Source of the DNA: an uncultured Cohaesibacter sp.
Lineage (GTDB): Bacteria; Pseudomonadota; Alphaproteobacteria; Rhizobiales; Cohaesibacteraceae
DNA: 64,000 nt
Direction: 5' to 3'
NCBI RefSeq assembly: GCF_963664735.1
Contig: NZ_OY761553.1
Location: 1,379,303 to 1,443,302, forward strand
Made by a program: the position numbers and the translations under genes. Below the pieces are notes generated by a model that worked only from the letters and a program-made list of their open reading frames with translations, was not told the origin of the DNA and searched no databases. This document shows positions 1 to 64,000 of the stretch, in pieces. Each line of letters starts with the position of its first letter. The stretch's first letter is position 1.

Positions 1-90
1 GGCGAGATATGCAGCATTCCCCTTCTCTTCAACGCCATACATCAAGCGCTCATAGAGCGCCTGATGATCGAGATTGGCAGCATTTTCCAT
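1..90 (-). CDS. N-terminal fragment of last gene in nifB-fdx operon (nifQ candidate)
   Basis: An ATG at 90 on the minus strand opens a frame that runs off the left edge (30 residues seen, beginning MENAANLDHQALYERLMYGV). It starts 23 nt after the stop of the upstream [2Fe-2S] ferredoxin, so it is very likely the next gene of the same transcript. In Azotobacter and Pseudomonas stutzeri the genes after nifB and its ferredoxin include nifO and nifQ, and a short LYERLM-type start would suit NifQ, the molybdenum donor for FeMo-cofactor. That identification rests mostly on position; thirty residues are too few to prove it. Incomplete at the window edge. Confidence 0.45.
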   Translation of the reverse strand, partial: MENAANLDHQALYERLMYGVEEKGNAAYLA

Positions 91-113
91 TTTGTCATCC
101 CGAGAGATATACA

Positions 114-473
114 TTATTCGCTCTCGTAGGTGATGCGGATATCTTCATCGCGGACAATCATCTGACAGGCCAGCCGCCAATCGCTTGGCATGTCATTCAC
201 AACGACTTTTTCAAGCTCGTCCTTGGACAATTTGCCCAGTTCCTGAAGGACGGTCTTTTCCTTATCGGTCATATGGACACCCATGTGGGTCGGGCCACCG
301 TCCAGATCCGTGACATGAATGAGGCAGGAGCCGCATTCACCGTCACCGCAATCAAAATGGATGGGCACCTTATATTCCTTGGCGAGTTCCAGAACTGTCT
401 TTTTGTGGCTGCCAGCCGGGGCGTAAATTTCCATTTCATCAAATTCAGGATGCTGAAAAACGATCTTGGGCAT
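114..473 (-). CDS. [2Fe-2S] ferredoxin, nif-associated
   Basis: A 119-residue soluble electron carrier. The cluster ligands are visible as C42-x4-C47-x2-C50 with a distant fourth ligand, C103, in LACQ. This spacing is that of [2Fe-2S] ferredoxins with a long insert between the third and fourth cysteines. It follows a second [2Fe-2S] ferredoxin gene (84 nt gap) in the nifB operon. Its likely job is passing electrons to nitrogenase or to cofactor assembly; Rhodobacter capsulatus keeps comparable nif-linked [2Fe-2S] ferredoxins (FdxC, FdxD). Start chosen at the ATG preceded by AAAAAGGACC. The exact partner cannot be told from sequence. Confidence 0.85.
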   Translation of the reverse strand: MPKIVFQHPEFDEMEIYAPAGSHKKTVLELAKEYKVPIHFDCGDGECGSCLIHVTDLDGGPTHMGVHMTDKEKTVLQELGKLSKDELEKVVVNDMPSDWRLACQMIVRDEDIRITYESE

Positions 474-557
474 TCTACTTGGTCCTTTTTGGTCAAGAGG
501 AGAGGTAGAGCATTTGAACGGGCGCTCCCTTGAGAGCGACTTATCTCTAAAGCCGGA

Positions 558-869
<312 letters not shown>

Positions 870-873
870 CTAG

Positions 874-2142
874 TCAAAGTTCAGCAAAGTCGATGACCTT
901 CGGCTTTGCCTTGCCAGCCAGAACCTCTGCGATTGCCTGTCCGTAGACGCGGCAATCCTCAAGCTCCTGTTCTGTCGGGTGAAACTTGATGCGTTTGCCC
1001 TTTTCAGGTACGCGCATTTTAAGGCCGCGCAATCGGTCCTCGATCATCGGGACGGCTTCGCCAGACCAGCCGAAGGATCCGAACGCTGCACCAACCTTGC
1101 CACGCGTTTCGATAGCAACGAGGGAAGCCAGCAAATCCCAAATGGGCTTGACCGCATCCCCATTGATGGTGGGAGAACCGAAGATCATGCCATCTGCGCC
1201 TTCGATGAGATCAACAAACGGCTCCACCTCGCCGCCTTGCAAATCGTAAAGCGAAACGCGAACACCATCGATCTTGCTCGCTCCTTCATAAACAGAGCGA
1301 GCCATGTCTGCCGTCGCGCCGTAGGCACTCATGTAAAAAATCAGCAGGCTTTTTTCCTTGCCGACGATATCGTTAGGCAAATGCGAACCGGAAAGAGAGC
1401 GATAGCTCTTGATATAGTCCATCGGGTGATCGCGCAGGATCGGCCCATGCGAGGGAGCAATCATCACAGGCTCTAGCGGCTCGATTTTATCCATTGCCTG
1501 TAGCACCCACTTCTTGAAGGGGCGCATGATGTGCTTGAAGTAATATTCAAAGGAAAAGCGGAAATCGCCGACCAGATCGTTATAGAGCCGTTCGTCGCAG
1601 AAATGGGCGCCGAAGACATCGCAAGAGAAGAGGATCTTGTCTTCTTCCAGAAAAGTACATTTGGTTTCTGGCCAATGCAGATAGGGGGTAAGCACAAACT
1701 TCAGAGTACGACCGCCAAGATCAAGGCTATCGCCGTCATCGGTCAGCGTGTAGCTATAATTCTCCAACTCGTCCTTGAGCGTCGCTTGCAGAAGCTTCAG
1801 CCCACGCTGGGAGACATAGATGTGGGCTTGTGGCGCTCGGCGCATAAGTTCCGGCAGTGCTCCGGCGTGATCCAGTTCCAGATGGTTGAGCACAACCGCC
1901 TTGATGGCATCATAGCTTGTTACAGATTCCAGCCTTGCGAAGAACTGCTCGGCGAACTCTTCCTTGACGGTGTCTATGATGGCTACGCCCTGAGCGCCCT
2001 GAACTGCATAGGCATTGTAAGTGGTGCCGTTTGCCGTTTTAAGGATCAGGTCAAAGGTGCGTAAATCAGGATCGAATGCTCCGATCCAATGGACACCCGG
2101 AGCAATTTCTTCTGCAGGTTTGCTTGATAGGGCCGATATCAT
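874..2142 (-). CDS. A-type flavoprotein / flavodiiron protein (FprA-like)
   Basis: About 422 residues. An N-terminal metallo-beta-lactamase fold carries the di-iron ligand motif H87-x-E89-x-D91-H92 (HLELDH), a later histidine in PYLHWPET, an aspartate in CDVFGAH and a histidine in APSHGP. A C-terminal flavodoxin domain starts near IFYMSAYGATADMA, the FMN phosphate loop. Flavodiiron proteins reduce O2 to water or NO to N2O in the cytoplasm. In a nif operon, O2 scavenging around nitrogenase is the simplest role, though some nif-linked FprA proteins may also act as electron carriers. The frame can be extended to 2178, but that would overlap fdxN; the ATG at 2142 lies just after the fdxN stop and is preferred. 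Confidence 0.88.
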   Translation of the reverse strand: MISALSSKPAEEIAPGVHWIGAFDPDLRTFDLILKTANGTTYNAYAVQGAQGVAIIDTVKEEFAEQFFARLESVTSYDAIKAVVLNHLELDHAGALPELMRRAPQAHIYVSQRGLKLLQATLKDELENYSYTLTDDGDSLDLGGRTLKFVLTPYLHWPETKCTFLEEDKILFSCDVFGAHFCDERLYNDLVGDFRFSFEYYFKHIMRPFKKWVLQAMDKIEPLEPVMIAPSHGPILRDHPMDYIKSYRSLSGSHLPNDIVGKEKSLLIFYMSAYGATADMARSVYEGASKIDGVRVSLYDLQGGEVEPFVDLIEGADGMIFGSPTINGDAVKPIWDLLASLVAIETRGKVGAAFGSFGWSGEAVPMIEDRLRGLKMRVPEKGKRIKFHPTEQELEDCRVYGQAIAEVLAGKAKPKVIDFAEL

Positions 2143-2146
2143 GAGT

Positions 2147-2422
2147 TCAAAGCACCCCTGCTGCGACAAGCTCGGCAATGCGTTCGGGAGGAATGCCGGT
2201 CAGACTACCCGGCGGGTTCACGGCTTCTCCAAATTCGTTGAGGATTGCACCTTCCACCGGACAGATACTTGCACATTGAGCATCGAGATAGTCGCCATCG
2301 CAATGCGTACAGGCTTTGGCAGAAATGACAAACTGCCCCTCACCGGTGCTAATCGCATTGGACGGACAAACATCCATGCAGGCATGGCAATTGACGCAGA
2401 GATTGGTGATTTCATAAGACAT
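2147..2422 (-). CDS. fdxN: 2[4Fe-4S] ferredoxin FdxN
   Basis: A 91-residue bacterial ferredoxin with two cluster motifs: CxxCxxCxxxCP near residues 9-20 (LCVNCHACMDVCP) and a second CxxC-x8-CxxxCP (ACTHCDGDYLDAQCASICP). The longer second spacing is that of the nif-linked FdxN type. It sits 14 nt after nifB, the usual place for fdxN in alpha- and gammaproteobacterial nif clusters, where it supplies electrons to NifB or nitrogenase. The low potential expected of the two [4Fe-4S] clusters fits electron delivery from the Rnf complex encoded nearby. Confidence 0.9.
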   Translation of the reverse strand: MSYEITNLCVNCHACMDVCPSNAISTGEGQFVISAKACTHCDGDYLDAQCASICPVEGAILNEFGEAVNPPGSLTGIPPERIAELVAAGVL

Positions 2423-2436
2423 GATATGGCCTCTCC

Positions 2437-4011
2437 TTACGCCGTTTGGCTTTGCGTGCAGTCAGATCCCAGCGCGCCCGATTGGTACATTTCCTTATAA
2501 ACCGCCATCAAGGCCGGAACGATTGGTTGATCTGCATGCTCGCCATTGGGAATAATTCCAGCAGCTTCCAGCTGATCCCAAGGCTTGAAGCCAATCTTGC
2601 AGCACAGCACGACTTCACACCCCTTGAGCATTTCGATGGTTTCCGGCAGAGCGGCATCTCCATCGCCGCAGTTGACTGGCCCTGTGCAATATTGCGCGGT
2701 TTTGCGATGACCGATGAGACGGGCTCCCTTGGACGAAACCTCATAGATCATGAATTCTCTGGCGGACCCGAAATGCTGATTGATCAGCCCCTGCCCGCTG
2801 CTGGCAACGGCCATTTGCACTGTTCGCAAACCAGTTGGCAGCGGAACAATCTCATGCACGCTATTGGCCAGTTGCGAGACAGCTGAAGCATGCTGCTCGA
2901 TGGTAAGGCCGTTGACTGTAAACAGCGTCTTGCCATTGGCCGTCTTGAGCTGTTCCTTGAGACTTATCTGCCGCGCCTTCTGCCTCTCGCGTTCCAGCTC
3001 GATACCGGCTTGCACTCTTGCCCGATTTTCCATGGCGGCTTCATAGTCGATGTCGAGTTCGTCGATCTTGTCGAGCGTAAATTCTTCTCCACGATCTTCG
3101 CCCAGAAGCCCGACAGCATCCGCACGACATTGCCGACAATGGCGCATCATGTTCATATCACCGCAGGCATCTTGTAGCGCTGTCAGCTCTTTCTGCGTCG
3201 GTGCGCGCTGGCCCATCACCCCATAATAGGTGCCATGCTCAGGCTCTGTAATGAGCGGCATGACATTGTGCAGGAACGCTCCCTTTGCTTTGATGACACG
3301 GCTGACTTCCTTGAGATGCTCGTCATTCACGCCAGGAATGAGCACAGAATTGACCTTGACCAGTACACCTCGTTCGATCAGCATTTCGAGGCCCTTCTGC
3401 TGTCGTTCGATCAGCACCCTTGCGGCTTTCACACCTCGCATGCGGCGATTGTTCCAGTAGATCCAAGGATAGATCTGGGCACCGATTTCCGGATCAACGG
3501 CATTGATGGTAATTGTCACATGATCGACATTGTACTTCATCAGGTCATCGACGCAGTCGGGCAACGACAAGCCATTGGTGGACACGCAAAGCTTGATGTC
3601 CGGAGCTTTCTCAGACAGGAGACGGAAAGTCTCAAAGGTGCGGGCGGGATTGGCCAGAGGATCGCCCGGACCGGCGACACCAAGTACAGTCATTTGCGGA
3701 ATGGTCGCTGCCACGGCCAAGGTCTTTTTGACCGCCTGCTCTGGTGTCAAAAGCTCTGAGACAACACCGGGGCGGCTTTCATTGGCGCAGTCGTATTTTC
3801 TATTGCAATAGTTGCACTGGATATTGCAAGCCGGAGCAACGGCAACATGCATGCGGGCGTAGTGATGGTGGGCCTCTTCAGAATAACATGGATGGTTTTT
3901 CACGCGGTCCTTAATGGCGTCGGGTAAATGCTCCATATGGTCATTGGAGCTGCCACACGACACTTGCGTACATCCGGTAGCCTCGAGGGCGTCAGTCATC
4001 CCATCCAACAT
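2437..4011 (-). CDS. nifB: nitrogenase cofactor biosynthesis radical SAM protein NifB
   Basis: 524 residues. NifB makes NifB-co, the [8Fe-9S-C] core of the nitrogenase cofactor. The radical SAM motif C62-x3-C66-x2-C69 (CNIQCNYC) follows a leader rich in Cys and His. A NifX/NafY-like cofactor-binding domain occupies the C-terminus (around GLINQHFGSAREFMIYE). This SAM plus NifX-domain fusion is the usual proteobacterial form. The frame opens at 4035 with no ribosome site; the ATG at 4011 has AGAAAGGA 9 nt upstream and is chosen. First gene after a sigma-54 promoter at 4061-4075 with a NifA site at 4142-4157. Confidence 0.97.
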   Translation of the reverse strand: MLDGMTDALEATGCTQVSCGSSNDHMEHLPDAIKDRVKNHPCYSEEAHHHYARMHVAVAPACNIQCNYCNRKYDCANESRPGVVSELLTPEQAVKKTLAVAATIPQMTVLGVAGPGDPLANPARTFETFRLLSEKAPDIKLCVSTNGLSLPDCVDDLMKYNVDHVTITINAVDPEIGAQIYPWIYWNNRRMRGVKAARVLIERQQKGLEMLIERGVLVKVNSVLIPGVNDEHLKEVSRVIKAKGAFLHNVMPLITEPEHGTYYGVMGQRAPTQKELTALQDACGDMNMMRHCRQCRADAVGLLGEDRGEEFTLDKIDELDIDYEAAMENRARVQAGIELERERQKARQISLKEQLKTANGKTLFTVNGLTIEQHASAVSQLANSVHEIVPLPTGLRTVQMAVASSGQGLINQHFGSAREFMIYEVSSKGARLIGHRKTAQYCTGPVNCGDGDAALPETIEMLKGCEVVLCCKIGFKPWDQLEAAGIIPNGEHADQPIVPALMAVYKEMYQSGALGSDCTQSQTA

Positions 4012-4060
4012 GGTGCCCGATCCTTTCTTCAGCATTGGTCCATAGTCAAGATAACGGATT

Positions 4061-4075
4061 GCAAGGGACGTGCCA
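4061..4075 (-). promoter_or_regulatory. sigma-54 promoter of nifB operon
   Basis: Read on the minus strand, TGGCACGTCCCTTGC matches the -24/-12 consensus TGGCAC-N5-TTGC at every fixed position. The expected start of transcription is near 4050, about 38 nt before the nifB ATG at 4011. Confidence 0.9.
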
Positions 4076-4141
4076 TTCGCAAGAATTCATGCAATACACT
4101 GATATTGCTTATTTTTTCATGTTGTATGCGACATTTCTCAT

Positions 4142-4157
4142 TGTCGGAGTTGCGACA
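4142..4157. promoter_or_regulatory. NifA upstream activator site of nifB operon
   Basis: TGTCGGAGTTGCGACA has the exact TGT-N10-ACA form of NifA sites and is itself partly palindromic. It lies about 67 bp upstream of the -24 element at 4075, a workable looping distance for a sigma-54 activator. Confidence 0.85.
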
Positions 4158-4280
4158 AACAAACGTCGAGACAGGAGCGGTTTTTGTGGCATACCGTCCA
4201 ATGGGCACTTCTGATTTATTTGCTGGAAAGAAGGCGGGTTTGACAGGGAAACCCGAGATATGAGGAAGGAGCGATCCCGA

Positions 4281-5918
4281 TCAGATGCGTCTGACCGAGA
4301 TCCCTAGAATTTTGATACGATAAGCAATCTGACGAGGAGTCATGTCAAGCAATCGCGCAGCTTTTGCCTGCACCCAACCGGCTTCTTCAAGAGCGGCAAT
4401 AACCCGCTCACGCTCATCCAGTTCTTCATTCTGCCAAGCATTCTCTGAAGGGCTTTCTTCTATTGCAGCAGGCGTTTTCAGGATTGGTGCCAGTGGCTGA
4501 GCGGGAACACCGATGAGCGCTTTTTCGGGCAAGCCGGACAGGGAGACCACATCGCGATCAATAATGCCATCCGCACTCATCACCGATGCCCGCTCAAGGC
4601 AGTTTTCCAACTCGCGAACGTTGCCCGGCCAAGTGTGGCGCATGAGCAGACGTACGGCACTGTCTTTCAGGGTTAGTGGTCGCCCTTGCTGTTGCCCGAT
4701 CTTGGCGATCAGGAAGCGGGCCAGCTCGGGAATATCATCCATACGATCTCTCAAGGATGGCATGTTGATCGCCATAACATTGAGGCGATAGTAAAGATCC
4801 TCGCGGAAATCCCCCGCTTCCACAGCGGCTTCCAAGTCCTTGTTGGTTGCGGCAATGATGCGAACGTCCACCTTATGGGTCTTGTTGCCGCCAACACGCT
4901 CGAATTCTCCCTCCTGCAGAACACGGAGAAGCTTGGACTGAAAGGCTGGCGTAATCTCGCCAATTTCATCAAGAAAAAGGGTTCCACCATCGGCCTGCTC
5001 AAAGCGGCCCTTGCGCATGGAAGTCGCCCCCGTAAACGCCCCTTTTTCATGACCGAACAATTCGGATTCCAGCAGGTTATCAGGAAGCGCCGCGCAGTTG
5101 AGCTTGAGATACGGCTCATTAGCGCGCGGAGAATTATAGTGAATGGCATTGGCGATAAGCTCCTTGCCGGTGCCACTTTCGCCTCGGATCAAAACGGTCG
5201 TGTTCCACTTGGCCACCATGCGGACCTGATCGAACACAAGCCGCATCGCTTCTGTTTCTCCGATGATATTTTCAAAGCCATGCTGACGCTTGATCCGCCG
5301 GCGCAGGCTGTCTCGTTCCTGGCGCAGCATTTCCTGCTCTTCCTGAACCGTGCTGGAAAGAAGAATGGCCTGCCCGATCAGGGAGGCGATCATCTGCATC
5401 AGCTTGGCATTGTCTTCAAGAAACTTGTCAGCGTAGTTCGGCTGTGCCGCGAACACACCTGCGGGCTCGTTGGAGCCCAGAAATATGGGAGCACCGATAA
5501 AGGGGCGGCTGGGATCGTAAACGCCAAGCCGATCCAGAAAACGCGGCTCCTCGTCGATGCGAGGCACGACGATCAGCTTGCGTTCACTCAAAATCGAGCC
5601 GACAATACCTTCGCCCGGCAAATAACTGACATTTTGTGTGAAAGTCGCTTCATCCTGATGAATATCGATTATTTTCAATAAGCCGCTTGCCTTGTCGAGC
5701 AGGCAAATCATGCCGTAATGCAGTCGTCCCTCTTCATGCAACAAACGCAGCACTTCTCTTGCTGTTTCATGCAAATCGAGTGATCTGCCCAGCAGCTGGC
5801 TCACCTTGTAGAGCGTTTCCAACTCTCTGCGATAAAAGGCACAGAAGACGGGCTTTGGGCACAGACCATCTTCGTGATTGATGACTTCATCCGACGTCGT
5901 AGGACACTGAATGCTCAT
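4281..5918 (-). CDS. nifA: nif-specific sigma-54 activator NifA
   Basis: 545 residues. A GAF domain (about 35-190) is followed by an AAA+ sigma-54 interaction domain (about 215-445) with Walker A GESGTGKE at 246-253, the sigma-54-contacting GAFTGA at 293-298 and Walker B GGTLFLDE at 311-318. A Fis-type helix-turn-helix ends the protein (about 500-545). NifA drives nif promoters from TGT-N10-ACA sites such as those found here. Oxygen-sensitive alphaproteobacterial NifA proteins have a C-x11-C-x19-C-x4-C motif running into the interdomain linker; here C440 is the last cysteine, and the linker (about 450-500) has none, as in Klebsiella and Azotobacter NifA. It lies 25 nt after the nifL-like gene, very probably in one operon. 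Confidence 0.96.
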
Positions 5919-5943
5919 GATGCTCGCAATCTACTAGGGAGGA

Positions 5944-6813
5944 CTAACAGGCTGGCAGGCTGACACATATGGTCGAACCGCGCACATTGCTCTCGCGGAT
6001 CTCTATGTCACCATGCAGGTCTGCAACGATCTGTCTGGCAATGGCCAACCCCAAACCGGCATGGTGAGGGCCTGATTGCCAGGCGGTATAAAATGGCTCG
6101 AAGACCTTCGTTCTGGTGGCCCGATCTATGCCGGGTCCACTATCCTGAAGGCAAACTTCAACCATTCTATCGGCACCAACGCGCGATATGACGCTGACCG
6201 CACGGGCGGTTGCGCCATTCTCCCCTATGGCGTTGATGGCATTATCAAGCAACATCCGGAGCAGCACTCGAATTGTGATTTCATCGCTGAAAATCATTGG
6301 CAGTTCCGGACTTGCACGCCACTCGACCTCAATTCCGCTTGCATCTATGCGGTCGCCGGCAATAATAAGGCAGTCCCGTATCGCTTCATTTATATTGACC
6401 GGGACATGCGGGACGTGTTTGTCGTTTGGTAGCGATAGCCGCAAGGTGCGAGCGGCTTCGTGACCGGAATCGAGCGCCTCATCAAGAGCGCACCCCATTG
6501 GCATATTGCAGCCAGCTCCTCTGGCACCTCCCGCCTCCTTCGAGCCACACCCGCTTCTCTGCAAATTGTTTGATAGCGCCGTCATGACATTGAGCGGCTT
6601 CTGCAACAGATATAGAGCACCGTCGATGACCTCGCGTGTGCGATATTCCATCTCCGTTTCAGCCATTCTGGCGCGGACTGCGTTGAGCCGCGCTTTCTCA
6701 TATTCCTGTTTCTGGAACTCCACCAGCTGGCAACGAGATGCGCATTCAACGGTGTAGAATGGGACTTGAGCCCGCTTTGCGAGTTGTTCTGTCATGTCGG
6801 TCTGCTGCTTCAT
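5944..6813 (-). CDS. NifL-like transmitter protein without PAS sensor domains
   Basis: 289 residues from the ATG at 6813. A helical segment (EMEYRTREVIDGALYLLQ) resembles the region before the ATPase domain of NifL but has no phospho-acceptor histidine. A complete GHKL ATP-binding domain follows: N box LLDNAINAIGENG, G1 DSGPGID, G2 GLGLAIARQIV. Known NifL proteins (over 490 residues) carry two N-terminal PAS domains, the first binding FAD; none is present, and an in-frame TAA at 6880-6882 closes the frame. Instead there are cysteines C24-x3-C28 and C89-x12-C102-x5-C108. The frame could start at 6879, but the sigma-54 promoter at 6839-6853 places transcription start near 6828, so a later ATG is needed; 6813 has GGA 7 nt upstream. 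Position just before nifA is the classic nifLA order. Confidence 0.8.
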   Translation of the reverse strand: MKQQTDMTEQLAKRAQVPFYTVECASRCQLVEFQKQEYEKARLNAVRARMAETEMEYRTREVIDGALYLLQKPLNVMTALSNNLQRSGCGSKEAGGARGAGCNMPMGCALDEALDSGHEAARTLRLSLPNDKHVPHVPVNINEAIRDCLIIAGDRIDASGIEVEWRASPELPMIFSDEITIRVLLRMLLDNAINAIGENGATARAVSVISRVGADRMVEVCLQDSGPGIDRATRTKVFEPFYTAWQSGPHHAGLGLAIARQIVADLHGDIEIRESNVRGSTICVSLPAC

Positions 6814-6838
6814 TGTCAAATCCATACAAAATACAGAT

Positions 6839-6853
6839 GCAACTTGCGTGCCG
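6839..6853 (-). promoter_or_regulatory. sigma-54 promoter of nifL-like/nifA operon
   Basis: On the minus strand, CGGCACGCAAGTTGC matches TGGCAC-N5-TTGC with one mismatch (C for the first T). It faces nifL-nifA, implying NifA autoactivation. It predicts a transcript start near 6828, inside the longest nifL frame. Confidence 0.72.
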
Positions 6854-6894
6854 AATGAAATAGGGCTGATTTTGGCCATTTATGCTGAGCCAGT

Positions 6895-6910
6895 TGTCGC
6901 GTTTGCGACA
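6895..6910. promoter_or_regulatory. NifA upstream activator site shared by nifLA and rnf
   Basis: TGTCGCGTTTGCGACA is a TGT-N10-ACA NifA site and nearly a full palindrome. It lies 124 bp upstream of the rnf -24 element (7034) and 42 bp upstream of the nifL -24 element (6853). It is the only such site I found between the two promoters. Confidence 0.8.
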
Positions 6911-7033
6911 ATGACACGAGCCCTTCGCGCGTTTTTGTAGCAAATGCATCAGAATTGACCGATTTGGCTTTCGGGCAAAAAGGCGGCAGAAACCGGCCCG
7001 TTTCAAGCCGTTCCGTCAGCTGAGCAATATGTT

Positions 7034-7048
7034 TGGCATGGTTGATGC
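7034..7048 (+). promoter_or_regulatory. sigma-54 promoter of rnf operon
   Basis: TGGCATGGTTGATGC keeps the invariant GG and GC with correct spacing (TGGCAt-N5-aTGC). The expected transcript start is about 7060, before the rnfA ATG at 7098. It overlaps an upstream extension of the rnfA frame, supporting the later start. Confidence 0.72.
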
Positions 7049-7097
7049 AGTTCGTTCCACGAAACCCGATTTTCAACCAGACGATTGGACTGCCTTC

Positions 7098-7679
7098 ATG
7101 GAACATACTCTGCTGATCCTTCTGGAAACAGCGCTCGTCAACAATGTGGTGCTGGTCAAGTTTTTAGGGCTGTGTCCCTTCATGGGCGTCTCGAACAAGC
7201 TTTCCGCTGCTTTGGGCATGGGTTTTGCCACCACATTTGTGCTGACCTTGGCGGCTACTGCGGCGTGGGTGGTTGAGAAATTCATGTTGGAGCCTTTGGG
7301 CCTTCAGTATTTGCGCATCCTGACCCTCATTTTGCTGATCGCAGCTATTGTGCAATTCACCGAAATGGCCATTCACAAATTCTCTCCGGTTCTGCACCAG
7401 CGTCTGGGTATTTTTCTGCCATTGATCACGACAAACTGCGCGGTGCTCGGTGTTGCTCTGCTGAACATTCAGGAAGATCACACCTTCTTTGAAAGTGTTC
7501 TGTTCGGGTTGGGATCCGCTCTTGGCTTCTCACTGGTGCTGGTTCTTTTTGCGGGCCTTAGAGAACGCATCAAGCTGGCAGATGTTCCGGCCCTTTTCAA
7601 AGGCACTCCGATTGCCTTTCTCACGGCAGGCTTTCTCTCGCTCTCCTTCATGGGATTTGCAGGGCTGGTTTCCCACTAA
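7098..7679 (+). CDS. rnfA: electron transport complex subunit RnfA
   Basis: 193 residues, six predicted membrane helices. The N-terminus [16 protein letters not shown] followed by [13 protein letters not shown] matches the RnfA/NqrE family; the GLCPFMG segment holds one of the cysteines that bind the intramembrane Fe-S centre with RnfE. Rnf couples ion flow across the inner membrane to electron flow between NADH and ferredoxin; in diazotrophs it runs toward ferredoxin reduction. The frame opens at 7029, but family alignment and the promoter at 7034-7048 both favour 7098. First gene of rnfABCDGEH. Confidence 0.96.
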
Positions 7680-7728
7680 CCTCAAAACAATCGTTTGCAA
7701 CAAGGCATGGCAATAAAGGAAATTTGAA

Positions 7729-8265
7729 ATGTTGGCAGCTATGGGTGCTCTTTTGGCTTTGGGTATTGTTCTGGGTGGCGGGCTTGGCTTGGCTGCACAT
7801 TACCTGCGTGTTGAAGGCAACCCGATTGCAAGCGAGATCGAAGAGTTGCTTCCTGGCTCAAACTGTGGCCAGTGCGGCTTTCTCGGCTGTGCCGATGCTG
7901 CCAATGCACTCGCAGACCATAATGCTGAAGTAACCTTATGCCCTCCGGGCGGCAAGGATCTGGCAGCTGCTCTGGCTGACAAGTTGGGCGTTGAGGCGGA
8001 CCTTTCGGGCATGAAAGACACCGGACCGATGATTGCCTTCGTGTTCGAAGATCTCTGCATCGGATGTACCAAATGCTCCAAACGCTGTCCGACAGACGCA
8101 ATCGTGGGGGCTTCCAAGCAAATACACGGCGTTGTCGATGATGCATGCACCGGCTGCGAAAAATGCGCCGATGTCTGCCCGACCGGCGCGATCGCAATGC
8201 GCAAAGAAACGACGACCATTCAAACCTGGCACTGGCCGAAACCAGTCCTCCCTCTGGCAAGTTAA
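7729..8265 (+). CDS. rnfB: electron transport complex subunit RnfB
   Basis: 178 residues. One N-terminal membrane anchor (about 3-25) is followed by a four-cysteine Fe-S domain (C46-x2-C49-x4-C54-x16-C71, in NCGQCGFLGC) and two [4Fe-4S] ferredoxin motifs (CIGCTKCSKRCP and CTGCEKCADVCP). RnfB is the cytoplasmic-face subunit that exchanges electrons with ferredoxin. The ribosome site AAGGA lies 9 nt before the ATG; the gap from rnfA is 49 nt. The protein ends with a short tail after the second cluster. Confidence 0.95.
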   Translation: MLAAMGALLALGIVLGGGLGLAAHYLRVEGNPIASEIEELLPGSNCGQCGFLGCADAANALADHNAEVTLCPPGGKDLAAALADKLGVEADLSGMKDTGPMIAFVFEDLCIGCTKCSKRCPTDAIVGASKQIHGVVDDACTGCEKCADVCPTGAIAMRKETTTIQTWHWPKPVLPLAS

Positions 8266-8277
8266 CGGATTGACCCA

Positions 8278-9822
8278 ATGAGACTATTCAAGATCAAAGG
8301 GGGCATTCACCCCAACGGGCACAAGGAACTGGCCGAGAATGAACAGATCGCTCAGATCCCCTTGCCCAGCCTCTTGCGCATACCGCTCAAACAGCATACC
8401 GGCGCGCCTGCCAACCCTATTGTAAAAAAGGGAGACGCAGTCCAGAAAGGTCAGATCATCGCCCTTTCCCGTGGTGCAGTCTCAGCCTCCATCCATGCGC
8501 CAACGTCTGGCCGCATCATTGCGATCGGGCGTTTTGTAGCCCCGCATGCATCCGGTTTGCCCGAACCGACAATTACCATCCGGCCAGATGGCAAGGATGA
8601 ATGGGGAGAGCTTCCTCTCCCTCTGGATCCCTTTGCTACCGCCCCTGATAAAATCGCGAACCGTGTTGCGGAATCCGGCGTCGTTGGCCTTGGCGGCGCG
8701 GCCTTTCCCGCCGCAGTCAAACTCAACCTTCGCAACCGCACAGACCTTCATACGCTCATTATCAATGCGGCAGAATGTGAACCCTATATCACCTGCGATG
8801 ACCGGTTGATGAGAGAGCGAGCCGACGAAATCATCGACGGTGTCGAGATCATCTGCCACACCATTGGCGTGAAAAAGGCACTGATTGGCGTGGAAAAGGA
8901 CAAACCGGAGGCGATCAAGGCTCTCAACAAGGCGGTTCATGGTCATGATCGATACGACATCAAGGTCGTTGAAGTTCCGACCCGTTATCCAACAGGCTTT
9001 GCCAAGCATCTGGTGCAAATTCTCACAGGTCAGGAAGTCCCTGCCCGTGCGTTGACGGCTGAAGTGGGTGTTATCGTTCAGAATGTCGCCACGACCTATG
9101 CCATCCAGCAGGCCGTACGCTATGGTCGCCCTCTGATCTCGCGCATTCTCACAGTCAGCGGCGAAATGATCAAGCGCAAGGGCAATTTCGAGGTTCTGAT
9201 CGGAACGCCGATCTCCCACATTATCGAGCAGTGCGGCGGTTTTGTCGACGAACCCGAAAAGCTGCTTCTGGGTGGCTCCATGATGGGGGATCCGGTTTCC
9301 AGCACGCGAGCCCCTGTGATCAAGGGGTCCAACGGCATTCTGGCTCTGGGGCGCAAAGAAACCAATCAAAAGCCGATCATGCCCTGCATTCGCTGCACCT
9401 CATGCGTTGCGGCCTGCCCTTGTGGCTTGATGCCCTATGAAATGGCAGCCCTCATCAAGGCCGATGAATTGGATAGCGCCGTAGATATCGGCCTTAGAGA
9501 CTGCATAGCCTGCGGTTCCTGTTCGTTTGTGTGCCCCGCCAACATTCCACTGGTGCAATATTTCAACTATGCCAAGGGCAGCCTTACGGCAAAACAGCGC
9601 GCAGCACACAAGCAGGAAGAAACCAAACGCCTCGTTCAATTTCACGATGCACGCATGGAAAAAATCAAGAAAGAAAAGCAAGAAGCCATGGCCCGCATGA
9701 AAGCCGAACGAGAGGCCAAGAAACGACAGAAAGACCAGGAGGACGCCTCCAAAGCCAAGGCGGCGAATCCCGAAGAGCCATCGTCACAAACTGACGAACA
9801 GAAAGTAAGAGCAGAAGCATGA
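8278..9822 (+). CDS. rnfC: electron transport complex subunit RnfC
   Basis: 514 residues, peripheral NADH-oxidising subunit. A biotinyl-like N-terminal region precedes the Rossmann-type NADH/FMN domain with GVVGLGGAAFP and INAAECEPYITCD. Two [4Fe-4S] motifs follow, CIRCTSCVAACP and CIACGSCSFVCP. The last about 75 residues are a charged Lys/Glu/Arg helix (KIKKEKQEAMARMKAERE), a shorter version of the Ala/Lys-rich tail of E. coli RnfC. It overlaps rnfD by 4 nt, so the two are translationally coupled. Confidence 0.95.
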   Translation: MRLFKIKGGIHPNGHKELAENEQIAQIPLPSLLRIPLKQHTGAPANPIVKKGDAVQKGQIIALSRGAVSASIHAPTSGRIIAIGRFVAPHASGLPEPTITIRPDGKDEWGELPLPLDPFATAPDKIANRVAESGVVGLGGAAFPAAVKLNLRNRTDLHTLIINAAECEPYITCDDRLMRERADEIIDGVEIICHTIGVKKALIGVEKDKPEAIKALNKAVHGHDRYDIKVVEVPTRYPTGFAKHLVQILTGQEVPARALTAEVGVIVQNVATTYAIQQAVRYGRPLISRILTVSGEMIKRKGNFEVLIGTPISHIIEQCGGFVDEPEKLLLGGSMMGDPVSSTRAPVIKGSNGILALGRKETNQKPIMPCIRCTSCVAACPCGLMPYEMAALIKADELDSAVDIGLRDCIACGSCSFVCPANIPLVQYFNYAKGSLTAKQRAAHKQEETKRLVQFHDARMEKIKKEKQEAMARMKAEREAKKRQKDQEDASKAKAANPEEPSSQTDEQKVRAEA

Positions 9823-10910
9823 GTGACGTCAATCTATTAGCTGGTCCATACTCCCATTCCGGGGCGAGCGTTTCACGCACGATGGGCCTTGTCATGCTGG
9901 CGCTGGTGCCTTCGACCGCTTTTGGGTTTGTTCAATTCGGCTGGCCATCTGTCTTTTTGTTTCTGGTCACTGTTCTGGCGGCAATCCTCTCAGAAGCCTT
10001 TTGCCTCAAGATGGCAGGCAAACCCGTTGTACTCCACATCATGGATGGGTCGGGGATCCTAACTGGCTGGTTGCTCGCCATGACCTTGCCGCCATGGGCA
10101 CCATGGTGGATCGGGGTTGCAGGTTCAGTCATTGCCATCATGCTTGCCAAACAGGCGTTTGGCGGCTTGGGGCAGAATGTCTTCAACCCGGCGATGGTTG
10201 CGCGTACGGTACTGCTGATTTCCTTTCCTATCCAGATGACCCAGTTTCTGGGTCCTCAGCCAATTTATGGTGCCTCAGCTCCCGACTTTCTTGGTGGTTT
10301 GGCCATTACCTTCGGCGGACACCCGGAAATTGACGCGATCACCAGCGCTTCCCTGCTTGGCACGATCAAAACGGAATTGGGACGCGGCGAGGTGTTGCAG
10401 CAGATCCTTGCCAAGTCTTTTGATCTTAAAAATATGATCATCGGCTTTGCGCCGGGCTCCATGGGAGAAACATCGGCTGTGCTGGCTTTGATCGGAGGGC
10501 TGTTCCTGCTCATTACCCGTGTTATCAGCTGGCACATCCCAGTAGCCATGATCGGCGCCATGTGCCTATTGTCCGGCGTTGCTCACTTGCTTGATCCGAG
10601 CCATTTTGCAAGCCCGCTGGTTCATCTCGTCTCGGGCACCTTTGCTTTTGCAGTCTTTTTCATCGCCACGGATTATGTGACGGCACCGGGCTCTCCCTTG
10701 GGCAAGATTATCTTCGGGGCTGGCGTTGGAACGCTTACATTCATCATCAGGACTTGGGCGGCCTATCCGGAAGGCGTTGCCTTTGCAATTCTTCTGATGA
10801 ACTCAACCGTGCCAATCATCGATACCTACATCAAGCCTCGCATTTATGGACGTACCCGCAAAGGCGATCCGATCAAATTGAAGGAAGCCAAGAAGGGAGG
10901 TGCGAAATGA
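9819..10910 (+). CDS. rnfD: electron transport complex subunit RnfD
   Basis: 363 residues, NqrB/RnfD family, with about ten hydrophobic segments. It includes LHIMDGSGILTGWLLAMTLP and GGLGQNVFNPAM, typical of the family. RnfD normally carries covalent FMN on a threonine in an (S/T)xAT motif; here the region reads DAITSASLLG (residues 172-181), so S178 stands where the acceptor threonine is expected. Stop and start overlap rnfG by 4 nt (ATGA). Confidence 0.95.
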   Translation: MSDVNLLAGPYSHSGASVSRTMGLVMLALVPSTAFGFVQFGWPSVFLFLVTVLAAILSEAFCLKMAGKPVVLHIMDGSGILTGWLLAMTLPPWAPWWIGVAGSVIAIMLAKQAFGGLGQNVFNPAMVARTVLLISFPIQMTQFLGPQPIYGASAPDFLGGLAITFGGHPEIDAITSASLLGTIKTELGRGEVLQQILAKSFDLKNMIIGFAPGSMGETSAVLALIGGLFLLITRVISWHIPVAMIGAMCLLSGVAHLLDPSHFASPLVHLVSGTFAFAVFFIATDYVTAPGSPLGKIIFGAGVGTLTFIIRTWAAYPEGVAFAILLMNSTVPIIDTYIKPRIYGRTRKGDPIKLKEAKKGGAK

Positions 10911-11638
10911 GTGAGGCAGAGATGAACGTCGGTGATTTGCAATCCCCTGAAGCCGAGCCATCAGTCTGGCAAAAAACAAAAGACAAGCTACTGGCCTTCT
11001 ACGAAAAACACCGCAGCAATCCGGTCTATCTGGCAACGCTGCTGGGAGGCTTCTCTCTCCTGTGCGCTTTCATTCTGGCCTCCAGCTATGTTGCCACGCT
11101 TGATCCCATTGCGCTGAGGCAAAAGGAAGACCTGCAATCCTCACTTGCCAAAGTCATTCCGGCGACGTTGCACGACAATGATCTGGTTAAGGATGCCTAT
11201 GTTATCAAGGATGATGCAGGCACTGAAAAGACGGTCTATCCGGCCTATAAAAACGGGGCATTTGTTGCGGTTGCCTATCTGGTTAGTGCGGTTGGTTATG
11301 GAGGGCCTATCCTCTCTCTGATTGGCGTTGACAAAGAAGGGTCTCTTCTGGGCGTTGAAGTTTTGCAGCATACCGAAACACCGGGGTTGGGCGACAGGAT
11401 CGAGTCCGCGCGCGGCGATTGGATCAGGCAGTTCCTTGGCCATTCACTGGGCAATCCCGCTCTGGAGCAATGGAAGGTCAAAAAAGACGGCGGCTATTTT
11501 GATCAGCTTTCAGGCGCAACGATCACCCCGCGAGCGGTTGTTCTTTCGGTGCGGAATGGGTTGCAATTTTTCAAAGCCAAACAAGACAAGATCATCCACT
11601 GCCCCAAAGGCATTTGCGTGGAAGGAAGCGGATCATGA
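10907..11638 (+). CDS. rnfG: electron transport complex subunit RnfG
   Basis: 243 residues. A cytoplasmic N-terminal stretch, one membrane helix (about 40-65), then a periplasmic FMN-binding domain. The covalent FMN site is intact: SGAT at 202-205, with T205 the expected acceptor. The start is the ATG of the ATGA overlap with rnfD; the frame is open further upstream but inside rnfD. The 45-residue segment before the membrane helix, rich in Glu and Lys, is longer than in E. coli RnfG. Overlaps rnfE by 4 nt. Confidence 0.94.
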   Translation: MSEAEMNVGDLQSPEAEPSVWQKTKDKLLAFYEKHRSNPVYLATLLGGFSLLCAFILASSYVATLDPIALRQKEDLQSSLAKVIPATLHDNDLVKDAYVIKDDAGTEKTVYPAYKNGAFVAVAYLVSAVGYGGPILSLIGVDKEGSLLGVEVLQHTETPGLGDRIESARGDWIRQFLGHSLGNPALEQWKVKKDGGYFDQLSGATITPRAVVLSVRNGLQFFKAKQDKIIHCPKGICVEGSGS

Positions 11639-12330
11639 CGAAAAGCTATCGCGAAATCACACTTGAAGGTCTTTGGACCAATACGATCCTTTTTTCGCAG
11701 ACACTTGCTCTTTGCCCCATGCTGGCAGTGACCGGCACCGCGACCAATGGCCTGGGCCTTGGATTGGCCACCACCGCCGTTCTGGTGGCGTCCGGTTTTC
11801 TGATATCGCTGTTGCGCAGTTTCATTGAACCGGAAGTGCGTATTCCGGCCTATGTGCTTATCATTGCCGGACTGGTTACCATCGTCGACCTATATATGAA
11901 TGCATATCTCCATGATCTTTATAAGATATTGGGTCTGTTTATTCCGTTGATCGTGACAAACTGCGCCATTCTGGGCCGCGCTGAAAGCTTTGCGTCCAAG
12001 GCTCGTATTCTCCCCTCCATGCTGGATGGATTGATGATGGGGGTCGGCTTCACTTTTGCCCTGGTATTGTTGGGGGCCGTACGTGAGATCTTGGGATCCG
12101 GCACCCTGTTTTCCGGAGCCTCCCTGCTCCTTGGTCCGGCCTTCAGTTTTCTGGAAGTCACCGTCATTCCGGACTATTCCGGTTTCCTCATTTTCATCCT
12201 GCCTCCGGGCGGTTTCATCATGCTGAGCCTCATTCTTGTGGGCAAGCGCCTGATCGACAATCAATTCGAGAAAGCACGCAAGCCGGATAACGAACCTGCT
12301 GAAACCATCGGCAAGCAAATAACGATATAG
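11635..12330 (+). CDS. rnfE: electron transport complex subunit RnfE
   Basis: 231 residues, six-helix partner of RnfA; together they hold the intramembrane Fe-S cluster. The family signature ALCPMLAVTGTATNGLGLG is near residues 25-45 and the second cysteine segment is IPLIVTNCAILGRAE. The start is the ATG overlapping the rnfG stop; an upstream start at 11614 lies within rnfG and is less likely. Confidence 0.95.
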   Translation: MTKSYREITLEGLWTNTILFSQTLALCPMLAVTGTATNGLGLGLATTAVLVASGFLISLLRSFIEPEVRIPAYVLIIAGLVTIVDLYMNAYLHDLYKILGLFIPLIVTNCAILGRAESFASKARILPSMLDGLMMGVGFTFALVLLGAVREILGSGTLFSGASLLLGPAFSFLEVTVIPDYSGFLIFILPPGGFIMLSLILVGKRLIDNQFEKARKPDNEPAETIGKQITI

Positions 12331-12341
12331 GAGAAACCATC

Positions 12342-12602
12342 ATGAATATTGGCGTTGCCTATGTCACGCCCACTCACAAGGTCTGGCTACGCATGGAAAT
12401 GCCAGATGGCTGCACCATTGAGGAAGCGATCCACCGATCAGGATTGCTTGACCAATTCCCCGAGATTGATCTGGAAACCCAAAAAGTCGGCATCTTCGGG
12501 CGCATCGCCAAGCTCAACAAGGAGCTTGAGGATGGCGACCGGGTCGAAATTTATCGGCCAATCACAGCAGACCCGGATCTTATCGAACGCCGGGACCGCT
12601 AG
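12342..12602 (+). CDS. rnfH: RnfH family protein (UPF0125)
   Basis: 86 residues, beta-grasp (ubiquitin-like) fold protein. The family pattern is clear: VAYVTPTHKVWLRMEMPDGC, then VGIFGRIAKLNKELEDGDRVEIYRP. RnfH closes nif-linked rnf operons in R. capsulatus and A. vinelandii; its biochemical role is not settled. It begins 11 nt after rnfE with a GGAGA ribosome site and is the last gene of the operon. Confidence 0.92.
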   Translation: MNIGVAYVTPTHKVWLRMEMPDGCTIEEAIHRSGLLDQFPEIDLETQKVGIFGRIAKLNKELEDGDRVEIYRPITADPDLIERRDR

Positions 12603-12748
12603 ACACTCTGTTATCGGAAAGGTTGACAGTGCTAGTAAATTCGAGAAGCCGGTCGCGCGCACTGATGAGCAAACAGTTGGACGCCACTTTCAAGGCTCCA
12701 ATCTGGCGCAAAGGGTGAAAGAGGTCACCTCCCTCTCGCCTTTTCACC
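12603..12748. other. convergent intergenic region between rnfH and phnM-like gene
   Basis: About 146 bp. It contains an imperfect inverted repeat (AAGGGTGAAA near 12710 with TTTTCACCTT near 12741) enclosing GAGGTCACCTC, which could end transcription from both sides. There is no convincing T-tract, so this is weak. Confidence 0.3.
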
Positions 12749-13963
12749 TTAACCTGCAGGCGTAGCACAGTAGGCCGTGCGGCCGGCAACCCACGTATGA
12801 CGGACGGCGGGCACATGCCCCTCTGGCCAGCCGACCAAAACCAGATCTGCTCTTTTGCCGAGTGCGATTTCGCCTCGGTCATCGAGCTTCATGGCCTTTG
12901 CCGGGTTGGTCGAGATCAGTTTCCAAAGCGATAATCGATCCGAGCGCTTGTCTTCATCCAAACGCGCAACTGCGGCCAGCATGGCTGGATAATAATAGTC
13001 GGAGGCCAGAATGCTGCACAAACCCGCCTCGACCATGTCGCCAGCGTTTGGCGAGTCGCCCAAATGACTGCCACCACGCACCGCATTCGGCGCACCGAAC
13101 ACGACCATATCTCCCCTTTCGCGGGCAACAGCAGCCACAGCAACCGTCATGGGAAACTCGGAAATCGAGGCTCCGTTTTGCCGATAGAAATCCCGAGTCT
13201 CATCCTGAGAGTCGTCGTGGCTAAGCATGGGTACATTCTTGCTTTGGCCCAACTTGCCAACCTTTACGATTGCTTCCTTGACACGAGGCCGCATCTGCCA
13301 ACGCTCCTTGATCATTTGAGCATAGTCCTCGGGCGAAAGACAGGAACGCTCGGCACGCCCAGCCATTTTCTTGCGAAACTCCACGCTATCGGGATCTGCA
13401 GCGCGAAAGTCCGGGGAGTGTTCAAACGGTCGTGTCTGCAAAACAACATCAGGATGCAGCATGCCCATGGATGTGTGGTCATTAAAGGCCAGCGACGGTG
13501 TCAGCGGGTTTTCCAGCGCTTCCGCAAGCAAGGGAATAGCCTCAAGACAAAAGGTTTCCCAGCGCAACTGGACACGATTTTCAACTGTCAGCCGGCTTGA
13601 CCATTTTGTGATAGCCGTAATCATTTCCCTTGCGCGGTCTACGCTGCGCAATCCGGGCTCCCAGCCTATCGACAAGGCATGGTACGCGGTGGCAATGCCG
13701 TTAGCCGCCAACTGCCGGTCTGTCTCAAGCATCGCCGCTTCCATCGGGAAGAAGACATTCGGTCGCGGCATCAACTGTCGCTCAAAAGCATCGCCGTGAA
13801 TGTCAATTATGGCAGGTGCGAGTATGCGCCCTGCCCCGTCGATTTCTTCACCGCGCACGGGGCCACCAATGTCGCTGATTTCACCCTCTGTAACTGTAAC
13901 GGTCGTTTCGACAATCTGATCAGGCAGATAGACCTGTGCTCCAGTGATGGTAAATTCGCTCAT
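12749..13963 (-). CDS. PhnM-like amidohydrolase (second copy, unlinked to phn cluster)
   Basis: 404 residues, amidohydrolase fold of the PhnM family (alpha-D-ribose 1-methylphosphonate 5-triphosphate diphosphatase). Metal-binding segments are IIDIHGDAFERQ at the N-terminal side and PMLSHDDSQDETR later, with ASDYYYPAML near the C-terminus. It differs from the canonical PhnM at 28259-29413, which has ELHTDHVEGH and LASHDDATVAH, so it is a diverged paralogue rather than a recent copy. The substrate may not be a phosphonate intermediate. The ATG at 13963 has AGGA 8 nt upstream; the longer frame uses a TTG at 13996. Convergent to rnfH, divergent from gph. Confidence 0.8.
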   Translation of the reverse strand: MSEFTITGAQVYLPDQIVETTVTVTEGEISDIGGPVRGEEIDGAGRILAPAIIDIHGDAFERQLMPRPNVFFPMEAAMLETDRQLAANGIATAYHALSIGWEPGLRSVDRAREMITAITKWSSRLTVENRVQLRWETFCLEAIPLLAEALENPLTPSLAFNDHTSMGMLHPDVVLQTRPFEHSPDFRAADPDSVEFRKKMAGRAERSCLSPEDYAQMIKERWQMRPRVKEAIVKVGKLGQSKNVPMLSHDDSQDETRDFYRQNGASISEFPMTVAVAAVARERGDMVVFGAPNAVRGGSHLGDSPNAGDMVEAGLCSILASDYYYPAMLAAVARLDEDKRSDRLSLWKLISTNPAKAMKLDDRGEIALGKRADLVLVGWPEGHVPAVRHTWVAGRTAYCATPAG

Positions 13964-14299
13964 TGATATAGTCCTATTAGAGAAAGGCTGCTCCAAGACG
14001 AAAGGTCGGCACCCGATAGTTCCTAGCGCTCGATTTCTTAGAGGCGGGAAGGCATAATTTCACTCCAGTTACTTCATTGCAAAGATGTCAAGCATATTAC
14101 AATCAGACACTTACGCACGGCATTCACCGAAATTTCCAATCTCAAAGACAGAAAGTCACCCCCAATAGCTCCTATGTTCAGAATGTGACACTGAATTTAG
14201 GTATGGACGGGCTCTTACCATTGCCAGAAGGCACGCCAGTCTTTATCCCTATGGCAGGTTTGCCGATAGAGCCACGGTTCCAAACCGCATAAAGGAAAC
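13964..14299. other. divergent intergenic region phnM-like/gph
   Basis: About 336 bp between two divergent genes, so it should hold two promoters. A 71-codon plus-strand frame (14077-14292) lacks a ribosome site and resembles no family I recognise. I see no clear operator, repeat or RNA here. Confidence 0.4.
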
Positions 14300-14959
14300 A
14301 TGATGAAAGCTATCGTATTTGATCTGGACGGAACGCTGGTCGACAGTGTGCCAGACTTGCATATCACCGCGAACAAATTGCTTGAGGCACACGGGATTGC
14401 GCCGCTAGAGCAAGACCAAGTCCGCTCATTTGTCGGCAACGGGATCGGCGTTCTGGTCGACAAGACTTGCAAGGCAGCAGGCCTAGAAATCAACGATAGC
14501 AACAGGGAAGCGATCAATAACGAGTATCTGGCCTTTTATGATCAGGTTCTCGAAGACAAGAACACACAACCCTTTGCAGGCGTACGAGACTGCCTTGAAA
14601 CCTTCCGGGCAAAGGGCCTGATGATGGGGCTTTGCACCAACAAACCCGAAGGCCCTACCCGTATGATTTTGCAAGATGTTGGTTTTGACCACCTCTTCGC
14701 CAAGGTTCTTGGTGGTGACAGCCTGCCTCAGCGCAAACCGGCTCCAGAGCCTCTGTGGGAGAGCTTTGCCGGGTTTGACCTCAAAGACTGCCTGTTTGTC
14801 GGCGATAGCGAAGTGGACGCAGCGACAGCGCATGCAGCCGGCGTATCCTGCGCCCTTTATGAGAAGGGATATCGCCAGACCCCGCTCGACCAACTGCCAC
14901 ACGATTTTGCCTTCTCTGACTTTGCAGAATTAAAGGCATATGTGTTGGACAGAAGCTAG
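14300..14959 (+). CDS. gph: phosphoglycolate phosphatase (HAD family)
   Basis: 219 residues. HAD motif I DLDGTLVDS at residues 8-16 (nucleophile aspartate plus the general acid two residues on), motif II in GLCTNKP, motif III lysine in RKPAPEP and motif IV FVGDSEVDAATA. The helical cap between motifs I and II is typical of Gph, which hydrolyses 2-phosphoglycolate. The sequence begins ATGATG after AAAGGAAAC; either ATG could serve. Related HAD phosphatases cannot be excluded. Confidence 0.85.
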   Translation: MMKAIVFDLDGTLVDSVPDLHITANKLLEAHGIAPLEQDQVRSFVGNGIGVLVDKTCKAAGLEINDSNREAINNEYLAFYDQVLEDKNTQPFAGVRDCLETFRAKGLMMGLCTNKPEGPTRMILQDVGFDHLFAKVLGGDSLPQRKPAPEPLWESFAGFDLKDCLFVGDSEVDAATAHAAGVSCALYEKGYRQTPLDQLPHDFAFSDFAELKAYVLDRS

Positions 14960-14973
14960 GTTGCAGAATAGGA

Positions 14974-15005
14974 AATCCGGCTTTCGTACTTTTGAAAGCC
15001 GGATT
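14974..15005. terminator. strong hairpin between convergent gph and MBL-fold gene
   Basis: AATCCGGCTTTC and GAAAGCCGGATT form a perfect 12-bp stem with an 8-nt loop, 15 nt after the gph stop. Neither side has a run of T, so it may act with Rho or mainly protect mRNA 3' ends. Confidence 0.6.
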
Positions 15006-15056
15006 GGACGTCTTACGATATAGCCCTAGGTGAATGACCCTACTGCCAAAGGGTGG

Positions 15057-16652
15057 TTATTCGGCAGCTTCAAGGGCTTTCTTAATCCTCCGCGCCAGAG
15101 CCCGACGCGATTTTTCATCGGCCAGCTTGTCAAAAGCTTCTTTGAGGTCGATTTGCAATTCTGCAAATTCGTTGCGCGCATCCCAACTGACAATATCGCT
15201 CTGTTGAACTCGATGCTTGATGTTTGGCGAGAATTGCGGAACCCCTTCGATGGACAGACGGACCTCGTCATCTATGCCCGGAATGGTGATCATTTTCTCC
15301 GGCAGGCCTTTTTCTACCAATGCCGCCTTCAACGCTTCGGATGATTTCTGTTCCCCATGGCAAAGGTAAAGACCATGGCGAATTGGCTGCCGCTCCAGGA
15401 TCCATTCGATCAGTTCGTCACCGTCTGCATGCCCCGAATAGGTTTCGATCTGCCGGACTTTGCCTCGAATTATGATTTCTTCGCCCTGAATGCGCACCTT
15501 GCGGGCACCTTCCATCAGTAACCTGCCAAGAGAGCCTTCAGCCTGATAGCCAACCAGCAGTAGCGTGGTATTGGTCCGCCACATGTGGTTCTTGATGTGA
15601 TGACGAATGCGGCCAGCATCACACATGCCACTACCGGCCATGATGATCGCTCCGGACTTGATCCGGTTCAGGCTCTTGCTCTCTTCCACAGTCTGGGTGA
15701 AACGAATACGGGAGGTATCGAGCTTGTCGACAAAGCTCTCGACATCTTCCAGATCCGCAGCATGCTTGACGAACACTTCCGTTGCCTTGATGGCCAGCGG
15801 GCTATCGAGGAAAATGGGTATCTCGCGCAACTGGCCGGTATATTGCAGGATCAGGATATCCGCGAGCAGCTCTTGTGTTCGTTCCACCGCGAATGATGGA
15901 ATGAGCAACAGACCATTGTCCTTGAGGCCGAGTTTAATCTCTTCAAGCAGGATCTGCCGCTTTTCCTCCGGCGTCACATCGGGGCGATTTCGGCCACCGT
16001 AGGTGCTTTCTGAAATGACATAGTCATAGTCGGAGGAGGCTGCGGGATCGGGATAGAAGAGCTTGTGATCCGGCCCCAAATCGCCCGAGAATAGAAGCCG
16101 CAAGCTTTTTTCATTCGGGTCATCTGAAGGAATTTCCAGCGCGATGGACGCAGACCCCAGAATGTGGCCCGCATTCCAGAATTTGGCGCGAATACCTTCT
16201 ATATCCACCCACTCTTCCAGCTCGACTGACTGAAAGTTATCTTGGCACTCTTGCGCATCTTTCTGCGTGTAGATCGGCTCGACGAGTGGCTTGCCGCGCC
16301 TTGCATTTCGCTGATTAAGGTGCATCACATCCATTTCCTGAATGTGACCGCTGTCGGGCAACATCGCCGCCAACAGATCCTTGCTGGGCTCTGTCATATA
16401 GACTGGGCCACGAAACCCCTGCTTATAGAGTTTTGGCAACAGGCCGGAATGATCGATGTGAGCGTGAGTAAGAAGGACGAAATCAATTTCGGCGGGTTCA
16501 AAGGGAAAACCGTCATAATTGAGCGAGCGGACGGTTTTTGTGCCCTGAAACATGCCGCAATCGACAAGGAATTTATGACCCGCAGTCTGCACCAGATAGC
16601 AAGAGCCAGTCACGATGCCAGCGGCACCGCAAAATTTGAGCTTTACATCCAT
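15057..16652 (-). CDS. MBL-fold/beta-CASP RNase-like protein
   Basis: 531 residues. The metallo-beta-lactamase motif LLTHAHIDHSGLLPKL is near residue 60, followed by a beta-CASP insertion, a GSGMCDAGRIRHH segment and the C-terminal YSGHADGDELIEW motif of RMMBL domains. This architecture is that of bacterial CPSF73-like nucleases (for example TTHA0252), which cut RNA and use two zinc ions. A weakly conserved acidic and basic tail of about 50 residues follows. It is likely cytoplasmic and involved in RNA turnover; the substrate is unknown. Confidence 0.85.
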   Translation of the reverse strand: MDVKLKFCGAAGIVTGSCYLVQTAGHKFLVDCGMFQGTKTVRSLNYDGFPFEPAEIDFVLLTHAHIDHSGLLPKLYKQGFRGPVYMTEPSKDLLAAMLPDSGHIQEMDVMHLNQRNARRGKPLVEPIYTQKDAQECQDNFQSVELEEWVDIEGIRAKFWNAGHILGSASIALEIPSDDPNEKSLRLLFSGDLGPDHKLFYPDPAASSDYDYVISESTYGGRNRPDVTPEEKRQILLEEIKLGLKDNGLLLIPSFAVERTQELLADILILQYTGQLREIPIFLDSPLAIKATEVFVKHAADLEDVESFVDKLDTSRIRFTQTVEESKSLNRIKSGAIIMAGSGMCDAGRIRHHIKNHMWRTNTTLLLVGYQAEGSLGRLLMEGARKVRIQGEEIIIRGKVRQIETYSGHADGDELIEWILERQPIRHGLYLCHGEQKSSEALKAALVEKGLPEKMITIPGIDDEVRLSIEGVPQFSPNIKHRVQQSDIVSWDARNEFAELQIDLKEAFDKLADEKSRRALARRIKKALEAAE

Positions 16653-16889
16653 TCTCGCAATTTCCTCTTCTCTTATTATTTTTTGTGCCGATTTTAGCGA
16701 AGCAACACAAATACAATCTTTTCATGGAAATGCCGGAATGCAACATCTCTTTGAAAGAAATGTGTTCCACAAGCTTAATTTATCAGCAATTTGTTCTATC
16801 TATTCTTATAGGTATAGCTCGCGAGGCTGCCCAAGTGACCGAACAACTGAACAAGCCTGTAAACAAGAATAGAAAAGCGATATTGACCA

Positions 16890-17636
16890 ATGCATTCAAA
16901 CTCTCCTCACTCCGACACCCCAATGAACAATGATCTGCTTGCCTATGAAGACGTCTCTTTCCTGAGGCGAGAAGAGCTGCGTGGTGCTCGTCTGGAGCTT
17001 GAATTCACAAAGGCGGATCTGGGAATGCGGGATCATGGCATTCTGTCAACAGTGGTTGTCTTCGGTAGTGCTCGCCTCAAGGAAGATCATCCCTTCTACA
17101 AGCAGGCAACGGAGTTGGGCCGCATCGTTTCTGAACGTGGTGGCGCGCTTAATCCCAGCAATGGAACCCATCGCAATGTCATTTGCACGGGCGGTGGTCC
17201 GGGCATTATGGAAGCAGCAAACCGTGGTGCCTATGAAGCTGGAGCAAAGAATATCGGGCTCAATATCGTTCTGCCTCATGAACAGCATATAAACCCATAT
17301 GTAACGCCGGGACTAAGCTTCCAGTTTCAGTATTTCGCCTTGCGGAAAATGCATTTCGCCATGCGTGCCAACGCGCTTGTTGCCTTCCCTGGCGGGTTTG
17401 GAACACTTGACGAATTGTTTGATATCCTGACCCTCAAGCAGACCGGTAAGGCTTCTGGCATGCCAATCATTCTGTACGGCAAGGATTTTTGGTCCAACCT
17501 GATCAATTTTGATGTGCTGATCAAACACGGCACAATTGCCCCAACGGACGTGGAGCATTTTATCATTGTCGATACGCCGGAGGAAGCCTGGCATGTGATG
17601 GAAGGCAATGGCCTGACGGCATTCAATCCTGACTAA
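16890..17636 (+). CDS. LOG family protein (Rossmann-fold nucleotide-binding)
   Basis: 248 residues. The LOG signature is present: GGGPGIMEAANRGA and PGGFGTLDELFD, which bind the nucleotide phosphate and ribose. Family members hydrolyse the N-glycosidic bond of nucleoside 5'-monophosphates and were first annotated as lysine decarboxylases in error. In plants and some actinobacteria they release cytokinins; in most bacteria the role is general nucleotide metabolism. An alternative start at codon 12 cannot be excluded. A strong terminator follows. Confidence 0.87.
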   Translation: MHSNSPHSDTPMNNDLLAYEDVSFLRREELRGARLELEFTKADLGMRDHGILSTVVVFGSARLKEDHPFYKQATELGRIVSERGGALNPSNGTHRNVICTGGGPGIMEAANRGAYEAGAKNIGLNIVLPHEQHINPYVTPGLSFQFQYFALRKMHFAMRANALVAFPGGFGTLDELFDILTLKQTGKASGMPIILYGKDFWSNLINFDVLIKHGTIAPTDVEHFIIVDTPEEAWHVMEGNGLTAFNPD

Positions 17637-17663
17637 ACCTTCTGGCACCATCGCTCTTTGAAA

Positions 17664-17701
17664 GCCATCCCCGAACGGACAATCTGCGGGGATGGCTTTT
17701 T
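17664..17701. terminator. intrinsic terminator after LOG gene
   Basis: GCCATCCCCG (17664-17673) pairs with CGGGGATGGC (17687-17696) and is followed by TTTTT. The stem can extend by A-T pairs, so it could also work on the minus strand for the tail module. Confidence 0.88.
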
Positions 17702-17742
17702 AGGCTCAAGATCAGACTTTCCATGCGGCTCTTGTTTGCCGT

Positions 17743-18162
17743 CTACCAACTGATATCATTCAAGGTTTTTTTCACGGCATCGGCCGTTTCAGCGGCACCA
17801 ATATCAGCCTTTGCCTTGAGCCTTATTGCTTCAAGGCTTGCCGCTTTTTGCCGCCATTGGTCGGCCATGGATAGCCAGAGCGAGGCCAGCTCATCGGCTG
17901 AGCTCGCAGTGATCCCGACTTCAGCTGACAGAAGCGGGAAGTTTGCAAGGTCTGGCTTTGTCGCGGCCTGCCAGTCCTTGGCTTCCTGCTCCTTGGCAAG
18001 ATAAATCATCTCTTGCCCGATCATGTCTGTCATCAACGATGCCCGCGCCTCATTGATTTTGGTGGTGACGGTTTCAATCGCGTTTTCTTTGGCTTCAGCA
18101 ACTGACCGCGCGGCCTTTGTCTCTGCGGGTATAAGTTGGTTCATATCAATAGAAATTGTCAT
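17743..18162 (-). CDS. hypothetical protein, phage tail-associated module
   Basis: 139 residues, soluble, Ala- and Glu-rich and largely helical (EAKENAIETVTTKINEARAS). A tryptophan-containing middle (ASLWLSMADQWRQKAASLEAIR) resembles small proteins encoded after tail fibre genes in prophages, some of which are assembly chaperones. It overlaps the upstream 111-residue gene by 4 nt and is the last gene of a three-gene run beginning with a DUF2793 tail protein. I do not recognise a family with certainty. Confidence 0.6.
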   Translation of the reverse strand: MTISIDMNQLIPAETKAARSVAEAKENAIETVTTKINEARASLMTDMIGQEMIYLAKEQEAKDWQAATKPDLANFPLLSAEVGITASSADELASLWLSMADQWRQKAASLEAIRLKAKADIGAAETADAVKKTLNDISW

Positions 18163-18494
18163 GACGAAGCCCCTACACTTTTAAAAGTTGGCAATTTGAT
18201 TTCACCGTCTTTTGTCGCGGTGATCGGATCGGGAAAGAGCACCGCCTTTGCTGCGTCCGTTGAAGGATCGGCAATGAAGCCATGCGGCATGATCAGAGAG
18301 AGGCTTAACTCGCCCTCCTCGTCGCGCTCGATATCCGAGGCCAGCCATTCGGACTCCACCGCGTCACGCGGCAAGGTTGCCCCGGCTGGAATGGCAGAGA
18401 GGTCCAGCGCGTCGCCGTTGATTGAAAGGCTATCGCCGGTCAGAGACAAAGTAAGAGTATCGTCGCGCCGTTGCGGCACCAAGTTGATTTTCAT
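18159..18494 (-). CDS. small prophage-type protein
   Basis: 111 residues, beta-rich and acidic. The opening MKINLVPQRRDDTLTLSLTG, then INGDALDLSAIPAGATL, resembles small proteins found beside tail fibre genes in alphaproteobacterial prophages. Function unknown; binding or capping of the tail fibre is an inference from position. It lies 12 nt after the DUF2793 gene and overlaps the next gene by 4 nt. Confidence 0.65.
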   Translation of the reverse strand: MKINLVPQRRDDTLTLSLTGDSLSINGDALDLSAIPAGATLPRDAVESEWLASDIERDEEGELSLSLIMPHGFIADPSTDAAKAVLFPDPITATKDGEIKLPTFKSVGASS

Positions 18495-18506
18495 TTCAAA
18501 GCCTCC

Positions 18507-19550
18507 TTAATACCAACGTCCGAAAGCGAAGAATCTCGTTCCGTCAGAATAGTCCCCTTCTTCAAAAGCCAGCCCACCAGTTATCCTGATCTGTCGCATG
18601 GTAATCGATGAAACAGAGGGAGAAACACTCACCATCGCACCAATGTCTGAAAATCTGGGAGATGCATTGGCGTACCAGCTATCAAAATTGACAAGTCCAT
18701 AAACGAATGGAAGCGCTACATATGCCGCTGGAAAGGTCCAATTATAGTACATATGGGTCGAACTACCGTACTCAAGAGACGCGATTATTGAGCAGATTTG
18801 CGTTCCATCAGCAAAGCGGACAAATTCGCCGTTGCTGTTGCTGCCTCTTTCTACAATCGCCCCAAGGCCACTATCGGAAACAGCCCCCGCCCATTGAAGC
18901 CCCTGCACCAAAGCCGTGTCAGCATTGACCTTGAGCCCTGTTTTCCAGTCAGAGCCATTAGCGCTCACCTTGATGGACCAGTCATCCTCACCAGCGCAAC
19001 CCATTTCCGCACGGCCTGACCAATTGGTTTGGAACAACAGGCTATTGGTATTACCTGCCGCCGCTTTGTTGACCTTGATTTGATGCCCGTTTCCGGCATG
19101 GTTGAAAAGGCTTGCATCGGATGCAAGAGCCAGCCGGTTTGTTGCGTCCGCTGTCGCGTTGATCCCGATCTTGTCAAAGAGACCCGCAGCGAGAGCAACA
19201 CCGACACTTTCCGTTAAAAAATCCGACCAGTCCGCCCCGTCAAAACACAACAGGTTGCTTTCATTCTCGAGCCAAACGAGCCAGCCTGTCTTTGGCTGTA
19301 GCTCTGTCCATGTTCCGTCGATATAGGCGGCAATGCTACTTTCCCAACCAGACCAAGCGCCACTTGCGTCATCGGCCACGATGTAGCGCGCGCCATCTTC
19401 GGGCTCATCAGGAGGGGCGGATAGATCTCGCGACAAAACGGATAGCTGCACAAGCGCGTCCAGCATCCGCAAAGCTTCGTTGTGGGTGATATGCTTCTGG
19501 TTCTGGTTGCCAACGATATAAGGCAAGGACAAATGTGATGTTGCTTCCAT
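18507..19550 (-). CDS. DUF2793 tail protein
   Basis: 347 residues. The N-terminal 120 residues fit DUF2793: SLPYIVGNQNQKHITHNEAL, then PPDEPEDGARYIVADDASGAW and IDGTWTELQPKTGW. The rest is beta-rich with many Gly, Ser, Asn and aromatic residues and ends FFAFGRWY, as in distal tail fibre or receptor-binding proteins. DUF2793 proteins occur in phage and gene transfer agent tail loci of alphaproteobacteria. No other phage structural gene lies near, so this is an isolated tail module or prophage remnant. Confidence 0.82.
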   Translation of the reverse strand: MEATSHLSLPYIVGNQNQKHITHNEALRMLDALVQLSVLSRDLSAPPDEPEDGARYIVADDASGAWSGWESSIAAYIDGTWTELQPKTGWLVWLENESNLLCFDGADWSDFLTESVGVALAAGLFDKIGINATADATNRLALASDASLFNHAGNGHQIKVNKAAAGNTNSLLFQTNWSGRAEMGCAGEDDWSIKVSANGSDWKTGLKVNADTALVQGLQWAGAVSDSGLGAIVERGSNSNGEFVRFADGTQICSIIASLEYGSSTHMYYNWTFPAAYVALPFVYGLVNFDSWYANASPRFSDIGAMVSVSPSVSSITMRQIRITGGLAFEEGDYSDGTRFFAFGRWY

Positions 19551-19798
19551 AACTCTACCTTTGGTTGTTGTGGAGGCAACATTATCAATTCACCAGATGA
19601 GGTGGACTATATTCTCAAAATTTAGCAGTGAGCGGCCACATTGCTCTTCAAAGCGTCAATGAGAAAACCACCTCAAGTCATTCTTTTAACGAAGAAAATA
19701 GTTAAGGAAAATAGCATCGGCTTTTCAAAAGACAATATGCGGAACAAAGGGCGCAGGATACTTATTCCCGCTCCCTTGATCTCAATACTGATGATTGA

Positions 19799-20833
19799 TC
19801 AAATCCAGCCCTGCAGCTCATTAACCACGAGCTGTATCAACATATCCATCCCCTCCTCGCTGTCGTTTAAACAAGGGAGATGGGCAAAATGCGCACCGCC
19901 ATGCTCCATGAAAATCTCACGATTTTCACCGTCAATCTCTTCCAGAGTTTCAAGACAGTCAGCGGAAAAGCCCGGATTAAACACGGCAATGCGCTTGACG
20001 CCAGACCGGGCCAGGCCCTCAACGGTCTTGTCTGTGTATGGCTGAAGCCACTCTTCAGGCCCAAAGCGCGATTGAAAAGTGGTACGCATATAATCTTCCG
20101 ACCAGTCCATGGCTTCCCGCACCAACCGTGAGGTTTTCATGCAATGGCAATGATAAGGATCGCCATTCTCGAAATATCGTTTCGGAATGCCATGATAAGA
20201 AGCGAGTATCACCTCAGGCTCGAAATCAATATGCTCCAGGCTGTTTCTGAGCGAAATGGACAGCGCTTCGATATAGGCGGGATTGTCGTGATAGGGCGGC
20301 AGCGTCCTCAACGCTGGCTGCCAACGCATTTCCTTCAATATATCAAAAACAGCGTCATTGACTGTCGCTGTCGTCGCGGCAGCATATTGGGGGTAAAGCG
20401 GCAGAACCAAAAGGCGTTCGCACCCCTTCTCGGCCAACGCCTCGATTTTTGACCTGATTGACGGGTTACCATAACGCATGGCGTAATCGATCTCGACAGG
20501 CCGCCCTGTCTTCAGGCTGGCAAAGCGCTCGGCAAGCTTATCGCTCTGACTGCGCGTAATGGTCAGCAGCGGCCCTTCGTTTCGTTCATTGTTCCAGATT
20601 GATGCATAGGCCTTGCCTGATTTTTGCGGTCTCGTCTGCAAGATGATGCCATTCAGAATAGGCCACCATTTCCATTTAGGCTCTTCAATTACACGCTGAT
20701 CGGACAGAAACTCCTTCAGGTATCGCCGCATCGACTTATAGTCGGTTCCATCCGGCGTACCCAGATTGACCAACAGAATGCCAACTTTGCCAAAGGCAAC
20801 TGAAGGATGATTTTCGGGCCAATGTGATTGCAT
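19799..20833 (-). CDS. hemH: ferrochelatase
   Basis: 344 residues. HemH inserts Fe2+ into protoporphyrin IX, the last step of haem synthesis, at the cytoplasmic face of the membrane. Family marks are GILLVNLGTPD near the N-terminus, LPLYPQYAAATT, the metal-site histidine in LASYHGIPKRY, and the acidic region CLETLEEIDGENREIFMEHGG. The start at 20833 has AAGGA 8 nt upstream; the frame opens earlier at a TTG (20869). There is no riboswitch or Irr-type site that I can recognise upstream. Confidence 0.95.
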   Translation of the reverse strand: MQSHWPENHPSVAFGKVGILLVNLGTPDGTDYKSMRRYLKEFLSDQRVIEEPKWKWWPILNGIILQTRPQKSGKAYASIWNNERNEGPLLTITRSQSDKLAERFASLKTGRPVEIDYAMRYGNPSIRSKIEALAEKGCERLLVLPLYPQYAAATTATVNDAVFDILKEMRWQPALRTLPPYHDNPAYIEALSISLRNSLEHIDFEPEVILASYHGIPKRYFENGDPYHCHCMKTSRLVREAMDWSEDYMRTTFQSRFGPEEWLQPYTDKTVEGLARSGVKRIAVFNPGFSADCLETLEEIDGENREIFMEHGGAHFAHLPCLNDSEEGMDMLIQLVVNELQGWI

Positions 20834-21041
20834 GACGTGGTCCTTGTTTTGGTCAATCTGATAAAACAAACGAGTAAAAGGCGAATGCTCAAAGCACCTT
20901 CTTTGAAATATAGATATCTGTCAGGATATTTTTAGCAAATTACGCCAAATGGCGCATCAAACATCAGTATAAATACATGAATTTATCGCAATGACTATTT
21001 GCAGCCTGTCCGGCTCATTGCGCATTCGCTGTTAAAGTTGC

Positions 21042-21557
21042 TCAAGTCGGAGCACAAAGCTTTAGAATAGCGGCGGCCGGGGCCTGAAGGATATAGGCTG
21101 GTAGAGCGGTTTTGGCGTCTAGCGTGCACCTGTCTTCGGCAATCTCCCGAAATCCGAGTTTTTCATAGAATGCACGCGCCTTGCGGCTTGCTTGCAAAAC
21201 GCTGACCTCAACAATCGTATCCTCATGACGGCCCACCAGCACATGGGCAAGCAAATGCCTGCCGATACCGGCGCGTTGTCATTCTTGGGCCACATAAAGC
21301 CCCCAGACATAAAGAAAGCGGTTCCGTTCGGCACAAATGATGGAGCCAACAACGCTGGCGCCGTTTTGTAAGAGATAGGCCGTTTCATCGCGCCCGGGAA
21401 CAAGCGAACGAATGCCATCGGACAGCATTGACGCGATCAAGCTGTCTGTTGCTTTCCTGCCTATTTCGGAGACATAGGTATCAAGCCAGCTCTGTTTAAG
21501 AAAAGCGCAAAAATCCTCTGCCTTTTCAGAAACATATGGCTTGATTTCCCACTGCAT
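21042..21557 (-). pseudogene. GNAT acetyltransferase interrupted by one in-frame TGA
   Basis: The frame from 21557 to 21042 encodes 171 residues of a GNAT-family N-acetyltransferase but has a single TGA at 21279-21281 after GLYVAQE. Directly after the stop the same frame continues QRAGIGRHLL, which is the acetyl-CoA-binding Q/R-x-x-G-x-G motif, and then ASRKARAFYEKLGFRE near the end. So one substitution splits the gene in the core of the fold. Related proteins have V-x-(P/x)-x-W/x-Q-R-x-G-I-G there, and TGG (Trp) to TGA would explain it. The first fragment alone lacks the cofactor site. A sequencing error is the main alternative. Confidence 0.78.
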
Positions 21558-21566
21558 AGGCTGGCT

Positions 21567-22298
21567 CTAGCTCTCGTCGTCCGTGTTGCTATTGCCGCGA
21601 AAACCTTTCGCGAATACATACATTTCAGGACTTTCCTTGCGACTTGCTGGTGGCTTGATGTGCGAAACTGTCTGATAGTCCCGCTTCAATTCGGCGAGCA
21701 TCTCATGCTCTGTTCCACCCTTGAACACTTTCGAAAGGAAGACGCCTCCGGGCCGCAGGTTTTCCTTGGCAAACAAGGCCGCCACCTCGAACAGATGAAC
21801 CGTGCGCAAATGATCGGTTTGTTGATGCCCCGTTGTGGGAGCTGCCATATCGGAGAGAACCACATCTGGCTGGTGTCCTCCAAGGGCGTCCATCAGCAAT
21901 TGCGGCGCGTCATCGTCCAGAAAGTCTTTCAGCAAGACAGTCACCCCCGGCAGAGGGTCCATGCCCAGATAGTCGATGCCGACGACGAGAGGATTGTCAC
22001 TGTTTGAATTGACCCGACGGGCCGCAATGTCGCACCATCCGCCGGGAGCGCAACCAAGATCGACAACCCGCATGCCCGGTTTGAGAAAATGGAATCGATC
22101 ATCCATCTCGATCAGTTTGAAGGTTGAGCGAGACCGAAAGCCCTCCAGCTTGGCACGCTGCACATAGGGGTCGTTCAACTGCCGCTGCAACCATCTTGTT
22201 GAAGAACTTCTGCGGCCTCGCGCCGTTTTGACTCTGACTTTCTCAACTCGGTGACCGCGGCTGTCACGCCCTTCACCGCCTGCGGATTTCTTCGCCAT
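21567..22298 (-). CDS. rlmE: 23S rRNA (uridine-2'-O-)-methyltransferase RlmE
   Basis: 243 residues. RlmE (FtsJ/RrmJ) methylates the 2'-hydroxyl of U2552 in the A loop of 23S rRNA during 50S maturation. The SAM motif [14 protein letters not shown] and the K-D-K-E catalytic residues are visible: K in [11 protein letters not shown] in [10 protein letters not shown] in FLSKVFKGG, and E in [13 protein letters not shown]. The first 35 residues form a basic, Arg/Lys-rich extension ([18 protein letters not shown]), longer than in E. coli. It follows ppx/gppA on the same strand. Confidence 0.94.
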
Positions 22299-22477
22299 TT
22301 GTTGAGCTCCAATTTAATTTGATTTAATTATCGTTTGGCGGCTCTGTCACATTATCAGGAGTTCCGCCCCGTTTTGTTCGTTTTCGATCTGACACCCGGC
22401 CATAAAGGCTTTAAGCACTGCAGACAAGTCCCGTATGTTCGCCAAGGGCAATACAGCAGATTGGCAAACGATCAGGG

Positions 22478-24424
22478 CTACGTCGGTTTGCTCCGCCCCT
22501 GACCTCCCCGATGGCCTCGACTACCCCTTCGGCGCGACCGTTTCTTTTTGCTTCCAGCGGGTCGCTTTCCAGATTGATTTGCATGAGGGTTCCACACGCC
22601 ATCATCAATCATCAGCTCCATGAGGATGCCTTCGCGCAAGCCTCGATCCGCCACGCGCAGCTGGGAACAAGGCCATTCCCTATGGAACGCTTCCAGAATA
22701 GCACAACCAGCCAAAACAAGATCTGCCCGATCTGCACCGATACACGGGTTATTCATGCGCTCCTGAAAGTTCATGTCAAGAACGCGCCCGATCATGTCAC
22801 GCAGCTCGTTTGCAGTTAACCAGGTGCCATCCACCTGTCTGCGATCATAGCGCTCCAGTCCCAAATGCACACCAGCCAGCGTCGTTACCGTTCCAGACGT
22901 TCCGAGCATATGGATATTTTTGGTCTTGATTGCCTTTGTCAGCTCTTCGCGTTCTTCGAAGTCCCCCAACATTTGGCGCACTTCTTCGACCATGACCTCG
23001 AAATGCTCCCGCGTGACAACCTTGCCACCATATTTCTCTGAAAGCGTTACGACACCAACTTGCAGCGAGGCCCAACAGCGAATCCTTTCGGATAGATGGC
23101 GCATGGCCCGTCGGGTTTGGCGGTTGCGCTTCTCGCCCGGCTGCACGGCAGGATCCTCAAGCATTGGATCAAGATCAAGCCAGACGATCTCTGAGGAACC
23201 TCCGCCGATATCAAACAGGACAACGCCGTCAGCGTCTGGATGTACCAGCGAAGCACACCCCGCGACGGCCAGTCGAGCCTCAGTTTCCCGATTGACGATC
23301 TCCAGCCGCAGTCCTGTTTCGCGATGAACCCGGTTGAGAAAAGCCGCGCCGTTTGAAGCCCTTCTGCAAGCTTCCGTCGCGATCAAACGAAAGCGTTTCA
23401 CGGCTCTGTAATTAAGCTTTGACTGGCAAACTCTCAGAGCGGCGATGGCCCGCTCCTGCGCCTCGTCACTTAAGCGTCCGGACTGAGACAGCCCCTCGCC
23501 CAACCGTACAATGCGCGAGAAAGCATCGATCACGCGAAAACTCTGCCCGTAAGGCTCTGCCACCAACAATCGGCAGTTATTGGTGCCCAGATCAAGCGCG
23601 GCATAGCTCTCCGTCGGTCCGCCGTAAGTCTGGGCCGTAGAGGTTCGCGCTTCTGATGACTTGACCGGCGCCTTGTTAGCTCCCCTGCCAGATGACTGCT
23701 GGGGAGAACCATTATGGCGTATCTCAGCCGTCGCTTGAGAATTGGAATGCTCCGGCGAATTTGCCTGATGCTTTTTGTTGGATGAATAGCCCTTGGTCTC
23801 GTCAACTCGCTCGGCACGAGCGTCCTCATTACGACGCTTGCTATTTTCTGATCCAGCATCCTCGCGATGTCCACGCCTTTTGCGACGTGGATATCTGTGG
23901 CCCCGATGGTGCTGTTCTTGCTCTTTTCGAGAAGGTGTTGACGAAACGGGTGTTTCACCCTTGTCATGATTTTGCGCGTGCTGTGGCGGAGCTTTTGGAA
24001 CCAAAGCATTTGAAGTATCCGTATTGGACACAGCTTTCCCGTTCGCGGACTTTTGAGAATCCGCATTGGGAGCACGCTTTTCTTCTGAAAGCGCTGGTGA
24101 CGAACTATCTTTCGCTATCGTCTGGGCAGGGTAATCACCTTTCCTGCGACGAGAGCGAGAGCGACGCCTTTTCCGCCCTTGCTGCTGGCCATTGGTTTCA
24201 TCTGCCCCATTCTGAACAGACTTCCCCTGTTGCTCAGTATCCTGTGATGAACGAAAATTGCCCGAATTCTCGGACCGCTCACCAATTGTACCGACAGGTA
24301 CCGCGTAGTCTTTATGGGTTATTGCGGATCTATCGTTATGAGACCCACGATTCCCTTTCCGCATACGTCTCAGGCCAGCAGATGCACGATTCCCTTTCGG
24401 GACATCGCCATCATCTTGTGCCAA
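22478..24424 (-). CDS. Ppx/GppA phosphatase with long disordered basic extension
   Basis: About 648 residues. The catalytic part starts near residue 272 with SYAALDLGTNNCRLLVAEP, then DIGGGSSEIVWLD and LGTSGTVTTLAG: the ASKHA-fold motifs of exopolyphosphatase/guanosine pentaphosphatase. Before it lie about 270 low-complexity residues rich in Lys, Arg, Ser, Asn and Gln, with basic patches such as GRKRRRSRSRRRKG and RYPRRKRRGHRED. The C-terminus ends in a second basic Arg/Gly tail (KKKRSRRRGSRGHRGGQ). Start uncertain: the TTG at 24424 has AGGAG 7 nt upstream; a TTG at 24448 and an ATG in between are alternatives. It precedes rlmE, suggesting a link to ribosomes or RNA. Confidence 0.85.
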   Translation of the reverse strand: MAQDDGDVPKGNRASAGLRRMRKGNRGSHNDRSAITHKDYAVPVGTIGERSENSGNFRSSQDTEQQGKSVQNGADETNGQQQGRKRRRSRSRRRKGDYPAQTIAKDSSSPALSEEKRAPNADSQKSANGKAVSNTDTSNALVPKAPPQHAQNHDKGETPVSSTPSRKEQEQHHRGHRYPRRKRRGHREDAGSENSKRRNEDARAERVDETKGYSSNKKHQANSPEHSNSQATAEIRHNGSPQQSSGRGANKAPVKSSEARTSTAQTYGGPTESYAALDLGTNNCRLLVAEPYGQSFRVIDAFSRIVRLGEGLSQSGRLSDEAQERAIAALRVCQSKLNYRAVKRFRLIATEACRRASNGAAFLNRVHRETGLRLEIVNRETEARLAVAGCASLVHPDADGVVLFDIGGGSSEIVWLDLDPMLEDPAVQPGEKRNRQTRRAMRHLSERIRCWASLQVGVVTLSEKYGGKVVTREHFEVMVEEVRQMLGDFEEREELTKAIKTKNIHMLGTSGTVTTLAGVHLGLERYDRRQVDGTWLTANELRDMIGRVLDMNFQERMNNPCIGADRADLVLAGCAILEAFHREWPCSQLRVADRGLREGILMELMIDDGVWNPHANQSGKRPAGSKKKRSRRRGSRGHRGGQGRSKPT

Positions 24425-24910
24425 TATCTGTCTCCTGCTGCGCTGCAATCATGAGGACAAATCACGGCGCGCAACTTCTGATTCAATAATGTTGTCTAGC
24501 TTAGTCTAGCAGCATGAAACCAAAGGGCAAGCTGCGAATTATAATAACCGCAAAAGTGTGCCTATTGGCGATCCCGCTCTGCAAGTTGAAGCCTAAAGAG
24601 CAAAACCGGTTGCTTGCCTTACTATCAATTCGCACGACCAGCTATTTTATGATCAGAGATAGATAGCAATTTCCAAATATCAACACCTGCTCCCAGATCC
24701 GAATTCATGCACACAGTTTCTTGTTCCACAGCAAAACCAAGTGAATGCCTTCTTGCTCCTGTGAAAAAAATCCAAAAACTGCGAACTGTCACATCTTTTT
24801 CAAAAACCCCTCTTGACGCATCACGAGTACAGGGATAGAAACCCCGCACAACGTTTTAATTCAACGTTCTACCGCTTCTTTAAGACTTTGGCGCAAGCCA
24901 TTGAATATAC
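24425..24910. other. intergenic region between ppx/gppA and tRNA-Gln
   Basis: About 486 bp holding the upstream region of ppx/gppA (minus) and of the tRNA (plus). Apart from the candidate tRNA promoter reported separately I see no gene, repeat or RNA structure. Confidence 0.4.
24813..24841 (+). promoter_or_regulatory. candidate sigma-70 promoter of tRNA-Gln
   Basis: TTGACG, a 17-nt spacer and TAGAAA. The -35 is close to consensus and the -10 moderate. The start would fall about 60 nt before the tRNA. Confidence 0.4.
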
Positions 24911-24984
24911 TGGGGATTAGTTTAATGGTAGAACAGCGGACTCTGACTCCGTCGGTCCTGGTTCGAGTCCAGGATCCCCAGCCA
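24911..24984 (+). tRNA. tRNA-Gln (anticodon CTG)
   Basis: The cloverleaf can be read directly. The acceptor stem TGGGGAT pairs with ATCCCCA (24974-24980). The D arm contains TAGTTTAATGGTAGAACA. The anticodon stem GCGGA/TCCGT encloses the loop CTCTGAC with anticodon CTG. The T arm contains GGTTCGAGTCC. The discriminator G and an encoded CCA end the gene. The weak U1-A72 pair is typical of bacterial tRNA-Gln. Confidence 0.95.
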
Positions 24985-25278
24985 AACTTTCTCTTTGATT
25001 TCAGCTGAGTAAGTTTCAAGTCAATGCGGAACAACGGGAACAACCCGTTAATATCTCCCGCACGAAAATCGGCACAGTAGCTTTTATTATAAATTCTGTT
25101 TTACTTATCCCGGCTTTTCGTCCTGCTTTTCCTCTATTCGTCTCAAGCTGTCAAAAATGCGCTCCATGGCTTAGGGGTATCCCATGATGCGCTCTTCCAG
25201 CACCATGACTTTGCCCGCAGCATGAAATGAGATATAAGCAATACCAGCCACCTGAAGCCTATGGGGAAGGTCTTGCTC
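24985..25278. other. intergenic region after tRNA-Gln
   Basis: About 294 bp, promoter region for the following enolase-superfamily gene. I see no phage attachment repeat of the tRNA 3' end, no gene and no clear structure. Confidence 0.4.
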
Positions 25279-26427
25279 ATGATTATCAGTGATGTTTCGG
25301 TTTCGCTCTTTTCAACAACCACGCGCCGCCATTCAGACAGCGCAGGTCACGGTCATCCCGGACCGGCCCACAAGGTTCAACAAGCCATGTTGACGGTCAG
25401 CACAGAAGATGGTCATCAGGGCTATTCCTTTTGTCCTCCAGAAATCATACGCCCCCATGTGCTGGATAAATTTGTCAAGAAGGTGCTGATTGGTCAGGAC
25501 CACAGGGATCGTGAACGCCTTTGGCAGGATTTGGCTCATTGGCAGCGCGGCTCAGCCGCACAACTGACCGACAGAACACTGGCGGTGGTTGATTGCGCAC
25601 TCTGGGATTTGGCTGGCCGTACACTCAACCAGCCAGTTTATAAACTCCTTGGCGGCTATCGCGACAAGATGCCGGCTTATGGCTCGATCATGTGTGGTGA
25701 TGAGTTGGAAGGCGGATTGGCAACGCCTGAAGACTATGCCCGCTTTGCCGAAGCGCTCGTCAAGCGCGGCTACAAGGGCATAAAGCTTCACACATGGATG
25801 CCACCGGTCAGCTGGGCACCTGATGTCAAGATGGATCTCAAAGCCTGTGCGGCAGTTCGTGAAGCCGTAGGACCAGATATCAGCTTGATGATTGACGCTT
25901 TTCACTGGTATTCCCGCACGGAGGCACTTGCGCTGGGGCGTGGCCTTGAAAAACTCGGCTTTGACTGGATTGAAGAGCCTTTGGACGAGCAATCTCTTTC
26001 TTCCTACAAATGGCTGGCAGACAATCTAGACATTCCTGTTCTGGGACCAGAAAGCGCAGCAGGCAAGCATTGGCATCGCGCCGAGTGGGTGCGGTTTGGC
26101 GCATGTGACATTCTGCGCACCGGCGTCAACGACGTTGGCGGCATTACCCCCGCGATCAAGACCATGCGCATGGCTGAATGCTTCGGCATGAATTGCGAAG
26201 TGCACGGCAACACGGCGATGAACCTGCATGTCGTTGCAGCCTCCAAGAATTGCCGTTGGTATGAACGCGGACTTCTGCATCCATTCCTCGAGTATGACGA
26301 CGGCTTCGACTATCTGAAATCTCTGTCAGACCCGATGGATGAAGACGGATTTGTGCATGTTCCAGACCGCCCGGGCTTGGGCGAAGACATCGACTTTGAC
26401 TTCATAGAAAACAATCGCGTTCAGTGA
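25279..26427 (+). CDS. mandelate racemase/muconate lactonizing enzyme family protein
   Basis: 382 residues, enolase superfamily. The N-terminal capping domain is followed by a TIM barrel with a lysine motif (GYKGIKLHTW), metal ligands in LMIDAFHWY, WIEEPLD and GPESA, and a late histidine in NCEVHGNTAMN. These enzymes abstract a proton alpha to a carboxylate; acid-sugar dehydratases are common members. The substrate cannot be told. The start at 25279 has GGGGAAGG 8 nt upstream; 25261 is an alternative. It stands alone, without sugar transport or regulator genes beside it. Confidence 0.85.
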   Translation: MIISDVSVSLFSTTTRRHSDSAGHGHPGPAHKVQQAMLTVSTEDGHQGYSFCPPEIIRPHVLDKFVKKVLIGQDHRDRERLWQDLAHWQRGSAAQLTDRTLAVVDCALWDLAGRTLNQPVYKLLGGYRDKMPAYGSIMCGDELEGGLATPEDYARFAEALVKRGYKGIKLHTWMPPVSWAPDVKMDLKACAAVREAVGPDISLMIDAFHWYSRTEALALGRGLEKLGFDWIEEPLDEQSLSSYKWLADNLDIPVLGPESAAGKHWHRAEWVRFGACDILRTGVNDVGGITPAIKTMRMAECFGMNCEVHGNTAMNLHVVAASKNCRWYERGLLHPFLEYDDGFDYLKSLSDPMDEDGFVHVPDRPGLGEDIDFDFIENNRVQ

Positions 26428-26891
26428 TCTGAGGCAGGGAGGCACACTTGCTCCCCTCGCCTTCTTTCAGTTTCATATTTGTGGAAATACAGAAACTCGA
26501 AGATCGAATGAACTTGATGAAATCGCAGCCGACTGGTCATCAGGCCCCGCCGTTCGCTTGCAAAAAGATTTCCAGTTGCTGCGGAGATCCATAGCCTCAA
26601 CCTATTGTTATCAAGATTATCTTCAAAGAGATATCGAGATAATTGATTTCGGATTTGGAGAAATTTGCTCGTTCATTATTCGAAAGAAGACAGTAGCCAT
26701 AGCTTTATCTAACCCAAAATTACAAATATCTTCCATTTTGTGTTATTTTCTGCATATTTCTGACTAAAAATATCAAAATTCGTCCAAACCCCTGTCAATT
26801 TCTGCTATGCGTTCCGAACCGAAGCGCCGTTCTCAAGCGCAAAGTAACTGGCTAAGCTCGCCTAACAGCGGGGAAACAAGGACCGAGAATA
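26428..26891. other. intergenic region, AT-rich in its second half
   Basis: About 464 bp. A GGGAG/CTCCC hairpin at 26437-26455, followed by a T-rich stretch, may end the preceding transcript. The remainder (26600-26800) is AT-rich. A 69-codon frame at 26558 lacks a ribosome site and family resemblance. Confidence 0.35.
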
Positions 26892-27506
26892 ATGCAAGAT
26901 GGAGATCCAATCACAGCCGCGTTGATTGGAGAAGAACGCCTGGAATGGAGTTCATCTCCGAATTGGTTTCTTGCAGAAAAGCCTCAGTCCAAACGAACCC
27001 GACTATGGATCGCCTTTATCGCGACCTGCCTGACCAGCGCAGTATCCGTGCTATATGTCGCAGAAAAAACCTCCTTGGCAGACGGCAATCCAAATCGACC
27101 GGTTGCAGTCGCCATCATGGCAGCCCTTTTTTCAGTCACAGGCTACTCCTGGCTCCATCTCACTCGCACCGCATATGACTTGCGAGTTCGCTCACTAACA
27201 GAGATGCAAACCTGTTACGCGCTTACCAATAAACGTCTTCTGGTTTTCTCCGACGGCAAATCGGAGCTATTGATCAGCAACGAAAAATACCAGCTATCTT
27301 CAGCTGTTCTGCAACCCAACGGATTGGTTCATGATCTGGAACTCGTGTTTGAAAGCAAGAACAGATCAGATAAGGCCAGTGTGGTCGGACCGATTCTTTT
27401 GCACGCAATATCAAACGCCGAGACGCTGAAAGATACTTTAGTGGCGCAATTCTCGATGTCACCATTACCCTATTCTCAGAGCGCACCCTCTAAGCAATTG
27501 GGTTGA
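26892..27506 (+). CDS. hypothetical membrane protein, PH-like domain
   Basis: 204 residues. Two membrane helices (about 38-60 and 70-92) separate a short cytoplasmic N-terminus from a C-terminal beta-rich part. YALTNKRLLVFSDGKSELL resembles the YALTdkRLl pattern of bacterial PH (bPH/DUF304) domains. The function is unknown. Its stop lies 26 bp from the convergent end of phnN, but it has no evident part in phosphonate use. Confidence 0.6.
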   Translation: MQDGDPITAALIGEERLEWSSSPNWFLAEKPQSKRTRLWIAFIATCLTSAVSVLYVAEKTSLADGNPNRPVAVAIMAALFSVTGYSWLHLTRTAYDLRVRSLTEMQTCYALTNKRLLVFSDGKSELLISNEKYQLSSAVLQPNGLVHDLELVFESKNRSDKASVVGPILLHAISNAETLKDTLVAQFSMSPLPYSQSAPSKQLG

Positions 27507-27532
27507 CACCAGTTACGAAATTCTCATTACGT

Positions 27533-28159
27533 TTAGGCATCAGCCCCTGCTTGAGCAAACTTGCAAAGCAACTCGACAATCTCATCTCCTGCACTTGACA
27601 GTGCACCTGAGTTGTCAAGATGAATGGTTTCGGCTCCGAAAAGGCTATTGGCGTCCAACTCCGCTGTGCGAGCAAGTCTTCTTTCAATTTCTGCTGCGCT
27701 CTCTCTGCCACGGTTTGCCAATCGCTTTGCCAGGATTTCCGGCTTTACAGTCAGATTAACAACGAGAAAGTTGGAAAAGCGCTCTCGCAGCTGAGGGATT
27801 GTCTTGCGAGATCCATTGGCAATGGCAACTCCGCCGGAGTTGAGATGATCGAGCATCGAGACGGGCAAGCCATAATATAGCCCATGCGCACCCCAAGAGA
27901 TCACAAAGCGGCCCTGCATATCGGCTTTCTGAAAATCAATGATCGACATGCTTTCGTGATCCTCGGAGGGATCACCCGCTTTGCGCGTGATGCAACGGCG
28001 CACAAAAAGGATACGAGGATCATGCGCCAACTTCTGCCGGGCATAGCTCAGAAGGCTGTCTTTGCCAGAGCCGCTTGGCCCAACCAACAGAATAAAGGTT
28101 CCCGGACAGCTAGCCACTTTTCCTTGTTCAACTCGATCCAACATATCAATTCCCGGCAT
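27533..28159 (-). CDS. phnN: ribose 1,5-bisphosphate phosphokinase PhnN
   Basis: 208 residues. A P-loop GPSGSGKDSLL near residues 26-36 and guanylate-kinase-like fold (RRCITRKAGDPSEDHESM, then WGAHGLYYGLP). PhnN makes PRPP from ribose 1,5-bisphosphate and ATP, the last step of the C-P lyase pathway. Last gene of the cluster, 99 nt after phnM. An ATG at 28144 with GGGA 7 nt upstream is an equally good start. Confidence 0.9.
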   Translation of the reverse strand: MPGIDMLDRVEQGKVASCPGTFILLVGPSGSGKDSLLSYARQKLAHDPRILFVRRCITRKAGDPSEDHESMSIIDFQKADMQGRFVISWGAHGLYYGLPVSMLDHLNSGGVAIANGSRKTIPQLRERFSNFLVVNLTVKPEILAKRLANRGRESAAEIERRLARTAELDANSLFGAETIHLDNSGALSSAGDEIVELLCKFAQAGADA

Positions 28160-28258
28160 CACGCCACCATACTGCCAACAATTATGCTCTCAGGGTTTGC
28201 CCAAAAGGGTTCAATACCAGATTGTTGCGCCTTGCGATTTGATCTGCAAACAAAGGGA

Positions 28259-29413
28259 TCAAGCAACGCGCTCACCGGTGCGCCAAACCTTGCGGACCAC
28301 AGGTGTATTGCGTGACTTCCTGACCTGCACGAAATCGGCCCTTTTGCCAAGCTCAATAGCGCCACGATCATCAAGCCCCACGGCTCTTGCTGGCGTATCG
28401 GAGATGAGGCGGACAGCTTCCGGCAGGCTCAGTTTTTTATCCTGATCAGCCAACCTGAACACGGCCTGAACCAGGGAAAAGGGGATATAATCAGAAGACA
28501 GAATATCCAGCACACCCAAATCAACCAGATCACTTGCGGCAATATTACCGGAATGGGAACCACCACGCACGATATTTGGTGCCCCCATTAACACCGCCAG
28601 GCCAGCCTCATGGGATGCTTTTGCCGCTTCAATCGTTGTTGGAAACTCTGCCACATGCACATCGTGACGGACAGATTCTTCAACATGGGCAACTGTTGCG
28701 TCATCATGGGAGGCAAGAATAACGCCCCGCTCTTTGCAAATCCGGGCAATCTCGTTACGGTTCCTGTCAGAATTGCGCGCCGAAGCAGCAGTACGACGTT
28801 CACACATAATCTTGAAATCGTCATCTGACATCTTCAGCTTGCCTTTGTAGTAGACGGCATATTGCTCGATGTCGACAAACTGACGCTGACCGGGAGCATG
28901 GTCCATTACAGATACAAGTTTGATGAGATTGTAATCATCGAACTGATGGAATGCGGAAAGACAATCATCAGCGGAAACTTCACACCGAAGATGAATAAAG
29001 TGATCGGCGCGAAGCGTGCCCTCATCCACCCCGCGATGAAATGCATCTGCCATGGTTTTCATGTCATCGTAGGTAAGGTCCGCATCGTGATCGATGCCAA
29101 CGCGCAATGCATCAAAAACGGTGGTGATGCCAGAGGTCGCGATTTGGGCATCGTGAGACAGGACCGCGGCCATGGCCCCCCAACGCACCTTGGGGCGCGG
29201 CGCATAATGGCCTTCCACATGGTCTGTGTGCAATTCAACGAAGCCGGGCAGAAGGAAGTCTCCATCTAGATCCTCAGCCACCTTGTCCAAAGCGGAACTG
29301 CTATTGCCCTCAACGATGTCATCAATCAGGCCATCTGTGACATGGACAGAGCCATGGATAATCTCGTCTCGTGTAACAATTTGCGCGTTTTTAAAGAGCA
29401 GTTCGTTTTTCAT
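28259..29413 (-). CDS. phnM: alpha-D-ribose 1-methylphosphonate 5-triphosphate diphosphatase PhnM
   Basis: 384 residues, amidohydrolase superfamily. Metal and substrate motifs FVELHTDHVEGHYAPRPKV and LASHDDATVAHVEE match E. coli PhnM; SSDYIPFSLVQAVF and PARAVGLDDRGAIELGKRAD lie near the C-terminus. It removes pyrophosphate from ribose 1-phosphonate 5-triphosphate before the C-P lyase step. It follows the 2H phosphoesterase gene and precedes phnN, the order usual in rhizobia. Confidence 0.95.
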   Translation of the reverse strand: MKNELLFKNAQIVTRDEIIHGSVHVTDGLIDDIVEGNSSSALDKVAEDLDGDFLLPGFVELHTDHVEGHYAPRPKVRWGAMAAVLSHDAQIATSGITTVFDALRVGIDHDADLTYDDMKTMADAFHRGVDEGTLRADHFIHLRCEVSADDCLSAFHQFDDYNLIKLVSVMDHAPGQRQFVDIEQYAVYYKGKLKMSDDDFKIMCERRTAASARNSDRNRNEIARICKERGVILASHDDATVAHVEESVRHDVHVAEFPTTIEAAKASHEAGLAVLMGAPNIVRGGSHSGNIAASDLVDLGVLDILSSDYIPFSLVQAVFRLADQDKKLSLPEAVRLISDTPARAVGLDDRGAIELGKRADFVQVRKSRNTPVVRKVWRTGERVA

Positions 29414-29559
29414 CTCAAATCATATCCTTATCGCCCCGAAACACCCAAGACCGTTATGGAAACAGGTTTTCTGGGCTTTTCTCCCCTTTGGGAAAACCTC
29501 AAATAATGTACGCGCTTTGAAGCAGACTTGTTGCAGGCATGCCTCAGTTTGGAACCAGT

Positions 29560-30249
29560 TCAGCCAATCAGATACTGCCCACGCACCACAAACAGCCCAC
29601 CCTGCTCGGGCTCTTCATAAAGCGTGATGGCTTTCACCGTTTGAGCCTCTGCGATGAAGGCCGCAAAATGGGATTCAAGGGCATGCTGAAACCGCTCTGC
29701 CAACGCATCGGGCACCGGATTTGTGAGCGTCATATGGAAGCGGAAATCATCGAAAATATAGGGATAGCCCCAATTGAATAGATTTTCACGTTGGCTTTCC
29801 GTCAGCTTTTCAGGGTTGCGGCGCACAATGTCTTTTTCTTCCAGAGGCGCACGAAACGCATCAAAGCTGCGCACCAAATCCGATGCCAAGGCTTTCAGCT
29901 CTTCGGAAGGTTCGCTCGGTCTTAATGCAAAGAATTGCCCCAGTTGACCAACGACGAACTTGGGCAAGGCAAATGGCTTGATTGTATGGCAGTAATCGGC
30001 CAGCGCCGTTTCCAATTGCTCAATGGTCTTGCCCTTGGCAAGCTCGAACGGAGCTTTCAGGGTGCCGTGAAAACCATAGCGGCGGGCGGAAGAAATCTGC
30101 CCATCAAATGCGTCCCGATCAAGCCCTTCTACCAGAGAAGGTCGTTCGATCATCTCGCCGGAAAATACGTTGCGACCAAGCCATTGAGCAGCAGCCCCAT
30201 TGAGAGGGTCATCAGCCAGAGGAGCAAAAAAGAGAGCATAACGAGGCAC
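29560..30249 (-). CDS. 2H phosphoesterase family protein of the phn operon (DUF1045)
   Basis: 229 residues from a GTG start. Two HxT motifs typical of the 2H phosphoesterase fold are visible: H61-G-T63 in YGFHGTLKAPF and H171-M-T173 in FRFHMTLTNP. The family (DUF1045) is found in phosphonate operons. The C-P lyase pathway needs a phosphodiesterase to open 5-phosphoribosyl 1,2-cyclic phosphate; that enzyme, PhnP, is not encoded in this window, and a 2H enzyme is chemically suited to the task. That role is an inference. The frame opens at 30330, but GTG 30249 has AAGGA 7 nt upstream and starts with the family's PRYALFFAP. Confidence 0.85.
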   Translation of the reverse strand: MPRYALFFAPLADDPLNGAAAQWLGRNVFSGEMIERPSLVEGLDRDAFDGQISSARRYGFHGTLKAPFELAKGKTIEQLETALADYCHTIKPFALPKFVVGQLGQFFALRPSEPSEELKALASDLVRSFDAFRAPLEEKDIVRRNPEKLTESQRENLFNWGYPYIFDDFRFHMTLTNPVPDALAERFQHALESHFAAFIAEAQTVKAITLYEEPEQGGLFVVRGQYLIG

Positions 30250-30351
30250 GATCTTATTCCTTGATTTATCGCTCAAGGCCGGTTTGGTCTTGAGCCAGTT
30301 TGTTCTTATTGCGCAGCACGCAGGAAGCAATTTGCCATCTCTTGCAAATCG

Positions 30352-31899
30352 TCAGCCTTTGGTGAGCTTGGAGCGCAGCTTATTGGAGATCGTGTCGAAG
30401 ACATAGACCACGATCAGAATAAGGATCACCATATAGAACACATTTTCCCAATCCTGATTGGTGCGCATGGCCTCCCACAGTTTGAGGCCGATACCACCAG
30501 CGCCAACAGCACCGATGATTGTTGCAGAGCGCGTGTTGGACTCCCAGAAATAGAGCGTCTGGGACAGGAATACAGGCAAGATCTGAGGCACAACGCCATA
30601 TCTCTGAACCAGCACGGGGCTCGCTCCAAGCGACTTGATGCCCTCTCTTTGCTTGTCGTCAATATTTTCCAAAGTCTCGGAGTTGAGCTTGCCCAACGTG
30701 CCGGTATCCGTGAAGAAAATCGCTGAAATACCAGCCAGCGGACCGGGCCCGAAAGCGCGGGTAAAGAACAGAGCCCAAATCAGCATGTCGACAGAACGCT
30801 GGAAGTCAAAGAAACGCTTGATAAGCTGATTGACCAACCTGTTGGGCGTAATGTTGCGAGCTGCCATGAAGGACAGCGGAAAAGCAATTACAGAAGCAAA
30901 CAAAGTGCCGACAAAGGCCATCACGATGGTTTGGAACAGCTTGATCCAAACATCGCCATGCTGCCATTCCGCATTATTGAGGATATTGTCTATAGCCAAT
31001 GACAGGTTTGACTGTTTGGGATCGATCCGCTCACCGGAGAAGATCAAGCCAAAGACTTCGCCAGCGCTTTTGTTCCAGAATGGCGAATTGGTATCAAAGA
31101 TAAAATTCTCCCAGCCCAAAAATCTTCGGCGAACCTTTACCTTGTAGTCCTGCACTTCAACGGAACCGGCAAATCCGAAATAGGCAACGACTTTCTCGTT
31201 CTCATATTTTTGCTTAACCCAGCTCGGCAAAGCGCCTTGAGGATGCACAGCCTTGTCTCGTTCAACGTCGACAATCAGTTTTTCATCCCCTTTGGTCAAG
31301 ATGACCTGGCCGGGGGTAATCACGATATGACCATTGCCGATAGTGACCTCGGCACGGGTCGTTTCGTTGCGGATTTCAGCCTTTTGTGGTGCCTGCTCAA
31401 TGCCATCGATCTTGGCAGGATTTTCCGCAGTCGGGGCCGCTGGCGACATGAAATTGAAGCTGGATGTCTGGGCTGGCTTTTCAGCAGTTGGCGCTTGAGG
31501 AGCCATGAAAGAGAAGGAAGAGGTGGATTTCTGCGTCTTGGTTTCCGAGACTTCCGGCTTCACCTCGACATCCTCTTTGTGCTGGACCACCCATTCAGGA
31601 TGGGGGTCACTTCCCAAAGGCGAAAAGCGCGGATATTCCACATTGAGATAGCCATCGGCGAATTTGATATCAGGGCGCACCTCATAGGAGATCCAGTCTG
31701 CCAGATAGTTGCCCGCGATATCCCAGTTGGCGCTGCCCAGAACCTTGCCAACATGCAGGAAGTGCCAACCAAAAATGGAATAGACAACCAGACCCAATGC
31801 AATCAGAAGCGGACGAAAGCGCTTGACGAAGCGTGGATGGAAAACATCCGGATACCGGTTCTGGATGTCGATCATGTCTTGTGCAGCAATCGTTGTCAT
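30352..31899 (-). CDS. phnE: phosphonate ABC transporter permease PhnE (second, long form)
   Basis: 515 residues. One N-terminal helix (about 29-47), then a region of about 270 residues before the permease core. The core starts near WIKLFQTIVMAFVGTLFASVIAF and has the EAA-type loop (IDDKQREGIKSLGASPVLVQ) contacting PhnC. The extra region, probably periplasmic, is rich in Pro, Ala and Thr and includes two copies of a 17-residue repeat (127-143 and 146-162). It follows phnE1 with a 14 nt gap; paired PhnE permeases are usual in rhizobia. Confidence 0.92.
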   Translation of the reverse strand: MTTIAAQDMIDIQNRYPDVFHPRFVKRFRPLLIALGLVVYSIFGWHFLHVGKVLGSANWDIAGNYLADWISYEVRPDIKFADGYLNVEYPRFSPLGSDPHPEWVVQHKEDVEVKPEVSETKTQKSTSSFSFMAPQAPTAEKPAQTSSFNFMSPAAPTAENPAKIDGIEQAPQKAEIRNETTRAEVTIGNGHIVITPGQVILTKGDEKLIVDVERDKAVHPQGALPSWVKQKYENEKVVAYFGFAGSVEVQDYKVKVRRRFLGWENFIFDTNSPFWNKSAGEVFGLIFSGERIDPKQSNLSLAIDNILNNAEWQHGDVWIKLFQTIVMAFVGTLFASVIAFPLSFMAARNITPNRLVNQLIKRFFDFQRSVDMLIWALFFTRAFGPGPLAGISAIFFTDTGTLGKLNSETLENIDDKQREGIKSLGASPVLVQRYGVVPQILPVFLSQTLYFWESNTRSATIIGAVGAGGIGLKLWEAMRTNQDWENVFYMVILILIVVYVFDTISNKLRSKLTKG

Positions 31900-31913
31900 G
31901 GCCTTCTATCTCC

Positions 31914-32894
31914 TTACATGCTCGCGCCAAAGGCGAAGGCCTGGCTGCCGACGATCTTCTTGCGCAGCCAAGCAGAAAACTGATCAATCGCGATGATCGT
32001 GACGAACAACAGAAGCACGATGGCAAGGGTCTTGGCTTCATGGCCGCGGGAAATGGACAAGCGCAATTGCTCACCGATACCGCCACCACCAACCGCGCCA
32101 ATGATTGTCGAAGCACGCACGTTGATCTCAAGACGCAACAGACCGTAGGACAAAAAGTTTGGCAAAACCTGCGGTACGATGCCAAACCAGACACGCTCCA
32201 CCCAACTGGCACCAACGGCCCGCAGGCCTTCATCGGCTTTCATGTCTGCGTTCTCGACGACCTCGAAAAACATCTTGCCCAAAGAGCCGATGGTGTGAAT
32301 GGTCACTGCGATCATCGCCGGAACAGCTCCGATTGTCAGAATGGCGACGAAGAAACCTGCCAGCACGATTTCGGGAAAGGCACGCAGGATTTCCAGAATG
32401 CGGCGAACGAAGAAACGGAGCCAACGGCGCGTGGTGATGTTGGACGCAGCCAGAAAGCATAACAGGAAGCCAAGCAAAAAGCCGACCAGCGTGGAAAAGA
32501 CCGCGATATTGATCGTTTCGAGCATCTTGTAGACATATTCGGGCAAGTAAAAGGTGCCCCCAATATAGTAGCGACCATCGGGATAGTCATATTTCATGCT
32601 GCCGTCGAAATAAGGTGACGGTAAATCAAACAGTGCGCGCCATGGCTCCAACGCATCGCGAGGAACCAGATCACCGAAGAAGTCGAAGAAAAACGGCAAC
32701 CGGTCGAAGAATTTGCCAGCATTGGTGTGGTTGGCAAACCAGAGCGAGCCGAACAAGGCGATCAGCAAAATTGTAATGGACAACACCGTGTAAAGCCGAC
32801 GTTTCTTTGCCAGCTCTTGCCAATGACGCTCGATAGTGGCCCCCGAGCTCGAAAATTGGCCAGACGATTGATTTGTTTCGGTTATTTGCGTCAT
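31914..32894 (-). CDS. phnE: phosphonate ABC transporter permease PhnE (first)
   Basis: 326 residues. About six membrane helices with a permease core from INIAVFSTLVGFLLGFLLCFL. The ATPase-contact loop ENADMKADEGLRAVGASWVER and the family ending INVRASTIIGAVGGGGIGEQL are clear. It would form the membrane channel with the second PhnE and import phosphonates captured by PhnD. It starts 216 nt after phnD; a small hairpin lies in that gap. Confidence 0.94.
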   Translation of the reverse strand: MTQITETNQSSGQFSSSGATIERHWQELAKKRRLYTVLSITILLIALFGSLWFANHTNAGKFFDRLPFFFDFFGDLVPRDALEPWRALFDLPSPYFDGSMKYDYPDGRYYIGGTFYLPEYVYKMLETINIAVFSTLVGFLLGFLLCFLAASNITTRRWLRFFVRRILEILRAFPEIVLAGFFVAILTIGAVPAMIAVTIHTIGSLGKMFFEVVENADMKADEGLRAVGASWVERVWFGIVPQVLPNFLSYGLLRLEINVRASTIIGAVGGGGIGEQLRLSISRGHEAKTLAIVLLLFVTIIAIDQFSAWLRKKIVGSQAFAFGASM

Positions 32895-33045
32895 CTCGTC
32901 ACCATAGCAACCATGCTGCTTATCATAGAAATGAACATGCTATTATGGCCTTCGAACTTTGAGTGCGAATGCCAGCATGTGAATTTCAATGACAAGCAGA
33001 AAGCAATCGGGAAGCAATTTGCCTATAGTTTCAAATAGCAGATGA

Positions 33046-33061
33046 CCCGGTGGTATCCGGG
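33046..33061 (-). other. small hairpin between phnD and phnE1
   Basis: CCCGG-6 nt-CCGGG lies about 50 nt after the phnD stop. Hairpins after binding-protein genes often stabilise their mRNA or cut read-through, so that more binding protein than permease is made. Confidence 0.4.
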
Positions 33062-33110
33062 CCATCCAAGCTCTTTTAGTTCCCCTCAACCGTTTGAGAG
33101 GGCGACACTA

Positions 33111-34025
33111 TTAAGAACCGATTTTAGCTTTACGAGCTGCAACAATAGCTTTGTAGAAGTCTGGGTTAACTTCGGTAAAGCCAGTGAAGTCGCCGCCTTC
33201 AACTGCAGAGAAACAAGCTGGGTCGGTTTTAGGCAGGTTCATCATGAAGTCTTTGAATTTGGCTTTGATTTCAGCATCCAGAGAAGCGCGAACAACCAGC
33301 GGGCCGTTCGGGATCAACGGAGAGATCCAGAGCTGAACCAGATCGTTCATGTCCAGAATGCCTTTGTCGACCATTTTGCGCAGATTGCCAGAGGTGTAAC
33401 CGTCTTCGAATTTGCCAACGCCTGAAGCCCAGGTGGTACCAGCGTCGAAGGTGCCTTTAACAACTTCGAGAACGAGGTTTTCGTGGCCGCCACCAAAACC
33501 GGTAGAGCCAAAGAATTCTTCAACTGGAGCGCCAACAGCTTCTGGAAGAGTAACAGAAGGGATCAGGAAACCAGACGTGGAGTCAGGATCAGCAAAACCA
33601 AGTTTTTTGCCTTTCATGTCTTCCAGTTTGGTCATGCCAGAGTCTTTACGAGCAACCATAACAGAATGGTAGCCGGTGGAACCGTCCATCTGAACTGTGG
33701 TCAGGATTGGATCAACAGCATCCGGGTCGGTCAGATAGGTTTTTGCGTAGCCAGAAGCGCCAAGTTCAGCATAGTCCAGCGTGCCACCCAGAAGGCCCTG
33801 AATGGTGCCGTCATAGTCAGCGGAAGGGAACAGAGACACTTTGTCAACACCGATAGCTGCAGGCAGTTGGTCAACAAGGCACTGGTAGTTACGCAGACGG
33901 TCAGCCTGATTTTCACCACCGAGGATACCGATGCGAAATACTTTTTCAGCTGCAAAAGAAGGTGCAGATGCACTGGCAACAAGTGCAGCTACAGAAACAG
34001 CAGCAAGAACAATTTTCTTGAACAT
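33111..34025 (-). CDS. phnD: phosphonate ABC transporter substrate-binding protein PhnD
   Basis: 304 residues. Signal peptide in the first about 25 residues, with a cleavage site near ASAPSFAAEK. Mature protein begins KVFRIGILGGENQADRL, the usual PhnD opening. DPDSTSGFLIPSVTLP and GTFDAGTTWASGV line the ligand site of the family. It binds alkylphosphonates in the periplasm and delivers them to the PhnE pair. Codon use seems biased to common codons, suggesting high expression, as expected of binding proteins. Confidence 0.95.
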   Translation of the reverse strand: MFKKIVLAAVSVAALVASASAPSFAAEKVFRIGILGGENQADRLRNYQCLVDQLPAAIGVDKVSLFPSADYDGTIQGLLGGTLDYAELGASGYAKTYLTDPDAVDPILTTVQMDGSTGYHSVMVARKDSGMTKLEDMKGKKLGFADPDSTSGFLIPSVTLPEAVGAPVEEFFGSTGFGGGHENLVLEVVKGTFDAGTTWASGVGKFEDGYTSGNLRKMVDKGILDMNDLVQLWISPLIPNGPLVVRASLDAEIKAKFKDFMMNLPKTDPACFSAVEGGDFTGFTEVNPDFYKAIVAARKAKIGS

Positions 34026-34118
34026 TTAACGTCTCCTGATATCGACCGGCTTTTCCGGCGTCATTCAAATTGAGATATGAATTAGAGTTTTTGCTTGGGT
34101 GAATTCCAATTGTGCCTT

Positions 34119-34964
34119 TTACGCTGGCGAAGCGATCTCTGCGGAAGCCAATGGCATCGCCACACTGCTTTCCGTCTCAGATGATTCTGTAATTGAGGTG
34201 GAGGTAATGGATTCCGAAATCTCGGTTCCGGCAGCAGAGCCGTAGATCATTTTGACCGTTTCTGTGGTCAGCTCGGAAGCAGGACCATCAAAGACAACCT
34301 TGCCATGGAACATGCCTATGACGCGCTCACAATAGGTGCGTGCGGTGTCCAAGGTGTGCAGGTTCGTGACAACCGTGATGCCGTCGCGCTCGTTGATGTC
34401 TTTGAGGCTATCCATGACAATTTTGGCATTGAGCGGGTCAAGCGAAGCAATCGGTTCATCAGCCAGAATAACCTTCGGGCTTTGCAGCAAAGCGCGCGCT
34501 ATGGCAACGCGCTGCTGTTGACCACCCGAGAGGGTCCCTGCCCGCTGAAGAGCCGTTTGCTCGATGCCCAGACGCTCCAGAGCCATCAGGGCTTGCGCGC
34601 GTTCCTCGGCTGAAAATATGTTCAGGAGATTGAGAATAGTATTGCGATGATTGAGGCGACCAAGCAGCACGTTGGTCAAGACATCAAGCCGAGGCACGAG
34701 ATTGAACTGCTGGAAGATCATGGCGCAGTCTCGCTGCCATTCGCGCAACTCGCGGCCCTTGATCGAGGAAACTTTCTTGTCGCCGAAGGTAATCGTTCCG
34801 TCTGATGGATCTATGAGACGATTGATCATGCGCAGCAAGGTAGACTTACCCGCACCTGATCTTCCGATAACCCCGACCATCTGTCCTTGTGGAATAGAGA
34901 CGGAAACCGAATCCACGGCCGTGTTAGCACCAAACTGGCGCGTCACATTCGTCAATTCCAACAT
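34119..34964 (-). CDS. phnC: phosphonate ABC transporter ATP-binding protein PhnC
   Basis: 281 residues. Walker [15 protein letters not shown], signature [15 protein letters not shown], Walker [17 protein letters not shown] and switch histidine in [10 protein letters not shown]. PhnC powers import through PhnE. The frame is open to 35078, but ATG 34964 has AAGGAG 8 nt upstream and starts with [11 protein letters not shown], as in the family. The C-terminal about 30 residues ([15 protein letters not shown]) are a Ser/Thr/Glu-rich tail not usual in PhnC. Confidence 0.95.
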
Positions 34965-35076
34965 TGGGCTTCTCCTTCGTGGCTCTTGACTTTCTCCGAG
35001 CCCATTCTCAAATTTCGGTATCTGTTCTAACTCGCGAAGAATTACGCACCTTATGTGACAGGTGCTTGTCTCAAAC

Positions 35077-35094
35077 ATTGCAGTTTAGTGACAA
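35077..35094 (-). promoter_or_regulatory. candidate Pho box upstream of phnC
   Basis: On the minus strand TTGTCAC-TAAA-CTGCAAT resembles the tandem E. coli Pho box CTGTCAT-N4-CTGTCAT (5 of 7 in each half). A further CTGTCAC occurs downstream at about 35055-35061. A PhoB-driven promoter for phnCDE would be natural, but the match is moderate. Confidence 0.35.
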
Positions 35095-35165
35095 ACACCA
35101 TTTTTAAGAAAAATTAATAGCTACAGGGTGCTCTCTAAGGGCCTGCTATACCATTGTGATTTCTA

Positions 35166-35825
35166 TCATTTATGCTTGAGGATAAAGGCTTCTGCACTCA
35201 GATTTCGAAAATCGTGCAATGCATCACGCAATGCCTCGTGCGTCCAATCCCACCAGGCCAGTGCTTTGAGTTCCTCGGCAATTTCCTTTGGGAAGCGCTC
35301 CTTGATCGGTTTGGCGGGCACGCCGGCGACGACCATATAGTCCTCGACATCATGGCTGACGACTGCGCCAGCACCGATGATCGCGCCATCGCCGATCTTG
35401 ACGCCCGGCAGAATTGTGGCGCCATGCCCGATCCAGACATCGTGCCCAATGTAAACCCTGTGATCGCGCCGCCAGTCGATGAAGTCCTTTTCTTCTTCGC
35501 AGCCTGCAAAATAGTCATTTGCGCGATAGGTGAAATGGTGCAAGGTGGTGCGCCATTGGGGATGATTGGGGGCATTGATCCTGACTGCCTGGGCGATATT
35601 GACGAATTTTCCAAGCGTGGAACACCAGATGTTGCCGTCTCGCTCAATATAGGAATAGTCACCCATTTCGCTCTCAACGATCTGGCATCTGTCACCAATC
35701 TCGGTGTAGCGCCCCAACTCGGATGCGCTCACCATTGCTGAGGGATGTATAGTTGGCTTCTCACCCAACCGGGTCGTTTGGTCTGATGCTATTGTGGCTT
35801 CATCAGCGTCGTTAAGGTCGCTCAT
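35166..35825 (-). CDS. phosphonate-operon hexapeptide-repeat acyltransferase
   Basis: 219 residues, left-handed beta-helix. Hexapeptide repeats run from IHPSAMVSASELGRYTEIGD and from VYIGHDVWIGHGATILPGVK through IGDGAIIGAGAVVSHDV. This is the subfamily found in phn operons next to phnL (related to chloramphenicol/xenobiotic acetyltransferases). An acetyltransferase acting on aminoalkylphosphonates, as E. coli PhnO does, is possible but unproven. It lies 39 nt after phnL, in the phnGHIJKL transcript. Confidence 0.85.
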   Translation of the reverse strand: MSDLNDADEATIASDQTTRLGEKPTIHPSAMVSASELGRYTEIGDRCQIVESEMGDYSYIERDGNIWCSTLGKFVNIAQAVRINAPNHPQWRTTLHHFTYRANDYFAGCEEEKDFIDWRRDHRVYIGHDVWIGHGATILPGVKIGDGAIIGAGAVVSHDVEDYMVVAGVPAKPIKERFPKEIAEELKALAWWDWTHEALRDALHDFRNLSAEAFILKHK

Positions 35826-35864
35826 CGTTCTGTAGCTCCAAATCGTTTTCTGGTTGCCTTTGCC

Positions 35865-36638
35865 TCAAGCCAATGCAGGGCTGATCGCGTTTCCCTGTGC
35901 TTTGCCAGATTGTTTGGCGCTCTCGGCAAAGTGGGCAACTTCAATGATGGTATCGGCGATTTCTTCACGCACATCCTTGTCATGGAAAATGCCCAATAGA
36001 GCCACGCCCTGCTTTTTCTTTTCCCGAATAAGATCGATCACCACTGAGCGATTGGCCGCATCAAGCGAAGCTGTTGGCTCGTCGAGCAGCAAAATCGGAT
36101 GATTTGTCAAAAAGCCGCGTGCAATATTGACCCTTTGCTGCTCTCCGCCGGAAAATGTGGCTGGCGGCAATTGCCAGAGCTTTTCGGGAAGATTGAGACG
36201 GGCCAACATCTCACTAGCCTTCAATCTTGCCGTACCGACTTCTTCGCCCTGAGCAACCAGCGCTTCTGCCGCCACATCAAGAGCTGGTACGCGGGGCATT
36301 GCCCGCAGAAACTGGCTCACATAGCCAACGGCTTCTCGCCGGATGGCAAGAACCGTACGCGGTTCTGCATTTGCGATGTCAATCATCGAGCCGCGGTAGG
36401 CGACCAGAATTTGCCCGCAATTGGCGCTGTAATTTCCGTAGATCATTTTGAGGATCGAGCTTTTGCCCACCCCGGATGGTCCGCCCAGAACAGCGCATTC
36501 TCCGGCACGAAGGGCAAAGTTGACCCCGGCAACAACCGGGATGGTAACCGAGCCACGCAAATGCATTACGAAGCTCTTTGCAACATCACTGAGAATGACA
36601 GGTGTCGTCTCGACGATGGAAGAAAGTGTATCGGACAT
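35865..36638 (-). CDS. phnL: C-P lyase subunit PhnL (ABC-type ATPase)
   Basis: 257 residues. Walker A GGPSGVGKSSILKMIYG, signature FSGGEQQRVNIARGF and Walker B ILLLDEPTASLDAAN. PhnL has no membrane partner; it associates with the C-P lyase core complex together with PhnK and is needed for function in vivo. TAGGAG lies 7 nt before the ATG. It starts 10 nt after phnK. Confidence 0.95.
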   Translation of the reverse strand: MSDTLSSIVETTPVILSDVAKSFVMHLRGSVTIPVVAGVNFALRAGECAVLGGPSGVGKSSILKMIYGNYSANCGQILVAYRGSMIDIANAEPRTVLAIRREAVGYVSQFLRAMPRVPALDVAAEALVAQGEEVGTARLKASEMLARLNLPEKLWQLPPATFSGGEQQRVNIARGFLTNHPILLLDEPTASLDAANRSVVIDLIREKKKQGVALLGIFHDKDVREEIADTIIEVAHFAESAKQSGKAQGNAISPALA

Positions 36639-36648
36639 CGCTATGCTC

Positions 36649-37503
36649 CTATACCTGAAGAATGGATGAGATCAGAAGCTGGGTATATGGCGCTTGCGGA
36701 TCGTCAAGAACGCGATCGGTAAGGCCGGTTTCGATAACCCTTCCCTCTTTCATCACGACAATACGATGCGATAGCAAACGCGCAACGGCGAGATCATGGG
36801 TGACAACAATCGCCGCCAGTCCAAGCTCTGCAACAAGCCCCCGCAACAAATCGAGCAAACGTGCCTGCACAGAAACGTCCAGACCACCGGTTGGCTCATC
36901 CATGAATACAAGGCGCGGACTAGTGACCAGATTACGCGCGATCTGAAGGCGCTGGCGCATGCCGCCCGAAAAGGCACGGGGTTGATCGTCAATGCGATCC
37001 TTGGCGATCTCGACCTGTTCGAGCCAGTTGGAAGCTGTTTGGCGAATATCACCGTAATGTCTTTCACCGATTGCCATCAATCGTTCGCCCACATTGGCTC
37101 CGGCAGAAACCGTCATGCGCAAACCATCGGCCGGGTTTTGATGCACAAAGCCCCAATCGGTACGCATGAGAAAGCGTTTTTCAGCTTCACCCAGCCGGAA
37201 CACCTCACGCATTGAACCATCGCGCATGCGATAGTTGACCATGCCGGAAGTCGGCGTGATGCGCGTTGAGATGCAATCCAGAAGCGTTGTTTTGCCCGAG
37301 CCGGATTCCCCGACGATCGCCAGAACTTCACCGGGCCAGAGATCAAAGCTGATGTCTTCGCAGCCCAATCGACGGCCATAATATTTGCTGACCGAGCGGA
37401 CCTGTAAAAGCGGTTGCTCGTTCAAATCCATGGGACGTGGCGGCACGAGAGATGTCTTGGGCAGATGATCGCTGCCATGGGTTATATCCATATGCTTGGT
37501 CAT
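36649..37503 (-). CDS. phnK: C-P lyase subunit PhnK (ABC-type ATPase)
   Basis: 284 residues. Walker A GESGSGKTTLLDCI, signature FSGGMRQRLQIARNLV, Walker B LVFMDEPTGGLDVS and switch HDLAVARLL. PhnK docks on PhnJ in the PhnGHIJK complex. The N-terminal about 30 residues before PLLQVRSVSKYYG are longer than in E. coli PhnK, so an internal ATG (at PMDLNEQP) may be the true start. The annotated start overlaps phnJ by 4 nt, which favours coupling. Confidence 0.94.
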   Translation of the reverse strand: MTKHMDITHGSDHLPKTSLVPPRPMDLNEQPLLQVRSVSKYYGRRLGCEDISFDLWPGEVLAIVGESGSGKTTLLDCISTRITPTSGMVNYRMRDGSMREVFRLGEAEKRFLMRTDWGFVHQNPADGLRMTVSAGANVGERLMAIGERHYGDIRQTASNWLEQVEIAKDRIDDQPRAFSGGMRQRLQIARNLVTSPRLVFMDEPTGGLDVSVQARLLDLLRGLVAELGLAAIVVTHDLAVARLLSHRIVVMKEGRVIETGLTDRVLDDPQAPYTQLLISSILQV

Positions 37504-38465
37504 GCGTCCTCTCCTTTTTCTGCCGGATTGTCATTGCCAACGGCGCTGTTTGGGTCCTGATCATAAACATCCGCAGACATGGCACCGCGATGCCCTTGGG
37601 CGCGCCGTTCCTCGCAATAGTCACTATCGGAGCAAACGAACATGCGCCCGCCCTTGTCATCGAGAATGACTTCATCGAGGAACACCCCTGTACCGCCGCA
37701 GAGCGCACATGGCTCTTCAAACTTCTGCACTTCGAAGGGATAGTCCTCGAAATCGAGGCTCACCACGTCCGTATAAGGCGGGATGGCATAAATGCGCATT
37801 TCGCGGCCAGCCCCATAAAGCTGCAAGGCCTCGCTATAATTCATTTTCGGGTTGTCAAATTTCGGGGTTGGAGACGGGTCCATGATGTAACGCCCCTTGA
37901 CCTTGACCGGATAGGCATAGTTGGTGGCGATATGTCCTTTTTGTGCAATATCTTCGTAAAGCTTCACATGCATGAGGCCATAATCTTCAACGGCATGCAT
38001 TTTGCGCGTTTCGGTCTCGCGCGGCTCCAGATAGCGCAAGGGCTCTGGAATAGGCACCTGAAAGACGATCGTCTGACCTTCTTTCAGCAGCTCTTCAGGA
38101 ATCCTGTGGCGGGTCTGAATGATGCTGGCCTCAGTGGTGTGCGTGGTGGTCTTCACCTTGGCCATGTGGGCAAAGAAGGCACGAATAGAGACGGCATTTG
38201 TCGTGTCATCGGCACCCTGATCGATCACCTTGAGCGTATCGTTCGGCCCGATGATGGAAGCGGTTACCTGCACCCCGCCGGTGCCCCAACCATAGGGCAT
38301 AGGCATTTCACGGCTGGCGAAGGGCACCTGATAGCCGGGAATGGCGATGCCCTTGAGGATGGCACGGCGGATCATGCGCTTGGTTTGCTCATCCAGATAA
38401 GCGAAATTGTAATCTGCTATGGAGCTTTGTTTGGTTTCAATGTCTGCAAGGGTTGCGGTCATCAT
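37500..38465 (-). CDS. phnJ: alpha-D-ribose 1-methylphosphonate 5-phosphate C-P lyase PhnJ
   Basis: 321 residues, the radical SAM enzyme that breaks the C-P bond and releases the alkane. The unusual cluster motif C253-x2-C256-x21-C278-x5-C284 is intact (CALCGGTG and FVCSDSDYC). The catalytic glycine region is AILKGIAIPGYQVPFASREMP. The chain is some 35 residues longer than E. coli PhnJ, with an acidic tail after the cluster. It overlaps both phnI and phnK by 4 nt. Confidence 0.97.
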   Translation of the reverse strand: MMTATLADIETKQSSIADYNFAYLDEQTKRMIRRAILKGIAIPGYQVPFASREMPMPYGWGTGGVQVTASIIGPNDTLKVIDQGADDTTNAVSIRAFFAHMAKVKTTTHTTEASIIQTRHRIPEELLKEGQTIVFQVPIPEPLRYLEPRETETRKMHAVEDYGLMHVKLYEDIAQKGHIATNYAYPVKVKGRYIMDPSPTPKFDNPKMNYSEALQLYGAGREMRIYAIPPYTDVVSLDFEDYPFEVQKFEEPCALCGGTGVFLDEVILDDKGGRMFVCSDSDYCEERRAQGHRGAMSADVYDQDPNSAVGNDNPAEKGEDA

Positions 38466-39598
38466 TCTGCCGCCTCCTGTTCCTCATCAGCCTTGGCTTT
38501 GGGATGGTTCTCGTGAAATTCTGCCTGCATGCGGCGCACCAGTTTCAGTTCAGCCTGAAAATCCACATAGTGTGGTAGCTTCAGATGCTCGACGAAGCCT
38601 GTTGCCTGAACGTTATCGGAGTGAGAAATGACGAACTCTTCGTCTTGGGCTGGTGCGACGATGTCTTCATCCAGTTCTCTTGCCCTTAGGGCTCGATCGC
38701 ACAGCGCCATGGACATGGACTTTCGTTCTGATTGCCCGAAGACCAGTCCGTATCCGCGCGTGAATTTTGGCGGCACGGTTTTGGAGCCCTTGAACTGGTT
38801 GACCATTTGGCATTCACTCACCTGTATGCGACCGACCGAAACGGCGAAGCCCAACTCAGGGACCTCAACTTCAACGTCGACTTTTCCGATCCGGATTTCT
38901 CCGGCAAATGGATGGCTGGCACCGAAACCGCGCTGGGTTGAATAGCCCATCGAAAGCAGAAACCCCTCATCCCCGCGCGCGAGCGCTTGCAGGCGCAAAT
39001 CACGGCTCATTGGAAATTGCCTTGGCTCTCTGGTCAGATCGCCCGGCTCCGGCCAGTCGCATCCCGCTTCGGGCAGATGGCTGTCCGGCTCTATGAGGTC
39101 TTCCCCGCTGATAAGATCGGAGACGCGCGGCATTGGCTCATCCGATACGCTTTGGCCGAGTTCTACAGACGCAGGAGCGGGAACCGGGGTATCAGCCGCC
39201 AGAGCGGGGTCTAGCAACCGGTGAGTATAGTCAAAGGTCGGCCCCAAAATCTGCCCACCAGGCAGATCCTTGAAAGTGGCCGAAATCCGCCGCTGGATTT
39301 TCATTTTGCCGGTGTCGATCGGCTCTGAATAGCCCATGCGTGGCAATGTGGTGCGATAGGCACGCAACAGAAAGATCGCTTCGATCATATCTCCGCGGGC
39401 CTGCTTGATGGCAAGAGCAGCAAGCTCGCGATCATAAAGCGCCCCTTCACTCATGACCCGATCCACGGCCAGAGCCAACTGCTCGGAAATCTGTTCCAGC
39501 GAAATCGCTGGCAGGGATCGATCCCCCCTGCGACGATCAGCTAACAGCTCATGCGCTGCCTTGATGGCGGCTTCCCCACCCTTAACGGCTACATACAT
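38462..39598 (-). CDS. phnI: C-P lyase core subunit PhnI
   Basis: 378 residues. PhnI, with PhnG, PhnH and PhnL, transfers the phosphonate to ribose, displacing adenine from ATP. The N-terminus MYVAVKGGEAAIKAAHELLA, YRTTLPRMGYSEPIDTGKM and the late ATGFVEHLKLPHYVDFQAEL are characteristic. It begins 1 nt after the phnH stop and overlaps phnJ by 4 nt. Confidence 0.96.
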   Translation of the reverse strand: MYVAVKGGEAAIKAAHELLADRRRGDRSLPAISLEQISEQLALAVDRVMSEGALYDRELAALAIKQARGDMIEAIFLLRAYRTTLPRMGYSEPIDTGKMKIQRRISATFKDLPGGQILGPTFDYTHRLLDPALAADTPVPAPASVELGQSVSDEPMPRVSDLISGEDLIEPDSHLPEAGCDWPEPGDLTREPRQFPMSRDLRLQALARGDEGFLLSMGYSTQRGFGASHPFAGEIRIGKVDVEVEVPELGFAVSVGRIQVSECQMVNQFKGSKTVPPKFTRGYGLVFGQSERKSMSMALCDRALRARELDEDIVAPAQDEEFVISHSDNVQATGFVEHLKLPHYVDFQAELKLVRRMQAEFHENHPKAKADEEQEAAE

Positions 39599-39599
39599 A

Positions 39600-40265
39600 T
39601 CAATGCTCCTGATCGTGTGGTGCGGTTGGGTTCATAAGTGAAATGGTCGTCGTGCGCGGCAAACAGGTGATTGCCTCCGGCGCAACGAAAATGACATCGA
39701 CGCCACGTGGGAAAAGCTCATGATTGGCCTGCCATTGCGTCAGGAACAAAGGAGAGAGTGAACTTACTGACAAGTGATGATGCCCCTTGATACCCGGACC
39801 AAACAGTTCCCATTCAGCCTTGTTGCTCAGATGATCCACCTGAATGATCAGGGTTGCGGAGCGGTCAGGATATTCCTGAAGACCCTGCGCAAACTGGTCC
39901 AGAGACGGCATATCCTTGCCACCCGCAATGACTGCGAATGCGGCGCTTGCCGGTTCGGCTGCGAATGGGGCGCCGACGTGGAAAGTCAACCAGTCTGAGA
40001 GATGCTCACTTTTGGCGAAATCTCCGTCGAGCCAAATTGGCGTATCAGCATCGGCGAGCGTTGCCAGCACGCCAGCAGTTAGCGGCAGCATCGGCCGCAC
40101 AGGCTGAGCATCGCATACAAGAGGCATGATAAGGCCAGGCCGCGCCATGGCGTTCATGATGGTGCGGAATATGCTTTGAGATTGGAAGACCGGATCGGTC
40201 AACCCGCCGACCATTGCATCAAAACCGGCTTCAGAGAATTGTGACTGTGTTCTGGTCTCTGACAT
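39600..40265 (-). CDS. phnH: C-P lyase core subunit PhnH
   Basis: 221 residues. PhnH shows the family pattern FDAMVGGLTDPVFQSQSIFR, then NAMARPGLIMPL near the N-terminus. It is a structural subunit of the PhnGHIJ complex with a transferase-like fold that has no active site of its own. It overlaps phnG by a single base (stop/start), so the two are co-translated. Confidence 0.94.
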   Translation of the reverse strand: MSETRTQSQFSEAGFDAMVGGLTDPVFQSQSIFRTIMNAMARPGLIMPLVCDAQPVRPMLPLTAGVLATLADADTPIWLDGDFAKSEHLSDWLTFHVGAPFAAEPASAAFAVIAGGKDMPSLDQFAQGLQEYPDRSATLIIQVDHLSNKAEWELFGPGIKGHHHLSVSSLSPLFLTQWQANHELFPRGVDVIFVAPEAITCLPRTTTISLMNPTAPHDQEH

Positions 40266-40801
40266 CAGTTATCTCCTCTGACCATGGTGAAGAAATTCAC
40301 TCTCGTGGCCTGTGTCTTGGCCATTTCGGAGCGATCACTTTCCTCAGCCATCTGTTCCAATGGGGCCAGGATTGATTGTTCAATTCCCTCTGCGGTGATA
40401 GGGTCCGTAGCCAATGCGTCGATTACGGCTGCCAGTTTGGTTTTGCCATGGTCGCGACCAAGAATGATGGCATGTCCAACAGCGCCGCTTTCCATGCGCA
40501 CTGTGGCCCGTGTGACCGTCGCTTCACCGAAGTTAAAAGGAGCGCCGCCGCCGCCCATCCTGCCGCGCAAGGCAATCAGTCCCGTTTCGGGGCCACGCAG
40601 CAACTCGCAGCCCGGATCGAGGTTCAGACTTTTCCATAGACGGACGAGGTCCGCGCGGGGAGCATTTGCCAGAATCGACATCCGACGTTGCCGAGCCAAC
40701 TGTTCGGGTGTCATATCCCTCGCCTCAGAAGAGGCATTGCCGTCAGGGGTTTCTGAAGCTGCCGTTTCTTGGCGAGCTTTACCTGTTTGTTGATCTTGCA
40801 T
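40265..40801 (-). CDS. phnG: C-P lyase core subunit PhnG
   Basis: About 178 residues. From MTPEQLARQRRMSILANAPR onward it matches PhnG, including GPETGLIALRGRMGGGGAPF and FNFGEATVTRATVR. The first about 30 residues, rich in Gln, Ala, Ser and Glu, are an extension. Start uncertain: ATG 40801 has TGGA 9 nt upstream; ATG 40810 and a TTG at 40846 are alternatives. First gene of the C-P lyase operon, divergent from phnF. Confidence 0.92.
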   Translation of the reverse strand: MQDQQTGKARQETAASETPDGNASSEARDMTPEQLARQRRMSILANAPRADLVRLWKSLNLDPGCELLRGPETGLIALRGRMGGGGAPFNFGEATVTRATVRMESGAVGHAIILGRDHGKTKLAAVIDALATDPITAEGIEQSILAPLEQMAEESDRSEMAKTQATRVNFFTMVRGDN

Positions 40802-40964
40802 TGTGGCCATTCCAGTTTGATTTCCAATCCGGTTTGCACTTTCCAAGCATGAGCCCTGGTTTGAACCGCTGCGATTATAAATCGCAAGACTCTCGCATTA
40901 AATTTGTATATTCATATAGACAACTGAACTTTTCTCTCAAATAGCCAAGCATGATGACGGCCAT

Positions 40965-40982
40965 ATGACATGGATGTGAAAA
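40965..40982 (-). promoter_or_regulatory. candidate Pho box upstream of phnG
   Basis: On the minus strand TTTTCAC-ATCC-ATGTCAT fits two 7-nt half-sites with a 4-nt spacer; the second half matches CTGTCAT at 6 of 7 positions and the first at 4 of 7. It overlaps the first copy of the tandem repeat at 40970-41001. PhnF binding is the main alternative. Confidence 0.4.
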
Positions 40983-41001
40983 GATAATGGATGTGAAAAG
41001 A
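40970..41001. repeat. tandem 15-nt direct repeat in phnG/phnF region
   Basis: ATGGATGTGAAAAGA occurs at 40970-40984 and again at 40987-41001 (period 17). Spacing of about 1.6 helical turns and the position between divergent phn genes suggest a regulator binding site. Confidence 0.6.
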
Positions 41002-41153
41002 GAGCCGCTATCTGACCACCCGCATCAATGAACGAAGCTTTTTCTTGCCAAAATCGGCAATTCACAGAACAGAAACGCGCAGAGATAGCTGTTTTTGGCC
41101 GAATCAGGCAACCATATGCGACAACCGCCAAAAGCTCGAAAGGGTGCACCGTA

Positions 41154-41918
41154 ATGCCTACGGAGATCATGAGAAGTGGAATCGGACGCAGAACCGGCAT
41201 TGCCCTGTGGCGCCAGATTGCAGATGTCATCCGTGCAGGTATTTCGTCCGGCCTCGGAGATGAAAACGGCAAGCTCCCGCCAGAAGTCGAGTTGGCGGAG
41301 CAATTTGGCGTTAATCGCCACACGGTGCGCTCTGCAATCTCGGCTCTTGTCAACGAAGGCATTCTGCGGGCAGAACAGGGACGCGGTACATTTATCGTCA
41401 AGCCCGAACGACTGACTTACCCGATTTCCAAGCGCACGCGCTTTTCAACGACACTGGCAGAACAGGGACAACGGGGCGAATTCCGGCTGTTATCCCATGA
41501 AGTGCTGCCAGCTTCCAAAGAAGTTGCAAAAGCCCTGAACCTCGATGTTGGGTCTCCTGTGTTGCAAATCCGCTCTATCGGCGTTGGTGATGACCGGCCA
41601 ATCAGCCGTACAACGGCATGGTTCGACAAGGAGCGTTTTCCCGATATGCTCGACAACCTGTTGCGGTATAACTCGGTAACAAAAGCGTTCAAAGCCAGTG
41701 GCCTTGAGGATTACGTGCGCCTATCAACCACCGTGGAGGCCTATCATGCGACCCTTGACGACATCGAGATGATGAAGCTGACACCGGGGTCCATTGTGCT
41801 GGTGACGCATGCCATCAACACAGATCTTGACGGGCACCCGGTTCAATATTCAAAAACACGCTTTTCGGCCGATCGTGTGAGCCTGCAAATAGAGCTATCC
41901 CCGCAACTGACAGATTGA
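41154..41918 (+). CDS. phnF: phosphonate metabolism transcriptional regulator PhnF (GntR/HutC family)
   Basis: 254 residues. The N-terminal winged helix-turn-helix (IALWRQIADVIRAGI, then LPPEVELAEQFGVNRHTVRSAI, GRGTFIVKP) is of GntR type; the C-terminal UTRA ligand domain starts near TRFSTTLAEQGQRGEF. PhnF represses phn genes until a phosphonate-derived ligand is present. The frame is open from 41028, but ATG 41154 after AAGGG is close to the usual family start. It diverges from phnG. Confidence 0.9.
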   Translation: MPTEIMRSGIGRRTGIALWRQIADVIRAGISSGLGDENGKLPPEVELAEQFGVNRHTVRSAISALVNEGILRAEQGRGTFIVKPERLTYPISKRTRFSTTLAEQGQRGEFRLLSHEVLPASKEVAKALNLDVGSPVLQIRSIGVGDDRPISRTTAWFDKERFPDMLDNLLRYNSVTKAFKASGLEDYVRLSTTVEAYHATLDDIEMMKLTPGSIVLVTHAINTDLDGHPVQYSKTRFSADRVSLQIELSPQLTD

Positions 41919-42132
41919 TTTTTGCAGACGCCTGTTTTTGCCAGCTTTCCAATTGAAGTCCTTGTAATCTCGTTAAATTTGCCTAGTTTATAATAGGACC
42001 TACCGCTCAGTGTCATGCCATGGTTCAGCGAAAGCTTCGCAATTTCAATGATGCAAAACGAAATTGATTTTCAATAGTTGAGCGCGTGTCCGCAGATATC
42101 GTGACACGCCGGGATTTTTCAGGAGGAAATCC

Positions 42133-42597
42133 ATGCAACTTATCAGCCCAGATTTCAAAGACGGGGATCCACTTCCGAACAAATGCGTTTCTCAAGGATT
42201 GGGCGGAGAAGATCTCTCTCCGGTTCTTCAATGGAGCGGCGTGCCTGCAGAGGCAAAAAGCCTTGCCCTGACCTGCTATGATCCGGACGCTCCAACAGGT
42301 TCAGGATTCTGGCACATGATCATTACCAATATTCCAGTGTCGGAATCTGGCGAGATCTCAAGCGCCACCCTGCCTGCAAGTGCCAAAAGCGCTTTGAACG
42401 ATGCAGGAACCGAAAATTATACCGGAGCCTATCCGCCAGCGGACAATCCCGCTCATCGCTATATCTTTACCCTGCATGCCCTGAGCCTTGATGGGATTGA
42501 CCCGGAGGGCATGACTGGTGCCTATGTGCGTTTCAATATCATGCGCAATCAACTTGCTTCGGCCAGCATTACCGGTCATTTCAAAAACAACGGCTGA
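42133..42597 (+). CDS. YbhB/YbcL family Raf kinase inhibitor-like protein
   Basis: 154 residues, PEBP fold. Family marks are FKDGDPLP near the N-terminus, DLSPVLQWSGVP, the anion-pocket segment CYDPDAPTGSGFWHMIITNIP, and YTGAYPPADNPAHRYIFTLHAL. Bacterial PEBP-like proteins bind small anionic ligands; their physiological role is mostly unknown. No signal peptide is seen, so it is cytoplasmic. A strong AGGAGG-type ribosome site precedes the ATG and a terminator follows 51 nt after the stop. Confidence 0.88.
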   Translation: MQLISPDFKDGDPLPNKCVSQGLGGEDLSPVLQWSGVPAEAKSLALTCYDPDAPTGSGFWHMIITNIPVSESGEISSATLPASAKSALNDAGTENYTGAYPPADNPAHRYIFTLHALSLDGIDPEGMTGAYVRFNIMRNQLASASITGHFKNNG

Positions 42598-42648
42598 CAA
42601 GCTCATCTAGGGCGTTTACGCCTCACCGTTGTTTTGTTAGTAAAATCT

Positions 42649-42674
42649 GGCCGGGCGATATGTCCGGCCTTTTT
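42649..42674 (+). terminator. intrinsic terminator after YbhB-like gene
   Basis: GGCCGG (42649-42654) pairs with CCGGCC (42664-42669), followed by TTTTT. Confidence 0.85.
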
Positions 42675-42752
42675 GCCTCAGCGGCGTCTTATGCTCGGAT
42701 CGCCAAGGAATATGCGGATCCGAAATAAATTATCTGAAAGGCTTTTGCTCTC

Positions 42753-43091
42753 ATGAAACGTGCTAATCCGCTCAAGCTCAATAATCTGCAATTGAAAACT
42801 CTTGTGCTAACGCAGGTATTGGCTCGCGCCCAACCGGACGAAGCGTGGAATGCTGATGGCACCATCACCATTTTGAGATTGCCGCACGCGCACGGCAGCC
42901 ACCTTCATATCGGCGAATTCGTGGTCGACAGCGCCGATGCGACGGGCTTTAACAACAGGGGTGTCTGGGCTGCTCTGGCCAGAAAAGGCCTTGTAAAAGA
43001 CAAGGATGTTCCACCTATCGTACTCACCAGAGACGGTTTGGAATATGATACAGGTCTTGAGCATCATTTCCTTTCAAAATCAGATCATTAG
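42753..43091 (+). CDS. conserved hypothetical protein
   Basis: 112 residues, soluble. An N-terminal helical stretch (NNLQLKTLVLTQVLARAQPD) precedes a His-rich segment LPHAHGSHLHIGEFVV and a conserved-looking ATGFNNRGVWAALARKGLV. Proteins of this pattern are common in Hyphomicrobiales but I know no assigned function. The HAHGSHLHIG segment could bind a metal; this is only a guess from composition. It stands alone between a terminator and the response-regulator gene. Confidence 0.7.
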   Translation: MKRANPLKLNNLQLKTLVLTQVLARAQPDEAWNADGTITILRLPHAHGSHLHIGEFVVDSADATGFNNRGVWAALARKGLVKDKDVPPIVLTRDGLEYDTGLEHHFLSKSDH

Positions 43092-43222
43092 CATTCTGAA
43101 ACTACGCCTATACAGATGTAGCTATGGACAGTTGAAGGCCTTCATAAGACACTTCTAGGCGAAGATTCCAATCGCTGTGTCTAGCCCGTTTGTATATTGA
43201 ATGACATAAGGGAGGATTTTTG

Positions 43223-43846
43223 ATGCGCATTATTTTGGCTGACGACCATCCCTTATACAGGACCGGCATGAAACAGATGCTTTCGAACCTCTATCCAGAG
43301 GCGAGAGTTGACGAGGCTGGCGATGCCAACGCATTGAAAGAACAGATTGGCACCCTGCCCGAACCAGATCTCATCATCTCCGACCTTCTGTTTCCCGGAT
43401 TTGATTATATGCGAGACCTGAAGCGTCTGCGGCAGACGTTTTCTCTGTGCCCAATTGTGGCAGTCTCGATGATGAATGACCCTGCGGAAGTGGAGCATAT
43501 CATGGCCTTGGGCGTGAATGGATATGTCTCCAAGTCCGTTCCCTCTGAGCAAATGCTCGATGCTATCGAGAAAGTCATGCAGGGCAACATTGAAGTTCGG
43601 TTGAGTGATGACAATTTCTCACCGGACATGCAGGGTATGCTCAAGCCCGCTCTAGATGAGCTGACGCCGCGCCAAATCGAGATTCTCAAACTCCTTCGGC
43701 ATGGACTTTCCAATAAGGAAATAGCACGTGAGCTTGATTTATCGCCCTTCACGGTACGCAGCCATGTTTCGGCATTGATGAAAAATCTTGGCGTTTCAAA
43801 TAGGGCTGCGGCTTCGGCCATTGCTGCAAGCTATGGTTTGAACTGA
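43223..43846 (+). CDS. NarL/FixJ-family response regulator
   Basis: 207 residues. A receiver domain (about 1-120) has the acidic pair in LADDHPLYR, the phospho-acceptor aspartate in LIISDLLFPGFD and the lysine in GYVSKSVPSEQM. A LuxR-type helix-turn-helix (LTPRQIEILKLLRHGLSNKEIARELDLSPFTVRSHV, split here only for reading) ends the protein. GGAGG lies 7 nt before the ATG; a TTG three bases earlier is the alternative. It converges, with a 24-nt gap, on a hybrid histidine kinase gene that may be its partner. Confidence 0.92.
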   Translation: MRIILADDHPLYRTGMKQMLSNLYPEARVDEAGDANALKEQIGTLPEPDLIISDLLFPGFDYMRDLKRLRQTFSLCPIVAVSMMNDPAEVEHIMALGVNGYVSKSVPSEQMLDAIEKVMQGNIEVRLSDDNFSPDMQGMLKPALDELTPRQIEILKLLRHGLSNKEIARELDLSPFTVRSHVSALMKNLGVSNRAAASAIAASYGLN

Positions 43847-43870
43847 TAGTGCGATAAAAACACAAAATTT

Positions 43871-45673
43871 TCAGGACATGACCTGAGAGCGGCTTGACCG
43901 AGAGAACAAGTCGAGCATTGCCGAGCGCAATTGTACCGGCTGAACCGGTTTGTGGATTAGCAACAGGCGCGCATTTGTGACGCGATGCTGCACATTCTGG
44001 GACAAATTGCCGGAAATAATAAGCGCCTTGAGATCTTGCCCGAACTTGGATCGGGCCTCTCTAACAATATCGAGCCCCGTATAATCATCCGGGAAAGAAT
44101 AGTCGGAAATTATCAGATCGAAAGATCCTTCGATCTGCATCATCTGTTCCAGACTGTCCGCAGAAAAGAGATTGCATCCCCATGCATTCAACAGATTGAC
44201 AGTTGCCTGACGGGTTTCTTCATCGTCATCGACCACCAGCACGCGCTTTTTGTTGAACAGAGCCGCGATCCTTTCGGATGGACTATATGATTGGTTCACT
44301 TGCTGGGCCATCGGGGCATTAGCCAACCCTGCGATGGTAATGCAGGTTCCAGAAGGGCCCGTATCAAGCTTGATTGACAGCTTTTGCAGATCGGCCAACC
44401 TGCGAACGATCGCAAGCCCCAGCCCAAGCCCCTTTTCCATTTGTTCCGAACAGCCGATTTCCGGAGTAGAGCGGGCCGATCTCTTTTTGATCTGGGTGAA
44501 CTCTTCAAAAATGACAGCCTGATGCTCAACCGGAATGCCGGGACCATCATCACACACGGCGATACTCACCTCGGCCCCATCGGTCTCGACGATGATGCGT
44601 GCAAAGCCTCCTCCAGAGTGGCGAATGGCATTTGACAACAGGTTCTGCACCATGCGTCGCACCAAAATGGGATCCCCCACAATGCCAACCTTCGGGCATT
44701 CCAGCATCAGGGTCACGTGGGCGATCTCGGCCAAAGGTTCATAGTCGTCAAGGACATGGTTGAGCATGTCTTCAAGGTCAACCACTGTTGGCCTTACCTG
44801 CACTTTGCCGCTGTCGAGCAAACTGACATCAAGAACAGAATTGAAAAGCTTGGAAAGAGTCTGCAGCGAGCTTCGGATACGGCCCAATGTTTCCCGGCTT
44901 CTTTCATCCATTTTTTCTGTCGGAAGCGTTTCGATGTGGAGACCGATCGCATGCAATGGCTGACGCAGGTCATGGCTGGCAGCGGCAAGCAATCTGGTTT
45001 TTTCCCTATTGGCGTGGCTGGCCGCTTCCGCGGCATCGCGATAGCGCTGGGCAAGGCTGAGATTTTCGTTGCTGATCTCAATATATTGAGAGACAGATTC
45101 CAGCACATCGTACCCGAAGCGCAACATCATCAACAGAAATATCAACACCAGCACGCCCAGGAGAATAAACTCATCACCGAGCATAAACAGGCGCAGCGCC
45201 AGCAACCCCAAATATGGCACCGCATACAAAACGAACGAGCGTGGAAATATTGCCAGAGAGCGCACCGCAGCAGCTGTTGCGCCGGCAGCAATCGACATCT
45301 GAATGGCAAAATGGGCAACATTGTCAGGATTGAGACTGACAAAAGTCATCACGCCCCAGCTCAGCCCAACCATGAAACTGAGGCCATCCATCCGGCGAAT
45401 CCAGACATAGGGAGACCGTTGATCGGGAGCTAAACGTGTGTAGCTGCGACGCCAAATTTCCATCAAGAGCGGATAGAAAATGAGCTCGAGAAGCCCCCAC
45501 AATATCAGAAACCACGTGTAAACTCTTGGATTGCCGCTTGCGATGAAAATGAGCACCGCAGCACTGGGAATATGCCCCAGATAGATGGAGTCAGGTGTCT
45601 TTAGAAAGACATTCACATGTTCATGAACGCGACTTTGCGGCAGAGCATTTTTGAAGGCATCCAGAAGGTACAT
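43871..45673 (-). CDS. hybrid sensor histidine kinase with receiver domain
   Basis: 600 residues. About six membrane helices fill residues 25-185 with only short loops. Then a coiled linker, a HisKA domain with the phospho-acceptor in AASHDLRQPLHAIGLH, a HATPase with NLLSNAIRHSGGG, DDGPGIP and GLGLGLAIVRRLADL, and a C-terminal receiver (LVVDDDEETRQ, LIISDYSFPDDYTG). There is no periplasmic sensor domain, so the signal is probably read in or at the membrane. It probably phosphorylates the NarL-type regulator encoded convergently at its 3' end. Confidence 0.9.
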   Translation of the reverse strand: MYLLDAFKNALPQSRVHEHVNVFLKTPDSIYLGHIPSAAVLIFIASGNPRVYTWFLILWGLLELIFYPLLMEIWRRSYTRLAPDQRSPYVWIRRMDGLSFMVGLSWGVMTFVSLNPDNVAHFAIQMSIAAGATAAAVRSLAIFPRSFVLYAVPYLGLLALRLFMLGDEFILLGVLVLIFLLMMLRFGYDVLESVSQYIEISNENLSLAQRYRDAAEAASHANREKTRLLAAASHDLRQPLHAIGLHIETLPTEKMDERSRETLGRIRSSLQTLSKLFNSVLDVSLLDSGKVQVRPTVVDLEDMLNHVLDDYEPLAEIAHVTLMLECPKVGIVGDPILVRRMVQNLLSNAIRHSGGGFARIIVETDGAEVSIAVCDDGPGIPVEHQAVIFEEFTQIKKRSARSTPEIGCSEQMEKGLGLGLAIVRRLADLQKLSIKLDTGPSGTCITIAGLANAPMAQQVNQSYSPSERIAALFNKKRVLVVDDDEETRQATVNLLNAWGCNLFSADSLEQMMQIEGSFDLIISDYSFPDDYTGLDIVREARSKFGQDLKALIISGNLSQNVQHRVTNARLLLIHKPVQPVQLRSAMLDLFSRSSRSQVMS

Positions 45674-45814
45674 TTGTCACTCTTACTTCACGATTTTCTC
45701 CAGAAACCAAGCCAATGGCTCCCATTTCCATCTGAGCCTTCAGTGGATTTATAGTTGCACGAATTCCTTTTTACTTTCAATGGAATAAATCAGCATTTCA
45801 TTACGTTGTAATAC

Positions 45815-45829
45815 GTAGCAATTTGCTAC
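45815..45829. repeat. 15-bp inverted repeat in divergent promoter region
   Basis: GTAGCAA-T-TTGCTAC is a perfect inverted repeat (7-1-7) between the hybrid kinase gene and the DUF4202 gene. It is typical in size for an operator. No regulator is assigned. Confidence 0.5.
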
Positions 45830-45959
45830 ATTTGCACTAGTCCTGCTTTCAGGATAGTATTTAGGCATAACGTTTTCCCTCTGTCGCTTTCCATCGAGTC
45901 TTGTCACATTCTTTATGTGTTCGGCAGTTTCCTAGCCACTTTCTTTCGCGAGGCACCGA

Positions 45960-46580
45960 ATGACTGCACTAAATGACGTTTTGGAATCCATCGATCATGT
46001 TAATGCTGAGGACCCTCTCATGAGCGGAACCGAGGGCTCGGCTTCTGTGCCGGCCAGCCTGTTGTTCGGCCTTCGAATGGACCTTGTTTGCGATGCATTT
46101 GCCCCCTCAGCGGATGATCATGTAAAAATCGCAGCGCGCGGTCAGCTTCTGGAAAGCTGGAAATTTGAGCCCAATGACGAGCAGCAAGAGACTGTGGACA
46201 GGGCTGAAGTCGATAAAAAGGCCAAACATCATTGTGCGCAAAAGCTCAGCCAAATCATGTTGGCCAACGGCTATGAAGAGAGCGACTGCGAAATCGTCAG
46301 AGATTTGATTTTAGGCCAAACAGACGCAGATGACGGTAGGGCACAATTGCTCAAAGATTTGAACGGCTTGGTCTATCTCCGTTTTTATTCCGAGCAGGCC
46401 TCCCGCATCTACTCGCAAGAAAAGCTGTCGGCAGTGCTTGCCGAAAAGCTGTCAAGCATGACAGATGATGCGCTTTTCCATGCCATCGATCACATCGACG
46501 ATCCTCGTCTCATTGATGTCATTCAATCTGTACGAAACGGGTTGAGCCTTCAAAAGCGGTCTATTACCTATATCGACTGA
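45960..46580 (+). CDS. DUF4202 family protein
   Basis: 206 residues, helical and soluble. The family pattern is visible: LESIDHVNAEDP near the N-terminus, LLFGLRMDLVCDAFAP, VKIAARGQLLESWKF, HHCAQKLSQIMLANGY and VYLRFYSEQASRIYSQEKL. The helical bundle with conserved His and acidic residues recalls HD-type hydrolases, but no enzymatic role is known to me. The gene is preceded by a divergent promoter region and followed after 238 nt by a menA-like gene on the same strand. Confidence 0.75.
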   Translation: MTALNDVLESIDHVNAEDPLMSGTEGSASVPASLLFGLRMDLVCDAFAPSADDHVKIAARGQLLESWKFEPNDEQQETVDRAEVDKKAKHHCAQKLSQIMLANGYEESDCEIVRDLILGQTDADDGRAQLLKDLNGLVYLRFYSEQASRIYSQEKLSAVLAEKLSSMTDDALFHAIDHIDDPRLIDVIQSVRNGLSLQKRSITYID

Positions 46581-46818
46581 TCGACGATGAGGCCTTTTCT
46601 TCTTGCTCTATTTGAACAAACCCTCTTCCTCCCTCTGAGGTTGCGCTTTCTGTGACTTCTGTTCACTTTTTGATGACCAGACGTAGATTCAGCACGTGTT
46701 TTTTCATTCAGGAATTTTAATTAGTCACAAAGTAGTGTAGCACAGGCAGGAAAGCTTATTGTTCCCCTGTCGTTGCTTGATGATTTGAGAGGTTCCTTTG
46801 TCCGGAGTTGACGTAAAC

Positions 46819-47745
46819 ATGAATGAGCAGGTTGGTAGCGGCACCAGTTGGTCAACTATCTGGCTAATGGCGATGCGCCCCAAAACGCTTGTGCTGTCTT
46901 TAAGCCCGGTTTTACTTGCAGGCCTCATTGTTTTCGGTTCTTCTCTTTCTGCAGACTGGATCGTCTTTCCGATCATCATTCTGTCTTCCGTCAGCATACA
47001 GATTGCCACCAATTTATGGAACGACGCAGCCGATGCCACTTCGGGGCTCGACAAGGCGAGCGAGCGCCTGGGACCACCCCGAGTTACGAGTCTGGGGCTT
47101 CTCAAGCCTTGGCAGGTGCGTTTGGCAGCATTGCTGTTCCTGCTCTTGGCTGCAGCCTGCGGCCTTTATCTGGTTTTCGTTGGAGGGTGGCCAATTCTCA
47201 TGATTGGCGTTGTGGGTATCATCTGCGCTTTTGGCTATTCATCCGGCCCCTACCCGATTTCAGGTTCCCCTTTTGGCGAAGTGTTCGTCATTTGCTTCTT
47301 CGGCATCATGGCGGTTATGGGCAGCGCCTATCTGCTTACGGGTGCATGGACCGTCACCAGCTTTTGGGCAGGATTTTACATCGGCCTCCCTGCCGCAGCA
47401 GTTCTTGTTGTCAATAATTACAGGGATCGCATAGGCGACGCGGAAGGTGGACGCCGCACTCTGGTCATCCAAATCGGCCCCAAGGCGGCTAAACGGCTCT
47501 ATGCCATTCTGATGCTTTTTTCCTGCGTCGGCTTGGTGCATGTGGATAGCATGCTGCATCCGGGCACGTTGAGCCTTTTAAGCCTGATTATAGCTGCAGT
47601 TTTGATGATCTATTCTCTTGCGCTGCCAATCAGGAAATTCTTCATGGCCGAAACGGCGCCTCAACAAAACCGGTGTTTGTTGGGCACATCCATGTTCCAG
47701 CTACAATGGCTTATCGCTTTCGTCCTCATCATCATTTTCAACTAG
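46819..47745 (+). CDS. menA: UbiA-family prenyltransferase, MenA-like
   Basis: About 308 residues with eight or nine membrane helices. Aspartate motifs that bind prenyl diphosphate through Mg2+ are TNLWNDAADATSGLDKASE and VVNNYRDRIGDAEGGRRTL. The second, with NNYRD and GRRTL, is the form seen in MenA (1,4-dihydroxy-2-naphthoate polyprenyltransferase), pointing to menaquinone rather than ubiquinone. No other men gene lies in the window. The start is open: ATG 46819 or TTG 46798, the latter with GAGAGG 5 nt upstream. Confidence 0.82.
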   Translation: MNEQVGSGTSWSTIWLMAMRPKTLVLSLSPVLLAGLIVFGSSLSADWIVFPIIILSSVSIQIATNLWNDAADATSGLDKASERLGPPRVTSLGLLKPWQVRLAALLFLLLAAACGLYLVFVGGWPILMIGVVGIICAFGYSSGPYPISGSPFGEVFVICFFGIMAVMGSAYLLTGAWTVTSFWAGFYIGLPAAAVLVVNNYRDRIGDAEGGRRTLVIQIGPKAAKRLYAILMLFSCVGLVHVDSMLHPGTLSLLSLIIAAVLMIYSLALPIRKFFMAETAPQQNRCLLGTSMFQLQWLIAFVLIIIFN

Positions 47746-47762
47746 CACACAGTCGACAGACT

Positions 47763-47800
47763 GGCTACACCGCGACATAACGCGCTGTAGCCTCTGTTTT
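47763..47800. terminator. hairpin terminator between menA-like and PCu(A)C genes
   Basis: GGCTACA (47763-47769) pairs with TGTAGCC (47786-47792) and the inner CGCG pairs with CGCG; TCTGTTTT follows on the plus strand. It separates convergent genes. Confidence 0.7.
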
Positions 47801-47813
47801 AGCGCTTAAGGCT

Positions 47814-48272
47814 CTACATTTTCGGAGCCGACTTTGCCCCGACGCCCGCAATGGGCACTTCAATAGTAACCTTGCCCGCTTTCTCAAAAGTCAGCTCCAG
47901 CGGAAAGCTTTCCCCTTCCTTCAGCGGTGCCTTGAGTTTCATGAACATGACGTGATAGCTGCCAGGCTTAAGGGCGACTTCGCCGTGGGCAGGAACATCA
48001 ATCGCTTCAACAGCTCGCATGCGCATGACATCGCCATCCTTGATATGCGTATGCAGCTCTGTGACGTGGCCGACATCTGCACTGGCTGCGATCAACTTGT
48101 CAGCATCCCCTTCGTTGCTGATTTGCATAAAACCGCCACCAGCATTTGCCATGCCGGCAGAAGCGCGCGCAAAAGGAGCCGATACGGTGATCGGTCCAAC
48201 TTTCCACTCAGCAGCCTGAGCCGCTATGCAAGACAGCCCCAATGCCAACACGCCAATAATAAATTTTTTCAT
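47814..48272 (-). CDS. periplasmic copper chaperone PCu(A)C
   Basis: 152 residues. A signal peptide (about 1-19, ending AAQAAEW) precedes a cupredoxin-like domain. Copper ligands are in the Met/His pattern HVTELHTHIKDGDVMRMR and GSYHVMFMKLK. PCu(A)C proteins deliver Cu(I) to the Cu-A site of cytochrome c oxidase, often with a Sco protein; none is encoded here. The ATG at 48272, after a GGGGGGAT ribosome site, begins the signal peptide; the frame is open 10 codons further. Confidence 0.9.
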   Translation of the reverse strand: MKKFIIGVLALGLSCIAAQAAEWKVGPITVSAPFARASAGMANAGGGFMQISNEGDADKLIAASADVGHVTELHTHIKDGDVMRMRAVEAIDVPAHGEVALKPGSYHVMFMKLKAPLKEGESFPLELTFEKAGKVTIEVPIAGVGAKSAPKM

Positions 48273-48554
48273 GATATCCCCCCACTTAGTCCTCAGACCC
48301 ACTTCATTTTCCCATTTCCCGAAGATGATTTTTCAAGAAAACATCCTTCCGTAGAAATGCGAATTTATCTCTCTCACCTACTTTATTAATGCGCGCTTGT
48401 TCATTAGACTATACGACTAAGTGAGAGAACTTAGGCCAATAAGAGTATTTCTAAAGTCGGATCGACTAAACCAGACGCTTCTGTTTCTGCCAAATTGAAT
48501 AGCGGCGTAGTCTTTCGTCTTTTCCGCTGGCCGCAATTGAAAAGGTCACCCCCT

Positions 48555-49445
48555 GTGAATACCCCCCTCATTCCCATCGGTCTGGCACTCATCATGATGA
48601 CTGTCGGTTTGTCCGTTCGTTTGTCAGACTTCAAAGCACTCCCTCGCCAATGGAACGCAGTTGCCGCAGGCTTGCTGGCCCAGCTGGTCTTTTTGCCACT
48701 CATTGCGCTTTGCGTTGCGCTTGTCACGCGCCTTGACACGGTCTATGCCATTGGCCTGATCATTCTGGCTTCAGCACCCGGCGGCATTTCGTCAAATTTG
48801 CTGACGGTACTGGCAAGAGGCAAAACGGCCCTTTCCATTTCGCTGACCATCATGACAAACCTTGTCGCCTTCATCACCATTCCGACAGTTCTGTCGATCG
48901 CTTTCATCGTCTTTAGCGGATCGGACCTTACTGGTCCGAGCAGCAGTGAGCTTTATGCTCTGCCATTTGGCGAGACGGCCATGAAGGTTCTGGCGATCTC
49001 GGCTCTGCCATTGGCCATCGGCATGGCCATTTGCCGGTTCTTTCCTGCCTTTTCAAATCGCATTGAAAAACCGGCTAAATTCGTAGCATCAGCCATATTC
49101 GCCGCAATCGTCGTTAACTCGTTCTACAGCGAGTGGAACAGCATCATGTCTCATTGGAGCTCCGTCGGACCTGCCGTTATCCTGCTAAATCTGATAGCTA
49201 TTGGATCGGCATTGCTGTTCAGCCGTTTGTTCAGATTGAGCGCCCAGCATGCACTTACCATCGCCATTGAATGCGGATTGCAGAATGTGGCTCTGGCGTT
49301 GGTGATCGCCCAATTCATGGGGAACGGGCGCTTCATGGTCCCTTCTTCCATCTATGCATTGGTGATGAACGTATCGGTTCTCATTCTCATCGCTGTTGGC
49401 AACAAGCTTTCAGAAAGCAAGGATGAAGCCCATAGCAAGCAATAA
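48555..49445 (+). CDS. bile acid:sodium symporter family transporter
   Basis: About 296 residues, nine or ten membrane helices, BASS superfamily. LILASAPGGISSNLLTVLARG is the family's Na+-binding crossover region (SNxxT-type), and IECGLQNVALALVIAQF is the second. It probably exports or imports an organic acid anion; pantoate, keto-acids and bile acids are known BASS substrates. Start chosen at GTG 48555 after AAAAGG; a TTG at 48495 opens the frame. It diverges from the copper chaperone gene and has no clear metabolic partner. Confidence 0.82.
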   Translation: MNTPLIPIGLALIMMTVGLSVRLSDFKALPRQWNAVAAGLLAQLVFLPLIALCVALVTRLDTVYAIGLIILASAPGGISSNLLTVLARGKTALSISLTIMTNLVAFITIPTVLSIAFIVFSGSDLTGPSSSELYALPFGETAMKVLAISALPLAIGMAICRFFPAFSNRIEKPAKFVASAIFAAIVVNSFYSEWNSIMSHWSSVGPAVILLNLIAIGSALLFSRLFRLSAQHALTIAIECGLQNVALALVIAQFMGNGRFMVPSSIYALVMNVSVLILIAVGNKLSESKDEAHSKQ

Positions 49446-49564
49446 CAATGGCAAGACTTAAACCTTGCGCCCTTCACATAATGTTGCAGCGAGCGCCTAC
49501 TCTGTCACAAGAGTTGGGCCTCGCTGTTTCTGTTTGGTGAACATTGTGCCGTCCGACCTTTTGA

Positions 49565-50173
49565 TCAGAATGTCGGCGGTGAGCAGGCACTGATGCAAAC
49601 GCAAGGTTCTGCTCCGGGATTGCGAAAACGGTGTGGCAAGGCGCTTTCAAAATACCAGGCATCGCCGGGACGGAGGATCTGCCGTTCGTCGCCTACGGTC
49701 ACCTCAAGACTGCCGGAAATGACGATGCCACACTCTTCCCCCTTGTGGCTGAGAGCAACTCTCCCGGTATCGGCGCCCGGCATCAACCTTTCATGCAGCA
49801 TTTGAATGCTCTTCTCTGGCCGATCGGCCCCAACAAGGCGGAAGGAGAGTTTGCCACGCCCTATCTCTTTGAGATCACTTGCCTTATAGAAGTATCGCCC
49901 TTCCGCACTCAGCTCGAATGAAAAGAAGCGCGCCAGATCCATTTCCACGCCATCGAGGATTCTTTTGAGGGCCCCAACCGACGGATTTGACTGCCCGCTT
50001 TCGATCTGGGAAATGGTTGCGTTTGCGACACCGGTTTTCTTGGCCAATGCGCGCTGAGAAAGACCATAGGCCATGCGTACTTGCCGCAATCTCTCGCCGA
50101 TATCGGCGCCCACGTCCTCTTCTTTATGCTCCATGTTGGACAAATCATTATGAGGAAAATTTGGCTCCACCAT
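49565..50173 (-). CDS. XRE-family regulator with cupin domain
   Basis: 202 residues. A Cro/CI-type helix-turn-helix (about 25-80: IGERLRQVRMAYGLSQRALA, KKTGVANATISQIESGQSNP) is followed by a cupin (about 115-195: GEECGIVISGSLEVTVGDE, LRPGDAWYFESALPHRFRNP). This is the PuuR-like class that controls polyamine or amino-acid degradation. It is divergent from the aminotransferase gene (176 bp gap), which it probably regulates in response to an amine or amino acid. The start follows AGGG at 6 nt. Confidence 0.88.
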   Translation of the reverse strand: MVEPNFPHNDLSNMEHKEEDVGADIGERLRQVRMAYGLSQRALAKKTGVANATISQIESGQSNPSVGALKRILDGVEMDLARFFSFELSAEGRYFYKASDLKEIGRGKLSFRLVGADRPEKSIQMLHERLMPGADTGRVALSHKGEECGIVISGSLEVTVGDERQILRPGDAWYFESALPHRFRNPGAEPCVCISACSPPTF

Positions 50174-50348
50174 GCTCCACCCTCTCTGCGGCGTGCGACA
50201 AGATTGTTCACCCGTTCAATATTTTAAACACTTTACTATCAGCGTACGTATTTTCAATAGGTTATAGGGAGAGAAATAAGGGCTTGTTCATTTCCGCTCG
50301 GCGCAGCAAACTTGCGCGATAAATAAAATCACTTCCAAAGAGGTCTCA

Positions 50349-51677
50349 ATGAACACCCAAAGCAAAATGCCAAATGATTTATCAAGTTTCTGGATGCCCT
50401 TCACGAACAACCGCGGTTTCAAACAGGATCCTCGTATGGTCGTTGCGGCAGACGGCATGTTTTACAAAAGTGCGGACGGGCGCGACATCTTGGACGGCAC
50501 TGCCGGGCTTTGGTGCGTAAACGCAGGCCATAACTCACCGCGCATTGTCGAAGCAGTTCAGAAACAGGTCGCCGAAATGGATTATGCGCCAAACTTCCAG
50601 TTTGGCCATCCAAAAGCCTTTGAATTTGCATCACGCGTTGCAGACATCTTCCCAGAAGGCATGGACCATGTCTTTTTCACCAACTCAGGTTCTGAGTCTG
50701 TCGATACGGCGCTGAAAATTGCGCTGCATTATCATCGCGCGCGTGGTGACGCGGCTCGTACGCGGCTCATCGGTCGCGAACGTGGCTATCATGGCACCGG
50801 CTTCGGCGGTATTTCCGTTGGCGGTATTTCTAAGAACCGCATGCATTTTGGTTCTCTGTTGACCGGTGTGGACCACCTGCCCCACACCCACGACATTGCA
50901 AAGAATGCCTTCTCCCGCGGTTGCCCTGAGCATGGCGGCATTGAAAAAGCCAACGCACTGCTCGACATCATCGCGCTGCATGATCCTTCAACGATTGCGG
51001 CAGTCATCGTTGAGCCAATGGCTGGTTCTACGGGCGTTTTGATGCCCCCTAAGGGCTATTTGCAGCGCCTGCGCGAAATCTGCACCCAATATGGCATCCT
51101 GCTGATCTTTGACGAAGTGATCACCGGTTACGGTCGTTTGGGCAAAGCAAGTGCTTCCGAATTCTTCGGCATTACGCCAGATATCATCACCACGGCCAAG
51201 GGCCTGACCAACGCAGTTATCCCGGCAGGTGCCGTGATTGTCTCCAACGAGATCTATCAGTCTGCTATGGATCACGCTGACGCCGCAATAGAGCTGTTCC
51301 ATGGTTACACCTATTCAGGTCATCCGATGGCAGCAGCAGCGGGTCTTGCAACACTTGATACCTATGCCGAAGATGGTTTGTTTGAAAATGCAGCCTCGCT
51401 CTCTTCTTATTGGGAAGATGCCATTCACAGCCTCAAGGGCGGCAAGAACATCATCGACATTCGGAACCTCGGCCTTGTAGGTGGTATCGAACTCGCACCG
51501 CGCGAAGGCGCTCCGGGTGTTCGCGGCATGGAAGCCATGGGCAAGGCTTGGGAGAAAGGCGCAATGATCCGCGTTACCGGCGACATCATCGCACTGTCGC
51601 CGCCGCTGATTGTGGAGAAAAGCCATATCGATCAGCTCTTCAGCATTCTCTCAGACGTCATCGCAGAAATCGAATAG
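50349..51677 (+). CDS. omega-amino acid:pyruvate aminotransferase (class III)
   Basis: 442 residues, PLP fold type I, class III. Marks are the substrate region SSFWMPFTNNRGFK, FTNSGSESVDTALKIA for PLP phosphate binding, LLIFDEVITGYGRLG and the Schiff-base lysine in TTAKGLTNAVIPAGAV. It most resembles beta-alanine:pyruvate transaminases, which convert beta-alanine and related omega-amino acids or amines to semialdehydes. No semialdehyde dehydrogenase follows; the gene is monocistronic, ending at a palindrome and a terminator. Regulation by the divergent XRE-cupin protein is likely. Confidence 0.88.
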   Translation: MNTQSKMPNDLSSFWMPFTNNRGFKQDPRMVVAADGMFYKSADGRDILDGTAGLWCVNAGHNSPRIVEAVQKQVAEMDYAPNFQFGHPKAFEFASRVADIFPEGMDHVFFTNSGSESVDTALKIALHYHRARGDAARTRLIGRERGYHGTGFGGISVGGISKNRMHFGSLLTGVDHLPHTHDIAKNAFSRGCPEHGGIEKANALLDIIALHDPSTIAAVIVEPMAGSTGVLMPPKGYLQRLREICTQYGILLIFDEVITGYGRLGKASASEFFGITPDIITTAKGLTNAVIPAGAVIVSNEIYQSAMDHADAAIELFHGYTYSGHPMAAAAGLATLDTYAEDGLFENAASLSSYWEDAIHSLKGGKNIIDIRNLGLVGGIELAPREGAPGVRGMEAMGKAWEKGAMIRVTGDIIALSPPLIVEKSHIDQLFSILSDVIAEIE

Positions 51678-51680
51678 CAG

Positions 51681-51698
51681 CTTCAAAGCGCTTTGAAG
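51681..51698. promoter_or_regulatory. AglR-type palindrome at 3' end of aminotransferase gene
   Basis: CTTCAAAGCGCTTTGAAG is a perfect 18-bp palindrome whose 16-bp core, TTCAAAGCGCTTTGAA, is identical to the operator before aglE at 58695-58712. It lies 4 nt after the aminotransferase stop, downstream of the agl operon. It may be a distal LacI-family operator. Confidence 0.6.
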
Positions 51699-51704
51699 AG
51701 ACAG

Positions 51705-51737
51705 AAAAGGCCAGTAGAAATCTTTACTGGCCTTTTT
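51705..51737 (+). terminator. intrinsic terminator of aminotransferase gene
   Basis: AAAAGGCCAGTA (51705-51716) pairs with TACTGGCCTTTT (51725-51736) with a T run. Confidence 0.9.
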
Positions 51738-51754
51738 CTTTGTGATCGTTGCTC

Positions 51755-51793
51755 ACAAAAAAGGCCTGAATGCAGAGCAAGCATTCAGGCCTT
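51755..51793 (-). terminator. intrinsic terminator of agl operon
   Basis: AAGGCCTGAATGC (51761-51773) pairs with GCATTCAGGCCTT (51781-51793), a perfect 13-bp stem with a 7-nt loop. On the minus strand it is followed by TTTTTT, 26 nt after the aglK stop. Confidence 0.92.
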
Positions 51794-51818
51794 AGAATTT
51801 GAGGTGACTATAAAAGCC

Positions 51819-52931
51819 TTATTCCTTGCCAATCCAGCGGAAGGAAATCTCGTCTTCATTGAACAGGTGACGTTTTTCATCGTCTGCGGTCAAAGTCACC
51901 ATCTCGCCACGCGCAAAATCATGGGTGCCAGGGATTTTGGCAATCAAGGCCTCTTCACCAGCATGTGGTGGTTCAAGATAAAGCAACGTGACTTCGCCGA
52001 GTTTTTCGACGATGCGCACTTCGCATTTATAGAGAGCCTCTTCACCTTCGCCACAGAGGCGCAGATCTTCGGGACGCACACCAAACTTGGCTTTTTTGCC
52101 CTTCTGATCCGGAGTGCTCGGCACATTCACGGTGAAGCTGTGCCCCCCCTCTTCAAAGGAGACACGGGTCTTGTCGCCGGTTTCCATAACCGTGCAGTCA
52201 TAGACGTTCATTGCAGGAGACCCAATGAAGCGTGCAACAAACACGTTCTTTGGATTTTCATACAACTCCATCGGCGCACCGCATTGCTCAATGATCCCAC
52301 GGGTAGACAGAACGACAATACGGTCAGCCAGGGTCATGGCTTCGACCTGATCGTGCGTCACGTAAATCATCGTGGTATCCGGCATGCTCTCGTTGAGCTG
52401 AGCAATCTCGATACGCGTTGCCACGCGGAGCGCCGCATCAAGGTTGGACAGAGGCTCATCAAACAGAAAGACCTTGGGGTCGCGCACGATCGCGCGGCCG
52501 ATGGCAACGCGCTGACGCTGCCCACCCGAGAGGGCCTTTGGCAGGCGTTCTAAAAATGGCGTCAACTGCAGAATATCCGCGGCTTTTGATACACGCTCGT
52601 GGATTTCCTCTTTCGAAGCCTTGGCGATTTTCATGCCGAAAGCCATGTTGTCGTAAACCGACATATGCGGATAAAGGGCGTAGGTCTGGAAGACCATAGC
52701 AATACCGCGTTTTGATGGTGGCACTTCGTTCATGCGCTGTCCATCAATCTGCAAATCACCGCCGGAAATATCTTCAAGCCCGGCAATCATACGCAGAAGC
52801 GTTGACTTACCGCACCCGGAAGGGCCAACGAAAACGATAAATTCGCCTTGCTCGATTTCAAGGTTGATATTCTTGAGAACCTTGGTAGCGCCATAGGCTT
52901 TTTCAATATTGGTGAGCTTCAGGCTTGCCAT
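51819..52931 (-). CDS. aglK: alpha-glucoside ABC transporter ATP-binding protein AglK
   Basis: 370 residues, MalK/UgpC class. Walker [19 protein letters not shown], signature ALSGGQRQRVAIGRAIVR, Walker B VFLFDEPLSNLDAALR, switch VTHDQ. The C-terminal TOBE/OB region (from GSPAMNVYDCTV, through KAKFGVRPEDLRL) is the regulatory domain of MalK-type subunits. It powers uptake by AglE-AglF-AglG. GGGAGG precedes the ATG. It is the last gene of the operon; 52 nt separate it from aglA. Confidence 0.94.
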   Translation of the reverse strand: MASLKLTNIEKAYGATKVLKNINLEIEQGEFIVFVGPSGCGKSTLLRMIAGLEDISGGDLQIDGQRMNEVPPSKRGIAMVFQTYALYPHMSVYDNMAFGMKIAKASKEEIHERVSKAADILQLTPFLERLPKALSGGQRQRVAIGRAIVRDPKVFLFDEPLSNLDAALRVATRIEIAQLNESMPDTTMIYVTHDQVEAMTLADRIVVLSTRGIIEQCGAPMELYENPKNVFVARFIGSPAMNVYDCTVMETGDKTRVSFEEGGHSFTVNVPSTPDQKGKKAKFGVRPEDLRLCGEGEEALYKCEVRIVEKLGEVTLLYLEPPHAGEEALIAKIPGTHDFARGEMVTLTADDEKRHLFNEDEISFRWIGKE

Positions 52932-52983
52932 CCTGTCCTCCCGAGAGTTTTGTTACATTCTCTTTCACGCAATTTAATGACCA

Positions 52984-54627
52984 TCACTTGAGTACCCCGA
53001 AATATGCTCCGTAGGCGGGCAAGTGCAGGACACCGTCTTTTGTGGAACTATCAAATACGCCAACTTCAAGCTTTTCGACATTCTCGAATTCGAAGTTGAT
53101 TTCTCTTTCTTCGCCGCACAAATTGAATGCACACAACAAGCGTTCATCTTCCAATTCACGGGTGAATATCAAAATATCGCCCTCTTCGTCGTTCGTGGCG
53201 AAGTGAATTGACCCTTTTGACAGGGCTGGATGAATTTTTCTAAACGTGAGCATCGTGCGATAGTGGTTGAGCAATGAGGTCTCATTCTGCTCTTCGATAT
53301 CGACCGTTGTAGCGGCGTGGTCTTCCGGTATAGGTAACCATGGTTTGGCTTCCGAGAAGCCCGCATTTGTGTGCTCATGTGCCCAGACCATCGGCGTACG
53401 GCACCCGTCCCGACCTTTATAATCCGGCCAGAATTCAATGCCGTAAGGATCCTGCAAGGCTTCATAGGGCACATCGGCTTCCTGAAGCCCCAGCTCTTCG
53501 CCCTGATAGAGGCAAGCTGAACCACGCAGAGAAAGCAACAGAGCAATCCGCTGCCGGTTGGCGGCATCCTGCAAATCAGGTTTTACAGGCCAACGGGTGC
53601 TGTAGCGCACGACATCGTGGTTTGAAAATGCCCAGCATGCCCATGCATCCGGAGCTTCAGACTGCAAATCCGTGAAAGCCTTATAGACATTCTGTGGCGT
53701 TGGAGCATTTGGCCCAAGGAAGTCGAAGGCGTAGCACATATGCATCTTATCACCACCGGAGGTGTAATCAGCAAGGATCTTGAGCCCTTTCTCATCATCG
53801 CCAACCTCTCCAACGGCAGCGGCGGCCGGGAATTCATCAAGTAGCGCTCTGAAGCGTTTTAGGAACTCGAGGTTCTCCGGCTGGCTCTTGTCGTAAAGAT
53901 GCGACTGATAAGTGTAAGGGTTTACGCTTGGAGCCGTATTATATTGCTGCATTTCCGGCGGAAGAGCCGGATTGTCCTTCAGGCTCTGGCTATGGAAATA
54001 GAAGTTGATCGTATCCAGACGGAAACCATCCACCCCTCGCTCCAGCCAGAAGCGGGTGACGTCAAGAAGCGCATCCTGCACATCAGGATTATGGAAGTTC
54101 AGGTCCGGCTGTGACTTGAGGAAGTTATGCAAATAATACTGTTTGCGTCTGCTGTCCCACTGCCAGGAAGAGCCACCAAAAATAGAAAGCCAGTTGTTGG
54201 GCGCAGTTCCATCCGGTTTAGCATCTGCCCAGACATACCAATCGGATTTATGGTTGCTCTGGTCTTTGCGGCTTTCCACGAACCATGGATGCTGATCGGA
54301 GGTGTGCGAGAGCACCAGATCGATCATGACCTTCAAGCCTAGATAATGGGCAGCTGAAATGAGTTTATCGAAATCAGCCAGATTTCCGAACATTGGATCA
54401 ACATCACAATAGTCGGAAACATCGTAGCCGAAGTCCAACATGGGGGACGTGAAGAACGGGGAGATCCAGATTGCATCAACGCCTAGTGACGCAATATAAG
54501 GCAAGCGACTGGTGATCCCGTTCAGATCACCAACTCCATCGGCGTTGGTATCCTGATAAGACCGGGGGTAGATCTGATAGATCACACCACCACGCCACCA
54601 GTCTTTGTCGATTTCTTTCACTAACAT
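52984..54627 (-). CDS. aglA: alpha-glucosidase AglA (GH13)
   Basis: 547 residues. GH13 regions are clear: DWWRGGVIYQIYPRSYQDTN, VMIDLVLSHTSDQHPWF (region I), VDGFRLDTINFYFHS (region II, nucleophile Asp), AVGEVGDDEKG (region III, acid/base Glu) and FSNHDVVRYSTRW (region IV). Sequence and operon place it with the alpha-glucosidases that split sucrose, maltose and trehalose after import. No signal peptide, so cytoplasmic. It lies between aglG and aglK as in Sinorhizobium meliloti. Confidence 0.94.
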   Translation of the reverse strand: MLVKEIDKDWWRGGVIYQIYPRSYQDTNADGVGDLNGITSRLPYIASLGVDAIWISPFFTSPMLDFGYDVSDYCDVDPMFGNLADFDKLISAAHYLGLKVMIDLVLSHTSDQHPWFVESRKDQSNHKSDWYVWADAKPDGTAPNNWLSIFGGSSWQWDSRRKQYYLHNFLKSQPDLNFHNPDVQDALLDVTRFWLERGVDGFRLDTINFYFHSQSLKDNPALPPEMQQYNTAPSVNPYTYQSHLYDKSQPENLEFLKRFRALLDEFPAAAAVGEVGDDEKGLKILADYTSGGDKMHMCYAFDFLGPNAPTPQNVYKAFTDLQSEAPDAWACWAFSNHDVVRYSTRWPVKPDLQDAANRQRIALLLSLRGSACLYQGEELGLQEADVPYEALQDPYGIEFWPDYKGRDGCRTPMVWAHEHTNAGFSEAKPWLPIPEDHAATTVDIEEQNETSLLNHYRTMLTFRKIHPALSKGSIHFATNDEEGDILIFTRELEDERLLCAFNLCGEEREINFEFENVEKLEVGVFDSSTKDGVLHLPAYGAYFGVLK

Positions 54628-54688
54628 AGAATATCCAGTTCAATTTCTTGATTGTCGCTGTTTGGTCAAGCGGTCTGAATTTGCTGGC

Positions 54689-55846
54689 TTAACCGCCCTT
54701 GACCGAACCGGCCAACAGACCACGCACCAGATAGCGCTGCAACGAGAAGAAGACGCCAAGAGGAACAATGATCGTTATGAAAGCTGATGCTGTGAGAATT
54801 TCCCAGTTACCACCCCGTGAGCCTAACATTTCGCGCAAGCGCCCTGTCAGGACGAGCTGATCTTCGGTATTGCCCAAGAACACCATGGCGACCAGCAAAT
54901 CGTTCCAAACCCAAAGGAACTGGAAGATTGCGAAAGATGCCAAGGCAGGGAATGACAGAGGCAAAATGATCTTTACGAAGATATCGAAGTGACTTGCCCC
55001 GTCCACACGAGCGGACTCGATAATTTCCCTTGGAAGTTCGGAGATATAGTTTCGCAGCAAATAGACTGCGAGCGGCAACCCGAAGCCTGTATGCGCAAGC
55101 CATATACCCAAATAGGTCTTTGCAGGCACCCCGAAGAAAGACCCTACGCCGTTATAGAGTCGCAACAGCGGAATGAGTGACATTTGCAGCGGTACAACGA
55201 GCAAGCCAACCACGACAGCAATCAAAACCGCCCTGCCCGGGAAATGCATCCATGCCAGAGCATAGGCTGCAAAGGCAGCGATCAAGATCGGAATAACCGT
55301 TGAAGGAATGGTGACCGTCAGGGAGTTGACAAAGGATTGCCCAATACCTTCGGCCGTCAAAACCTCATGATAGTTATCAAGCGTAAAAATTGGAGGCGTT
55401 TCGACCGTGAAGAAAATACGCTTGCCGCGTGTTCCTGTCCATTCGGTTGGCTGAGTGATGGTGTAACTACCGTCACTCATGACGGTCATTTTAGCATCTT
55501 TGCTCAGATCGGCAACGTCGCCGGCCTTGAAAGCATCCGGCTCCTGAGCACGCCAGCCAAACGCAAGAACCGTGCCTTTTTTGCCTTCTTCCTGGAGGAT
55601 ATTGCCTTCAATAACGTAAAGGCCATCCTTGAATACTTGCTTGTCTGGCCCGTGAGCTCGGCCAATTTCATTTTGCTCAGAAGAGAAAAGTGCTGTCCAC
55701 CAGCCAGATACTGCCAACTGATCCTTGTCCCGCAATGAGGAAACGAAAAGACCGATGGTTGGCAAGGTCCATAGCAGGACCAGCAAGACAACGGAAAGAT
55801 GAACTACCCATAGCAAGGGCGATTTTGTTTTGGATCCTGCGATCAT
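54689..55846 (-). CDS. aglG: alpha-glucoside ABC transporter permease AglG
   Basis: 385 residues, MalG-like. An N-terminal helix (about 15-35) is followed by a periplasmic stretch of about 130 residues, longer than in most MalG proteins but usual for AglG. The permease core starts near FVNSLTVTIPSTVIPILIAAF and holds the ATPase-contact loop ELPREIIESARVDGASHFDIF. It ends GLLAGSVKGG, the MalG-type C-terminus that reaches the ATPases. It starts 2 nt after aglF. Confidence 0.93.
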   Translation of the reverse strand: MIAGSKTKSPLLWVVHLSVVLLVLLWTLPTIGLFVSSLRDKDQLAVSGWWTALFSSEQNEIGRAHGPDKQVFKDGLYVIEGNILQEEGKKGTVLAFGWRAQEPDAFKAGDVADLSKDAKMTVMSDGSYTITQPTEWTGTRGKRIFFTVETPPIFTLDNYHEVLTAEGIGQSFVNSLTVTIPSTVIPILIAAFAAYALAWMHFPGRAVLIAVVVGLLVVPLQMSLIPLLRLYNGVGSFFGVPAKTYLGIWLAHTGFGLPLAVYLLRNYISELPREIIESARVDGASHFDIFVKIILPLSFPALASFAIFQFLWVWNDLLVAMVFLGNTEDQLVLTGRLREMLGSRGGNWEILTASAFITIIVPLGVFFSLQRYLVRGLLAGSVKGG

Positions 55847-55848
55847 TT

Positions 55849-56859
55849 CTAGTGCCCTTTAGAATCTTTAGTAGCTGAACGAATGTTCCAGATCATGATC
55901 GGAACGACAAGCAACATGATGACAACAGCAATCGTGGCACCTCGACCGAAGTCGCCGCCACCGCGGAACATCCAGTCATACATATAGTTGGCCAACACCT
56001 GCGTATCCCACTGCCCGTTTGTCATGGCAAACACGATATCGAAGACCTTGAGCACTGTGATCGTGATCGTCGTCCAGACAACCGCGATGGTCTTCCAAAT
56101 CTGAGGAACCATGATCAGGAAAAAGATCTGTACACCGTTGGCGCCATCGATCGTTGCAGCTTCGATTGTCTCTTCCGGAATGCCGCGCAAAGCTGCGGAC
56201 AGGATGACCATGGCAAAACCGGTTTGAATCCAGATCAGAATGACCATCAGGAAAAAGTTATTCCAGAATGGAATGGTAATCCACGCTTGAGGATCGCCCC
56301 CCAAAGCCTCGACCACCGCATTCACGATACCGATTTGAGCTGATCCTTCGCCGCGATATTCATAGACGAACTTCCAAATGATGGATGCACCGATGAAGGA
56401 AATGGCCATTGGCATAAAAATCAAGGACTTTGCGATGTTCCCCCACCAGATCCTGTCCGTCAAAGCGGCAATAACCAGACCGAAGAAGGTCGACATGGCA
56501 GGCACAAAAATAAGCCAGAGCATGTTGTTGAACATGGACTGGCGGAACCCTGCGTCGAACCAAAGCCAAACATAGTTATCAAAACCGACAAACTTGGTAC
56601 TGTCACTGTTATAAAATGACAGTCGAATTGAATCGATTGCGGGATATACGAGATAAAGACCCAACGCCAGCAGTGCTGGACCGAGAAACAGCCAAGGACG
56701 CACGGCATGCGCTATCTGGAGGTTTCTAATGCCTTTTTCGGCCGTAGCCGCATTTGCTGGAAATACACGATCCAGGAGCCAGTTTGAGCCATAAAAATAT
56801 GCCACGCATGCAAGGACGCCGACAACAACAGTCCCTAATGCAGATGCTATTTGCTCCAT
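55849..56859 (-). CDS. aglF: alpha-glucoside ABC transporter permease AglF
   Basis: 336 residues, MalF-like. Seven or eight membrane helices, with one at the very N-terminus (IASALGTVVVGVLACVAYFYG). The ATPase-contact loop is GIPEETIEAATIDGANGVQIF. Forms the channel with AglG. It is separated from aglE by a 409-nt gap containing a strong hairpin. Confidence 0.93.
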   Translation of the reverse strand: MEQIASALGTVVVGVLACVAYFYGSNWLLDRVFPANAATAEKGIRNLQIAHAVRPWLFLGPALLALGLYLVYPAIDSIRLSFYNSDSTKFVGFDNYVWLWFDAGFRQSMFNNMLWLIFVPAMSTFFGLVIAALTDRIWWGNIAKSLIFMPMAISFIGASIIWKFVYEYRGEGSAQIGIVNAVVEALGGDPQAWITIPFWNNFFLMVILIWIQTGFAMVILSAALRGIPEETIEAATIDGANGVQIFFLIMVPQIWKTIAVVWTTITITVLKVFDIVFAMTNGQWDTQVLANYMYDWMFRGGGDFGRGATIAVVIMLLVVPIMIWNIRSATKDSKGH

Positions 56860-57268
56860 TTAGTCACGCTCCACCTTTTATTGCCCGGAGAGATGTAGAA
56901 ATTTACGTACTGAAGGCTCAACCGACAGCGTGGAGACTACCATTCCCCGGTTCATTGGTTTGAGTTCTTCGATCCTTGTGAAATCCACTTTTTACTTTAA
57001 CAAGACGACTTAATCGAACCCACTTGAAGCGAACGTTTGAAGCAAGAAATCGTTCCGTAAACAAATTTCGTCAAACATATTTCATCGCACAAGAGGGCGC
57101 TGACATGAAATTCAGGTCTGCGTAAGCCTGATCGAAGTCATTTTTGCGATTTAATCGCGATCAATCATTCGCCCACTTCTAGCAAATGCGTAACTTTAGA
57201 CCGCCCAGATTTTACCGGTCCCCGAGTATCGGGAACCGGCTTGTTGTTAGTCGTGAAATTTGCTGAGA
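56860..57268. other. aglE-aglF intergenic region
   Basis: About 409 bp inside an operon, far longer than the other gaps in it. It contains the hairpin at 57215-57239. No frame here is supported. A separate promoter for aglFGAK cannot be excluded. Confidence 0.45.
57215..57239 (-). other. hairpin after aglE (mRNA stabiliser or attenuator)
   Basis: CCGGT-C-CCCGA, a 3-nt loop, TCGGG-A-ACCGG: ten pairs around one A/C mismatch, 30 nt after the aglE stop. No T run follows on the minus strand. Such elements let binding-protein mRNA outlast permease mRNA. Confidence 0.7.
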
Positions 57269-58624
57269 TTATTTCAGAGCATCCCAGGATTTCTGAATTT
57301 CTGTAGCAACTTCCTTGGCGTCTTTACCGCCAGCGTAATCGACCATGCCAGTCCAGAAGGAGCCAGCACCGATCTTACCTGGCATCAGGTCAGACCCGTC
57401 GAAGCGGAAAGTCGTTGCATTCAGCAGAATTTCGCCCTGTTTGTGCAGAGTGCTGTTTGCGTATGCATCAAGGTTGACAGTCTTAAGAGCGGTCAGCAGA
57501 CCAGACTGAGCCATCCAGATTTCATGAGCGATTGGCGTTTTCAGGAAATCGATGAAGGCTTCAGCAGCTTTGGAGTCTTTGGTGATACCGAACAGAGTGC
57601 CCGCACCAAGAACCGGCTTGCCAAGATCCTTGCCTGCATAGGCAGGGAAGTAGAAGAAGTCGGCATCCTGTCCCAAAACAGTACCTTCAGGGAAGAAGGA
57701 TGGGATAAAGGAAGCCATCTTGTGCATGTAGCATTTTGGAGGAGAGGTGAAGAGACCCTTCGGAGCGTCACGGAAGTCAGTTGTTGCAACAGCACCAGCG
57801 CCACCATCAACGAACTTGTCATTACGTGCGAACCAGCCAAATTCCTCGATAGCCTCGACAACAGCAGGATCATCAAAAGGAATTTCGTTGGTTACCCATT
57901 TATCATAGGTTTCAGGAGATGCTGTGCGAAGCATCATGTCTTCAACCCAGTCAGTTGCAGGCCAACCGGTAGCAGCGCCAGAACCAAGACCGATGCACCA
58001 TGGAGTGCCACCATCAGCAACGATCTGTTCCGTCAACGCTTTCAGATCTTCCATGGTTTCTGGAACTTCATAGCCAGCATCTTCAAAGTTTTCAGGAATA
58101 TACCAGACGAGGGATTTCAGATCTTCCTTGTAGGAAAAGCCGAAGAATTTCTTTACGCCGTCTTTGTCTTTGTAAGATCCCAGATCAACCCAAGACTGAC
58201 CGGCAGCATAGTTTTCTTTCATCCAGTCGCGTGTTTCGTCGCTCAAAGGAGTAAGATACCCTTTGCTTGCGAGATCAGCTGCGAGACCTGGCTGCGGGAA
58301 AACAGCGATGTTTGGTGCAGAGCCAGCACCCGTGTCGATAACGATTTGCTGTTCGAAGGAGTCCGAGCCGGCATACTGAACTTTAACACCGGTTGCTTCT
58401 TCAAAATAAGCCACAACGCTCATGAACAGATCTTTGTCGGCACCAAGCCATGGACCGGAGATTGTCATGCTCTCACCAGAGAGATCGACAGCTTTTTTGA
58501 ATGCTTCGTAGGATGCCCAGTTAAACTTGGCGTCTTCACCTGGTTTAAATTTCAGCTCTGCTGCCTGCAGGCTCCCAACGGAGAGAGCAACAATAGCAGC
58601 ACCGAGCATTAATTTTTTGAACAT
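57269..58624 (-). CDS. aglE: alpha-glucoside ABC transporter substrate-binding protein AglE
   Basis: 451 residues, extracellular solute-binding family 1. A signal peptide (MFKKLMLGAAIVALSVGSLQ, cut near AAEL) is followed by the mature two-lobed protein. VKQYAGSD-like VKVQYAGSDSFEQQIVID and NIAVFPQPGLAADLASKG lie in lobe 1, GKIGAGSFWTGMVDYAGG near the end. It captures alpha-glucosides in the periplasm. ATG 58624 has GGGAGG upstream; the frame opens at 58663. First gene of the operon, with a palindromic operator 71-88 nt upstream. Confidence 0.94.
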   Translation of the reverse strand: MFKKLMLGAAIVALSVGSLQAAELKFKPGEDAKFNWASYEAFKKAVDLSGESMTISGPWLGADKDLFMSVVAYFEEATGVKVQYAGSDSFEQQIVIDTGAGSAPNIAVFPQPGLAADLASKGYLTPLSDETRDWMKENYAAGQSWVDLGSYKDKDGVKKFFGFSYKEDLKSLVWYIPENFEDAGYEVPETMEDLKALTEQIVADGGTPWCIGLGSGAATGWPATDWVEDMMLRTASPETYDKWVTNEIPFDDPAVVEAIEEFGWFARNDKFVDGGAGAVATTDFRDAPKGLFTSPPKCYMHKMASFIPSFFPEGTVLGQDADFFYFPAYAGKDLGKPVLGAGTLFGITKDSKAAEAFIDFLKTPIAHEIWMAQSGLLTALKTVNLDAYANSTLHKQGEILLNATTFRFDGSDLMPGKIGAGSFWTGMVDYAGGKDAKEVATEIQKSWDALK

Positions 58625-58694
58625 TTGCGAACCTCCCAAGGATACCGACTTCGCCGGCGGCATCCGATCGATTTTTAAACAAAAGAAGCGCGTA

Positions 58695-58712
58695 ATTCAA
58701 AGCGCTTTGAAT
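58695..58712. promoter_or_regulatory. LacI-family operator upstream of aglE
   Basis: ATTCAAAGCGCTTTGAAT, a perfect 18-bp palindrome with the central CG typical of LacI-family operators. The divergent aglR product is the obvious ligand. Confidence 0.82.
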
Positions 58713-58893
58713 GGCAAGAGCATGCTTTGGTTGCATTAAAGAGTCAAGAATGAATTTAAAGCAATCCGGTAAAATCTGGCTGATTTTCCATAGTTTTGCC
58801 AAGAGACACCAACTGATCCATGCAAAAAATGTCTAGCCTCTCTCACAACAGGATTGCAGATCTACTTTATTTGTGCCTAAGATGCATACCAAA

Positions 58894-58909
58894 TTCAAAG
58901 GGCTTTGGC
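58894..58909. promoter_or_regulatory. imperfect AglR operator upstream of aglR
   Basis: TTCAAAGGGCTTTGGC matches the 16-bp aglE operator core at 13 of 16 positions. It lies 107 nt before the aglR start and 190 bp from the perfect copy, suggesting autoregulation and possibly looping. Confidence 0.55.
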
Positions 58910-59015
58910 TCGCGGAGGACCCCCTCGCCTGATGGTAACACATGGGAGGCGGGCGCATAAAGTTGAATAAGCTCATACTATCGACCATAGAAAGTGTGAG
59001 CTCGAGGTGACGACT

Positions 59016-60038
59016 GTGAATCTTAAGGAACTTTCCAACATACTGAATCTGTCTCAAACAACCGTCAGTCGCGCGCTGAACGGCTACCCTGAAGTTGGAG
59101 AGAAGACCCGGGTTCGCGTCGTGGAAGCGGCAAGAAAGTATAACTATCACCCTTCCTATTCGGCCAAGCGTCTGGCCATGGGCAAGTCTCATGCAGTCGC
59201 ACACGTGGTTCCGCAAACCCCGCAACACTCGATGATCAACCCTCACTTTTCTGACTTTATCGCAGGCGCCGGAGAAACATACGCCCGTTTCGGGTTCGAG
59301 ATGCTCATCTCAGTGGTGCCATATGACGAGCAAGAGAAATGTTATCGCGAATTGGCCCGTTCAAAGCGCGTTGACGGCGTTATCGTACATGGCCCCCTCA
59401 AGGAAGACCCGCGTATCGAATTGCTAAAAAGCCTCGAATTGCCGTTTGTCGTGCATGGTAGAACCGAGGTCGAAGACAACGATTTTTCATGGCTGGACGT
59501 CAACAACCGAAGCAGCTTCAAACGCGCCACCAATTTCCTTCTGGACCTTGGACATGAACGGATCGCGCTGCTTAATGGTGTCGAGTCCATGGACTTTGCC
59601 TATCGCAGACGGCTCGGTTATGAGGCAGCTCTCAGCCAGCGAGGACTGGAGATCGACCCAACCCTAATGTTTTCTTCGGATATGATTGAACCATATGGGT
59701 ACGATGTGACAAAAGCCCTGCTCAAAACCGACGACGCACCGACAGCGGTCGTCACTTCCTCGGTCTTGACCGCACTTGGTGTGGTTCGGGCAATTCAGGA
59801 GTGCGGCTTGCATGTAGGTCGTGACCTGTCGGTCATCACATTTGATGACGAACTTTCATTTTTGCAATATCCCGGCGTCCCCCTCTTTACTTCCGTTCGC
59901 TCTTCCATCATGGATGCAGGACGCCGGTTGGCCGAAATCCTGCTAGAAAGCATCGACAATCCGGAGAAAGCCCCTGTACAGGAGCTTTGGGAAACAGATC
60001 TCGTCGTGGGCCGATCGACAGGGCCGCGCCGCAGCTAA
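59016..60038 (+). CDS. aglR: LacI-family regulator AglR
   Basis: 340 residues. An N-terminal LacI helix-turn-helix (NLKELSNILNLSQTTVSRAL, NGYPEVGEKTRVRVVEAARK) with the minor-groove hinge helix SAKRLAMG, then a periplasmic-binding-protein-like effector domain (about 60-335). S. meliloti AglR, with the same divergent position, represses aglEFGAK. GTG 59016 follows GAGG at 8 nt; the frame is open from GTG 59007. The 16-bp palindromes near aglE, aglR and the aminotransferase terminator are its probable sites. Confidence 0.92.
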   Translation: MNLKELSNILNLSQTTVSRALNGYPEVGEKTRVRVVEAARKYNYHPSYSAKRLAMGKSHAVAHVVPQTPQHSMINPHFSDFIAGAGETYARFGFEMLISVVPYDEQEKCYRELARSKRVDGVIVHGPLKEDPRIELLKSLELPFVVHGRTEVEDNDFSWLDVNNRSSFKRATNFLLDLGHERIALLNGVESMDFAYRRRLGYEAALSQRGLEIDPTLMFSSDMIEPYGYDVTKALLKTDDAPTAVVTSSVLTALGVVRAIQECGLHVGRDLSVITFDDELSFLQYPGVPLFTSVRSSIMDAGRRLAEILLESIDNPEKAPVQELWETDLVVGRSTGPRRS

Positions 60039-60105
60039 GCCAACACTCTTCTTTCAACGACTTGGACCGGCCCCCGCCCGGTACAGCTACCATGTGAGAA
60101 CACCT

Positions 60106-61470
60106 ATGCCAGCACTCCCAAGACAGTCCCAATTTACAGTCAAGCGCTCGGATTTCCCCGAAGATTTCATTTTCGGCACATCAACATCAGCCTATCAGAT
60201 TGAGGGAAGTTCCTTCGGCGGGTGCGGTGAAAGCCATTGGGACAGTTTTGCTGCGACGAAAGGCAATGTCGTCCGCTGCGAAAATGGTTCCATTGCATGC
60301 GACCATTACCACAATTGGCAGCAAGATCTTGATTTGATGAAAACGCTCGGGGTCTCGGCCTACCGCTTCTCCACATCGTGGTCCCGCATCCTCCCCGAAG
60401 GGCGCGGCAAAATCAATGAAGAGGGCCTCGACTTCTACGACAAGCTGGTCGACGGCATGCTAGAGCGCGGCCTCGCTCCCAATCTGACCCTTTATCATTG
60501 GGAACTCCCCAATGCTCTCTCGGATATCGGCGGCTGGCGCAATAAAGACGTAACGGACTATTTTGCCGATTACGCAGAGATTGTTGTCAAACGCCTGGGG
60601 GATCGCCTCTCAAGCGTCGTCACCTTCAATGAGCCATGGTGCGTTACATGGTACAGCCATTTTCATGGGGCTCATGCACCGGGCATGCGTGACATCAGAG
60701 CCGTTAGCCGCGCAGCTCATCTGGTACCACTTGCCCACAGCAAAGCCCTTGCTGCTCTGAGAGCACTTGGACAAGAAAATCTCGGAATAGTGCTCAATTT
60801 TGAACATGTCAGCCCTCTTGATGACAAGCAAGATTCCATAAATGCAGCCAAGCTGACAGAGGGGATTTACAATCGCTGGTTCCTAGGAGCTCTATTCAAG
60901 GGAGCTTATCCGAGCGATGTGCTTGAGCATCTGGAGCCACATATGCCTAGTGGATGGCAACAGGATATGGCGGCAATCAAAGCCCCCCTAGACTGGCTCG
61001 GCATCAACTATTACACGCGCAATCTTGTGTCGGCGGGCATCACAGAACCCGGCGCAGCCTTGCCGGCGATGGTTGACAACAAGGGACCTCTTCCACGCAC
61101 AGAAATGAACTGGGAAGTCTATCCGGAAGGTCTTGGCTATTTGCTCAACTGGATCAAGGACAACTACACCGGAGATCTACCACTTGCTATCACAGAAAAC
61201 GGCATGGCGAACAAGGACACGCTTGTTGACGGCAAAGTCGACGATCAGGAACGGATCGCCTATCTTGATGCCCATTTCAAACAGGCCCTATCTGCCATAG
61301 AAAGCGGGGTTCCGTTGAAAGCCTATTTCGTATGGTCTTTGATGGACAATTTTGAATGGGCTTTGGGATATGATAAGCGCTTTGGGCTGGTTCATGTAGA
61401 TTTTGATACACTGGTTCGCACCCCAAAGTCATCCTATCATGCGTTGAAGTCCATGATCGCGGGCGCGTGA
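60106..61470 (+). CDS. beta-glucosidase (GH1)
   Basis: 454 residues. GH1 marks: DFIFGTSTSAYQIEG near the N-terminus, VTFNEPWC with the acid/base glutamate and LAITENGMA with the nucleophile glutamate. YRFSTSWSRILPEGRG and WSLMDNFEWALGYDKRFGL complete the family pattern. No signal peptide, so it acts on imported or phosphorylation-free disaccharides in the cytoplasm. It lies 67 nt after aglR on the same strand, so alpha- and beta-glucoside use may be co-controlled. Start at ATG 60106; a GTG at 60094 is an alternative. Confidence 0.92.
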   Translation: MPALPRQSQFTVKRSDFPEDFIFGTSTSAYQIEGSSFGGCGESHWDSFAATKGNVVRCENGSIACDHYHNWQQDLDLMKTLGVSAYRFSTSWSRILPEGRGKINEEGLDFYDKLVDGMLERGLAPNLTLYHWELPNALSDIGGWRNKDVTDYFADYAEIVVKRLGDRLSSVVTFNEPWCVTWYSHFHGAHAPGMRDIRAVSRAAHLVPLAHSKALAALRALGQENLGIVLNFEHVSPLDDKQDSINAAKLTEGIYNRWFLGALFKGAYPSDVLEHLEPHMPSGWQQDMAAIKAPLDWLGINYYTRNLVSAGITEPGAALPAMVDNKGPLPRTEMNWEVYPEGLGYLLNWIKDNYTGDLPLAITENGMANKDTLVDGKVDDQERIAYLDAHFKQALSAIESGVPLKAYFVWSLMDNFEWALGYDKRFGLVHVDFDTLVRTPKSSYHALKSMIAGA

Positions 61471-61787
61471 ACACCTAAGGTGTTGCGTAAATTGAAATGG
61501 ATTTTTCCAGTAAAAAGAGGCAGCCTTATAGGCTGCCTCAAAGAATAAGCGCTTAGCGCTTTGCAAAAGCTCTGGGGAGAGCAATTGCACAGAAGACTGC
61601 TGATGCGGGGGACAACAGCAGACATTGGTAAATCCTACAGACTCACCAGATGGCCCGAAGGCCTGCGTTCATAGAATGTCGCTATTATTGCAGCGACTCT
61701 TTGTGTGGGGGACTGGCCGCCTTATCATTCTATGTCCGCACAATTTGCCTTATCCGGGGTAAGATGCCGCATCAGAAATACGAGCCC
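61471..61787. other. intergenic region between GH1 gene and Lrp-type gene
   Basis: About 317 bp between convergent genes. It contains the hairpin at 61517-61539 and, next to it, the motif AAGCGCTTAGCGCTTTG, which partly resembles the AglR palindrome. No gene is supported. Confidence 0.4.
61511..61539 (-). terminator. intrinsic terminator for the Lrp-type gene
   Basis: GAGGCAGCC (61517-61525) pairs with GGCTGCCTC (61531-61539), 9 bp with a 5-nt loop. The T run lies on the minus strand; on the plus strand it may still act as a 3'-end hairpin for the GH1 mRNA. Confidence 0.75.
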
Positions 61788-62234
61788 TCAGAAAGGCAAA
61801 TTCAAAGTTTCTTTTAGTGTCTCCAACGAGATAAGCGTTTCCGTTCTTCTCACCGCAGGCAAACGTTTCAACTGCGTTGCCATGAAGGCATTCAGCTGCT
61901 GATTGGTCTTTTCTCTCACCTTGAGCAAGTAGGAATGCGTCCCGGTGACATGATGAACTTCCAAAACATTGCCGATCGCCGTTACCGCGGTAATGAAGTC
62001 CTGCTCACCGTGCTCGTAATCGAGATCCACATAGATGAATGCAGTCACTCCAAAACCAACCAATGATGGCTCAACAATTGCCTCAATCGATCGAACCGCG
62101 CCGGAATCAATCAGCTTACGTACCCGGTCATTCGTCGCGGAAACAGACAAACCGATCTCTTTGGCAAGATCTGCACTGGCTCTTCTGCCATCCTTTTGAA
62201 GTAAAGCCAAAAGTCTTCTATCGGTTTCGTCCAT
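61788..62234 (-). CDS. Lrp/AsnC family transcriptional regulator
   Basis: 148 residues. The N-terminal helix-turn-helix (DETDRRLLALLQKDGRRASA, DLAKEIGLSVSATNDRVRKL) is followed by a RAM ligand domain (VTAFIYVDLDYEHGEQDF, then VHHVTGTHSYLLKVR). Typical length for the family. These octamer-forming proteins sense amino acids. The ATG at 62234 is preferred over a GTG at 62249 because it has a weak GAG element upstream. Its target is not evident from the neighbours. Confidence 0.9.
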   Translation of the reverse strand: MDETDRRLLALLQKDGRRASADLAKEIGLSVSATNDRVRKLIDSGAVRSIEAIVEPSLVGFGVTAFIYVDLDYEHGEQDFITAVTAIGNVLEVHHVTGTHSYLLKVREKTNQQLNAFMATQLKRLPAVRRTETLISLETLKETLNLPF

Positions 62235-62763
62235 CAATGGAGCGCTCACATTATTTAACTTAAGTGAGATCTACCGAAACCTGTCATTTTTCGCAATAGC
62301 TACAAGTTGAAACGATAAACTTTAGAACAAATTAGGATACATGAAATTGAAGAGACCACCAAATTTGGGGCTGCTAGGACAATGAAATTTCTTCGACCAC
62401 GGCGGAGATGTGCCGAATAGCCATTTTCTACAAATCAATACGAAAAATTATTTCAAAATAATACAAATTAACTATTCTGTGGATAATGGAAAACGTTTAC
62501 ACGCGGTGATGGGCGTTTGAATTTATTGATCAGTCAGGCACAATTTCAGGCAAAATTCTTGTTCATTGAGGCCAAAAACCAATTTGTTCCTGAATTTTCT
62601 TATATTTACGAATTTCTCTACATTAGAAGAGAAAAATTTTTCAGTTCAAAGCAAATAGTAAAATTTGTACGAAATCGAATTTATTTTCTCAAATTTATTC
62701 GAATTCATACTATTTTCTAATATATGAATTTACCCCATCGAGAAAGCAAATTGTAAAACGGTA
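62235..62763. other. AT-rich intergenic region upstream of Lrp-type gene
   Basis: About 529 bp, very AT-rich from about 62430 to 62750, with repeated GAATTT, AAATTT and TTTATT words. A 67-codon frame (62517-62720) there is low-complexity and has no ribosome site. Such DNA is likely bent and suits Lrp or nucleoid-protein binding; this is inferred from composition only. Confidence 0.5.
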
Positions 62764-64000
62764 TTACTCAGCCCGCAGAGCCAAATCGATAGACTCAGCC
62801 AAGTCTAGAACTTGAGCATCGCCGCCTTGCTCACCAACAATCATTAAGCCAATCGGCGCTCCCTGCCCTGCACCAACAGGAATAGTCGCAGCGGGACGCC
62901 CGAGCAGATTTACTATCGTGGTGTTTCGCAAGGCCTTGAAATTGGCCTCAGCATAAAGCTCATCGGAGGCCAGAAGCGGCTTTAGCTCGGGCGGAACGAT
63001 TGCCACAGTTGGCAAGAGCAGAGCGTCATAATTGCGTGTTGCAAGATTGGCTCGTTCTATCATGTCCTTCCGCAAAGCCTGCATCTCGATGTAATCAGCC
63101 GCAGTTATATTAGCCGATGCTTCAATTCTGGATCGCACGCGCGGATCAATTTCACTGCGATGCGCTGCCAGAAATTCTCTATGCAAATGATAAGCTTCCG
63201 GCCCGGCCAAGCTGCCCAAACTGGCGATTTTCTCGAAATTGTGAATAGCCTCGATCTTGATCCGCTCAAGGCGCGCTCCGGCTTTTGAAATCACTTCCAA
63301 CGCCCGAACAAATGCGCCCGCCACTTCCATTTCCAGACCATCCAGAGCAACGGTTTCCAAAATTCCGAAGCGTAGGCCGGTCATTGGACGGATATTCGGC
63401 TCTGGTATGGGCTCTCCCGCCATGACGTGATCCACGATACGGCAGCAATGAACAGAACGGGCAATAGGACCAACCGTATCCAGCGATGATGAAAGAGGGA
63501 ACACACCTCCCAACGATTGCCGACCGGTGGTTGGCTTAAAGCCATAAAGGCGGTTGAAGGCCGCAGGAATACGAACGGAGCCCCCTGTATCACTGCCAAT
63601 GGCAACCAAAGCCATATTCTCGACCACCGATAACGCCGCTCCTGAGGAAGATCCTCCAGGCACGCGCCCAACAGCTCTGTCCCAAACGCCAAGAGGCGTA
63701 CCAAAATGGGGGTTGATGCCAAGGCCTGAGTAAGCAAACTCAGTCATGTTGGTATGGCCTAGAAAGATTGCCCCCGCCTCCCGCAATCGCCGTATGACAA
63801 CCGCATCTGATTGCGCAGGCTTTGCAATCGAAGCCAAAGCGGCCGAACCTGCCGTCGTGGGGGCGCCTTGAATATCAAAAAGATCTTTCACGGAAATTGG
63901 AATACCAGCCATTGGCCCTTGCGGCACGCCCATTTTGCGCATGGCATCGGAAGCGGCAGCCTGCGTTATGGCGGTATTCTTGAAGGTGCGCACAAATATT
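62764..64000 (-). CDS. amidase signature family protein (5' end beyond window)
   Basis: At least 411 residues. The Ser-cisSer-Lys triad of amidase-signature enzymes is visible: Lys in PISVKDLFDIQGAPT, the Gly/Ser-rich RVPGGSSSGAALSV and the nucleophile serine in IGSDTGGSVRIPAAF. The frame stays open through the right edge without a better start, and usual family members have about 50 more N-terminal residues, so the gene is cut by the window. The substrate amide is unknown. It converges on no gene; its stop faces the AT-rich spacer before the Lrp-type gene. Confidence 0.88.
   Translation of the reverse strand, partial: IFVRTFKNTAITQAAASDAMRKMGVPQGPMAGIPISVKDLFDIQGAPTTAGSAALASIAKPAQSDAVVIRRLREAGAIFLGHTNMTEFAYSGLGINPHFGTPLGVWDRAVGRVPGGSSSGAALSVVENMALVAIGSDTGGSVRIPAAFNRLYGFKPTTGRQSLGGVFPLSSSLDTVGPIARSVHCCRIVDHVMAGEPIPEPNIRPMTGLRFGILETVALDGLEMEVAGAFVRALEVISKAGARLERIKIEAIHNFEKIASLGSLAGPEAYHLHREFLAAHRSEIDPRVRSRIEASANITAADYIEMQALRKDMIERANLATRNYDALLLPTVAIVPPELKPLLASDELYAEANFKALRNTTIVNLLGRPAATIPVGAGQGAPIGLMIVGEQGGDAQVLDLAESIDLALRAE

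Follow-up and report, generated by a model that had tools for sequence, protein, structure and literature searches.

In a 64,000-bp stretch of DNA (the window) from an uncultured member of the marine bacterial genus Cohaesibacter, whose genome is a single contig of 4.94 Mb, the gene directly before nifA encodes a protein that is, by sequence comparison, a descendant of NifL that lacks the features defining the family as a sensor and retains the output half. Thirteen such PAS-less proteins were found, and in one order of bacteria they occur in the same gene block as full-length NifLs. We consider it likely that the short protein acts as a NifA anti-activator that follows the nitrogen and adenylate state of the cell (GlnK and ADP) and is blind to the FAD redox state. 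The genus form carries two cysteine pairs, which might plausibly serve as a thiol or metal sensor.

Reading frame and domain layout

The PAS-less nifL lies on the minus strand at 5944..6795. The sequence-only reading had given its product as 289 residues, and positions 5944-6813 of the minus strand do translate into 289 aa (start at 6813), but the likely product is the 283-aa protein that starts at Met 6795. The complete open frame is 311 aa, from an ATG at 6879. Because a sigma-54 -24/-12-like site (6838..6853, minus strand) falls within the 311-aa frame, and an ATG stands at the position of 6795 (residue 7) in all 12 genus sequences, 6795 is the most likely translation start. Residue numbers used here (C24, C28, Y68, etc.) are those of the 289-aa form, in which the likely initiator Met is residue 7. 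The product is laid out as a short coil head with a CxxxC motif, a coiled coil, a DHp-like hairpin without a phospho-acceptor His, and a GHKL ATPase domain.

A frame or assembly error concealing a PAS half was considered and rejected, since the short form recurs in 12 genomes, the upstream region carries a conserved promoter-like site, and the space from rnfA to the coil is too small in all 11 measured loci. We also considered that the lost half might be encoded elsewhere. In a search across the family, the N-terminal-only matches to the NifL profile TIGR02938 were proteins of 751-1018 aa that do not track nif and are also present in genomes lacking nifH (such as G001, G002, G007, G008 and G014).

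Relationship to NifL and loss of the sensor half

The best NCBIfam match of the short protein is TIGR02938 (NifL, E 4.5e-53), with residues 33-286 aligned to profile positions 250-492 of 494. The score of 180.5 bits is below the curated cut-off of 242.45 for membership in NifL, which we attribute to the missing PAS half. Among solved chains the best match is A. vinelandii NifL (9qq6_A, E 4.1e-34), in which the coil, DHp-like hairpin and GHKL domain align (residues 35-287 on 290-532). This chain is deposited as "histidine kinase", and its printed PAS1 stretch is the same sequence as 2gj3, the PAS1 structure of A. vinelandii NifL (PMC3466315). In a tree of the shared region, built from 39 transmitter regions (midpoint rooting for drawing only, with many of the deeper forks weakly supported), the short proteins are placed inside NifL. 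The profile match confined to positions 250-492, the 9qq6_A match and the tree position together bear out the NifL-like transmitter and GHKL part that had been recognized from the letters of the window.

The absence of the PAS sensor, claimed in the same reading, also held in a profile search: a Pfam scan with an E limit of 1 detected PAS in none of the 13 short proteins, while the same scan detected it in all three full-length NifLs given as positive controls (E 2e-25 to 9e-25). HATPase_c was found in 13/13 PAS-less proteins, and the GHKL nucleotide-binding residues N191, D224, G226, G228, G253 and G255 are invariant in all of them. An ordinary sensor kinase phosphorylating a response regulator would also have a HATPase_c domain, and the next-best NCBIfam scores of the short NifL are indeed those of the AtoS and ZraS kinase models. 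However, residue 68 is Tyr in 13/13 where the aligned residue of A. vinelandii NifL is His, so the protein cannot be counted among the classical kinases. In addition, the gene that comes 25 bp later is nifA (4281..5918, minus strand; GAF, AAA+ and HTH regions), for which Pfam reports GAF and no receiver domain, and the tree position is inside NifL. We regard such a kinase as extremely improbable and treat the protein as a NifL.

NifL in Alpha- and Zetaproteobacteria has been published already (PMC6490700, section 6), and the alphaproteobacterial NifL clade in a figure of that paper may hold short forms without comment. No mention of a PAS-less NifL was found in the titles or abstract openings among the literature matches listed, a set that covered few subscription papers.

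Distribution of the short form and selection on it

The short nifL was detected (E up to 1e-20) in 12 of 18 genus genomes, and nifH is present in the same 12. The six genomes with neither gene are G001, G002, G006, G007, G008 and G014, among which G007 (64% complete) and G001 (8% contamination) are poorer assemblies. In the alignments a C. marisflavi record (L009) stands for G005. Among the contig records compared, C. marisflavi is also the closest named one to the window (88% identity in the best segment); of 21 stretches matched by pattern, one coded for a relative. The thirteenth short NifL comes from a genome of a different family of the same order (G033) and lacks both cysteine pairs. It lies directly before nifA on one 3,050-bp contig (L133:1-3050), with an in-frame TGA at bases 8-10 and a Met at 23, 22 bases from the contig edge. 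No further PAS-less NifLs were found in the families of G033, G078 and G103 (2, 3 and 2 genomes, respectively).

NifL had been described as rare outside the gamma- and betaproteobacteria, and our counts agree: proteins above the curated cut-off occur in 0/20 family genomes, 3/397 genomes of the order, 0/385 of the class and 7/398 of the phylum, the last three being genome samples in which three candidates per genome were scored. A profile of the short form (E up to 1e-30) matches 16 of 274 genomes in the class of G1067, which we take to be Gammaproteobacteria, and every one of the 16 matching frames is 538-589 aa long.

Identity to the window protein within the genus ranges from 57% to 91%, the second of two deep subclades standing at 57-60%. 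Between these subclades the coil has pN 0.09 versus pS 0.78, and the GHKL domain pN 0.28 versus pS 0.73. These are plain proportions over 8 by 4 pairs, uncorrected for multiple hits, and pS is near saturation (0.56-0.87 by region). The short nifL is under purifying selection. A decaying remnant, that is, a NifL being lost and kept only by its operon position, would account for the two missing domains and for the faster evolution of the N-terminus and the hairpin loop. Against it, the frame is intact in all 12 genus sequences although the second subclade has diverged so far, the ATP-site motifs and the coil are conserved under purifying selection, the promoter-like site is conserved, and the gene keeps to the same genomes as nifH; we find decay very improbable. 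The short form is not local damage; it is stable across the genus and paired with nifA.

Phylogeny, gene order and a probable deletion

The 13 PAS-less proteins form one clade (support 100/99), which adjoins three full-length NifLs of the same order (97/83); all 16 together are supported at 100/100. These three full-length proteins (G103, G078 and G114) have frames of 565-600 aa and a short DHp loop without cysteines, share the same gene block and a C-terminal LP[AS]C with the short form, and show PAS in both of the two that were scanned. Two divergent full-length NifLs (L067 and L068) stand on long branches, and L067 has two cysteines in the DHp loop region.

The block rnfCBA / nifL-nifA-nifB-fdxN-flavodiiron-fdx-fdx is found in the window, in 11/11 further genus loci, in 3/3 full-length loci of the order, and in 2/4 full-length loci from the class of G1067. 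In one of the other two loci of that class (G1173) the last three genes of the block are absent from the fetched stretch, and in the other (G1348) neither those genes nor rnf are present. In the window, in the 11 further genus loci and in G033, nifL is directly before nifA. Measured from the residue-38 equivalent, rnfA starts 394-430 bp away in 11/11 short loci and 1183-1237 bp away in the six full-length loci where rnfA was found (6/6). The missing piece of about 0.75-0.84 kb is the size of two PAS domains. In full-length relatives with the same block, rnfA and the coil are thus some 0.8 kb further apart, in keeping with the proposed loss of the PAS sensor, and both PAS domains were probably lost together. 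A single deletion is the simplest account and probably removed them.

Control region and neighboring genes

The sigma-54 -24/-12-like site before nifLA (CGGCACGCAAGTTGCA) is present in 12/12 genus loci, where it follows the pattern CGGCAYG-N4-TTGCA. A TGT-N10-ACA element, a candidate NifA site, lies between nifLA and rnf at 6895..6910 in 12/12 genus loci, and a divergent sigma-54-like site (TGGCATGGTTGATGCA, 7034..7049, plus strand) points towards the rnf operon (rnfA, with its start taken at 7098, rnfB and rnfC; 7098..9822, plus strand, divergent from nifL); a like site is present in 12/12 genus loci. The consensus sequences are TGGCACG-N4-TTGCW for RpoN and TGT-N10-ACA for NifA (PMC4999443). 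TGT-N10-ACA occurs in the window at about the number expected by chance (12 versus 10.2), so the evidence for the element is its placement in all 12 loci. With one mismatch allowed, the window has eight sigma-54 matches against an expectation of 4.4, and the exact sites of nifL and nifB are two of them. The nifB gene (2437..4035, minus strand) has its own sigma-54 site (4060-4075, minus strand) and a TGT-N10-ACA (4142-4157) between nifA and nifB. From these elements, nifLA probably depends on a sigma-54 promoter and has a NifA site in common with rnf as a joint enhancer, and would thereby form an autofeedback loop. In A. vinelandii the rnf1 operon likewise adjoins nifLA (PMC6490700, section 6), and Cohaesibacter has been listed among the Alphaproteobacteria with nitrogenases that cluster with those of Gammaproteobacteria (PMC8399215).

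Behind nifB-fdxN lies a gene for a flavodiiron-type protein (874-2142, minus strand), as in 11/11 further genus loci, 3/3 full-length loci of the order and 2/4 loci of the other class. Its best NCBIfam match is a flavorubredoxin model (273 bits, below the cut-off of 635), and the protein is a possible oxygen scavenger for nitrogenase. Two small ferredoxin-like genes (114-473 and 558-848, minus strand) complete the conserved block; the 558-848 gene has a weak match to 2Fe-2S ferredoxin models, and the 114-473 gene matches no NCBIfam model at 1e-5.

Cysteine pairs of the genus form

The motifs C24-x3-C28 and C89-x12-C102-x5-C108 are present in the window protein as the sequence-only reading had them, but the second is not a fixed motif: C24, C28, C102, C148 and C289 are found in 12/12 genus sequences, C89 in 10/12 and C108 in 7/12. 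What is constant in the DHp hairpin loop (codons of the loop with C89, C102 and C108 at 6490..6549, minus strand) is the number, exactly two cysteines before PM[GE] in all 12 genus members, spaced x6 to x12 when counted by place and not by alignment column. The invariant pair at the coil head is encoded at 6730..6744 (C24-A-S-R-C28, minus strand). pN is 0.12 for residues 23-30 and higher for residues 7-22 (0.48) and for the loop (0.53), and both Cys codons of the CxxxC vary synonymously. The CxxxC and the two-Cys loop have been retained in 12/12 despite near-saturated synonymous sites. No equivalent of C148 is Cys in the 27 other aligned rows (25 full-length NifLs from the fetched loci, A. vinelandii NifL and the G033 protein), and C289 is common to the three full-length NifLs of the order and to G033. 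Single loop cysteines are seen in L064 and L065. An alignment of ECAS onto RWFSC of the full-length PAS2 was held to be an artefact, since the distances from the coil differ.

Alignment of homologues had been suggested as a check on the cysteines. It returned the CxxxC and the two-Cys loop throughout the genus, but both pairs are absent from the G033 protein, which has no loop cysteines and has His aligned with C24 and C28, giving His-His-x-x-His at the place of CxxxC. A homologue without the cysteines, which the sequence-only reading had listed among the results that would speak against it, thus turned up once, and a NifL can be PAS-less without having the pairs. The histidines of G033 may mark either the simple absence of the pair or another metal site, one sequence being open to both readings. 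Two separate cysteine sites appear to be the better description of the genus form: one Fe-S site made from both groups is unlikely, because about 60 probably helical residues separate the coil head from the loop in the known DHp architecture. The two cysteine pairs seem to have been added or retained in this genus, with the CxxxC where PAS2 would formerly have joined the coil.

Oxygen input to nif

In rhizobial NifA, oxygen is sensed by cysteines in the interdomain linker (PMC9866876). In the genus, the NifA stretch that follows ENC, with which the AAA+ part ends, is free of cysteine as far as the C-terminus in 12/12 genomes. With a NifL lacking the flavin PAS and a NifA lacking the cysteine linker, two known oxygen inputs to nif are both absent. 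The window genome has seven HTH_Crp_2 hits, of which four resemble Crp/Fnr proteins and the remaining three other HTH regulators. Fnr carries an N-terminal cysteine cluster; on inspection by eye, none of the seven hits shows one. The top hit (L138) looks like a FixK-type Crp/Fnr protein and is likewise without the cluster. No FNR/FixK box (TTGAY-N4-RTCAA, up to one mismatch) is found in window positions 1-18000, and across the whole window FNR-like boxes occur at chance (9 versus 9.8 expected).

A cysteine or metal oxygen sensor could have replaced FAD. Two subunits would bring their CxxxC motifs together at the dimer interface, in the former place of PAS2, and the four thiols would bind an Fe-S cluster or another metal or form disulphides; the loop pair would be a second switch, and oxidation would turn on NifA inhibition. 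The invariance of C24, C28 and C102, the two loop cysteines kept in every genus member in so variable a loop, the low pN of residues 23-30 relative to residues 7-22 with synonymous change in the Cys codons, and the NifA without cysteine after ENC all speak for such a sensor, as does the finding of no other oxygen input to nifLA in the Crp/Fnr and FNR-box searches; the G033 histidines are possible metal ligands too. On the other side, the PAS-less G033 NifL has none of the pair cysteines, the loop spacing varies and C108 is missing in 5/12, and a cysteine that never varies in a cytosolic protein may have a structural role. An AlphaFold2 model from two sequences (the window protein and L009) had a mean pLDDT of 37.7 and is not usable. 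A cysteine sensor is in our judgment a serious possibility that falls somewhat short of an even chance. The fuller history, in which NifL swapped sensors, losing the FAD-PAS pair in one deletion and then acquiring a metal or thiol switch (the four CxxxC cysteines at the dimer interface plus the loop pair) where PAS2 fed the coil, with G033 perhaps using histidines there, is doubtful. If it were true, oxygen control of nif would run through NifL cysteines and not through flavin or NifA cysteines.

Proposed regulation of NifA

We favor the anti-activator that answers to nitrogen and adenylate state. A deletion of about 0.8 kb would have taken both PAS domains from an ancestral NifL, and with them FAD redox sensing, and left the parts with which A. 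vinelandii NifL holds NifA (DHp/GHKL) and binds nucleotide and, probably, GlnK (GHKL). With ample nitrogen (GlnK unmodified, 2-oxoglutarate low), the ADP-loaded dimer would bind NifA and block its AAA+ domain; under nitrogen scarcity, NifA would be released. In published work the NifL GHKL/DHp part contacts the NifA AAA+ domain (PMC12998174), GlnK binding is assigned to the NifL C-terminal domain (PMC6490700), and ADP and probably GlnK act on that domain (PMC8219145). A. vinelandii NifL(143-519), which lacks PAS1 and has a linker deletion, kept its nitrogen response and lost its oxygen response (PMC3466315). The option that the short protein senses only ATP/ADP and GlnK state, raised in the sequence-only reading, fits this behavior. 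That deletion took PAS1 only, with PAS2 still there. The same paper also describes variants that stay locked as inhibitors, so a NifL without its sensor need not remain responsive (PMC3466315). The CxxxC might add a thiol or metal input on top of nitrogen and adenylate gating, a tentative extension to which we do not quite incline. If oxygen were sensed via the cysteines, the "nitrogen and adenylate only" reading would be incomplete.

Comparison with known systems

Compared with A. vinelandii NifL, the short form lacks FAD-PAS1 and PAS2 and has Tyr for the DHp His, and the genus form has two cysteine pairs that the aligned A. vinelandii sequence lacks. The G033 NifL belongs to the same clade, without PAS and directly before nifA, and differs in lacking the CxxxC and the loop cysteines. 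RegB/PrrB-type kinases, which are membrane kinases with phosphotransfer, have a redox cysteine beside the DHp; the likeness is a cysteine near the head of the DHp dimer, and no homology is claimed. The likeness to rhizobial-type NifA (PMC9866876) is in cysteines as a possible nif oxygen input; there the NifA linker carries them, whereas here the NifA linker has none and the cysteines are in NifL.

Full-length and PAS-less NifLs in the same gene block of one bacterial order amount to a natural domain-deletion experiment. The transmitter half alone, and the protection of nif from oxygen without FAD sensing, become directly testable. A NifL responding to nitrogen but not to oxygen, or to oxygen by other chemistry, would also be a useful component in studies of nif regulation in laboratory strains.
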